A stretch of 34,114 bases of DNA, taken from the NCBI RefSeq assembly GCF_002259795.1, contig NZ_MWXA01000014.1, positions 1 through 34,114 of the forward strand, read 5' to 3'. Source of the DNA: Bifidobacterium aquikefiri. GTDB taxonomy: Bacteria > Actinomycetota > Actinomycetes > Actinomycetales > Bifidobacteriaceae. Positions 1-34,114 of this stretch are shown one piece after another (within the stretch, counting starts at the first letter, position 1; each line of letters begins with the position of its first letter). The position numbers were made by a program, and so were the translations under genes. The notes below the pieces were generated by a model that searched no databases, was not told the DNA's origin, and was given only the letters and a program-made list of their open reading frames with translations.

Positions 1-6
1 TGATAC

Positions 7-103
7 TTCGTACTTGTTGTCCCCCTCTCTTTCGTACTTGTTGTCCCCTAACACCTAGAAATCTTCGTACTTGTTGTCCCCTAACTTCGTACTTGTTGTC
101 CCC
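7..103. other. Replication origin iterons (oriV), four 18-bp copies
   Basis: Four exact direct copies of TTCGTACTTGTTGTCCCC lie at 7-24, 31-48, 64-81 and 86-103, with start-to-start spacings of 24, 33 and 22 bp. They sit immediately downstream of repA and its terminator once the circle is closed. Directly repeated iterons next to the initiator gene are the binding sites of iteron-type Rep proteins and also limit copy number. The same four copies at the right end (32820-32916) are the terminal duplicate. They are too few, too close and too flank-specific to be a CRISPR array. Confidence 0.88.
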
Positions 104-150
104 TAACCTAGTACCTATTCCATTACGGCAGTAAGGCTGAGATGGTGTCC

Positions 151-202
151 CATATAGTTTTTCATATAGTCTTTTACATATAGATAACACATATAGAGCA
201 CA
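151..202. repeat. CATATAG 13-mer array, probable DNA unwinding element
   Basis: CATATAG occurs at 151-157, 163-169, 177-183 and 190-196, starts 12, 14 and 13 bp apart, in an AT-rich stretch 48 bp after the last iteron. AT-rich 13-mer repeats beside initiator sites are the usual layout of a duplex unwinding element in iteron plasmids and in oriC. The role is inferred from layout only. No clear DnaA box was seen beside it. Confidence 0.6.
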
Positions 203-240
203 CGAGATGACATCCGCAAAGGGTTTTCTGATGTTTGAAT

Positions 241-330
241 GAGGGACTGCCGCCCCTCCACCCCGCCGAGCTGGATCAGCTCGACCATGCCCCTGGCACT
301 GCCGCACGAATCAACTCTGTCGTTGATTCG
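241..330 (+). other. Three-hairpin element, copy A
   Basis: There are three successive hairpins: GAGGG/CCCTC (241-258), CGAGCTG-GAT-CAGCTCG (267-283) and CGAATCAAC-6 nt-GTTGATTCG (307-330). A diverged copy in the same orientation is at 3766-3853. The first hairpin differs in sequence between copies but still pairs, and the loops vary while the stems of hairpins two and three are kept. It lies between oriV and the parAB promoter region. Possible roles are a structured RNA, a single-strand initiation or promoter hairpin, or a recombination site for the encoded resolvase. I see no ORF or poly-T tail. Confidence 0.6.
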
Positions 331-383
331 CTTGGCTTCGAATATGTCTGCGTGCTGGAAGTGTGAAGAAAAATGCCAAAATA

Positions 384-538
384 TAACTAGTTAGCTAACT
401 AGTTATATAGTTAGTTATGTATAAGGAGTTTCCGGCAGGAATGCCCTGTATAACCTCATTGGCTAACTAGTTAGCAGAAGAGAGCGGAGCGAATCGTTGG
501 AAGCTAACTAGTTATATAGTTAGTTATATAGTTAGTTG
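384..538. repeat. TAACTAGTTA repeat clusters upstream of parA, probable centromere/operator
   Basis: Clusters of the palindrome TAACTAGTTA and its variant TTATATAGTTA lie at 384-418, 462-475 (a perfect 14-bp palindrome GCTAACTAGTTAGC) and 503-538, ending just before the parA ribosome site (AAGGAG at 542-547). The same motif recurs immediately after the parB-like gene. Palindromic arrays on both sides of a ParA/RHH pair are the expected binding sites for the RHH protein, serving as centromere and as autoregulatory operator. A nine-codon open frame at 441-470 with an upstream AAGGAG is probably fortuitous. Confidence 0.75.
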
Positions 539-551
539 TGGAAGGAGTCCT

Positions 552-1148
552 ATGTTAATTGCCATTGCAAATGCAAAGGGCGGGACGGCCAAGACCACGT
601 CATCCGTCTATCTTGCCCTGGCCGCGACCGTTCATGGCGAGAAGGCCCTGGTGCTTGATGCCGATAGCCAGGACAGTGCCAGTACATGGGCGGATGCGGC
701 AGAGGATGAAGGTCAGCCGTTGCCCTTCGAGGTGGTGGCCACGAAGCTCTCCACCATAGCGAAGGCGGTGAAGAGGGATGCGCGGGAAAGAGACGTGTGG
801 CGGTTCATTGACTGCCCGCCGAGCGGCATCATGCTCGACAAGGCCATCGAGGCCGCCGACTTTACCATAATCCCGACCTCTGAGTCGTCGCTGGATCTCA
901 CCCAGGCATGGCAGACCTATTACGCCATCAAGGACTCCGTGCCGGCCGCAGTACTCATCGTCAAGTCGGAGATGAACACCACCATGCACCGTGACACGCT
1001 GGAAGCCTTGGATAAGGCCAAGACCCCCCGCTTCGAGAGCATCGTGAAGAAGCGGCAGGAAATCGTCAAGAGCAACGGCCACAGGCCGAAGAAACTATTT
1101 GAATACGCAGACGTGTACAGCGAACTGAGAAAGGAACTCGGACTATGA
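552..1148 (+). CDS. parA: ParA-type partition ATPase
   Basis: This is a small Walker-type partition ATPase of 198 aa that drives plasmid segregation on the nucleoid. The deviant Walker A motif is at residues 9-16 (KGGTAKTT, with the signature lysine K9 and the P-loop lysine K14). The switch regions LDADSQ near residue 36 and FIDCPPSG near residue 85 follow. There is no N-terminal HTH, which makes it a type Ib ParA that relies on its partner for DNA binding and autoregulation. AAGGAG lies five bases upstream of the ATG. Its last codons overlap the start of the RHH gene (ATGA), so the pair is translationally coupled. A second identical copy at 33365-33961 is the terminal duplicate. Confidence 0.95.
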   Translation: MLIAIANAKGGTAKTTSSVYLALAATVHGEKALVLDADSQDSASTWADAAEDEGQPLPFEVVATKLSTIAKAVKRDARERDVWRFIDCPPSGIMLDKAIEAADFTIIPTSESSLDLTQAWQTYYAIKDSVPAAVLIVKSEMNTTMHRDTLEALDKAKTPRFESIVKKRQEIVKSNGHRPKKLFEYADVYSELRKELGL

Positions 1149-1381
1149 AGGGCCAACCGAACAGCATGATGAAGCCACCCACCAAGAAGGCGGAAAGCGT
1201 CAAGGGAATATTCAGACCTGATCCCGATACCGAACAGGGCGGCGACGCCCAAGTGCTCATGGCCGTCAACGTGAAGCGCAGCACCAAACAGGATCTGAAA
1301 CTCTATGCGGCGTCCCACGACCGCAAGCAGAAGGAGATCGTTGAAGATGCAATCCTCGAATACATGGAAAATCATAACTAG
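1145..1381 (+). CDS. RHH centromere-binding protein (ParB-like partner of ParA)
   Basis: This 78-aa protein has an unstructured basic N-terminus and a ribbon-helix-helix-like C-terminal half from about residue 36, starting MAVNVKRSTKQDLKLYA. It ends in a helix rich in charged residues. Size, position and ATGA overlap with parA fit the small DNA-binding partner of type Ib partition systems. The TAG stop lies inside the first downstream TAACTAGTTA array, so the gene is sandwiched between two probable binding arrays. It likely binds these palindromes, bridges plasmid to ParA and represses the operon. It has no similarity to KorB/ParB proteins. A partial duplicate is at 33958-34114. Confidence 0.85.
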   Translation: MKGQPNSMMKPPTKKAESVKGIFRPDPDTEQGGDAQVLMAVNVKRSTKQDLKLYAASHDRKQKEIVEDAILEYMENHN

Positions 1382-1494
1382 TTAGTTAGCTAACTAGATA
1401 GTTTAACAAAGGATAGGCGGGTGACACCGCCTATTAAATTGACTATATAACTAACTAGTTATATAGTTATATAGTTATATAGTTAGCTAGTTAC
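1375..1494. repeat. TAACTAGTTA repeat clusters downstream of parB, probable second centromere/operator
   Basis: TAACTAGTTAGTTAGCTAAC-type repeats lie at 1375-1404, and a longer run of TTATATAG units with flanking CTAACTAGTTA and TTAGCTAGTTA lies at 1446-1494. A hairpin (1413-1434) separates the two blocks. The second block ends just before the ribosome site (AAGGAG, 1501-1506) of the ssb-like gene. It may therefore act both as centromere and as the operator of the ssb-nuclease-vbhA-fic genes. Confidence 0.7.
1413..1434 (+). terminator. Hairpin between parB and ssb
   Basis: ATAGGCGG (1413-1420) pairs with CCGCCTAT (1427-1434) around a six-base loop, followed only by TAAATT. It would weakly terminate or punctuate the par transcript. 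The lack of a clear T tract keeps confidence moderate. Confidence 0.45.
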
Positions 1495-1512
1495 GGTCAG
1501 AAGGAGAATGGC

Positions 1513-1890
1513 ATGTCTTTCATGTCTGGTGACTTTGTGTATGTGGCAGGCAATCTGGCGACGGATCCCCGCATGGGGCAGTTTCCCGCTAAAGATGGGA
1601 TGTATGACGAGGTGGTGTGGATGACCGTGGCTGTGAACCATAAGGATAAGGCGACGGAGTATGTGGAGTTGGAAGCTCGGGGCAAGACCAAGGAATACAT
1701 CAAGAACCTGATCGCATCGCCTGTAAAACCGTTGAGCAAGGGTACATTCATCATGGCCGGCGGCAGCCCTGCGAAGGCCAAGGGGAACAAGCGCAAGCTG
1801 AAGCTTGTGGTGTTCAGCAGTGAGACGAGCCTGGGCTATGACGTGCTTAACTGGGATCGACTGCGCGGGAATGGGCAGGCCGATGAGTAG
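1513..1890 (+). CDS. ssb: SSB-like single-stranded DNA-binding protein
   Basis: This 125-aa OB-fold protein resembles bacterial SSB over its whole length. The opening strand FVYVAGNLATDPRM, the VVWMTVAVNHKD strand, the TEYVELEARGKTKEYI segment and the KGTFIMAGG strand follow the SSB order. It lacks the acidic DDDIPF-type C-terminal tip. AAGGAG sits six bases before the ATG. It probably coats plasmid single strands during replication or entry of the transferred strand. The nuclease gene starts inside its last codons. A second OB-fold protein lies in the transfer operon (23743-24084). Confidence 0.75.
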   Translation: MSFMSGDFVYVAGNLATDPRMGQFPAKDGMYDEVVWMTVAVNHKDKATEYVELEARGKTKEYIKNLIASPVKPLSKGTFIMAGGSPAKAKGNKRKLKLVVFSSETSLGYDVLNWDRLRGNGQADE

Positions 1891-2674
1891 ACGCTACTAT
1901 CCGCGCCGGCGGACGCGAAGATCATTGCCCTTGCTGGCGACGCTGATCGTCCTGGCCGTATTCGCGGCCTGGCAGGGGTATGGCAGGAATATCACCGCCG
2001 ACTCCAGTTCCGCTCAGGCCAACGCCACGTCATCCTCTGCCTCGTCGCCGTCTGCGTCGGGATCCTTCGCATCGGCGTTCAAGGCTCCCATATCCTATGC
2101 GACCGCGTTGCAGTATGCGCGGCAGGAGAGCGTGGCTACGCCTCATCTCGCCGGGTATAGCCGTGACAGCCAGTTCGGTGACTGGCAGCACAGCAGTTCC
2201 CTATGTGGGTATGGCACGACCAGGGATTACGTGCTGAAAAGGGATATGACGCATGTGGTCATGAACCAGTATTGCAAGGTGCAGTCCGGCAACTTCCAAG
2301 ATCCCTACACGGGCGAGAGCATGCATTTCGTCAAGGGAGAGAAGACCAGCAGTCTGGTGCAGATCGATCATGTCGTGGCCGTGCAGGACGCCTGGGCTTC
2401 CGGCCTGTGGCAGGCGTCCAGGGCGGGGGAGCGGGTCGCCTATTACAACGATCCCGATGTACTGCAAGCCGCTGACTCTACAAGCAACGAGGCGAAGGGC
2501 GCCGGCGTGGACTGGGACGCGACAAGCAACCCAGTATGGCTGCCAGACAACATGGCCTGGCATTGCGACTACATGGCCAAGAGAGCCTACATCAAGCACA
2601 AGTATCAGCTCACGATGAGCAGTGCGGAGAAGACGCAGACCGTGAACCTGCTCACCCAGTGTGTGACCCGTTGA
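1883..2674 (+). CDS. Secreted or membrane-anchored HNH (DUF1524-type) nuclease
   Basis: This 263-aa protein has an arginine-rich N-terminus, a hydrophobic export segment at about residues 15-30 and a Ser/Ala-rich linker to about residue 65. The HNH-type catalytic domain follows. The core motif IDHVVAVQDAWASG (D162, H163) is followed by the ND pair at 189-190, N202, K205 and the WLPDN box near 219, the pattern of secreted actinobacterial DUF1524/GmrSD-C nucleases. Cysteines at 108, 131 and 228 fit an extracytoplasmic domain. I chose the ATG at 1883, overlapping the ssb stop. An ATG at 1871 is possible, and the open frame to 1805 lies inside ssb. A role outside the cell, such as degrading DNA near the wall, is inferred. 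Confidence 0.8.
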   Translation: MSRRYYPRRRTRRSLPLLATLIVLAVFAAWQGYGRNITADSSSAQANATSSSASSPSASGSFASAFKAPISYATALQYARQESVATPHLAGYSRDSQFGDWQHSSSLCGYGTTRDYVLKRDMTHVVMNQYCKVQSGNFQDPYTGESMHFVKGEKTSSLVQIDHVVAVQDAWASGLWQASRAGERVAYYNDPDVLQAADSTSNEAKGAGVDWDATSNPVWLPDNMAWHCDYMAKRAYIKHKYQLTMSSAEKTQTVNLLTQCVTR

Positions 2675-2723
2675 AATGCTGCCGTTTATGGGATAATGGA
2701 ATGTGTGATTCAAGGAGGATGCG

Positions 2724-2903
2724 ATGGATGAGCGAACACGGCGAAGTCTGGTGATCCGCGATGCCATGCATTCCTCCGAGCTTGAAGGCGGGCGCGTCAC
2801 TGACGCGTATCGTCGTGATGCGCAGGATTACATTGATGGCCACATCGACGAGGATGGGCTGATTCGACGCACACGTGCCCGGTATGGTCTGGAAACAATA
2901 TGA
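2724..2903 (+). CDS. VbhA-type antitoxin of the Fic toxin
   Basis: This 59-aa protein is preceded by AAGGAGG (2712-2718, five bases before the ATG). It carries the class I Fic inhibition motif (S/T)xxxE(G/N) as S17-SEL-E21-G22, followed by the VbhA-family tail (a DAxxYIDGHIDEDGLIRR-like stretch and RARYGLE). In this family the motif glutamate contacts the Fic ATP site and blocks AMP transfer. The gene overlaps the fic start by ATGA, giving antitoxin-first coupling. Confidence 0.88.
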   Translation: MDERTRRSLVIRDAMHSSELEGGRVTDAYRRDAQDYIDGHIDEDGLIRRTRARYGLETI

Positions 2904-3763
2904 ATGGTGATGCGGATGCGGATCCGTATCTGATTCCCGGAACGAATGTACTGCATAACAAAGTCAACGCCCATGGTGAGCAGGCGTTGGCCGATGCCGA
3001 GAATGATCTGGTCAATGCCCGTTACAGCAAACTCGCCAGTATGCCTCTCAGAGCCGAGGGCACGGTCGGGCAGTTGCAGTGGATTCACCATTACCTGTTC
3101 CAGGACGTGTACGAGTGGGCGGGACGGATCCGCACCATCGATATGAGCAAGGGTGGAGGCAGTGTCTTCCAACCCTTGCAACTCTTCCCCACAGGCGTGC
3201 AGTACGCCGAGGAAACGCTGCGCAACGATCATATGCTGCAAGGTTTGGATCGCGGCCGGTTCATTGAGCGTCTGGCCGTCAACTTCGACAACTTCAACAC
3301 CCTGCATCCCTTCCGTGAGGGCAACGGACGCACCCAGCGCGTCTTCTGGACGCTGATAGCCCGTGATGCCGGCTGGGGGTTGGACTGGTCGCAGGTATCC
3401 AAGCGCGAGAATGACATTGCCTCGTTCATCGCCCACGAGAACGTGGACTATAGCTTGCTGGAAGCCATGTTCGACAAGATCACCCAGCCATTGCCACCTG
3501 AACAGGATCTTCGACTCCTGCCGGCCATCGGCTTCAAGCCCGGTGCAGATGAGGCGCCAGGGCAGCCGAACGTGTACCAGGTGCTTTCCGACAGTGAGTA
3601 CGAGCGGCAGCGGCAACGCTACAGCTACCAGACCAAAGGCAGTGTACAGGCGAAGAAGACTGCCAGTGATATACGCCAGGCACTCAGAGCAGGAACCAAG
3701 CAACTCAAAACAGAGCAATCCCCTTCCGACGTCACGCAGCAGAAGCGTAAGCGGGGGAGATGA
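2900..3763 (+). CDS. fic: Fic-domain AMP-transferase toxin (VbhT-like)
   Basis: This 287-aa protein has the complete catalytic motif HPFREGNGRTQR at 136-147 (HxFx[D/E]GNGRxxR, catalytic H136). Such enzymes transfer AMP from ATP to a target hydroxyl; VbhT-type toxins inhibit gyrase and topoisomerase IV. The flap-like stretch around residues 70-90 (YEWAGRIRTIDMSKGG) is typical of Fic. The 100-residue C-terminal extension is basic, with KKTASDIRQ starting at 252 and a KRKRGR end. It has no BID-like domain that I can see. A matching KKTASDVR tail occurs in the PcfB-like protein at 24090-25031. The gene is translationally coupled to vbhA. A stabilising toxin is most likely; delivery through the conjugation channel is speculation. 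Confidence 0.9.
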   Translation: MNGDADADPYLIPGTNVLHNKVNAHGEQALADAENDLVNARYSKLASMPLRAEGTVGQLQWIHHYLFQDVYEWAGRIRTIDMSKGGGSVFQPLQLFPTGVQYAEETLRNDHMLQGLDRGRFIERLAVNFDNFNTLHPFREGNGRTQRVFWTLIARDAGWGLDWSQVSKRENDIASFIAHENVDYSLLEAMFDKITQPLPPEQDLRLLPAIGFKPGADEAPGQPNVYQVLSDSEYERQRQRYSYQTKGSVQAKKTASDIRQALRAGTKQLKTEQSPSDVTQQKRKRGR

Positions 3764-3765
3764 AT

Positions 3766-3853
3766 TGTGGGCGGCTGCCCACACCTGCCGAGCTGGGTCA
3801 GCTCGATCATGCTACTGGCACTGGCGCACGAATCAACAACCACGGTTGATTCG
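3766..3853 (+). other. Three-hairpin element, copy B
   Basis: This is the second copy of the element at 241-330, three bases after the fic stop: TGTGGGC-GGCT-GCCCACA (3766-3783), CGAGCTG-GGT-CAGCTCG (3789-3805) and CGAATCAAC-7 nt-GTTGATTCG (3829-3853). The first stem has a different sequence from copy A but pairs perfectly, which supports selection on structure. The two copies run in the same direction and enclose parAB-ssb-nuclease-vbhA-fic. Confidence 0.6.
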
Positions 3854-3886
3854 ATTGCCTATGGTGATAGCTGTGTAGGTTAACTC

Positions 3887-3916
3887 TTGGTGCATTAAAC
3901 GAACGTTTTCTATACA
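3887..3916 (+). promoter_or_regulatory. Candidate promoter in the fic-toxin gap
   Basis: TTGGTG (3887-3892) and TATACA (3911-3916) are 18 bp apart and resemble -35 and -10 boxes. The start point would fall next to the hairpin at 3922-3943. The rest of the 302-base gap 3764-4065 holds the three-hairpin copy, this promoter-like site, one terminator-like hairpin and the promoter region of the next operon. I see no gene in it. Confidence 0.35.
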
Positions 3917-3921
3917 ATCCC

Positions 3922-3946
3922 ACGGCTCGATGTTTCGGGCCGTTTT
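3922..3946 (+). terminator. Terminator-like hairpin downstream of fic
   Basis: ACGGCTCGA (3922-3930) pairs with TCGGGCCGT (3935-3943), nine pairs with one G-T, around a TGTT loop, followed by TTT. It would end read-through from the fic operon. The U tract is short. Confidence 0.45.
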
Positions 3947-3999
3947 CCACGTCGGAACGTGTGTAAAAACCCGTGTAGGAATCAGAGTGTAGTAATGGC

Positions 4000-4056
4000 T
4001 TGTGTATGTTGAGTATTTTCACATATGAACATGCAAGTAGCACGAAAGTGTGCTAC
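4000..4056 (+). promoter_or_regulatory. Promoter and operator-like palindrome of the toxin/RHH/resolvase operon
   Basis: TTGTGT (4000-4005) and TATGAA (4024-4029), 18 bp apart, form a weak promoter. It is followed at the expected start point by a perfect 7-bp inverted repeat GTAGCAC...GTGCTAC (4037-4043, 4050-4056). The palindrome ends nine bases before the first ATG and is a good candidate operator for the RHH protein encoded in the operon. Confidence 0.45.
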
Positions 4057-4065
4057 ACATATATT

Positions 4066-4323
4066 ATGTCTTCAAGAATGGTGTTTGCCCGCTCGGCCGA
4101 GCGTCATGGTTACACGGTCGCCGACGTGCTGTTTGCGTATCAGCATCTGATTCGACGTAAGGTGCTGGTGCGCGGTGGTGAGCGCTATCTTAAGTTCACT
4201 GGACGGCACCACGGAGACCCGCTGGTGCCGAGTCTCGAGGTCATGATGAAGATTATCCCGGGTCAGGGCATCGTGGTGTTTCATGTGAACGCCGAACAGG
4301 GCAACTTTTGGGATAAGGATTGA
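4066..4323 (+). CDS. Small BrnT-like toxin candidate
   Basis: This 85-aa protein, counted from the ATG at 4066, begins MSSRMVFARSAERHGYTVAD. The frame is open back to an ATG at 4000, but that would read through the promoter and palindrome. It shows the pattern of short actinobacterial toxin-like proteins paired with RHH genes: an RHG(Y/I)T..D segment, an LE-type strand around PSLEVMM and a closing VVFHVNAEQGNFWDKD strand resembling the VIHAMP.RPKF ends of those proteins. There is no clear ribosome site before either ATG, so the message may be nearly leaderless. It is followed 16 bases later by the RHH gene. Toxin function is inferred from size, order and partner; a plain unknown protein cannot be excluded. 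Confidence 0.55.
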   Translation: MSSRMVFARSAERHGYTVADVLFAYQHLIRRKVLVRGGERYLKFTGRHHGDPLVPSLEVMMKIIPGQGIVVFHVNAEQGNFWDKD

Positions 4324-4339
4324 AAGGTAGGTGAATCTC

Positions 4340-4672
4340 ATGGCATTGCAGGATGAAACGTGGCAGTGGGATGATTCTCAGGCGGTAGAGAGTACCGGTG
4401 CTCAGGCTCAGGTCGAGGCCGACCGGGATTTAATGGAGGCGGCCGGCACCGATAATGTTGCGGATGCCGTGGCTGTGTTGATGGGCAGGCCCCGGCTGGG
4501 GGACAGGCCCCGGGAGAAGAGCGTGCAGATTCATTTCAAGGCTTCCGAGTCGATGGCCGCTTTTGTGGACGAGCAGCGTGAACGTTCGGGACTGCGCAAC
4601 AAGTCCGAGTATCTGCGCATGCTCATCGAGCAGGAGATGAAGCACCAGCACCACCGGTTGCAGGCCGCGTGA
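4340..4672 (+). CDS. RHH-domain antitoxin/regulator
   Basis: This protein of 110 aa, counted from the ATG at 4340 (AGGTAGGTGA ends seven bases upstream; an in-frame GTG at 4331 is less likely), has an acidic N-terminal half. Its C-terminal ribbon-helix-helix domain (SVQIHFKASESMAAFVDEQ then LRNKSEYLRMLIEQEM) is of the CopG/BrnA kind. It follows the small toxin-like gene and overlaps the resolvase start (GTGA), so all three are probably one transcript. It likely represses this operon through the palindrome at 4037-4056, with its N-terminal arm free to bind the toxin. Confidence 0.7.
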   Translation: MALQDETWQWDDSQAVESTGAQAQVEADRDLMEAAGTDNVADAVAVLMGRPRLGDRPREKSVQIHFKASESMAAFVDEQRERSGLRNKSEYLRMLIEQEMKHQHHRLQAA

Positions 4673-5229
4673 CCATGATCGTCGGTTACGCCAGGGTTTC
4701 CACCCTGGATCAGAACGAGCAGTTGCAGACCGACGCGCTCACCAAGGCCGGCTGCGAACGGGTGTTCACCGATCACGCGTCCGGTGTGAAGGCTCACCGG
4801 CCCGAACTGGACCGTCTGCTCGATGTGATCCGCGAGGGTGACACCTTGGTGGTGTGGAAGCTGGATCGGTTGGGGCGTAGCGTGCAGAACCTCGTGGATC
4901 TCATGAGCCTGTTGCAGTCCAGAGGAGTGGGGTTCAAGAGCCTGACCGAGAACATGGACACCACCACGCCTGGCGGGGTGCTGATCTTCAACGTGTTCGC
5001 CGCGATGGCACAGTTTGAACGCGACCTGATCCGGGAACGCACCAACGCGGGATTGCAGGCCGCCAGGGCAAGAGGACATAAGGGCGGCAGGCCATCGAAG
5101 CTCGATGACAGGGAACGCGCCAGGATCCGCGAACTCTACCAGAGCCGTGCGCTCACCGTGCAGGAGATAGCCGACCAGTACCACGTCAGCCGGAAAACCA
5201 TCTACAGCAGCATCAAAAACACGAAGTAG
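4669..5229 (+). CDS. Serine resolvase/invertase
   Basis: This is a 186-aa small serine recombinase. The catalytic serine is in YARVST (S11 when counted from the GTG at 4669; an ATG at 4675 is equally possible). The arginines of the WKLDRLGRS segment and the IRERTNAGLQAARARG linker follow. A Hin-type HTH (LTVQEIADQYHVSRKTIYS) ends the protein after GGRPSKL. It is complete and of normal family length. On a plasmid it most likely resolves multimers at a res site. Candidate sites are the paired-hairpin elements at 241-330 and 3766-3853 or the operon leader, but none shows three classical subsites. The GTGA overlap couples it to the RHH gene. Confidence 0.92.
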   Translation: MTMIVGYARVSTLDQNEQLQTDALTKAGCERVFTDHASGVKAHRPELDRLLDVIREGDTLVVWKLDRLGRSVQNLVDLMSLLQSRGVGFKSLTENMDTTTPGGVLIFNVFAAMAQFERDLIRERTNAGLQAARARGHKGGRPSKLDDRERARIRELYQSRALTVQEIADQYHVSRKTIYSSIKNTK

Positions 5230-5272
5230 ATTCGACGATTCCTTGAATCTCCCGTATATGGGGTTATAGAAC

Positions 5273-6493
5273 CTAAGTCGATTGTTTTCTTTCGATATAG
5301 CTGTTTATGTAGTCTTTAACATCTTCGCGGCTGATGGTAACGTGGGATCTCATAATATTTAAAAAGTTTGAGTTAACTCCGTCTACACATAGGATTTCAT
5401 TGAATATCACATCGTTCACACTGAAGCGTGCGGACGAAGGGAGTGATCCCTCGGGTCCTTCTTTTTGAGACATGCCGAAGGTAGCCGGAGTCCTTGGTCT
5501 TGCATCAGCGTAAGAAATGTTTGAGGGAATCGTCAGTAGGCAATCGGTGTTGAATACAACATTGTCCAGGTAAAACAATCCGAGAAATTCAGCGCCCGCA
5601 AGGTCAACCGGATGTTCTTTGCTGGCTTTGAAGCGAGAACCAGTCGTGGTCAACAGTGCTTGCTCATTTTCCGTGTCTTGTGAGTTGAACGTGGTGTGTT
5701 CTATCACTGTGTTCTTATTCACATGGATACCTGAGAAGTCGGCTCCTGCCTCGAAGGTGCAACCACGCAAGTTGATCATTTTATTGAAGTGCGCGTGTGA
5801 ACATTGGAATGTTCCGCTCATCGTGATGTTGTCGAGGGTGAATCCACTGTTAAAGGTCGCGTCGTTCAGATTCATTCCTAGGATGGTGCAGTCGGACAGG
5901 TAAAAGCTTTCGAGGCACTCGGCACCATGAAGGTCGAGAAAAAGGTCATCCCGCCACCTGACGTCTAAATGACCTGACAGGGTGCCATGAAGCAGGTTGA
6001 TGATATGGGATTCGCAGACGTTGTCCTGAGTCCTCTTCGAACGAAGGTAACCGCATAGGAGGTTGATGATCTCCTGCTGCAACGACTGGTCGGCGTTGCC
6101 GGCTTCGATTAGTGCGTGAACCCCCGCCATGCGTGTGATCGTGTTCTCGCTGCCGAAGAGTGCAATGGCCTCACCGAAGCGGCGGCGATCAAGTTGATTT
6201 ACTGTCCGCCGTTCCTCACGTAGCCCTGCCTGACGTTCCTGGTATTTGATAACCAGGTAGCCGACAGCTCCGATACCGCCGACGATGGTCAGACTGATTC
6301 TGACCACCTCCAGGATGTTCTTGGTCTCGGGGTGCAGGTCCCAAATCATTGATCCCAGGAACCTGTAGCATATCCCAATAAAGGTGACTGCCGCCAAAAA
6401 CACCCACAAAGCTATGAAGCCGAGGAGTGTCAACTTTTCACCTAAACTGGCATCTTCCCATTTGTTCCTTCTCGACTTATGTTTTTGTGCCAT
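5273..6493 (-). CDS. Membrane pentapeptide-repeat-like protein
   Basis: This 406-aa protein is counted from the ATG at 6493, preceded by AGGG. The frame extends to 6583 but that would overlap umuC. Two hydrophobic segments lie near residues 20-45 and 60-80, followed by a cytosolic RRFGEAIALFGSENTITRMAGVHALIEAG region. That region is typical of membrane proteins with a pentapeptide-repeat domain. The C-terminal part has irregular repeats with phenylalanine, leucine or isoleucine every fifth residue (FYLSDCTILGMNLNDATF, INLRGCTFEAGADFSG). The repeats are degenerate, so the fold is likely but not certain. It starts 11 bases after umuC and is probably cotranscribed. Its role is unknown. Confidence 0.7.
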   Translation of the reverse strand: MAQKHKSRRNKWEDASLGEKLTLLGFIALWVFLAAVTFIGICYRFLGSMIWDLHPETKNILEVVRISLTIVGGIGAVGYLVIKYQERQAGLREERRTVNQLDRRRFGEAIALFGSENTITRMAGVHALIEAGNADQSLQQEIINLLCGYLRSKRTQDNVCESHIINLLHGTLSGHLDVRWRDDLFLDLHGAECLESFYLSDCTILGMNLNDATFNSGFTLDNITMSGTFQCSHAHFNKMINLRGCTFEAGADFSGIHVNKNTVIEHTTFNSQDTENEQALLTTTGSRFKASKEHPVDLAGAEFLGLFYLDNVVFNTDCLLTIPSNISYADARPRTPATFGMSQKEGPEGSLPSSARFSVNDVIFNEILCVDGVNSNFLNIMRSHVTISREDVKDYINSYIERKQST

Positions 6494-6504
6494 GTTCCCT
6501 GTTC

Positions 6505-7806
6505 TTACCTCGCCTTGACGACACAGAGTTCGTCCCACCTGGTGGTGCCTCGGTTGCTGAGCCGCTGTCGTTTCATGTTCCACTTCGCGCCGGTTTCCTG
6601 TTTTGAGCGGCCTTTGCCTTTTATGCCGGCCCAGCCTATGCCGACGCTTTGCAAACCGAATTTGCGGTTGGCCTGGTCAAGGACCATGCCCAGGCCATTG
6701 TCACGTTTCGCGTCCATCCCGTCGAAGGTCTGAAAGGAGGCGGCACTTGTGAGGTTGGCGAGCATGACGCCGGCGCGCACGTATCTGGCGTGCGGATCGA
6801 TCATGTGGGGGAGCGTGGAGACGGCCGCCCTGGCTATCGTCAGGGGGTCGTCGGCCGGGTCGGGCAGGATAACGCTGCCGCTTCTGGCCTGGTATCCCTG
6901 GCTGTAGGGGCTGGTGGCGATGAACACGGTGAGCATGCCTGTGAGTGATCCCTGGCGTCGTAGCCGCGTCGCGGCCTGTTGCGCGTAGGTGCTCACGGCC
7001 GCCGATAGGTCGGGCAGTCCCGTGATGGGGTGGCCGAACATGCGGCTGCACATGATCTGCTGTTTCCGGAATCCGCTGATCGCGTCGAAATCATCCAGTT
7101 CGATGGCGGGGACGCCCCGTAGTTCCAGCACGGTGCGCTGCAACAATACGGAGAAGTGGTGGCGGATCAGTGCCGGATCCGCGCGGGAGAGATCACCGGC
7201 CGTGGTGATGCTCATGCCCTGGAGTCTGCGGGTCAGGCGTCGGCCGACGCCCCACACCTCCGACACATCGATCCGGTCGAGCACATCCGGATCCTGGTGT
7301 TTGAGCAGATCCCAGTCACCGATGCCCCCGCCCTGGTGTTTGGTGTAGTGGCTGACGATCTTGGCCAGGGTCCTGGTGGGGGCCGTGGCGATGGTGAGGG
7401 GAATGCCGATGCCCCGGAGCACCGTGTCCCTCATGAACCGGCACGCGATCCTGGTGCGTTTCGGGTCCTGGAAGCCACGCAGGAAACATTCGTCGATCGA
7501 ATAGATTTCCTGGTCGGGCATGATGGATGCCATCAGGCGCATCATCCTGGCGGACAGCGAGGCGTACAGCTCGTAGTTGCTGCTGCGGGCGATCACCCCG
7601 TCATGCTCCGCCTGGCTGCGGATCTTGAACCAGGGTAGACCGTTGCTGATTCCGAGCTGTTTGGCCTCTCTGCTACGGGACACCACGCACCCGTCATTGT
7701 TGGAAAGCACCACGATAGGCCGGTGCATGAGCTGGGGATGGAAAACCCTCTCACAGCTCGCGTAGAAGCTGTCTGCATCCGCAAGCACAAACAATCGGCT
7801 GCCCAT
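6505..7806 (-). CDS. umuC: Y-family DNA polymerase (UmuC/ImpB-MucB-SamB)
   Basis: This 433-aa translesion polymerase has catalytic carboxylates in ADADSFYASCERVF (D10) and YSIDECFL (D105, E106). The little-finger region and a C-terminal DUF4113-type end (WNMKRQRLSNRGTTRWDELCVV) are present. It is full length with all active-site motifs. GGAAGGA lies about eight bases before the ATG. No umuD-like gene is present, as is common for Gram-positive plasmid copies. I found no actinobacterial LexA box (CGAAC...GTTCG) upstream, so SOS control is not visible. A plasmid-borne copy may help fill gaps or tolerate damage after transfer. It shares its transcript with the pentapeptide-like gene. Confidence 0.93.
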   Translation of the reverse strand: MGSRLFVLADADSFYASCERVFHPQLMHRPIVVLSNNDGCVVSRSREAKQLGISNGLPWFKIRSQAEHDGVIARSSNYELYASLSARMMRLMASIMPDQEIYSIDECFLRGFQDPKRTRIACRFMRDTVLRGIGIPLTIATAPTRTLAKIVSHYTKHQGGGIGDWDLLKHQDPDVLDRIDVSEVWGVGRRLTRRLQGMSITTAGDLSRADPALIRHHFSVLLQRTVLELRGVPAIELDDFDAISGFRKQQIMCSRMFGHPITGLPDLSAAVSTYAQQAATRLRRQGSLTGMLTVFIATSPYSQGYQARSGSVILPDPADDPLTIARAAVSTLPHMIDPHARYVRAGVMLANLTSAASFQTFDGMDAKRDNGLGMVLDQANRKFGLQSVGIGWAGIKGKGRSKQETGAKWNMKRQRLSNRGTTRWDELCVVKAR

Positions 7807-7850
7807 AATCTCATCCTTCCAAGAGGATACTCATTCTATGCCGTGGCGAT

Positions 7851-8120
7851 GATGTGATCCGGGGTATCTCGGATCTCACATCAGGGTAGGGGAGACGGAC
7901 TGCCCTGACGGGCAGGCCATATGCTGTCGATGCACGGCCTCTGACCGTGCATCTCAATGATGGTTGAACGATTGGGTTTTCCTGCCACCTTCCACTCTGG
8001 CACAACCCGCTACGAGTCAAACCGGAAGCGTTCTCGCTCACGCCTCGCTTTCGCCCACGGGGATCAAACAGCGTATCCCCTTGGACTTCGCTCCCCGTGT
8101 TCTCGCCCACACGCGGTGTG
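7851..8120. promoter_or_regulatory. Hairpin-dense non-coding region between umuC and the 8189 gene
   Basis: The 382-base gap 7807-8188 holds at least five strong inverted repeats: GATGTGATCCG with CGGATCTCACATC (7851-7882, two-base bulge), CTGCCC/GGGCAG (7900-7915), a perfect 9-bp GATGCACGG/CCGTGCATC (7929-7953), CACGGGG/CCCCGTG (8056-8099) and CACAC/GTGTG (8108-8120). Inside the fourth, GGGGAT/ATCCCC (8059-8080) pairs in competition with the outer stem. The frame open back to 7964 has no coding character. It may be a structured leader RNA, a single-strand origin or promoter, or paired divergent promoters. Confidence 0.55.
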
Positions 8121-8188
8121 ACTCTCCGCTTTCCGTTGTGCCGCCATTCCAGGCGTCAGGAAAACAGTCGGGAGTGAAAGGAACACCA

Positions 8189-8899
8189 ATGACCAGCATC
8201 ACAACACCATCCAAGAGCCAAAGCACGGAGGATTACGCACCCACGGTGCAACGGCTCATGCGCCTCGGCCAAGAGGAACATATCCCCGACAAGAGCATGA
8301 ACCAGTGGTGCTTTACCGATGGCGTGGAGAAAATCGAGTTCGACCATGAACAGTTCACCAGAACAACGACAAAGCGGTTCATGCCCGCCATTGAATACCG
8401 TTCCAGCACACGATACCTGTACCGTCTGCCCGATTACAGCGTCGTCGTGCTGTGGACGCCGGCGGATTACACCGAGTTCGATACGTATGCGGGCGGCATC
8501 ACGGTACCCGATGGATACGAACTGTGGATAAACAACGAATGGCTCGTATTGAGTAACGGCATCAGCATCGAGTGCGAATTAGGCAACTGGCCTCCGGCCA
8601 CACCATTGCACAAGGTGACCGCCGACATCACCAGCATCATCGCCACGCACCACAGTGAAACCGAGAGCAGTGAATCGAACGTCAAATTAGAAGATTACGG
8701 TCTTGAAGCCACGGAACCGGACGATGCGGATGTGGAGAACGCCATCATCGACAGCGCATACGATTCCCCGCGCTACGAATACGGGCGTGGCGTGGCCGAC
8801 CAATGGGCGAAGGAGAAACGAGAGGCGATACACCAATGGATGCGACGTCACAACCAACAAGTCATCAGCAGCCAGCAAAAGAAGGCAGGCAACCGATGA
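8189..8899 (+). CDS. Unknown protein, 236 aa, first gene of the hairpin-rich accessory region
   Basis: I do not recognise this protein. GAAAGGA six bases before the ATG at 8189 sets the start; the longer frame to 7964 lies in the hairpin region. The middle (YRSSTRYLYRLPDYSVVVLW and GYELWINNEWLVLSNGISIE) is rich in aromatic residues and beta-forming stretches, followed by an acidic section around residues 155-190 and a helical basic end with QQKKAGNR. No signal peptide or membrane segment is seen. It overlaps the next gene by ATGA. It is probably a soluble intracellular protein made together with its downstream neighbour. Confidence 0.75.
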   Translation: MTSITTPSKSQSTEDYAPTVQRLMRLGQEEHIPDKSMNQWCFTDGVEKIEFDHEQFTRTTTKRFMPAIEYRSSTRYLYRLPDYSVVVLWTPADYTEFDTYAGGITVPDGYELWINNEWLVLSNGISIECELGNWPPATPLHKVTADITSIIATHHSETESSESNVKLEDYGLEATEPDDADVENAIIDSAYDSPRYEYGRGVADQWAKEKREAIHQWMRRHNQQVISSQQKKAGNR

Positions 8900-9228
8900 A
8901 GACCGTCAGACTCTACCCCGAACGAATCGTGTTGCAGGATGAGCGCCATCGCGATGTGAGAACTCTCGACGTGTACGAGGCCGGAAGTCGTGTGAACACG
9001 GACAACCTACCCGAAGGATGGCACCGGTACGCATGGCGCGATAACGGAGGCGAAGGGCACAACGATACCTTCGAAAACTGGGTATGGGTCAATCATATGA
9101 ATGATTACATCAGCCGGGAGGATGTGAGCGCCCTGCTCGATGAGCAGGGCGGCATGTACTTCGAGTTTGCTGACAATGACCCTGCCATACAGCCCATAGA
9201 GATGCCGGAGTCCATCTACCAGCGATAA
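8896..9228 (+). CDS. Unknown acidic protein, 110 aa
   Basis: The start is the ATG at 8896, inside the stop of the preceding gene (ATGA overlap); the open frame back to 8803 is a shadow. The protein starts MKTVRLYPERIVLQDERHRD and is compact, Asp/Glu-rich and Trp-rich (WHRYAW, ENWVWVNHM), ending in FEFADNDPAIQPIEMPES. There is no membrane segment. Small acidic proteins in this plasmid position can be antirestriction or anti-defence factors, but no ArdA or other motif is visible, so the function is unknown. Confidence 0.7.
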   Translation: MKTVRLYPERIVLQDERHRDVRTLDVYEAGSRVNTDNLPEGWHRYAWRDNGGEGHNDTFENWVWVNHMNDYISREDVSALLDEQGGMYFEFADNDPAIQPIEMPESIYQR

Positions 9229-9239
9229 CCACACCATTA

Positions 9240-9263
9240 TGGGGCGCGTCAGTATGCGCCCCA
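9240..9263 (+). terminator. Strong hairpin between two accessory genes
   Basis: TGGGGCGCGT (9240-9249) pairs with ATGCGCCCCA (9254-9263) around CAGT, ten pairs with one G-T. It follows the 9228 stop and precedes the 9283 gene by 19 bases. There is no real T tract (ACCTTTAT). It may attenuate or stabilise the upstream message rather than fully terminate. Confidence 0.5.
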
Positions 9264-9282
9264 CCTTTATGGAAGAAGCAGC

Positions 9283-9609
9283 ATGAGCAGAATACTCACC
9301 ATCACTATCACCCCAACCACCCGAACCACCACGACCAGGACATGCGTGTGGGAGCAGCGCACCATCTATCAATGGCGGGCGACCATCACCAACGAGTGCG
9401 CCAACCGGCTTCGAGCAGCGTTGACGGGGCGCACACCTGACGCGTGGCACTTGGAGAACGACGAAAGCGACGAATGGGAGTTCAACGACGAGGACGATAT
9501 GGAAGCCATCATCCGACTCATGGCCGGGGACACCCAACTGCCCGACCTGAGCGTCGACATGCCGGAGGGATGCCGACCCGTGGACAGCATCACCGTTCTG
9601 GTCAACTAG
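9283..9609 (+). CDS. Unknown acidic protein, 108 aa
   Basis: GGAAGAAG precedes the ATG at 9283. The N-terminus is a threonine-rich stretch (LTITITPTTRTTTTRT), followed by a short helical part and a very acidic core (ENDESDEWEFNDEDDMEA, about residues 65-82). There is no membrane helix. The charge pattern recalls DNA-mimic proteins, but no family motif is seen. It stands alone between the hairpin at 9240-9263 and the long inverted repeat at 9857-10015. Confidence 0.65.
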   Translation: MSRILTITITPTTRTTTTRTCVWEQRTIYQWRATITNECANRLRAALTGRTPDAWHLENDESDEWEFNDEDDMEAIIRLMAGDTQLPDLSVDMPEGCRPVDSITVLVN

Positions 9610-9856
9610 ACGGGCGTGGCGTCGTGGGCTTGCACCGCCGGGACATGGCGGCGGTCGCCCACGGCGGCGTCCGGTCGGGCGCGGATATCGAGCGGGCGAT
9701 GCCCGCGCCGGAATACGAAAGAGATCAGTGAGGGCATGGGCGCCGCTGTCGCGGCGGCAATATTCTTGTGGCCGAAGGATGGGCACGTTCTCGATGCCTC
9801 TTGACGGAGGCGGGGCATCGAGCGGGAAACGGAGCAGCCTCGCGGCTGCCCTTGTT
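9610..9856. other. GC-rich stretch without a supported gene
   Basis: This 247-base segment is visibly richer in G and C than its neighbours, with many GGCG and GGGC runs. It has open frames on both strands but none with a ribosome site and plausible protein composition. A degraded gene cannot be excluded. It leads directly into the long nested hairpin. Confidence 0.4.
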
Positions 9857-10015
9857 CATTTTTCTTTTTGGCCGGTCGGCTGTCGCCTTGGATCATATCG
9901 CAGTCGCGGAACCCGTCAACACGACGCACGCGAGCAGGCTCGGAGCGTCGCTTATGACGGAACCCGCTTGGTGCGATAACGCTGCGCTTGTCCAACCGGC
10001 CAAAAAGAAAAAATG
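9857..10015. repeat. Elongated 159-nt nested inverted repeat
   Basis: The outer arms CATTTTTCTTTTTGGCCGGT (from 9857) and ACCGGCCAAAAAGAAAAAATG (to 10015) pair over about 23 bases with one extra A and one mismatch further in. Inside them, in correct nested order, lie TATCGCA/TGCGATA (9896-9902, 9972-9978), CCGTC/GACGG (9913-9917, 9956-9960), GACGC/GCGTC (9923-9927, 9945-9949) and CGAG/CTCG (9931-9934, 9939-9942). The whole therefore folds as one long imperfect hairpin with a CAGG tip. It ends 15 bases before the ATG at 10031. Possible roles are structured RNA, cruciform, single-strand promoter or a MITE-like remnant. Confidence 0.6.
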
Positions 10016-10030
10016 TGGGGGAAATACATC

Positions 10031-10663
10031 ATGAACACGACCATTACAGCGCACAGCATGGAACAAGCAGAAGGCAAGCTAGAGCGCATCAGGGCAGCGC
10101 GTGAAGCGAGCGAACAGAACGCACGCAACGAGGCGCATGCGATACCGTTCGGGCAGCCGAACATCGAAGGACGCGGCGACATCTACAAGCATGTGAAACA
10201 GGAATGGAAGCGTGCGGCGCGGTTGGCGGAAGAGGAGACCCGCGCCTCCGAGCGCGTGGACATGCTCAGCAAAGTGGAGGCATTCAAGGAAAGTGACGAC
10301 CGGTTGCAGGACGTGCGTGTGGTCGGTCGTACCGGTTGGGCGAGTGTGGGAGCCGCGACCAGCGTCAACAATCTCGACTATTTCAGAAACCAAGTCGCCC
10401 AGTTGCAGGCAGCCAACGAGGCCGCGAAAGCCTTCAACAAGACCCACAAAGACGAGAAGAAACAGACCTACGGTGCGAAAATCACGCAACTGAACAAGAA
10501 GATCGCCTACCTGGAGCGAATGCAGCAGAAGGCCGAGTCCACACCCATCAGCGAGCATAGCCAGCAGCTCATCGACAGTGGAGCCGTCACCCAATGGCAG
10601 AAGAAGCCCGTCTACTACTTCGTGAAAGGACTGCGGAAAGTAGCGCTCACCCTCGATGAATAG
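10031..10663 (+). CDS. DUF3560-like protein, C-terminus cut by an amber codon
   Basis: This 210-aa protein is counted from the ATG at 10031 (an ATG at 10013 lies in the inverted-repeat arm). A helical N-terminus (AEGKLERIRAAREASEQNA) leads to the IPFGQPNIEGR box, then long helices and VGRTGWASVGAATSV, the order seen in DUF3560 plasmid and phage proteins. That family has no established activity known to me. After LDE-TAG the same frame continues for 26 codons with protein-like sequence (GNFQPSKRYPPITEDAQQRV) to a TAG at 10742-10744. The first TAG thus looks like a recent nonsense mutation, or less likely a read-through site. Loss of the tail may or may not matter. Confidence 0.7.
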   Translation: MNTTITAHSMEQAEGKLERIRAAREASEQNARNEAHAIPFGQPNIEGRGDIYKHVKQEWKRAARLAEEETRASERVDMLSKVEAFKESDDRLQDVRVVGRTGWASVGAATSVNNLDYFRNQVAQLQAANEAAKAFNKTHKDEKKQTYGAKITQLNKKIAYLERMQQKAESTPISEHSQQLIDSGAVTQWQKKPVYYFVKGLRKVALTLDE

Positions 10664-10758
10664 GGTAACTTCCAGCCGTCGAAACGCTACCCGCCCATCA
10701 CCGAGGACGCGCAGCAACGAGTCGCCACCCTCATGCAAAAGTAGGAGCCAGCCGGGTA

Positions 10759-10776
10759 CCCGGGAAGATTCCCGGG
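10759..10776 (+). terminator. Hairpin after the DUF3560-like gene
   Basis: CCCGGGA (10759-10765) pairs with TCCCGGG (10770-10776) around AGAT, 15 bases after the second TAG. There is no T tract. Its position downstream of the second stop rather than the first suggests the original gene ended there. The rest of 10745-10883 shows nothing else. Confidence 0.4.
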
Positions 10777-10883
10777 CACCCCACAAGCCTTCGCTTCATG
10801 CGTTTTTCCCGTCCCGCACACGATGAGGGGCACTCAAAGCCACTCCAAACACCAACCAAAATGAATCGTCAAGGAAGCAGACC

Positions 10884-11258
10884 ATGCACGTATTAACAGA
10901 CAACCAAGGCCAACCGTTGAACGGTACCAACTCGTTCGATGAACCCATCACCTACGCTGTCACCCGTTTTCACCATGATGGAACACTCGCTGTTATGGCC
11001 GTGTACGACAACGAGCAGGGCGACGTGGAAACGTACCCACTGAGTATCAATCTTGCCGCATATGGGTACTATCCAATGCCCGCGCACACGTTCATCGACA
11101 ACACCTATCTGAACACCATCAAGCCACTCATTGAGCAGGAATACCTGCGTATAGATGACACCATTCGATACGGAACGTTCAACGCAACAGCCACAGATAT
11201 TGAATTCCTCATTCCCGATATTGAAACTCGGGCCGACGAAAACTGTGAAGACTGGTAA
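10884..11258 (+). CDS. Unknown acidic protein, 124 aa
   Basis: AAGGAAG precedes the ATG at 10884. The protein starts MHVLTDNQGQPLNGTNSFDE, has a beta-rich middle (ITYAVTRFHHDGTLAVMAVYDNEQGD) and ends acidic (IPDIETRADENCEDW). There is no signal peptide or membrane segment. I do not recognise the family. It is the last plus-strand gene before the mobilisation region and ends at a very strong terminator. Size and charge fit the other small accessory proteins of this region. Confidence 0.7.
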   Translation: MHVLTDNQGQPLNGTNSFDEPITYAVTRFHHDGTLAVMAVYDNEQGDVETYPLSINLAAYGYYPMPAHTFIDNTYLNTIKPLIEQEYLRIDDTIRYGTFNATATDIEFLIPDIETRADENCEDW

Positions 11259-11282
11259 TCTAATTCCGCCCATCAGAAACCA

Positions 11283-11312
11283 GTAGTGCCCCCACAATCG
11301 TGGGGGCACTAC
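11283..11312. terminator. Bidirectional terminator
   Basis: GTAGTGCCCCCAC (11283-11295) pairs perfectly with GTGGGGGCACTAC (11300-11312) around AATC. It lies between convergent genes (stop at 11258 and minus-strand stop at 11335), and the 13-bp GC-rich stem would serve both directions. T tracts are weak. Confidence 0.75.
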
Positions 11313-11334
11313 GTTGTATAAGAGCGTTACCGAA

Positions 11335-11700
11335 TCATTCACCCTGTGCAGGGAATGCCTCAGCATTCTCAGGTGAACCATGTGATTCGGTTCCGGTATC
11401 CGAATGATCAGTTGTGTTTTTCTCATCTTGCTTCGCATTATCAGAAGGTAAAGGTTTCGCTGATCTGATCAATGACAGTTGTGGAGACGTAAGCCCGAAA
11501 AGTTCATCAATAGCCTGCCTGTTCATGCCATATGTTTTTGTAAACCTATCCAAGTTCTCATGCAACGTGTTCGCTGCTTCCATCATCTTGGACAGTTGAA
11601 CGAATATCTCTTTCATGTCCTTCAACTTCTCCGCAGCAAGAGCACGTTCACGTTTGAGAACTTCATTACCCAGTTCAAAGCCGTTTGATTTCGATGCCAT
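11335..11700 (-). CDS. Unknown helical protein divergent from mobC
   Basis: This 121-aa protein is counted from the ATG at 11700 (GGAGA five bases upstream; an in-frame start at 11715 is less likely). It is mostly helical and charged (KRERALAAEKLKDMKEIFVQ) with a heptad-like middle. The LTSPQLSLIR segment is followed by a polar, probably disordered tail with many Asp, Glu and Ser. It has no family I recognise. Its position, divergent from mobC across the probable oriT, suggests a relaxosome accessory or regulator of mob genes. Confidence 0.65.
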   Translation of the reverse strand: MASKSNGFELGNEVLKRERALAAEKLKDMKEIFVQLSKMMEAANTLHENLDRFTKTYGMNRQAIDELFGLTSPQLSLIRSAKPLPSDNAKQDEKNTTDHSDTGTESHGSPENAEAFPAQGE

Positions 11701-11717
11701 TGTTTCTCCAATCAAAA

Positions 11718-11780
11718 GAAAAGTATCGTTTTTTTAGCTTACATAGATATCATAGTTCATAGTTCAAAACTATACTTTTC
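11718..11780. promoter_or_regulatory. Divergent promoter/operator region before mobC
   Basis: This is an AT-rich segment with a 9-bp inverted repeat GAAAAGTAT (11718-11726) / ATACTTTTC (11772-11780) and a direct repeat AGTTCAT-AGTTCA around 11754-11766. It separates the minus-strand 11335 gene from mobC and has the look of a shared, protein-controlled promoter region. Binding sites of an auxiliary oriT protein are an alternative. Confidence 0.5.
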
Positions 11781-11808
11781 TAAATACATTTGGAAAACTA
11801 CCGATGCT

Positions 11809-11881
11809 GCCCCCTTCGGGGCTAAAATGGGTAGCAAGCATAGCATTGGGGGGACCCCAATGCTCATTCCGGCTTCGCCGG
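11809..11881. other. Probable origin of transfer (oriT)
   Basis: Three close hairpins precede mobC: GCCCC-CTTC-GGGGC (11809-11822), AGCATTGGGG-GGA-CCCCAATGCT (11842-11864, ten perfect pairs) and CCGGC-TTC-GCCGG (11869-11881). A perfect inverted repeat immediately upstream of mobC and relaxase is the usual place and shape of a relaxase recognition site, with nic expected a few bases beyond one arm. I cannot name the nic base. The region could also just be the mobC leader. Confidence 0.6.
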
Positions 11882-11914
11882 ACTGCGGGACACCCGAACC
11901 CGATAGGAGCAGCA

Positions 11915-12280
11915 GTGAGCAACGATCATCACAGAAACAGATCGGTAGAGAAGAAAATCCGTTTCACACCTGAGGAGTGGCAACAGGCGTCGGCCATCCT
12001 TGACCAGGTTCGTGAGTATCGGCCGATGTCGTTGAATGAGTTTGTGTGTCAGTCGGTGTTGGGTAAACCTATTACGGTGATTGCTGTGCCTTTGGATTAT
12101 ATGAAGATGGAGGTTCAGGTCAACAAGATCGGTGTGAATGTCAATCAGATCGCTCACCGAGTCAATGCTCAGGATTATGCAACCTTGGAAGAGGTTGAAC
12201 AGGTGAAGGCTGAGTTGGCTGAGGTACATCGTCTGGTTGGTGAGGCGTGGAAGACATTCAGAGAACAGCAGGGCCGATAG
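11915..12280 (+). CDS. mobC: MobC relaxosome protein
   Basis: This 121-aa protein is counted from the GTG at 11915 (GGAG six to seven bases upstream); the frame reaches back to 11804 through the oriT hairpins, which are not coding. An RHH-like N-terminus (KKIRFTPEEWQQASAIL) is followed by the MobC hallmark KIGVNVNQIAHRVN at about 68-81 and a helical end. MobC opens oriT and recruits the relaxase. The relaxase ATG follows one base after its stop, so the two are coupled. Confidence 0.9.
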   Translation: MSNDHHRNRSVEKKIRFTPEEWQQASAILDQVREYRPMSLNEFVCQSVLGKPITVIAVPLDYMKMEVQVNKIGVNVNQIAHRVNAQDYATLEEVEQVKAELAEVHRLVGEAWKTFREQQGR

Positions 12281-12281
12281 G

Positions 12282-13718
12282 ATGGCCGTAGTCAAGATCG
12301 GTCAAGTGAAGCAGACGCTTCCCAAGGCAATGCAATATATCTGTAATCCCGAGAAGACTCGTGACATGGAGCTGGTGAGCACCAATCTTCCAGACGTGGG
12401 TAAAGACCCTGCTGCATTTGCACAATATTTTCTTGAAGAGCAGACCCGTATTGAAACTGGCCGTGCCCCGACGAAGACCACGCTGGTGCGTGCTCACCAT
12501 ATCATTCAGTCGTTCGACCCTGGCGATGACATTACCCCGGAGCGGGCGCACGAGCTGGGCGTGGAGTTAATGGAACGAATCACCGGAGGCATGCAGCATT
12601 ACGTGATCGCCACACATACCGACCGCGACCATATCCACAACCACATCATGCTCAGCCCAGTGAACCTGGAAACGTCGAAGCGGATGAGAGTGCCGCGCAC
12701 TTATCTCAAACAGCTCAGAACAATCAGCGACGAGCTGTGCCGCGACGCAGGGTTGCGTGTGCTGAAAGAGCCGAAGGTAAAACGGTACGGGAAGAGTCGG
12801 CCGGATTTGTACACGCAGTTGAAGGGGGAGAGCGTCAAGGAGTCGATTCGCCTGCGCATCGATCAGAGCGTGGGCAGGGTTGAGTCGTTCGACCATTTGA
12901 AACGGGTATTGCGTTCGGTGGGCGTGTTCACGCATGTTCGTGGCAAGTATCTGACCTTCGAGGATGCGGAAACCGGTATGAAGTTCCGTGACAGCAAACT
13001 CGGCGAGGCCTACGATGAAATGAACATCATGGTCAAGATCGGCCAGGAGAGTCTGGAGTGCATCAGCTTCAACAAGAGCATGATCGCCAAACAGGATTCG
13101 AAGAACGTGAGCATATGGGTACCAGGTACCAGAAGGAAGAAGCAGATCACCGTGCCGCGTGAACGTCTCGTGATCGACGGGCAGACGATCCGTGCATGGC
13201 TGCCCAGGGACTCGGACCAGGTGTTGAGCGACCGGCAGGGACGATTCGTGCAGCAGATTCCCACAGAAGGTTTGTACGAGTATTTCACCCCGCCAAACTT
13301 GAATATCGACAAGCTGATACGTAATAGTTTCCCACAAGTGTATACAGCGAACCCAAAGCAGCGCAGACGGCTCATGGCGCAAGCGTTCAAGGTTGAGGAA
13401 GTCAATAGCGTGGTCAGAGAGATTAGTACGGTACGTGAATACCTGCTCGAAGGTGGCATGACCAGTAAGCAAGCCGTGGACGCGATCAGCAACACAATCC
13501 GAGACCGGCAGGCTGACTTGCAGTCGTTGATAGTGGCAAGCTGCGAGGAAGGGTTGACCGGCGAACAAGTGGAAAGCCTGGACGCACAGATCAGCAGTAG
13601 CGAGAAGCAGATCAGTGATCTTGCTCGACAGGTTCGAGCCTTGCGCGGCCGTGAGCAGCAGCGCACACGAACCGATGACACTACAGCCCAGCAGCTAGGG
13701 AAGCATCGAGGCCGTTGA
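12282..13718 (+). CDS. Conjugative relaxase (MOBP-like, relaxase/mobilisation nuclease domain)
   Basis: This 478-aa protein is counted from the ATG at 12282; the longer frame to 12237 lies in mobC. Motif I includes Y19 in MQYICNPEKT, the likely nucleophile. Motif III is H112-T-D-RD-H117-I-H119-N-H121, the metal-binding histidine cluster. The enzyme nicks oriT, stays covalently bound to the 5' end and pilots the strand to the coupling protein. The C-terminal 300 residues have no recognised domain, then a coiled-coil-like part and a basic end (QQLGKHRGR), a plausible secretion signal. Its stop lies four bases from the stop of the convergent minus-strand gene, with no terminator between. Confidence 0.92.
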   Translation: MAVVKIGQVKQTLPKAMQYICNPEKTRDMELVSTNLPDVGKDPAAFAQYFLEEQTRIETGRAPTKTTLVRAHHIIQSFDPGDDITPERAHELGVELMERITGGMQHYVIATHTDRDHIHNHIMLSPVNLETSKRMRVPRTYLKQLRTISDELCRDAGLRVLKEPKVKRYGKSRPDLYTQLKGESVKESIRLRIDQSVGRVESFDHLKRVLRSVGVFTHVRGKYLTFEDAETGMKFRDSKLGEAYDEMNIMVKIGQESLECISFNKSMIAKQDSKNVSIWVPGTRRKKQITVPRERLVIDGQTIRAWLPRDSDQVLSDRQGRFVQQIPTEGLYEYFTPPNLNIDKLIRNSFPQVYTANPKQRRRLMAQAFKVEEVNSVVREISTVREYLLEGGMTSKQAVDAISNTIRDRQADLQSLIVASCEEGLTGEQVESLDAQISSSEKQISDLARQVRALRGREQQRTRTDDTTAQQLGKHRGR

Positions 13719-13722
13719 TGGT

Positions 13723-15093
13723 TTAGAGTCCTGGATCACTGCCGCCGATATTGCCTTCATCGCTACCACTGCTGGGTACACTCCATGAGGGATTGTTGTT
13801 GGATTGGTTGGTGTTGGTTGATCCGGATGTGCCACCGGTTGAACGGCGCGTAGTGGATCCCGATGAGCCAGAAGACGAAGAACGCTTCGACGAAGACGAA
13901 CCAGAAGACGAAGATCCCGAAGATGATTTCGACTGGGATTGAGCCTGCGACTGAGTGGCCTGTGCGGCGGCCGCGTCAGCGGCGGCCTTATCAGCAGCAG
14001 CCTTCGCGGCCACGCTATCGTTCACGCTCTTGACCGGGGCAGCCAGAGACGCCTTCGCATCCTGGTAACGTTTCGGATCCTTCACACTCGTATCGGCAAG
14101 CACCTTGTTGGCCGTGTCCAACACCTTCTGCAACGCTTCACGGGTCTTGTTGTCAGCAACCTTGCCATGGGAGGAATCAAGCGTGCCCTGAGCAGCCTTC
14201 ACCGCATGAGTCAGTGACGCCTTCGCATCCGCCAGGGTCTTCGCATCACGCGACACCACCACCGCACGAGCAGCAGTGTTGATGCTTGCGGCGTCGGATT
14301 GTAGCGTCTTGGTGGCGTCGGTGATCTGCTGAGTGAGGTCGTTGAGTTGTGTAGTGGTGAGGGTTGTGGAGCATACCGCAGTGAGTGGTTTGGTGTGCCG
14401 AGCTTGGGCTTGTTTGAGTGTGGTGAGGGTTGATGGGTCGGTGAGTTGGCCGGCTTGTATGGTGGTGAGCTTCGCTGCCTGCGTATGACTCTTGGTGAGG
14501 TCGTTGACGGCGTTTGTTTGGCTTTGAACGGCTGATTGGCACGATTCTATTGCCTGTTGATGTTGAGAGCTGTGCCAGGCTTGTATGCCGCCTATCGATG
14601 CGGCGGTGAGCACGAGTATGCCGGCCAGAATGACGGCCGCCTTCACGAGTATGGTGCGGCTGACCGTGGGTAGATGTCTCACTTTTGCCGGAGCCGGCTC
14701 GTCAGTGTGCGCGGCCACTGGTTCGAGTTGTTGGGTGGTGGCCTCATTGATGGGTTGTGTCACCTCAACTGGTAGCGGGTGAGAGGATGCTACAGGTTCA
14801 GCGGCCGGTGCAGGATCGGCCGGTGGGGTTGAGGTTGATGAGTTGGCGGGTTGGCCGGCTTGCTGTGTGTCGGTCAGGGAGCCGTCAGGGTGGATGACGA
14901 AGTGGTGTTGGCCGTTCGTTTCTATGACGTTGAGTGCATGATCCTCTTTGAGCGTGGCGGCATCGCGGACAAGGATCGTCAAGATCATCGCTCGGGCTGC
15001 TTGTGCGTCCTGTTCGCGGATCTTACGTCGATGTCCGTTAACCGTCAGGGTGGCCGACCCGTCATCATAGATGGCCGCCGTTGATTGGATCAT
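13723..15093 (-). CDS. Single-pass membrane protein with Ala/Ser-rich tail, end of the transfer operon
   Basis: This 456-aa protein has an N-terminal cytosolic part (to about residue 145) with a compact start (IYDDGSATLTVNGHRRKIRE) and a Pro/Thr-rich linker. One membrane helix (about 148-172) is followed by a mostly helical exterior part and a Ser/Gly/Asn tail. The stretch AARAVVVSRDAKTLADAKAS through LAAPVKSVNDSVAAKAAADK is closely similar to the protein at 29703-30746, so the two are paralogues sitting at opposite ends of the operon. It resembles FIVAR-type wall-spanning helices in spacing. A role in spanning the cell wall in the mating channel is inferred. It starts 12 bases after the VirB8-like gene. 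Confidence 0.7.
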   Translation of the reverse strand: MIQSTAAIYDDGSATLTVNGHRRKIREQDAQAARAMILTILVRDAATLKEDHALNVIETNGQHHFVIHPDGSLTDTQQAGQPANSSTSTPPADPAPAAEPVASSHPLPVEVTQPINEATTQQLEPVAAHTDEPAPAKVRHLPTVSRTILVKAAVILAGILVLTAASIGGIQAWHSSQHQQAIESCQSAVQSQTNAVNDLTKSHTQAAKLTTIQAGQLTDPSTLTTLKQAQARHTKPLTAVCSTTLTTTQLNDLTQQITDATKTLQSDAASINTAARAVVVSRDAKTLADAKASLTHAVKAAQGTLDSSHGKVADNKTREALQKVLDTANKVLADTSVKDPKRYQDAKASLAAPVKSVNDSVAAKAAADKAAADAAAAQATQSQAQSQSKSSSGSSSSGSSSSKRSSSSGSSGSTTRRSTGGTSGSTNTNQSNNNPSWSVPSSGSDEGNIGGSDPGL

Positions 15094-15105
15094 GGGTGGG
15101 TGTCC

Positions 15106-15789
15106 TTACTGCTGTGGCTGTGTTTCGTTGACCAGGTCATCAGGGATACGGAAACTGAGCTGGTCGGCCGTGGGGTTGACCAGTTTGGTGACCTCCTGTG
15201 ATTTTTCATCGACGGTCACCGTCCAGGTGTCCTTTTCCTCATCGAACTGCACATCCTGATTGTTATGATCCCAGTACCAGGGGCGAATCGAGGCAGTGAC
15301 CGTGAAAGTGTAGGTGCGATTCGGTTTCTTCCCGGACACATCCTGCACGGCCCATGTGGTGTAGGGTTTTGACCCATCGCGCTGGATGCCAGCAGTGTGC
15401 GCCTTGGCAAACACGCTGTCCCACAGTGATGTGTAGGAGGCAGCGGCAGTCTTGCTCATGCCAGCAGATTGCAAGTCGGCCACAGTGGGTGTAGTGACTG
15501 TATCTTCTAGTTTGCTGTAGTTGTCGGCAACCGTGTACACGACGCTGGTGGCCTTGCTGACCACCAGACTAGGCGGGTTCGTGTAACTGTCATCCTCACC
15601 GCCCTTACCACCGTCACCGGCAGCAGTGGATGGTGATGCACTGTATCCGAAGGCTTTGTTGGCGATGTCCGCCTGCTGTTCACGGTTACGGTTCAAAGCG
15701 CCGACGATCACGACGGTGCATCCGATGATGATGGCCAGCACGACAGCGGTCGCGACCCCGATTAGTGTCCATTTCTTCTTGTTACTCAT
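15106..15789 (-). CDS. VirB8/TcpC-like bitopic membrane protein
   Basis: This 227-aa protein is counted from the ATG at 15789 (GGAG upstream; the frame extends to 15864 in the preceding gene). A short KKK cytosolic tail, one membrane helix at about 8-30, a Ser/Gly linker and an exterior domain (about 70-220) of alternating helix and strands (YTFTVTASIRPWYWDHN, DTWTVTVDEKSQEVTKL) follow. Topology and place beside VirB4 and the wall hydrolase match the NTF2-like VirB8/TcpC subunit of Gram-positive type IV systems. Sequence identity is too low to be sure by eye. Confidence 0.6.
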   Translation of the reverse strand: MSNKKKWTLIGVATAVVLAIIIGCTVVIVGALNRNREQQADIANKAFGYSASPSTAAGDGGKGGEDDSYTNPPSLVVSKATSVVYTVADNYSKLEDTVTTPTVADLQSAGMSKTAAASYTSLWDSVFAKAHTAGIQRDGSKPYTTWAVQDVSGKKPNRTYTFTVTASIRPWYWDHNNQDVQFDEEKDTWTVTVDEKSQEVTKLVNPTADQLSFRIPDDLVNETQPQQ

Positions 15790-15815
15790 GATTCTTCTCT
15801 CCTTTACGTTTCTCA

Positions 15816-17330
15816 TTAATACCAGTGTGGACTGCGGGACTGCCACTTCGCCCAAGCTCCGCACGGGTTCTTATAGTCGGAGCGAGAGCTGATGTAGGAC
15901 AGCCCCCATTTAACCTGGGTCACCCCGTTGGTTTTCCAATCGGATCCTGCCGCCGCCATCTTGCTGCCGGGTAATGACTGTGGGATGCCGTAGGCGCCGC
16001 TGGAAGCATTCTCCGCATCGACGCGCCAGCCTGATTCGTGATCCCACAGCTGCACCAGGCAGTTGTATTGGGAGTCATCGTTGAGGGCGCTCTTCGCATA
16101 GCTTTTCGCATCCGTTCCCGTACCGCCGACGGAGCCGGACGAGGCGCGGCCGAGCGGATTGTGTTTGATCACTGCCTGGCCGGAGGCCACATATGATGCG
16201 AGCTGGCTGGTTGTGGGGTTGGTTTGGAAGTATTTGCCGCCTCCATAGTTCTCGATGAGCACGGTTCCATCAGAGACCTGTGCGATGTAGCCGACGTGCC
16301 CGTATTGGCCGCCACTCGCACCGAGAATAGCGACGCCGGCCGGTATGGAGATGATGTCGCCAGCAGAAGGCGTTGTGGTGACGTTCCATCCGGGAAGATT
16401 GCCGGAGAGTCCCCATTGGCCGCCGTTACCGCCCAGGGGGGTGAGTTGCGCCCACTTGTATTTCCAGGGTGCGGCGGTCACGCCGGCATCACGATTGACG
16501 CGCCATGCCACGAAATCGGTGCAGTTGCCGTACTCATAGCCGAGTGGTGACGTGCCGTCATTGTAATGGCCTTTATACGGGTAGTCATCCGTGACTGGAT
16601 AGTTCGCGCTGCTCGTCTGCGTGTTCTGATCGTTGGCTGCGCCAGGCAGCCATGAGAACAGGGATGTGATCATCGCGATAACCGCCACGATGGACACGAT
16701 GCCCACCATCAGTGGCATCGACATGGAACTCATGGCAGCGGCGATAGCAGACGCCGCCCGTGTCGTCATCGCCACCGTCTGCCTGGTGATGTTGGCTGAC
16801 GTGCGTGCAGTAGTCGCAGCAGCCTTTTTCACGGCTTTCTGAGCACTCTTCCTGGCGGCCATGCCCGCTGTCTGCTTCATGGTGCGCTGCGCTGCCTTCT
16901 GGGCGAGTTTCTGCGCGGTGGCATGAGTGACATTCCGTGTGATTGATGAGGCAGCATGATGGACGGCGTTCACCGATGTACGGGCTACCCAACCGGTGGT
17001 TTTCCGAGCGATGGTTGTTCCGGCTTTCACCCCGGTATTAGCCGCCCGTTTCGCTCCTGATTGCAGGAGCTGTTTCGACTTGTCGCCGACACGTTCGTTC
17101 ATGTCGCGTTGATCGCGGCCGGTGAGCGTGGAGGTCGTGGAGCGGATACCATTGTTCAGTTTGGAGAGCAGTTTGCTGCGTTTATGTCGTTCGTTGCTCA
17201 CGATGGATTGTGCGCCGCGACGACGGCCGAGGGCAGCGCCTTCCTTGTGGAAGTTCATGCTGCCCTTGCGCGATTTCATGTTCAGTCGGCCGAACTTGAC
17301 CGTGCCGGCCTGGTGTGTCCTGGTCTTCAT
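15816..17330 (-). CDS. Bifunctional peptidoglycan hydrolase of the transfer system (CHAP plus lysozyme-like)
   Basis: This 504-aa protein has an arginine/lysine-rich cytosolic N-terminus of about 200 residues. A membrane helix lies at about 205-228. A CHAP domain follows with catalytic Cys near 269 (YGNCTDFVAW) and His near 345 (YGHVGYIA), and the IENYGG strand. A C-terminal transglycosylase-like domain has Glu near 432 in WDHESGW and SGAYGIPQ. It plays the VirB1/TcpG role, cutting wall peptide and glycan to let the channel through. In most Gram-positive systems the two domains occur in the opposite order (lysozyme-like first, CHAP/NlpC last), so the order here is unusual. Its ATG overlaps the virB4 stop (TGATG). 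Confidence 0.85.
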   Translation of the reverse strand: MKTRTHQAGTVKFGRLNMKSRKGSMNFHKEGAALGRRRGAQSIVSNERHKRSKLLSKLNNGIRSTTSTLTGRDQRDMNERVGDKSKQLLQSGAKRAANTGVKAGTTIARKTTGWVARTSVNAVHHAASSITRNVTHATAQKLAQKAAQRTMKQTAGMAARKSAQKAVKKAAATTARTSANITRQTVAMTTRAASAIAAAMSSMSMPLMVGIVSIVAVIAMITSLFSWLPGAANDQNTQTSSANYPVTDDYPYKGHYNDGTSPLGYEYGNCTDFVAWRVNRDAGVTAAPWKYKWAQLTPLGGNGGQWGLSGNLPGWNVTTTPSAGDIISIPAGVAILGASGGQYGHVGYIAQVSDGTVLIENYGGGKYFQTNPTTSQLASYVASGQAVIKHNPLGRASSGSVGGTGTDAKSYAKSALNDDSQYNCLVQLWDHESGWRVDAENASSGAYGIPQSLPGSKMAAAGSDWKTNGVTQVKWGLSYISSRSDYKNPCGAWAKWQSRSPHWY

Positions 17331-19846
17331 CAGGATTCGCTTTCACCGAACTTAGTGGAGAACAGCCGGTACAGGCCGCTCGTGGTGGGGATGCGCCCAT
17401 CGACGGGCACGGTGGCGCTGCCACAGCGGATCAGCCCGCAGCCGGCTGGAATGTTGGTGAAGCTACGACGCTGCTCGTCACTGAAGTGCAGTAGGTCGCA
17501 CAGGGTGTCGGCATCGGTGGCGTTCTGCTTCAACAGGTACAGGAAGTTCGAATTGGCCAGCATGAGCCTGGCATCCTCGTTGGATAGCAGCTCGTCGATG
17601 TTTTGGGTGATTCCGGTGGGGATCAGCCCCCATTTGCGTGCTCGCTTGTACAGGCCACGGAAGTATTCGGAGGAGAACGGGTTGGAGAACAGCAGGTGGA
17701 ACTCGTCGATGTAGAGCCAGGTGCGCCGGCCGCGTGTACGGTTATACGCGGTTCGACGCCATATCTGGTCGAGTACGACCATCATGCCGAACGTTTTCAA
17801 CTCGTTGCCCAGTGAGGAAATATCCCAGGAAACCAGCCGATTGTCCACGTTCACGTTCGTGTCGTGGGCGAACAGGTTCAGGGATCCGTGCGTGTACAGG
17901 TCGAGTGCGCCGGCCAACTCGTGACCTTCCGGCATATCGGAGGCTTCCAGGGATGCTTGCAAGTCCACCAGGGTGGGTTGCACCATTGGTGCACCGTCGT
18001 GAGCGGCAGCGGCATGTGACCGGTACAACTGGACAGCACACCGGTCTATCAGGGACTTCTGCGTGGCGTTGAGCCCTTCCTTACCGCCGACCAGGGCGGA
18101 GATCATTTGCAGGATGAAATCGGCTTTCTCGTGGATCGCGTCCCCGTCGGCCATCCCGGACTCCAGGCTGATGTCCATCGGGTTGACGGTATCGGTGGAT
18201 CCTGCGTGGATCTTGATGGTGGTGCCGCCATACGCTTCGATGAGCGGCGCATATTCACGTTCCGGGTCGATGATGATGATGTCATCGTCCGGACGGGAGA
18301 GAAACACGTTGGTGATCTCCATTTTCCCGGACTGGCTTTTCCCGGAACCGGTGGTGCCTAGGATGAACCCGTTACCGTTCATCTCCTGAGTGCGGTCAGC
18401 GAGAATCACGTTGCCGGACTGTGAGTTCGTCCCATACCAGTTACCGTGCGGTGTCAAGAGTTCCTGCGTGGTGAAGGGGATGATGACCGCTGTGCTGGCG
18501 GTGGTCATGGTGCGACGCATCGGCAGGGCACGCACACCGAGCGGCAGTTCGGTGCTGATCCCGTCGAGCATCATGAACGTGGCACGCTCCGCCTGGCAGG
18601 AATGCTTGCGAATCGCGGTCATCACCTCTTCGCTCACCTGGTCGCAGTCCTCTTTCGTGGTGCCGGTGATCCCGATGATGAGCACGGTGCTGAGGATCTT
18701 CTGGTTCGACTGCTCCAGTTCCTCGCGCAACTGGGTGGCCTCGTCCAAACCTTCGGTCAGACGGTGAGGGATCATGGTTTCGTCATAGTGTGCTCTGCGA
18801 GCCTTCTTCTGCTCGTTCATGACCTGCATCTCGAATTCGGCGATCTGACGGTTGAGCATGCTCATACCATCCGCCTGGTCGAACGGTTCGATATGCAGGC
18901 TGATGTTCAAGTCGCTCTTGATGGCCGTGAGATCACCGATAAGGCTATCGGAGAGCCAGCGTGGGTAGTCACGCACCCACAACACGGTATGATGCGATGA
19001 TCCAGACCCGTTCATCATCTCGCAACCCTTGCCGTCAGCATCGAGCTTGATGGCCCAGGGGGCGATGTAATCCTTCGTGTGCATGGACTTGCGGGCTGCT
19101 GCGAAATCATCCTCCGTGAACGAGGGCACTTCACCAGGGCGCATCAGGTGCGACAGCAACGCAAGCCGTTGCGTACGGTCAAGCCGTTCGACACGGCAGC
19201 CGTCCATAGCGCTCAACATGCCCTGAATCTCTCCATAGGCGCGACTCAGCGCGGCAGACGCCTTCTCTGCATCGCTTTCACGAACCGTCACCGTCAGATA
19301 CTTCTCCGTGACCACGCTCTTACCACTACCGGAACGCAGCTTGTTCGTGGCAATCCTGTTGAAGTCCTCGCGCCACTGATCGAACTGGTCGCCGGCCAAT
19401 GGCTTCTGTACCAGGTCGGTCACGTCGGCCTCATCGAGCACGCGGTTGATGACATTCTCCTGGATCCTGGTGCCGGCGCCGAAACTGTTGATGAACTTGG
19501 CCCACTGGTCTACCAGAGCTTCTTTCGTGTCCTGCGCCGACGCCACATAGTTGATGTCGGACATGCTCATCGTGATCGACCATTCATCGGATCCCAGGTA
19601 GGCGATACCGTCAGGTTTCATCGCCTTGTAGGTGATGACATCACCCGTGCGTTTGGGGGCGGCCGACCATACGCCACGGCTCACGTCATCGTTGCCGGTG
19701 ACGTGACGGATATGTCCCTTCGCGGAAAGCCGTGTGTCAGCGTTCTTTGAGGTTTTCCTTCTCCTTCCTCTTATCCTGCTTGTGTGCTCTTGCGTTGCGC
19801 TGATCTGCTGAGCGGCTTTCGTCCAGTCCTCGGTATTCGTCTGCAT
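17330..19846 (-). CDS. virB4: VirB4/TraE-type conjugation ATPase
   Basis: This 838-aa protein is counted from the ATG at 19846 (AAAGG nine bases upstream); the frame reaches 19885. Walker A GTTGSGKS lies near residue 496, IIIIDPERE near 526, and a second acidic box LYIDEFHLL near 710 followed by ITQNIDELL. It powers pilus or channel assembly and substrate transfer. The N-terminal third carries the VirB4 start pattern (MKPDGIAYLGSDEW). Its first 110 bases overlap the prgI gene in another frame, unusually long for this operon. Downstream starts would lose conserved sequence, so the overlap is probably real. Confidence 0.93.
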   Translation of the reverse strand: MQTNTEDWTKAAQQISATQEHTSRIRGRRRKTSKNADTRLSAKGHIRHVTGNDDVSRGVWSAAPKRTGDVITYKAMKPDGIAYLGSDEWSITMSMSDINYVASAQDTKEALVDQWAKFINSFGAGTRIQENVINRVLDEADVTDLVQKPLAGDQFDQWREDFNRIATNKLRSGSGKSVVTEKYLTVTVRESDAEKASAALSRAYGEIQGMLSAMDGCRVERLDRTQRLALLSHLMRPGEVPSFTEDDFAAARKSMHTKDYIAPWAIKLDADGKGCEMMNGSGSSHHTVLWVRDYPRWLSDSLIGDLTAIKSDLNISLHIEPFDQADGMSMLNRQIAEFEMQVMNEQKKARRAHYDETMIPHRLTEGLDEATQLREELEQSNQKILSTVLIIGITGTTKEDCDQVSEEVMTAIRKHSCQAERATFMMLDGISTELPLGVRALPMRRTMTTASTAVIIPFTTQELLTPHGNWYGTNSQSGNVILADRTQEMNGNGFILGTTGSGKSQSGKMEITNVFLSRPDDDIIIIDPEREYAPLIEAYGGTTIKIHAGSTDTVNPMDISLESGMADGDAIHEKADFILQMISALVGGKEGLNATQKSLIDRCAVQLYRSHAAAAHDGAPMVQPTLVDLQASLEASDMPEGHELAGALDLYTHGSLNLFAHDTNVNVDNRLVSWDISSLGNELKTFGMMVVLDQIWRRTAYNRTRGRRTWLYIDEFHLLFSNPFSSEYFRGLYKRARKWGLIPTGITQNIDELLSNEDARLMLANSNFLYLLKQNATDADTLCDLLHFSDEQRRSFTNIPAGCGLIRCGSATVPVDGRIPTTSGLYRLFSTKFGESES

Positions 19847-20159
19847 AAGTAATGACCTTTCGTGATGCGTAATGATTGATGACATAGCCGATGTACTGTT
19901 CGGGCTTCAATCCCTTGGGACGCCACCAGCCCCATGCGGCAATAGGAATCAGTATCGGAAACAGGACATAGAGCGCGACGTTGGTGGCGCTATCCCAGGA
20001 AGCACCTTGCGCGTGCAAAGTAATAGCCGTCGCCGCATATGCGCCGCCACCAATGACCAGCATCACGGCAGCAGCACCGAGTTGACGCCAGCTCATGCCA
20101 AACATGACCTTCGCCTCATACGCGCGGACATCTTTGTAAACTTGTACCTCTAATGCCAT
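19737..20159 (-). CDS. PrgI-family membrane protein (VirB3-like)
   Basis: This 140-aa protein is counted from the ATG at 20159 (GGAAGGGTGAGG upstream). The start MALEVQVYKDVRAYEAKVMFG, two membrane helices (about 24-45 and 58-77) and the GWWRPKGLKPEQYI turn are typical of PrgI, which sits directly before VirB4 in Gram-positive systems and takes the VirB3 place. The very charged end (HKQDKRKEKENLKER) lies in the overlap with virB4. It starts four bases after the VirB6-like gene. Confidence 0.85.
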   Translation of the reverse strand: MALEVQVYKDVRAYEAKVMFGMSWRQLGAAAVMLVIGGGAYAATAITLHAQGASWDSATNVALYVLFPILIPIAAWGWWRPKGLKPEQYIGYVINHYASRKVITYADEYRGLDESRSADQRNARAHKQDKRKEKENLKER

Positions 20160-20163
20160 TGCC

Positions 20164-21000
20164 TCACCCTTCCCCGATAACAGCCTTGGCCAGAGCGTTG
20201 GAACCAATGACCACCAACGCCAAGATGATCGGAGCGACAAACAGATTCCCGAAATTATTCATGAGGAAGTCCATCGGATCGCTGCTCGTTTTCACCGTGG
20301 ATGTCACCCATCCACTGATCAGCGCCTGATAGAGTTTGATACCCGCGATCAGCATGACGCCTTGCAACGTGATCGTCGCATACCTTTTGAGATAGCCAAT
20401 GCCGATCTGTTTGGTGTCCTCGTGGGCAAGGAACGCCAACGGCAGGCTGCTGAAAGCGGTCATCAGATCGAGTTGGATGAACCGCCAGAAGATCATCACC
20501 GTAGGCAGGATGCCCACCACGTTCGCTATCAGCCACGGGAACAGCACGATCATCAGCATGGCCGCCTGCGCACCCCAGTTCGCGGAATCTATCGACGGCT
20601 TCATGGCATCACCCAGCGCCTGTCCCTTGACAGATCCCGAGCCAACATCGATGTTGCTGCCACTCTTGGCGAGGGATACGCCTATCTGGTCGATGCCCTG
20701 CAACAATGCACCACTGATTCTCAGCACAGCCAATACCAGGCACGCCTTGATCATCACCGACGCCACCAGGCGCACGGACAGCATCTTGTCACCGTCCGCA
20801 CGGGTGGTGGCCTGTTGCAGCATCAGCATCAGCATCACACTCAACACCAGAGCCGTGATGGGCTTGACGGCCACATTCTGAAATGTGGTCATCGCGTTAT
20901 ACATGGTGGCGTTGTAGCCCGATGGCAGTTTCAGCAGGTTCCCGGTATCAGCGGTGCTCGTGCTGATAGCGTTGAGCATCGCCACGATCCACTGATCCAT
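20164..21000 (-). CDS. VirB6/TrbL-like polytopic channel protein
   Basis: This 278-aa protein has about six hydrophobic segments (for example ALVLSVMLMLMLQ, MLMIVLFPWLIANVVGILPTV and APIILALVVIGSNALAKAVIG). A polar loop lies around 115-150. Size, number of helices and place between a VirB2-like peptide and PrgI fit the VirB6/TrbL channel subunit. GAGG stands five bases before the ATG, and it starts seven bases after the preceding gene. Confidence 0.75.
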   Translation of the reverse strand: MDQWIVAMLNAISTSTADTGNLLKLPSGYNATMYNAMTTFQNVAVKPITALVLSVMLMLMLQQATTRADGDKMLSVRLVASVMIKACLVLAVLRISGALLQGIDQIGVSLAKSGSNIDVGSGSVKGQALGDAMKPSIDSANWGAQAAMLMIVLFPWLIANVVGILPTVMIFWRFIQLDLMTAFSSLPLAFLAHEDTKQIGIGYLKRYATITLQGVMLIAGIKLYQALISGWVTSTVKTSSDPMDFLMNNFGNLFVAPIILALVVIGSNALAKAVIGEG

Positions 21001-21007
21001 AAGAGCC

Positions 21008-21208
21008 TCAGACCTGGATGCTCAAGAACAACTGTGCGGCGGCGATAATCAGGCCGCCGCCAACAATCTGCCAAATTCCTGATTGGATCTGTGGGCCTTG
21101 GTGATCCCTCATGGCCAGCCCCGCAACAATGGCTCCCCACACGATCCACAGGCCGCCGCCGATGGTGACGAAGGTCTTCAACAGGTTAAGAATTGTTTGA
21201 ATGGTCAT
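21008..21208 (-). CDS. Small two-helix membrane protein (Maff2/VirB2-like)
   Basis: This 66-aa protein is counted from the ATG at 21208 (AAAGGG upstream). It has two glycine-rich membrane helices (about 12-33 and 45-64) joined by a short loop MRDHQGPQIQSG. This matches Maff2-type peptides that stand for the VirB2 pilin in Gram-positive conjugation clusters. It is the first gene after the promoter region at 21209-21285. Confidence 0.75.
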   Translation of the reverse strand: MTIQTILNLLKTFVTIGGGLWIVWGAIVAGLAMRDHQGPQIQSGIWQIVGGGLIIAAAQLFLSIQV

Positions 21209-21285
21209 GGTAACCCTTTCTCTACTCACTAATAACTATATAACATCATATTATGTATTTATGGTTTTATACTAGAATCAGTCCT
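21209..21285. promoter_or_regulatory. Divergent promoter region inside the transfer block
   Basis: This is a 77-base AT-rich gap between the minus-strand 21008 gene and the plus-strand regulator. On the plus strand TATACT (21268-21273) lies 12 bases before the regulator's ATG with no ribosome site, suggesting a leaderless or nearly leaderless message. On the minus strand TATAGTTATTAG-like sequence could serve the channel genes. The regulator probably acts here. Confidence 0.45.
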
Positions 21286-21585
21286 ATGAGATCTAATGAC
21301 CCGGCCGATGCATTACATGCAATCCTGAATATGCGCCGCTACCTCCTGTTGAAGCACATAGCCGGGGATCCGACCGGCTGCACGATCTCACAACTCCAGG
21401 CCAGCCTGCCCGAACAATCCCCGACAGGGATCTACCGAGACTGTCTCGCACTCGAACATGCAGGTCTGATCCAGCCCACAGGAGGCATACCGCGCCGCCC
21501 ACACGTCGAATCGTCCTGGGAGCTGGCAACGGACGTGCACGCACTGCTGGCCACTCTGGCAGCATCCTTTCCCGCACGCTCATGA
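21286..21585 (+). CDS. Winged-helix transcriptional regulator, antisense within the transfer block
   Basis: This 99-aa protein is counted from the ATG at 21286. The helix-turn-helix and wing pattern (RRYLLLKHIAGDPTGCTISQ, then IYRDCLALEHAGLIQPTGG) is of the ArsR/MarR-like small regulator kind; no metal or ligand cysteines are arranged as in ArsR. It is the only plus-strand gene between 13723 and 31019. It is divergent from the VirB2-like gene, and its stop overlaps the stop of the coupling-protein gene by six bases. It likely represses transfer genes from the intergenic region at 21209-21285. Confidence 0.75.
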   Translation: MRSNDPADALHAILNMRRYLLLKHIAGDPTGCTISQLQASLPEQSPTGIYRDCLALEHAGLIQPTGGIPRRPHVESSWELATDVHALLATLAASFPARS

Positions 21586-23292
21586 TTGCTTCGTTTCATA
21601 GATGAAAGTGGCGGGATCGATCTTCTTGGATAGGAATGGGCGTACACCGCGTAGCGTGTACACGCATTCATCCGAGTTGATGAGCGCCAGCTCGTCGGGT
21701 GTCATCAGTTCGCGTTTGACCTTGTGCCATGATTTGGTGCTGCTGCCGCTCATCCCGTAGCTTTGGCTGTCCTCGCGCACGTCGATGGTGCCGGAGCCGA
21801 GGCGTTTGCTCAGCCACTCGTTGGTCGTATTGTCGTTCGAACCGAGGTAGAGGATGGAATCGCAGTTGCCGACGATGGTATCCCAATGCTCCTTGTACAT
21901 GGCTTTGCCCTGGCTGTAGGACTGCATGACGATGCACGCGCTGATCCACCGGCTTCTGAACGTGGAGATACGCTGTTCGAAGTCGGGAATCTTACCGATA
22001 TTGGCGAACTCGTCCAACAAGCATTGAATCGGCACCTGCACATGCCCTTCGGGACTGTGATCCGCGATGTAGATGTTCTCTTCGAACAGGCACTGGTAGA
22101 AGATCGAGGCGAGGAAGCTGAACGTGCGATCCGTGTCCGACAACTCCAGGAACAACACGGTTTTTTCTCTGCCCAACCGTCCCAGATCAATGTCATCGTC
22201 CGAGAGCATCGCCCTGACATGGCCCACCTGCATGGGTGCAAGCCTGTTGCCCAGGCTGATGATGATGCTTTTCTTGGTTTCCCCGGCACCCTGCGTGAAT
22301 GGCGTGTACTCCTTGATAGCGAACTCAAGGCCCTGGATGATGCGCGTGGCCTCGTCATCGAACCGGTCGGGATCCTGCATGAAAGATGCCACCATGTGTT
22401 TCGCGGATTCGAACATCAAATCAACGTCGAAACGTTTGTTCTCATCCTGTTCACTGGCTCCCATACGGCCGACCAGATCAATGACCATCGGCAATGACGG
22501 CTGCTCTTCGGCAAAATACACGAACGCTATCAGCGCGTTCAGGAGGGCACGTTCCGAACTGACCCAGAACGAGTCCGATGATTCCTTCGCGGCCGCGCCG
22601 GAGGTGTTGTTGATCAGGTTTTCCGTCAACCGTAGGATCGACACTTCGGGATCCTGACGGTTGAAATACTTCATCGGGTTGAAATGATTCGACTGAGCGA
22701 AATCAATCAGGTTCAAGCATCGTACCTGGTAGCCGCGTGAGGCCAATTCCATGCCGTAGTCGCGCATGATCTCGCCCTTGGGATCGGTGACCGCGTAACT
22801 GGTCAGGGCACGGCGCAGGTTCGGCATGATGAAGGCTCGGGTCTTGCCCGTACCGGAACCACCGATAATGAACGCATTGAGATTGCGTTGCGTCCTGTGG
22901 GTATCCAGGCTCAATCCTTCGGATTGGGTGAATTGAATGTTGTTCACGCTCTTGTGTTCCATGAAGGGGCGGATGTCCTTCATGGTGCCCCACGAAGCGG
23001 ATCCATGCTCCTCACCGTTGCGTTCCTTACGCCATCCCGCGTTATAGAGCACTATCAGGCCAAGCACCACCACACTTGCCGTGGCCGCCAGCAGATCCGT
23101 CCGGTAGAGGGAGAAATGGAAGGGACGGGAGATGATGTCGGCGAACAGCCGATTCGAGATCTGGTCGAAGCTCATGCCCTGGGCATGATCCATTCGCACC
23201 TGGAAGCTGATCTTGTCCACCATCCAAAACAGGATGACGGCCAGGATGATGCCGAATACGGTCAGATCGCGTGTACTGCGGGTTCTTGTCAT
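21580..23292 (-). CDS. virD4: VirD4/TraG-type coupling protein
   Basis: This 570-aa protein has two N-terminal membrane helices (about 10-28 and 66-84), Walker A GGSGTGKT at 144-151, an ITDPKGE-like box (AVTDPKGEIM) and Walker B LLDEFANIG near 430. It is a hexameric ATPase that passes the relaxase-DNA complex to the channel. AAGGTGA five bases upstream of the ATG contains the stop of the preceding gene, so translation is coupled. The order PcfB-like, OB-fold, Pro-rich, VirD4 resembles pCF10-type clusters. Confidence 0.95.
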   Translation of the reverse strand: MTRTRSTRDLTVFGIILAVILFWMVDKISFQVRMDHAQGMSFDQISNRLFADIISRPFHFSLYRTDLLAATASVVVLGLIVLYNAGWRKERNGEEHGSASWGTMKDIRPFMEHKSVNNIQFTQSEGLSLDTHRTQRNLNAFIIGGSGTGKTRAFIMPNLRRALTSYAVTDPKGEIMRDYGMELASRGYQVRCLNLIDFAQSNHFNPMKYFNRQDPEVSILRLTENLINNTSGAAAKESSDSFWVSSERALLNALIAFVYFAEEQPSLPMVIDLVGRMGASEQDENKRFDVDLMFESAKHMVASFMQDPDRFDDEATRIIQGLEFAIKEYTPFTQGAGETKKSIIISLGNRLAPMQVGHVRAMLSDDDIDLGRLGREKTVLFLELSDTDRTFSFLASIFYQCLFEENIYIADHSPEGHVQVPIQCLLDEFANIGKIPDFEQRISTFRSRWISACIVMQSYSQGKAMYKEHWDTIVGNCDSILYLGSNDNTTNEWLSKRLGSGTIDVREDSQSYGMSGSSTKSWHKVKRELMTPDELALINSDECVYTLRGVRPFLSKKIDPATFIYETKQS

Positions 23293-23296
23293 GACT

Positions 23297-23746
23297 TCAC
23301 CTTTTCACTGTGTCCATGCGGGCGTTGCGTTCATCATCATGGGTGAGCACACTGCCGTCTGATGATCCGCCGGCGGCCTGCTGCTCACGCGCATGCTGCT
23401 CGTCGATGAGCTGCCGGGCGGTCTGATGCAGGAGGGTGCGCACATCCAAAGCGCTACGCCGCCGCGCATCATCCGCCTGCCCATCCGCCCGTGCAACAGG
23501 CGCGGGTGCGCTAACTGATGCCGGTTCGCTAATGCGGGGCTGTGCTGGTAGCGGTGGTACCCGATGCCGGCTGAGGTTGGGTGGTGTTGGATCCGTTGCG
23601 GAAGACGGTATCGACACCACGGTGATACCCTCACCATGCCAGGTGATCACACGTGGGCCGGAGGTGCCCGTCATCGCCTGAAAGATACGCAAGCCTGGCG
23701 AACTGGACTGCGTGCCGCCGACATGGAGTTGGGCGGTGACACTCAT
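23297..23746 (-). CDS. Unknown proline-rich protein, 149 aa
   Basis: The gene starts in an ATGA overlap with the OB-fold gene and ends inside the ribosome site of virD4, so it is firmly part of the operon. An N-terminal beta-like part (VTAQLHVGGTQSSSPGLRIF, VITWHGEGITVVSIP) is followed by a Pro/Ala linker and a helical, charged end (LHQTARQLIDEQHAREQQ). No known domain is recognised. A cytosolic helper of the coupling protein is a guess from position. Confidence 0.65.
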   Translation of the reverse strand: MSVTAQLHVGGTQSSSPGLRIFQAMTGTSGPRVITWHGEGITVVSIPSSATDPTPPNLSRHRVPPLPAQPRISEPASVSAPAPVARADGQADDARRRSALDVRTLLHQTARQLIDEQHAREQQAAGGSSDGSVLTHDDERNARMDTVKR

Positions 23747-24084
23747 AGTTCACTCTCCTGCCATGTTTCGCTGGTTTCCCCGGTCATCGCCTCAACGTTG
23801 ACGACGGCCGAACTATGGCCGGCATTGTTCTGTTTCTCCCTGACGAAGCCTCGTATCCAGAGCAGGTCACCACGGGTGTACTGCTGAGCCTGACAGTATC
23901 GAGATACCGTGCCACGAGCGTTGCATGGCACGCTGATGAGCTGATTGCCGCCAATATCGCAGGTCACCGTCAGATACGTGACTTCATTGCCATCACCGAA
24001 ACGCACATGTTTCGGCTCTTTCAACAAGGTGCCACTGATCCACACTTGCGATCCAGGGGGAAGAATATCGTGCTGTTCACTCAT
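23743..24084 (-). CDS. OB-fold/SSB-like protein of the transfer operon
   Basis: This 113-aa protein is counted from the ATG at 24084 (AGGTGA five bases upstream, containing the stop of the preceding gene). The strands follow the SSB order: QVWISGTLLKEPKHVRFGDG, EVTYLTVTCDIGGNQ, ISVPCNARGTVSRYC and RGDLLWIRGFVREKQN. It resembles the plasmid's first SSB-like protein only in pattern. It may bind the strand being transferred or help the coupling protein. It overlaps the next gene by ATGA. Confidence 0.65.
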   Translation of the reverse strand: MSEQHDILPPGSQVWISGTLLKEPKHVRFGDGNEVTYLTVTCDIGGNQLISVPCNARGTVSRYCQAQQYTRGDLLWIRGFVREKQNNAGHSSAVVNVEAMTGETSETWQESEL

Positions 24085-24089
24085 CACGG

Positions 24090-25031
24090 TCACCTGGTTT
24101 TCGCCTTGGATACCGTATGCACGGGCGCAGCACCACGCGACCGGTTGATACGTTCCTGGGTATCCTGCTTCAATTCACGACGCACATCGGACGCTGTTTT
24201 CTTCTTCGGCGTGGCTTTCGATGAGACACGGGTCTGTGTCTGCACCGGCTGCTGCACTGATGGTGCTTGCGTCGGCTGCACCGGGGTGAGCTGATCGTAA
24301 TTGAGTACACGGTTCGTGTCGAAATGCTTCACATGCTGCGCGTATGAGTCGATGAACTGCTTGACGGCCGGCTGGCATGATTGCGGGAACGCAATCTGCT
24401 TCACACCGTTCTCACCGTCACTCATCGTGTATGGGATACCCAGTTTGGTGAAATTGTCGCTGATGATTTTCGCATCACGATCCCACTGCACCGTACTGAA
24501 CTGCATGGTGAACCGGGGAGCGTCAGAGGGCAATGTTGCCGGCACGAGATCCGCGGCTTTCGTCACCGCCACATCCTGAGCGACTTGGTTCACTCCCTGG
24601 GCTTGTTCGGGTACCACCACGGGGTCAATGGCAACTTTGCCATCGACCTTGGCCAACGTGCGTTCAAGCGCATGCTTGACCATATCAGCATCCGAACCTT
24701 TGAATACCAGGTAATATTTGCCGGTATCAGCGTTTTTCTCGATACCGTAATGCACGCCATAACGGTGCAGCTGCGTGCGAGCAGTACGCATATCCTCACG
24801 GGAAAGCTGCTCGGTGAAATGCAGGTCACCACCAGACTTCTTCGTGAGGCGAACCACTGATTCTCGGCCTTGCCGCAGCGTGTCCTTCGTGGTTTTGCCC
24901 ACGGCGGTGATAGCGGTCGATGTCGCGGATCCCAGAAGGTTCGCGGCACGCTCACTGATCCGTAGAATCAGGGTTGCTCCCTGCATGACCGCGCTCAGCA
25001 CGCTTTGTGCGATCTGTTCTTCCATAACCAT
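24090..25031 (-). CDS. pcfB: PcfB-like (DUF3801) coupling accessory protein
   Basis: This 313-aa protein is helical at the N-terminus, with a DUF3801-like core (about 60-135: KKSGGDLHFTEQLSREDMR, HRYGVHYGIEKNADTGKYYL, FKGSDADMVKHALE). A second similar helix-strand unit lies near 180-235, where FTMQFSTVQWDRDAKIISD and LGIPYTMSDGENG repeat the same plan, so the protein may be an internal duplication. PcfB binds the coupling protein and presents the relaxosome. The tail from residue 277 (KKTASDVRRELKQDT) matches the Fic protein tail. AAGG precedes the ATG. Confidence 0.75.
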   Translation of the reverse strand: MVMEEQIAQSVLSAVMQGATLILRISERAANLLGSATSTAITAVGKTTKDTLRQGRESVVRLTKKSGGDLHFTEQLSREDMRTARTQLHRYGVHYGIEKNADTGKYYLVFKGSDADMVKHALERTLAKVDGKVAIDPVVVPEQAQGVNQVAQDVAVTKAADLVPATLPSDAPRFTMQFSTVQWDRDAKIISDNFTKLGIPYTMSDGENGVKQIAFPQSCQPAVKQFIDSYAQHVKHFDTNRVLNYDQLTPVQPTQAPSVQQPVQTQTRVSSKATPKKKTASDVRRELKQDTQERINRSRGAAPVHTVSKAKTR

Positions 25032-25076
25032 GATGGCCTTCGCTTTCGTTCAAAAGAATGGTTGAAATATTGAAGA

Positions 25077-25110
25077 ATGCCCCGCCCGCAGGGGAAAGCA
25101 GACGGGGCAT
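25077..25110 (-). promoter_or_regulatory. Leader hairpin before pcfB
   Basis: ATGCCCCG (25077-25084) pairs with CGGGGCAT (25103-25110), ending 45 bases before the pcfB start. An equivalent hairpin stands 44-46 bases before the 25311 start, and both leaders end in CGAAAG...GCCATCATG. The gap 25032-25164 also contains GACGGTT-GGGGG-AACCGTC (25148-25166), overlapping the stop of the 48-aa gene. Confidence 0.5.
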
Positions 25111-25164
25111 CATAGGGCCGGTAGTCATGCCTGCCGGCTGAAACCGTGACGGTTGGGGGAACCG

Positions 25165-25311
25165 TCAGTGCCTTGCATGAGGGTCGGTGCGGTGTTGAGA
25201 GACCGCATCCAGATAGTCGAGCTGCTTGTCTCCCATCGCGGCAGCCCGGCATAGTGACAGCCCCATGAGTATGACGAACGCCACGATGATGGCTCCTACG
25301 ATCCACAGCAT
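25165..25311 (-). CDS. Small single-pass membrane protein, 48 aa
   Basis: AGGAG seven bases before the ATG at 25311 sets the start; the longer frame to 25425 runs through the hairpin and into the adhesin gene. One membrane helix (LWIVGAIIVAFVILMGLSL) is followed by a polar tail ending in HRTDPHARH. It lies between adhesin and pcfB. I know of no family. It is probably a structural or regulatory peptide of the channel. Confidence 0.65.
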   Translation of the reverse strand: MLWIVGAIIVAFVILMGLSLCRAAAMGDKQLDYLDAVSQHRTDPHARH

Positions 25312-25355
25312 GATGGCTCCTTTCGAGAGACTGGATAAGCGAATACTTGTAGGGG

Positions 25356-25393
25356 ATGCCCCGCCTGGAAGAGAGAAGCAAGCGAGGCAAGCA
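25356..25393 (-). promoter_or_regulatory. Leader hairpin before the 48-aa membrane gene
   Basis: GCCCCGC (25358-25364) pairs with GCGAGGC (25382-25388), read on the minus strand as GCCTCGC...GCGGGGC with one G-T pair. The flanks (GGGGCAT, TTGCTTC) match the hairpin at 25077-25110. It overlaps neither gene and lies 5' of the ribosome site in the minus direction. It may be an RNA-processing or stability site that sets expression within the operon. Confidence 0.5.
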
Positions 25394-25396
25394 TGA

Positions 25397-28300
25397 TTAC
25401 TGCTGTTGAGCAGTAGTATCCTCACGTTGGGCAGTGAGACGGCGACGGTAGAAGGTCAGGCCAACACCTGCACCGGCGAGCACGGCAACCGCTACAGCCA
25501 CCCAGAGAATGTCCGCACCAGTTTTCGCCAGAGCACTCTTCGCGGCAGCGGGCTTGTTGTAGCCGTTCCAATCATCTTTGGCGCTGATCGCAGTGTCATA
25601 GCACACCTTGTCCGGGTCGGCCTTCGCGGTCTTGCCATCGAACGGGTCAGAGTCGATGACCGGGCAGTCAATGATCGGCTGCGCGGTGACCTTCGCACGA
25701 TCCGTGTGGTGGTCGTTGCTCTTGATGCCCTTCAATGTGCCGGTGACATCCACCGACGCTCCGGGCTTCAACACGAGCGTGTCCCAGTTGGCCGGATACT
25801 TGAAGTCCACGACGGTGCCGGAACCTGTAATGGTCTGATCCTTCAAATCAATCTTCGAGAGGTTGATCTTGCCGGTGTTGGTGATATGGAACACGATCTG
25901 TGTGTCACCTGTGACGTTCAGGGCGTCGCTTGGCGTATTGCGATCCCCGGCCTTCATGCCGCTCTTCGCATCATATTTTTCAATGCTGATGGATGGCGTC
26001 TGATCAGGAGTATGGGTGACCACCACGTTCGACGGCCTTTCCTGGCCGTTGAGCGTTTCAACGAACTGGTTCTTCACATCCCCGGTCTTGATGCGTTCCA
26101 TCTGCACGTAAGCGCGCCACCCCTGCTCGGTCGTGTCGTTCGAGGAGGCGATAGCCAGGTAGCGGGCGGTGGCGGTCACCGTGAGCACACCATCCTTATC
26201 GACGGCCGTGAACAGGTCCCCACCGAACTTCGTGGAGTCCACGCCACTGCCGGCGATACGATCACCCTTCGCGGCCAAGGTCACGGCCTTGCCATCCTGG
26301 TATTCGACCACATCCTTCGTCGCGTACACCGCCCACTGGCCGGTGTACCGGTCATGCGCCTGATCGTAATCATCCACGATCTTCCAGTCGGTGATCTGCT
26401 GGTACGCACGATTCGTGTGCAACGTCGAAGATTCCAACTGGTAGAGGAACAGATGGTTCAAGTAGATGCTCTGATCGTTCACCGAAGCGCCGCCCACGTT
26501 GACCGTCACATCCTTGGCAGGGTTGATCTCCTTCAACGGGTTGCTAACGGTGTTCGTCAGCTTCTGCTCGTTGTTGGTGATCTGCGTGGCGGTGTTCGTC
26601 ACGGTGTACCCGTCCTTGACGGCCTTCACCGTCATGGGCAGCACGATCTGGTAGGTCTGGCCAAGCACCGTCTGGTCGATGGCTGGGGACTTCAACGCAT
26701 CCAACTTCTGGATCGAATACGCCTGCAAATCAGACGGCTGAGGATCACCCTTCACGGTCTCACCCGTGGCGGGAATGATGGTGTCCACCGTCTTGAAGAA
26801 GGCGTAAAGCACGCCATCCTTGTCCTGGATGTTGAACTTGCCGGTCACGTCACTGCCCTTGGCATCAAGCACCTGGATCGCTGACGTGTCCAGCTTCAAA
26901 TACTCCTGGTCGTAATCATCGACCATCCCCAAGCGTTGCACCACATACGCGGTGTTGGTCAGCTTCGAGGCATCGAGGTTGACACGATAGTAGATCCGGT
27001 CGCCCAGCACGGCGGTCTTGCCATCAATGTTGATCTTCGCATCAGCCTGTGTGTCCTGCTTGGATGGGTTGTCATCGGGAGGCGTGTTCTCCACGATGTT
27101 CGACGGGGTGATGGAATTGTTCAAGGTCAACTTCCACTGGTTATCGACCTTCGTGTTCGCGGGAGCGTCAGCGGAGACGGTGCCTTCGAAGCGCACGATG
27201 ATGCGCGGGTTCGATCCGGCCTTCCAGTTGGCCTTCACCCAGGCATCGGAGAACGCGATGCGAACCGTGTGAGCACTGTCATCCCAGGTTCCGGTGTACT
27301 GGCTCTTGGGAATGATGTTACCCGTGTTCAAGTCCGTGACCTCCAAGGTCTGCTTGTCCACGTTGAGATACTGATCGTAACTATCAGTAACTCCCACATT
27401 GGTGACCTGGTATGCCAGGTTCGCGGGCAGTTTCGGCGTGGTCTCAAGCTTGTATTCGACCTTCTGGCCGGGGAACACGGTCTTGCCGTCCACGCTGGAC
27501 TGGTCGCCGCCCTGGGAGGCTTCGGCCAGCACATCCTTCGTCACTGGTGGCACATAGCCACAGATCTCAGGCTCGTTCGTATCCTCACTCTGCGTGTTCA
27601 CGGTTTCGGATCCCGCGTTCGTCAAACCGGCACCATCGTTCACGTTCGATGGGTTCGTGCAGAAGGTCAGCTCGTCGCCGGCGTTCTTGCCGAAGTCGGA
27701 GCGCACCTGCTTCGCGCCGCCACCGTTGGCAAAATTGATGGATCCCGGAATCAGCAACGTCACCTGCTTGGCCTTCGCCAAACCCTTCAACGAAGCCAGG
27801 TAACCGGCCTTCGCAGTCGCCGTGGCAGTCGTACCATTCACCGAGATCGTGAACTGGTCGGTCACGTCCGTGCCCGTGTTGGCGATGTCCGCGACGCTGG
27901 ACTGCTGCTCGCTGCTCGCATCGGCCTCGTACACGCGGATCTTGGAAGCGTCGGCCGCATCGAAGATGTAGTCAGCCTTCGCCCAATCATCCGTTAGAGT
28001 GAGCTTGGAAGGAGCCTGGATCAGGTTCGCGGCCACCGTACCGTTGACCACCGAGCCGACCGTATCGCCGTCGAGGAATGTTTCAGTGTCGGCACCGGTC
28101 TGGTTGCTTTTGGACGGGTCGATCACGGCCTGCCATTTGCCATCCACGTATTTGATCCAGGACTTGTCGGGGTTGGGACGCCAGGTAGGGAATGTCTTGC
28201 CATCCGTGTTCACGGTCGGCTCCTGATTCCACTTGACCGAAGCCACATCATCAATCTTGCTGAAATCGGGCTTGGCAACCGTCACGTCGAAGCTGAACGC

Positions 28301-29563
28301 ATAGGTGTGATCCAATGGCATCTCGCCCTTGGCCTTCGTTCGCACGGCGGTCACCGTGTTAGCGGCCTTGTCCCACGTGATCGTGAAATCGCCGGAAACG
28401 TCGGCACTACTCGTGGTATCCACCAGCTTGTAATTGTCGATGGAATAGCTCACGCCATTAGGTGTGATCTTGTCCTGAATGGTCATCTCGTAGCCGCCAC
28501 GACCGGTACCGGTCGTAATCGTCGTGCGGTTCACCATCTGGTCGGCAGACGTGCCGTCCTCGATGCTCTTCGAAGGCTTTGCAGGAGGGACAGCAGCCAC
28601 GGGGAACGATTCAGAAGCCTCGCGATCCGTGGTATCCACGGCAGCCGCCATCTTGCCCTGCTTGGCAACCTGGACGTCAAACCAGTATGTGCCTTCCTGC
28701 CAGTGTGACATGCCAAAGTCGGTAGGTGTGAAGTCGGGCGAGTTCTTCGTGCCGTCATTGCTGACCGTGACACTCTTCGTCACACTCTTCGCGGCCACGT
28801 ACCCATTCTTCTGCCCGTCGTAGTGCATGATGACCTTCGCCGTAAGGTTCTCGCTCAGCGAGGAACCACCATTAGACGTGGTGATCACGTCATGCACCGC
28901 AGCGGTGGAACCCACCTTCATCGACGCCGGCGAAGCCTGCTTCGTGGAAACCGACAGATTATAAGCCACCGGAGGCTCGTCGCTGGACAACACAATCACG
29001 ATGATGCCAGGAGACTTCGCAGCCTCACGAGCAACCAAACCGTTAATAGTGGTCACACCGTCAGAAAATGGAGTGGTGGTCTGATAATCAACACCCTCAT
29101 ACGAGTAGCTTTTCCCCTGCGTAGTTGCATTCCAAGCAGCAGCCCACTGATCTGAGTTGAATCCACCGGTCGAACCGGTGTACTGCCCATCTGTGGACAC
29201 CGCGCCGACACTGACCAGGCGGCAGCCCGCATTCGTGCTGCCATCATGCTTCGCGGCATAACGTGACTGGCATTCACTCACCGCACTGTTCAACGCCGTT
29301 GTGGCAGCCGCATCCGCAGGATGCGTGGCATCGTTGTACGAAGTCAGACCCATGCTCGCCAACGCAACATCGACGTTGGCCAGCGTAGGAGCACCAAAGC
29401 TATCACGATAGGCAAAACTGATCTGACCGTCACCGCCTGAACCCGTGCCGCCCCCACCGGATCCGCCACCACCATCAGCGAAAGCCAGTGGCGAAACAAG
29501 CGTGGAAAGCGCCGCAATCACAGCAGCAGCTACGGTCGCACCCTTCTTCCAATTCCTCATCAT
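25397..29563 (-). CDS. LAKTG-anchored surface adhesin (AgI/II- or PrgB-like)
   Basis: This 1388-aa protein has a signal peptide (MRNWKKGATVAAAVIAALS to about residue 29) and a Gly-rich spacer. A variable N-terminal half with IIVIVLSSDEPPVAYN and WIKYVDGKWQ follows. Then come three repeated domains starting near residues 673, 840 and 1014, each with a DGK/NVGG turn, (T/N)xAY and a DSYDQ or DDYDQ box. They resemble the isopeptide-forming C2/C3 domains of antigen I/II and of the pCF10 aggregation protein PrgB. The end is LAKTG (1345-1349), a hydrophobic helix and RRR. It is probably a mating-aggregation adhesin anchored by a host sortase. The first two codons are both ATG, and the second (29560) is better spaced from AAGGG. 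Confidence 0.85.
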   Translation of the reverse strand: MMRNWKKGATVAAAVIAALSTLVSPLAFADGGGGSGGGGTGSGGDGQISFAYRDSFGAPTLANVDVALASMGLTSYNDATHPADAAATTALNSAVSECQSRYAAKHDGSTNAGCRLVSVGAVSTDGQYTGSTGGFNSDQWAAAWNATTQGKSYSYEGVDYQTTTPFSDGVTTINGLVAREAAKSPGIIVIVLSSDEPPVAYNLSVSTKQASPASMKVGSTAAVHDVITTSNGGSSLSENLTAKVIMHYDGQKNGYVAAKSVTKSVTVSNDGTKNSPDFTPTDFGMSHWQEGTYWFDVQVAKQGKMAAAVDTTDREASESFPVAAVPPAKPSKSIEDGTSADQMVNRTTITTGTGRGGYEMTIQDKITPNGVSYSIDNYKLVDTTSSADVSGDFTITWDKAANTVTAVRTKAKGEMPLDHTYAFSFDVTVAKPDFSKIDDVASVKWNQEPTVNTDGKTFPTWRPNPDKSWIKYVDGKWQAVIDPSKSNQTGADTETFLDGDTVGSVVNGTVAANLIQAPSKLTLTDDWAKADYIFDAADASKIRVYEADASSEQQSSVADIANTGTDVTDQFTISVNGTTATATAKAGYLASLKGLAKAKQVTLLIPGSINFANGGGAKQVRSDFGKNAGDELTFCTNPSNVNDGAGLTNAGSETVNTQSEDTNEPEICGYVPPVTKDVLAEASQGGDQSSVDGKTVFPGQKVEYKLETTPKLPANLAYQVTNVGVTDSYDQYLNVDKQTLEVTDLNTGNIIPKSQYTGTWDDSAHTVRIAFSDAWVKANWKAGSNPRIIVRFEGTVSADAPANTKVDNQWKLTLNNSITPSNIVENTPPDDNPSKQDTQADAKINIDGKTAVLGDRIYYRVNLDASKLTNTAYVVQRLGMVDDYDQEYLKLDTSAIQVLDAKGSDVTGKFNIQDKDGVLYAFFKTVDTIIPATGETVKGDPQPSDLQAYSIQKLDALKSPAIDQTVLGQTYQIVLPMTVKAVKDGYTVTNTATQITNNEQKLTNTVSNPLKEINPAKDVTVNVGGASVNDQSIYLNHLFLYQLESSTLHTNRAYQQITDWKIVDDYDQAHDRYTGQWAVYATKDVVEYQDGKAVTLAAKGDRIAGSGVDSTKFGGDLFTAVDKDGVLTVTATARYLAIASSNDTTEQGWRAYVQMERIKTGDVKNQFVETLNGQERPSNVVVTHTPDQTPSISIEKYDAKSGMKAGDRNTPSDALNVTGDTQIVFHITNTGKINLSKIDLKDQTITGSGTVVDFKYPANWDTLVLKPGASVDVTGTLKGIKSNDHHTDRAKVTAQPIIDCPVIDSDPFDGKTAKADPDKVCYDTAISAKDDWNGYNKPAAAKSALAKTGADILWVAVAVAVLAGAGVGLTFYRRRLTAQREDTTAQQQ

Positions 29564-29577
29564 TAACCCTTATCATT

Positions 29578-29656
29578 AAGGGGCAGCCCCTTGTGGACTG
29601 CCGTAGTAGAGGCTCCCTGCCATCGCGCTCATCCTGGAAGATAGAATCGCGACGGC
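29578..29656 (-). promoter_or_regulatory. Hairpins in the adhesin leader
   Basis: AAGGGG-CAG-CCCCTT (29578-29592) stands 15 bases before the adhesin ATG. GCCATCGCG (29619-29627) pairs with CGCGACGGC (29648-29656) with one mismatch and a 20-base loop. Beyond them lies a T-rich stretch (ATTTTTTATTG, plus strand) and then the stop of the 29703 gene. The inner hairpin lies close to the ribosome site and could limit adhesin translation. The rest of the 139-base gap shows nothing else. Confidence 0.4.
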
Positions 29657-29702
29657 GGGGGGCACATTTTTTATTGATTATTCAATTACAAGAATTATCT
29701 GT

Positions 29703-30746
29703 TTATCCAATGGGACATACACTCTTACCATCCACACAGCCCTGAATCGGTTTGGAAGGCGTCAGGTCGAAACCTGATCCCGAACCGCTTGATGAGCCAC
29801 CTGAATTGGAATGCGAAGAGGACGATCCACTGTTGGTTCCACTTGAACGGCTTGACGTTCCCGATGATGTGCCGCTGCCGGCCGTGGATCCGGTTGTTTT
29901 GCGTTGTGTGGTGGATCCTGACGAACGCGAATACGACTTCGAAGAAGAGGAAGAGGACGAGGAACCGGCAGACGACCTGGACTGCGCCTGCGCCTGCGCC
30001 GCAGCCTGAGCGGCGGCGGCAGCCTTGTCAGCAGCGGCCTTCGCGGCCACGCTATCGTTCACGCCCTTCACCGGAGCGGCCAACGTCGCCTGCGCATCCC
30101 GATACTTCTGTGGATCCTTCACGCTCTTGTCCGCAAGCACCTTGTTCGCCGCGTCTAGCGACTTCTGCAATGTTTCACGAGTCTTGTTGTCGGCAACCTT
30201 GCCATGCGACGAGTCCAACGTGCCCTGGGCGGCCTTCACCGCCTTCGACAATGAAGACTTCGCATCCGCAAGCGACTTCGCATCACGCGACGCCACCACC
30301 GCACGCGCAGCCTTAACAATGGCGGTCTTCGCCGTCTTGCGATCATTTAAGGACTTGTGCAGGATAGCCGTGGTCTGCCGGATTGTTGCAGCGTTTCCTA
30401 TGGTGCAGGAGGCTTTCTTTGGTGATTTCTGAGTAAAAGCAGTGAGCTTCGCGTGGAGAGTATCGACTGTCTTGGTATCAGCGACCTGGCTGGCTTTAAT
30501 GACCGTGGCTGGCTGCACATCACTATCAGTATCTAGGTGCTTGGCCCTACTCTCGAACGTGGAATACTGCTCGTTTGCAATCCTGCATTCGCCTTGTGCC
30601 ACTGCCACCTGGTGCCTGTTCCAGAGATGCAGACTCGCCAGCAGAATCAGCAGAACTACAACTACTATTGCCGTGACTGCCACAGTTAGACGACGCTGCT
30701 TTGATAATGATGACCAGACCGAAGTCAGATCCCTTTTACCACTCAT
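29703..30746 (-). CDS. Single-pass membrane protein with Ser-rich tail, first gene of the transfer operon
   Basis: This 347-aa protein has a short basic cytosolic end, a membrane helix (about 20-42) and an exterior helical region. The segment ASRDAKSLADAKSSLSKAVK through LAAPVKGVNDSVAAKAAADK is nearly the same as in the protein at 13723-15093. A long Ser/Thr/Gly tail ends in GCVDGKSVCPIG with two cysteines. It lacks the cytosolic N-terminal domain of its paralogue. It probably reaches through the wall, like other long Ser-rich surface proteins. Function is unknown. Confidence 0.7.
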   Translation of the reverse strand: MSGKRDLTSVWSSLSKQRRLTVAVTAIVVVVLLILLASLHLWNRHQVAVAQGECRIANEQYSTFESRAKHLDTDSDVQPATVIKASQVADTKTVDTLHAKLTAFTQKSPKKASCTIGNAATIRQTTAILHKSLNDRKTAKTAIVKAARAVVASRDAKSLADAKSSLSKAVKAAQGTLDSSHGKVADNKTRETLQKSLDAANKVLADKSVKDPQKYRDAQATLAAPVKGVNDSVAAKAAADKAAAAAQAAAQAQAQSRSSAGSSSSSSSSKSYSRSSGSTTQRKTTGSTAGSGTSSGTSSRSSGTNSGSSSSHSNSGGSSSGSGSGFDLTPSKPIQGCVDGKSVCPIG

Positions 30747-30767
30747 GATTTCTCTCTTCTATCACCA

Positions 30768-31013
30768 TTACTTTTGTTTACGTTTAGCCTCATCAGGATG
30801 CGCATACATAAACCCTGGATCCAGACCCAGAAGATCAGACAGCAGTTCGAAATCATTTAAAGACAACGTCCCAGTCTTAAGTCTTCTTCTCAGCGTTTCA
30901 TAACTGGTGCCAATATGAGCTGATGCAACTGTCATTGGAGATGTTCCAGGAACCTCATTTTTTAACATTTCGTAAAGAGCTGAAGTTACCTTCTTCGTGT
31001 GTTCTTGCATCAT
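30768..31013 (-). CDS. Small HTH-type DNA-binding protein
   Basis: This 81-aa protein is counted from the ATG at 31013 (a GTG at 31019 and an ATG at 31010 are alternatives). An XRE-like helix-turn-helix is visible (MTVASAHIGTSYETLRRRLK, then LSLNDFELLSDLLGLDP). There is no ribosome site, and a GATACT box lies about ten bases upstream, so the message may be leaderless. It starts the minus-strand transfer transcript and faces the plus-strand HTH gene across an AT-rich operator region. It probably controls entry into transfer gene expression. Confidence 0.65.
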   Translation of the reverse strand: MMQEHTKKVTSALYEMLKNEVPGTSPMTVASAHIGTSYETLRRRLKTGTLSLNDFELLSDLLGLDPGFMYAHPDEAKRKQK

Positions 31014-31229
31014 GCTCACAATAGTATCACAAATATCAAATAAACCGATGCATATGTATCTATTTATTTATAAATAGGTAATTTATGTATCTTATTGATC
31101 AATATTAAAATAATCGATGACTGAATTATAGATACTCTAGTAATGTGTTTATACCTACTATTAGATACTTTTGTTTATGGTTATAAAAGTAGTGATTTTT
31201 TGTCAATTGTGAATCCGTAGACTTCTTTT
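31014..31229. promoter_or_regulatory. AT-rich divergent operator region between two HTH genes
   Basis: The 216-base gap is very AT-rich. TATGTATCT (31054-31062) recurs as TATGTATCTT further on, and the inverted TAGATACT occurs twice near 31131 and 31161, giving two direct and two inverted copies of a GTATCTA-type half-site. CTATTTA/TAAATAG (31060-31077) is a perfect hairpin. These are good operator candidates for one or both flanking HTH proteins. Confidence 0.5.
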
Positions 31230-31679
31230 ATGATTAAAAGTTCGTGGAGCGACATTGACAGGACAGCAATAGATTTTGTCAAGTCATGGGCCAACGAAAC
31301 CGAGCCAAGAACGAGCCGAACAAAAGTGGCAGCAGCACTTGGCTTTACTTACCAAGCTATCAAGAAAAAATTCAACTACGAAAATGCACCACTCACTCTG
31401 GGCGAATTCGAGAAGATGTGCAACTACTTCAATAAAAATTCAGCAGCCGAATGGATGAAAATATTACAAGCCGTCGCAATAAAAAACGGGAAAATCAACG
31501 AGGCAAAACTCATAGACGACATGCTCAATGACCACACAGTGAAAAACGCCATAGTAAATCTAGCGATCACATATCTACATCCCTCATCAGCATTGGATGA
31601 AATACCCGATCCTGCCACGGCCGCAGAATTAAAACAGGCACAACGAACCATTAAGAAAAACAAGAAAAAGGGTATATAA
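31230..31679 (+). CDS. HTH-type DNA-binding protein, 149 aa
   Basis: The start is the ATG at 31230, with no clear ribosome site. An N-terminal helix-turn-helix (SRTKVAAALGFTYQAIKKKF, then LTLGEFEKMCNYFN) has the same plan as in the 81-aa protein across the gap. A helical middle and a very basic end (TIKKNKKKGI) follow. Codon use and AT content differ from the transfer genes. It is the gene before repA and may control copy number, the divergent promoter or both. Confidence 0.65.
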   Translation: MIKSSWSDIDRTAIDFVKSWANETEPRTSRTKVAAALGFTYQAIKKKFNYENAPLTLGEFEKMCNYFNKNSAAEWMKILQAVAIKNGKINEAKLIDDMLNDHTVKNAIVNLAITYLHPSSALDEIPDPATAAELKQAQRTIKKNKKKGI

Positions 31680-31742
31680 GTATACGAATCTATACCGAAT
31701 CAGTAATCATGATATATAGTTACGTAATGAGAATAAAAATAT

Positions 31743-31796
31743 GCCTCCGTGAATTTACGGTTCCGGAGGCCAAGCAATCACTAATATGGAGTGATT
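31743..31796 (+). promoter_or_regulatory. Leader hairpins controlling repA translation
   Basis: GCCTCCG (31743-31749) pairs with CGGAGGC (31764-31770); inside it CCGT/ACGG (31747-31760) pairs in competition. A second hairpin AATCACT (31776-31782) / AGTGATT (31790-31796) holds the ribosome site TGGAG (31787-31791) partly in its loop and stem, four bases before the repA ATG. The arrangement suggests repA translation is limited by structure, as expected for copy-number control. Confidence 0.5.
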
Positions 31797-31800
31797 AACT

Positions 31801-32778
31801 ATGGACAATGATACTACAAGCAGCGATGTGAACGGCAACAACAGAGATGCCGTTCACGAAGAGCATACAGGCCAGGAATGGCAGCAGCTCAACAGCCAGC
31901 AACGCCTATATCTACTCACTGACTTCTGCAAGTTCAGCCTCCCCTACACTGACCCAGGCAATATCGAGTCCTGGAAAAGAGTCAACGGAACGCAGCTCTA
32001 TACCGTTCATCCCACTGATTACGTCGATGCAAACGGCACTCTACGCACCAATTGGCTCTATGGAAAAATAGGGCGACTACTTCTTATATGGATCTCCACC
32101 CAAGTCATGCTAAGAAAAGCGGATGACACCCTCACCCTGGTACTCCCCCGCAGCCTGAACCAGCTCATGAAAGAAATAGGGATTGAACGTAACGGCGGGA
32201 AACCAACCGGCAAAGATTACGCCAGATTCCGACAGTCAATCCAGGCCGTATCTGGTCTGCATACCATCGTGACCAACTTCGCCGGCAACAACACAGCGGG
32301 CAGTCTTAAAAGTAAGAACTTCATCATTGCAGACACAGTAGAAATCTACTGGTCAGCACAAACAGTCAGCAACAATTCCACCATCAAACTAAGCAAAGAC
32401 ACGTTCGACCTCATCAAGGAGCACAGCACCCCCTTGGACGCCGCAGCCGTCATGCTTCTGACCAGCACCAACCCCATCACCAAGGGACGCAGCAGAGGCC
32501 AAGATCTCGACCTGTACTGCTGGCTCAGCGCAAGAAACTACTCACTCATACACTCAGGCGCATGGCAGACAGCACCCATCACCTGGCAACAACTCGCCAA
32601 CCAATTCGGCAACACCTATAACGATCTTCACGACTTCGTCAGAAGATTTAAGAATTCATTGAACAACGTCCGAACGGTATGGCCAGATCTCAACGTCGAG
32701 ATCATCGACGGCCAGGGCATCATCCTGCATAGGTCAAAACGAAGCGTCACAGCCAAACGAAAACCCACAGGCAACTGA
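31801..32778 (+). CDS. repA: Plasmid replication initiator RepA (RepA_C-type)
   Basis: This 325-aa protein follows the RepA_C family pattern. GKIGRLLLIWISTQVMLRKA is followed by PRSLNQLMKEIG and KPTGKDYARFRQSIQAV. Then come LSKDTFDLIKEHSTPLDAAA and LDLYCWLSARNYSL. The ITWQQLANQFG box, DFVRRFKNSLNNVRTVWPDL and a basic end close it. It binds the iterons that begin 41 bases after its stop (32820-32837 here, equal to 7-24) and loads the replisome. It is complete, with ATG 31801 just after the regulated ribosome site. Confidence 0.9.
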   Translation: MDNDTTSSDVNGNNRDAVHEEHTGQEWQQLNSQQRLYLLTDFCKFSLPYTDPGNIESWKRVNGTQLYTVHPTDYVDANGTLRTNWLYGKIGRLLLIWISTQVMLRKADDTLTLVLPRSLNQLMKEIGIERNGGKPTGKDYARFRQSIQAVSGLHTIVTNFAGNNTAGSLKSKNFIIADTVEIYWSAQTVSNNSTIKLSKDTFDLIKEHSTPLDAAAVMLLTSTNPITKGRSRGQDLDLYCWLSARNYSLIHSGAWQTAPITWQQLANQFGNTYNDLHDFVRRFKNSLNNVRTVWPDLNVEIIDGQGIILHRSKRSVTAKRKPTGN

Positions 32779-32785
32779 AACGAAC

Positions 32786-32807
32786 AGCCCGCGAAAGCGG
32801 GCTTTTT
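32786..32807 (+). terminator. repA terminator
   Basis: AGCCCGC (32786-32792) pairs with GCGGGCT (32797-32803) around GAAA, followed by TTTT. It is a classical Rho-independent terminator seven bases after the repA stop, keeping transcription out of the iterons. Confidence 0.88.
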
Positions 32808-33364
32808 CATACCTGATACTTCGTACTTGTTGTCCCCCTCTCTTTCGTACTTGTTGTCCCCTAACACCTAGAAATCTTCGTACTTGTTGTCCCCTAACTT
32901 CGTACTTGTTGTCCCCTAACCTAGTACCTATTCCATTACGGCAGTAAGGCTGAGATGGTGTCCCATATAGTTTTTCATATAGTCTTTTACATATAGATAA
33001 CACATATAGAGCACACGAGATGACATCCGCAAAGGGTTTTCTGATGTTTGAATGAGGGACTGCCGCCCCTCCACCCCGCCGAGCTGGATCAGCTCGACCA
33101 TGCCCCTGGCACTGCCGCACGAATCAACTCTGTCGTTGATTCGCTTGGCTTCGAATATGTCTGCGTGCTGGAAGTGTGAAGAAAAATGCCAAAATATAAC
33201 TAGTTAGCTAACTAGTTATATAGTTAGTTATGTATAAGGAGTTTCCGGCAGGAATGCCCTGTATAACCTCATTGGCTAACTAGTTAGCAGAAGAGAGCGG
33301 AGCGAATCGTTGGAAGCTAACTAGTTATATAGTTAGTTATATAGTTAGTTGTGGAAGGAGTCCT

Positions 33365-33961
33365 ATGTTAATTGCCATTGCAAATGCAAAGGGCGGGACG
33401 GCCAAGACCACGTCATCCGTCTATCTTGCCCTGGCCGCGACCGTTCATGGCGAGAAGGCCCTGGTGCTTGATGCCGATAGCCAGGACAGTGCCAGTACAT
33501 GGGCGGATGCGGCAGAGGATGAAGGTCAGCCGTTGCCCTTCGAGGTGGTGGCCACGAAGCTCTCCACCATAGCGAAGGCGGTGAAGAGGGATGCGCGGGA
33601 AAGAGACGTGTGGCGGTTCATTGACTGCCCGCCGAGCGGCATCATGCTCGACAAGGCCATCGAGGCCGCCGACTTTACCATAATCCCGACCTCTGAGTCG
33701 TCGCTGGATCTCACCCAGGCATGGCAGACCTATTACGCCATCAAGGACTCCGTGCCGGCCGCAGTACTCATCGTCAAGTCGGAGATGAACACCACCATGC
33801 ACCGTGACACGCTGGAAGCCTTGGATAAGGCCAAGACCCCCCGCTTCGAGAGCATCGTGAAGAAGCGGCAGGAAATCGTCAAGAGCAACGGCCACAGGCC
33901 GAAGAAACTATTTGAATACGCAGACGTGTACAGCGAACTGAGAAAGGAACTCGGACTATGA
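33365..33961 (+). CDS. parA: ParA, duplicate of 552-1148 from terminal overlap
   Basis: The translation is identical to the parA at 552-1148 (198 aa, offset 32,813). It is present only because the circular sequence overlaps itself; the plasmid has one parA. Confidence 0.93.
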   Translation: MLIAIANAKGGTAKTTSSVYLALAATVHGEKALVLDADSQDSASTWADAAEDEGQPLPFEVVATKLSTIAKAVKRDARERDVWRFIDCPPSGIMLDKAIEAADFTIIPTSESSLDLTQAWQTYYAIKDSVPAAVLIVKSEMNTTMHRDTLEALDKAKTPRFESIVKKRQEIVKSNGHRPKKLFEYADVYSELRKELGL

Positions 33962-34114
33962 AGGGCCAACCGAACAGCATGATGAAGCCACCCACCAAGA
34001 AGGCGGAAAGCGTCAAGGGAATATTCAGACCTGATCCCGATACCGAACAGGGCGGCGACGCCCAAGTGCTCATGGCCGTCAACGTGAAGCGCAGCACCAA
34101 ACAGGATCTGAAAC
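33958..34114 (+). CDS. RHH ParB-like protein, partial duplicate of 1145-1381
   Basis: The first 52 codons of the RHH gene are repeated here, cut by the window end in the DLK segment. It is not a truncated gene in the plasmid. Confidence 0.9.
   Translation, partial: MKGQPNSMMKPPTKKAESVKGIFRPDPDTEQGGDAQVLMAVNVKRSTKQDLK

Follow-up and report, generated by a model that had tools for sequence, protein, structure and literature searches.

A probable family of Frpo-like single-strand promoters in the leading region of a conjugative plasmid from a Bifidobacterium relative

The window, by which we mean the whole stretch of 34,114 nucleotides analysed, corresponds to a circular, 32,813-bp conjugative plasmid of a relative of Bifidobacterium. 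Between a UmuC-like polymerase gene and a putative origin of transfer it carries five plus-strand genes, here called A to E (Table 1), whose starts at 8189, 8896, 9283, 10031 and 10884 we could confirm. A first-pass annotation had described several of the four small ones (A, B, C and E) as very acidic, in agreement with pI values of 4.10-4.85. When positions 6000-18000 were compared with PLSDB by megablast, the sole matches lay in the VirB4 gene and came from four Cutibacterium plasmids. The plasmid's two SSB-like genes (1513 and 23743) are not downstream of the hairpins described below, which we counted against the explanation that we favour.

Table 1. Features of the leading region and its flanks (window coordinates)
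Feature	Position	Strand	Remarks
UmuC-like Y-family polymerase, far island boundary	6505..7806	-	PF00817 E 1.3e-29, PF11799, PF13438
Type-2 hairpin	7976..8165	- (entering strand)	arms 7976-8006/8135-8165
Gene A	8189..8899	+	236 aa, acidic, pI 4.85
Gene B	8896..9228	+	110 aa, pI 4.59, LPD28 (large polyvalent protein associated domain 28)
Gene C	9283..9609	+	108 aa, acidic, pI 4.39, without family
Type-1 hairpin, putative single-strand promoter for gene D	9859..10012	- (entering strand)	154 nt; inverted-repeat arms 95% complementary
Gene D	10031..10663	+	210 aa, basic, pI 9.28, helical
Gene E	10884..11258	+	124 aa, very acidic, pI 4.10, without family
Perfect 13-bp hairpin, terminator-like	11283..11312	+	follows gene E
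Small gene between E and oriT	11335..11700	-	kept in relatives, 49-54% identity
oriT core	11831..11864	-	GTAGCAAGCAT, bottom strand ATGCTTG|CTAC, predicted nic 11835/11834, plus 10-bp inverted repeat
MobC/NikA-like relaxosome protein	11915..12280	+	PF05713 E 1.4e-9, PF21983 E 3.8e-8
MOBP-type relaxase, expected last to enter	12282..13718	+	PF03432 E 2.4e-32

Gene B belongs to LPD28 (PF18843, E 7.8e-16, 57.9 bits against a cut-off of 27). For genes A, C and E, and for the small gene between E and the origin, no family exceeded the cut-offs of Pfam or NCBIfam; PHROGs gave no match for A to E at E ≤ 0.01, and at the same threshold PLSDB held no protein match for A, B and E. Gene D had been called DUF3560-like. 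The model PF12083 fails to match anything in this genome, even with the threshold relaxed to E ≤ 10, and what remains of that description is 54.7% identity to a CP110028 protein annotated as 'DUF3560 domain-containing'. D stops 27 codons short of its relatives, the homologous tail staying open downstream to 10744, and a scan of the genome contigs with D found no relative. Homologues of C occur at loci L028, L029, L030, L032, L033 and L073, and the C-terminal 70 residues of A are conserved in L028 and L032, where the N-terminus differs. The three genes compared with relatives are under purifying selection, with dN/dS of about 0.18 for D, 0.17-0.30 for E and 0.19 for the tail of A. Predicted structures are weak (pLDDT 62 for D and 46 for E) and too poor for a fold search.

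The first-pass annotation had placed the origin at 11809-11881, and within it we indeed find a nic-like motif (11831-11841) beside a 10-bp inverted repeat (11842-11864). The exact form RYGCTTG|C, the Tn1549 nic form as tabulated in PMC7755788 (table A3), is present beside the repeat and upstream of the relaxase operon, which places the site with the Tn1549-group MOBP origins; 11 of 11 mob loci carry [GT]AGCAAG[CT] with a repeat. The GCTTG|C motif is common to the window and the tabulated origins of Tn1549, pRJ6 and pRS01, but the window adds a flanking inverted repeat, has spacer and repeat sequences of its own, and has a nic that is assigned from the motif. For the CCGATAG block around 11905 we weighed a TATCCTG-type nic and dropped it in favour of the conserved motif. 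The relaxase matches the SAG1250 family (NF040665) at E 4.1e-30, yet falls under that model's curated cut-off. From the Tn1549-type motif and the inverted repeat upstream of mobC we infer that the minus strand is nicked, at 11835/11834, and because of this the entering strand would be the template of all five plus-strand genes (8189-11258).

Relatives point the same way. Wherever a locus holds both an oriT-like site and a type-1 hairpin (the kind found upstream of gene D), strand and expected side of the site agree, in 15 loci out of 15, which amount to about 8 groups because copies share ancestry; in 8 of the 23 element-bearing loci the examined stretch shows no oriT-like site. L081 has a weaker opposite-strand hit 58 nt from its main one. 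We considered whether L088 is inverted, as a MobC-like stretch lies on its other strand, and rejected this, the oriT-like site being on the expected strand; the MobC-like stretch is missing its N-terminal 25 residues and lies behind the broken-off start of a pentapeptide gene. In L028, L029, L032 and L088 the UmuC homologue is on the strand opposite to the element. The nic motif and the shared orientation thus bear out the earlier proposal of a leading region whose entering strand is the template.

The same annotation had described large hairpins throughout the intergenic parts, which holds before D (z -7.45; 0 of 200 shuffles equally stable) and before A (z -3.36; 0 of 100), while the one before E is weak (z -2.27; 5 of 200). 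In the type-1 hairpin before D, the 3' arm of the entering strand reads TTGACG-N16-TATGAT, with the -35 at 9914-9919 and the -10 at 9892-9897. Aligning 29 distinct type-1 cores gives 17 named pairs in which 92.7% of cells are paired, with both-sided changes in 8 pairs and 44 cells; none of 500 shuffles reaches this pairing, and slid versions are 30-48% paired. When copies are folded singly, the -35 bases TGAC are paired in all 30 distinct motif-bearing copies, as are the four consecutive bases preceding the -10 in 30 of 30 distinct copies. Over the 29 cores, the best sigma70-like match averages, out of 12, 9.4 for the entering strand, 7.2 for the gene-sense strand and 6.6 for shuffles; the cores for this score and for the covariation were cut by a TTGAC anchor, so that the presence of the -35 hexamer in them is partly by selection. 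A 9/12 match also occurs on two gene-sense strands (L074:9915 and L076). The L089 copy, which has no TTGAC in the examined stretch, was left out of the cores. Two others that lack a full -10 match, the best of other kinds (for example TGTGAT in L082), were retained. Covariation of the hairpin and sigma70-like hexamers in its right arm lend support to the single-strand promoters that the first-pass annotation had suspected.

These motifs also bear on whether the hairpins could be RNA or double-strand regulators like EGeRS1 of the pLS20-family plasmids, that is, mRNA-leader hairpins with an ordinary promoter elsewhere. EGeRS1 too is a conserved, strongly folded region that precedes establishment genes in several copies per Gram-positive plasmid, but by the account in the relevant parts of PMC8708921 no promoter was found in its fold and its nicked strand is not the template, for which reasons it was judged unlikely to be a single-strand promoter. 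The window is the opposite on both points, having a predicted promoter in the fold and an entering strand that is the template, the second by our assigned nic, and we consider an EGeRS1-like role improbable.

Rfam returned nothing at its gathering threshold. The noncoding family built here counts 48 copies, spread over 22 of 189 genomes from the host's family. Forty-one copies are listed from 23 loci, with at most six in one stretch, and one contig (G170:C7) has seven. With the model R1, of which the window is itself one row, the window hairpin scores 107.2 bits; a class-wide search with strict filters returned its own genome alone (1 of 394). With filters off, R1 detected just the one copy in the window: its next-best hit (E 0.018) falls on the opposite strand of that site, and the rest have E of 0.13 or more. 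By this search, therefore, the type-2 hairpin does not count as a copy of type 1. Genes behind the hairpins were scored by start-site counts, since longest-ORF calling was misled by antisense reading frames. An ATG frame of at least 30 codons with a ribosome-site-like stretch begins within 75 nt of 39 of the 41 copies (L077:10611 and L081:9663 lack the stretch); on the opposite flank of the element this holds for 4 of 41, and at random places in 50 sets for a mean of 7.3 (maximum 14).

Could the hairpins instead be single-strand origins, where RNA polymerase on the folded strand only primes synthesis of the second strand, the genes that follow being incidental? Frpo, going by the title of Masai and Arai 1997, reportedly acts as both promoter and priming site, which counts in favour. 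F and many Gram-positive rolling-circle plasmids do use folded promoters in this way (PMC4595007, in the part concerned), but one such origin per element would suffice, against the up to six copies in a stretch and seven on a contig seen here, and the placement before 39 of 41 starts speaks against incidental genes; we judge this reading unlikely. A small MITE-like repeat spreading in these elements would account for several near-identical copies per region, but neither the placement ahead of reading-frame starts, nor the fixed orientation to oriT, nor the compensatory changes in the stems fit it, and we give it very little credence.

The type-2 hairpin before gene A holds a -35-like TTGACT and a weak -10-like CAGAGT (7994-8020). 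In an alignment of 8 rows 98.4% of cells are paired, with both-sided changes in 8 pairs, and a start codon lies 8-30 nt behind the hairpin in 10 of 10 loci. Unrelated hairpins of like build precede D homologues in Enterococcus (L148/L041) and Listeria (L149); Listeria L042 did not show that kind, and the one in E. faecalis L150 is different.

Our analysis suggests as the probable explanation that we are dealing with a MOBP conjugative plasmid in whose leading region a family of Frpo-like single-strand promoters, here in Actinobacteria, drives exchangeable early-gene cassettes, exchangeable because the hairpins are retained across relatives while the gene families behind them vary. Reasoning from sequence, predicted fold, covariation and orientation to nicking, transcription, its timing and protein function, we propose the following. 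The relaxase would nick the minus strand at the site given above and, by motif and gene order, the entering strand would run leftward. In the recipient, single-stranded 9859-10012 would fold on itself, the 3' and 5' arms forming a duplex usable by RNA polymerase as a promoter, with the -10 adjoining an open region of the fold. Transcription would exit the stem base toward D with the entering strand as template, starting near 9985 and leaving a leader of some 45 nt by our estimate. In double-stranded DNA the same hexamers face away from D, and expression would therefore be a short pulse; the genes could switch on before the plasmid becomes double-stranded. The second, related hairpin (7976-8165) may act likewise for A and the genes behind it.

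How close is this to Frpo/ssi of F and ColIb-P9? The likeness lies in the leading-region position, a stable hairpin on the transferred strand (by predicted fold and assigned nic), and, for type 1, a -35/-10 in duplex with the transferred strand as template of the gene behind; the type-2 -10 is weak. The differences are another host phylum, up to seven copies on one contig and two hairpin types. In a blastn search of 9610-10034 against 72,556 PLSDB plasmids, an indirect test of sequence similarity to Frpo/ssi, there was no match at E ≤ 0.01.

As to what the genes do, the leading-region proteins most likely help establishment, defence evasion included. No known anti-defence family was detected among A to E in Pfam, NCBIfam or PHROGs. 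An anti-defence function is plausible because gene B is an LPD28 member, a domain that PMC5512222 links, where it treats it, with conflict proteins of mobile elements; because two Enterococcus plasmids carry relatives of D close to genes for AcrIIA9, SSB and toxin-antitoxin systems; and because of the opposite-strand UmuC boundary. The anti-defence islands described in the pertinent part of PMC11541004 likewise have oriT at one end, an opposite-strand umuC closing the other, and small uncharacterised genes templated by the transferred strand, and differ in that A to E contain none of the known families.

More generally, we regard it as an even question whether transcription from single strands has arisen convergently as a general feature of conjugation, Gram-positives included, seen as bifidobacterial cassette arrays with one gene family per hairpin, read solely in the single-stranded state, and as unrelated hairpins before the Enterococcus and Listeria D homologues. 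Single-strand promoters have been described in Gram-negative plasmids. The portions of the literature searched reported none for bifidobacteria or other actinobacteria, and the pLS20 study makes a case, in the relevant section of PMC8708921, against such promoters in its own plasmids. The hairpin family makes a direct test possible, with one hairpin, one strand and one polymerase. Moreover, a covarying family in 22 genomes provides a search model that points directly to the early genes of these elements, and since most such genes belong to no known family, they are a place to seek new anti-defence proteins.

The arms of the type-1 hairpin, the candidate single-strand promoter before gene D, pair at 9859-9879 and 9992-10012, and the minus strand from 9855 to 10016 is predicted to fold at -49.6 kcal/mol, against -27.8 in shuffles. 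Read 5' to 3', the entering strand of one copy (L077:8770) is TTACCGGCC-AAA-GCGG-GTT-CCGTCA ... TTGACGG-GTT-CCGC-GAC-GCCGG-TATGAT. Base pairing joins the -35 to the first arm; directly before the -10, the stem varies in sequence between copies while its pairing is kept. Across 29 distinct cores and 17 named pairs, 92.7% of the 493 cells were paired, a value that none of 500 shuffles reached, and 8 of the 17 pairs had changed on both sides; folded individually, all 30 copies holding the motif showed the -35/-10 stem pairing. The sigma70-like match averaged 9.4 of 12 on the entering strand versus 7.2 on the other. Because of this pairing and the stronger match on the entering strand, a good promoter toward the gene should exist only when the strand has folded on itself; in duplex DNA the predicted promoter would point backward.

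Which strand enters can be approached through the transfer origin. In all 11 mob loci [GT]AGCAAG[CT] lies upstream of mobC, and 2-6 nt further on comes an inverted repeat, perfect over 7-11 bp. Scanning for motif plus repeat gave 17 matches in 608,744 bases (some stretches overlapping) and 0.2 on average in base shuffles, with a single match in the window, at 11832. Its bottom-strand form, ATGCTTG|CTAC, agrees with the nic form RYGCTTG|C given for Tn1549 and is near those of pRJ6 and pRS01, as far as table A3 of PMC7755788 goes. If nicking proceeds as in these elements, at the inferred nic position, the minus strand would enter, leftward first and mob last. A type-1 element and an oriT-like site occur together in 15 loci (about eight groups by sequence similarity, by our own count), and in all of these they share a strand, with the element on the leading side; in 8 of the 23 type-1 loci the stretch examined contained no oriT-like site. 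The element also lies on the strand of the window-relaxase relative in 10 of 10 stretches having both (the window, L028, L029, L077-L082 and L087).

Type-1 relatives occur in 21 of 189 family genomes by DNA similarity, and R1, a covariance model with the window among its building rows, found 48 copies in 22 of the 189 and in 4 of 16 genera. In a class sample R1 was positive in 1 of 394 genomes, the window's own, and a DNA pattern run over named genomes returned 16 stretches, all from Bifidobacterium. Fetching the surroundings yielded 41 listed copies from 23 loci, with at most six in one locus (L083), on whose contig R1 gives seven. For 39 of the 41, no more than 75 nt separate the hairpin from the ATG of an ORF that lies on the expected strand and has a ribosome-site-like stretch; the count was 4 of 41 on the element's other side and 7.3 on average at random places. 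The comparison of downstream proteins covered 30 of the 41, after 11 doubtful ORF choices had been set aside, and gave 16 groups without BLAST links; a Pfam scan of 10 put two over the cut-off, DUF4160 and ChlI. Since these groups are unlinked and the families differ, the hairpin stays constant and the gene behind it varies. The copy at 13805 in L083 is followed by a protein of 411 aa that contains HEFAHAYD, a zinc-peptidase-like motif; its Pfam scan gave no match.

The type-2 hairpin has relatives at 69-84% identity in L028, L029, L030, L032, L033, L074, L075, L088 and L089. In an eight-row alignment 98.4% of cells were paired (0 of 500 shuffles as high), with eight pairs changed on both sides. 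It shares the TTGAC:GTCA pairing with type 1, but its -10 is poor (CAGAGT/CAGAAT). A start codon follows 8-30 nt behind it in all 10 loci listed, and the genes differ between groups.

Coordinates of hairpins and leading-region genes
Feature	Location	Strand	Remark
Type-2 hairpin	7976-8165		upstream of A
Gene A	8189-8899	+	
Gene B	8896-9228	+	carries LPD28
Gene C	9283-9609	+	
Gene D	10031-10663	+	
Gene E	10884-11258	+	
Frpo-like hairpin of other sequence	L148 5697-5853		before D homologue, Enterococcus
Frpo-like hairpin of other sequence	L149 5664-5874		before D homologue, Listeria

The first-pass annotation had placed the leading-region genes on one strand and proposed looking for homologues in the same position elsewhere. 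All five are indeed codirectional, and the order UmuC(opposite)-A-B-C-D-E-small opposite gene-MobC-relaxase is found again in L028 and in G015 (L031/L032); G018 (L029) keeps it without A. L028, at about 102500-119900 of G000:C1, is a second related conjugative element of the same genome, with a relaxase 82% identical. B-C-D-E are present also in L030 and L033, stretches that yielded no relative of the window relaxase and whose T4CP-like gene has only 27% identity over 145 residues. LPD28 is found beside metallopeptidases, and several such domains, also standing alone, occur in T4SS neighbourhoods and may aid early invasion, according to passages of PMC5512222. An N-terminal YYHCSRCGR...CECR module sits on the A tail in L028 (4664-5038) and on the LPD28 protein B in L029 (7487-8050), which, judged by sequence, is domain swapping between cassettes.

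Among 27 genomes of the genus, gene D was found in five, its own counted. It matches 675 PLSDB records, 200 of them covering at least 80% of D; the full-length matches listed (Enterococcus, Listeria) have 51-56% identity, and others match the last ~60 residues only, many in proteins annotated ArdC-like. D stops 27 codons short of its relatives' end, with the homologous tail still open downstream (window 10661-10744). Two Enterococcus plasmids have their D relative behind PcfJ and a 'Cas9 inhibitor AcrIIA9 family protein', and upstream lie SSB, thermonuclease and toxin-antitoxin genes; a third has a PcfK-like label at the corresponding place. Large hairpins precede D relatives in Enterococcus L148 and L041 and Listeria L149; on the complementary strand their 3' arms contain TTGTGT-N16-TATGAT and TTGTTA-N17-TAGGAT. 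Nothing similar was seen before the D relative of Listeria L042, and E. faecalis L150 has a different one. The Enterococcus hairpin sequence occurs at 999 places in 654 PLSDB records (178 covering at least 80% of the query), some adjoining IS1216 and resistance genes.

Bases 1-1301 are identical to 32814-34114, so the plasmid, contig C6 of a 2.4-Mb genome, is circular at 32,813 bp and the window reads past its start. It carries the MobC/relaxase pair and a VirB4-like gene, and further ORFs are labelled, by sequence alone, replication, partition, VirB6-like and VirD4-like. Beyond UmuC lies a Fic-family AMP-transferase-like gene (2900-3763, plus strand; NCBIfam PRK10347, E 6.9e-36, below cut-off), and 25397-29563 encodes a surface-type protein of 1,388 aa in which an LAKTG motif and a hydrophobic stretch lie near the end, as read from the ORF list.

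Known Frpo/ssi promoters have been searched by BLAST in leading regions (21,907 elements), as described in part of PMC11541004. For pLS20, PMC8708921 regards single-strand promoters as highly unlikely on two grounds: the fold showed no promoter, and it is the non-template strand that is nicked. Here both points are reversed, the second by way of the inferred nic. The portions of the literature searched held no report of a single-strand promoter in bifidobacteria. Since Frpo and ssi are published and no bifidobacterial report was found, the kind of element is known, yet this hairpin family, its host group and the cassette arrangement appear to be new.
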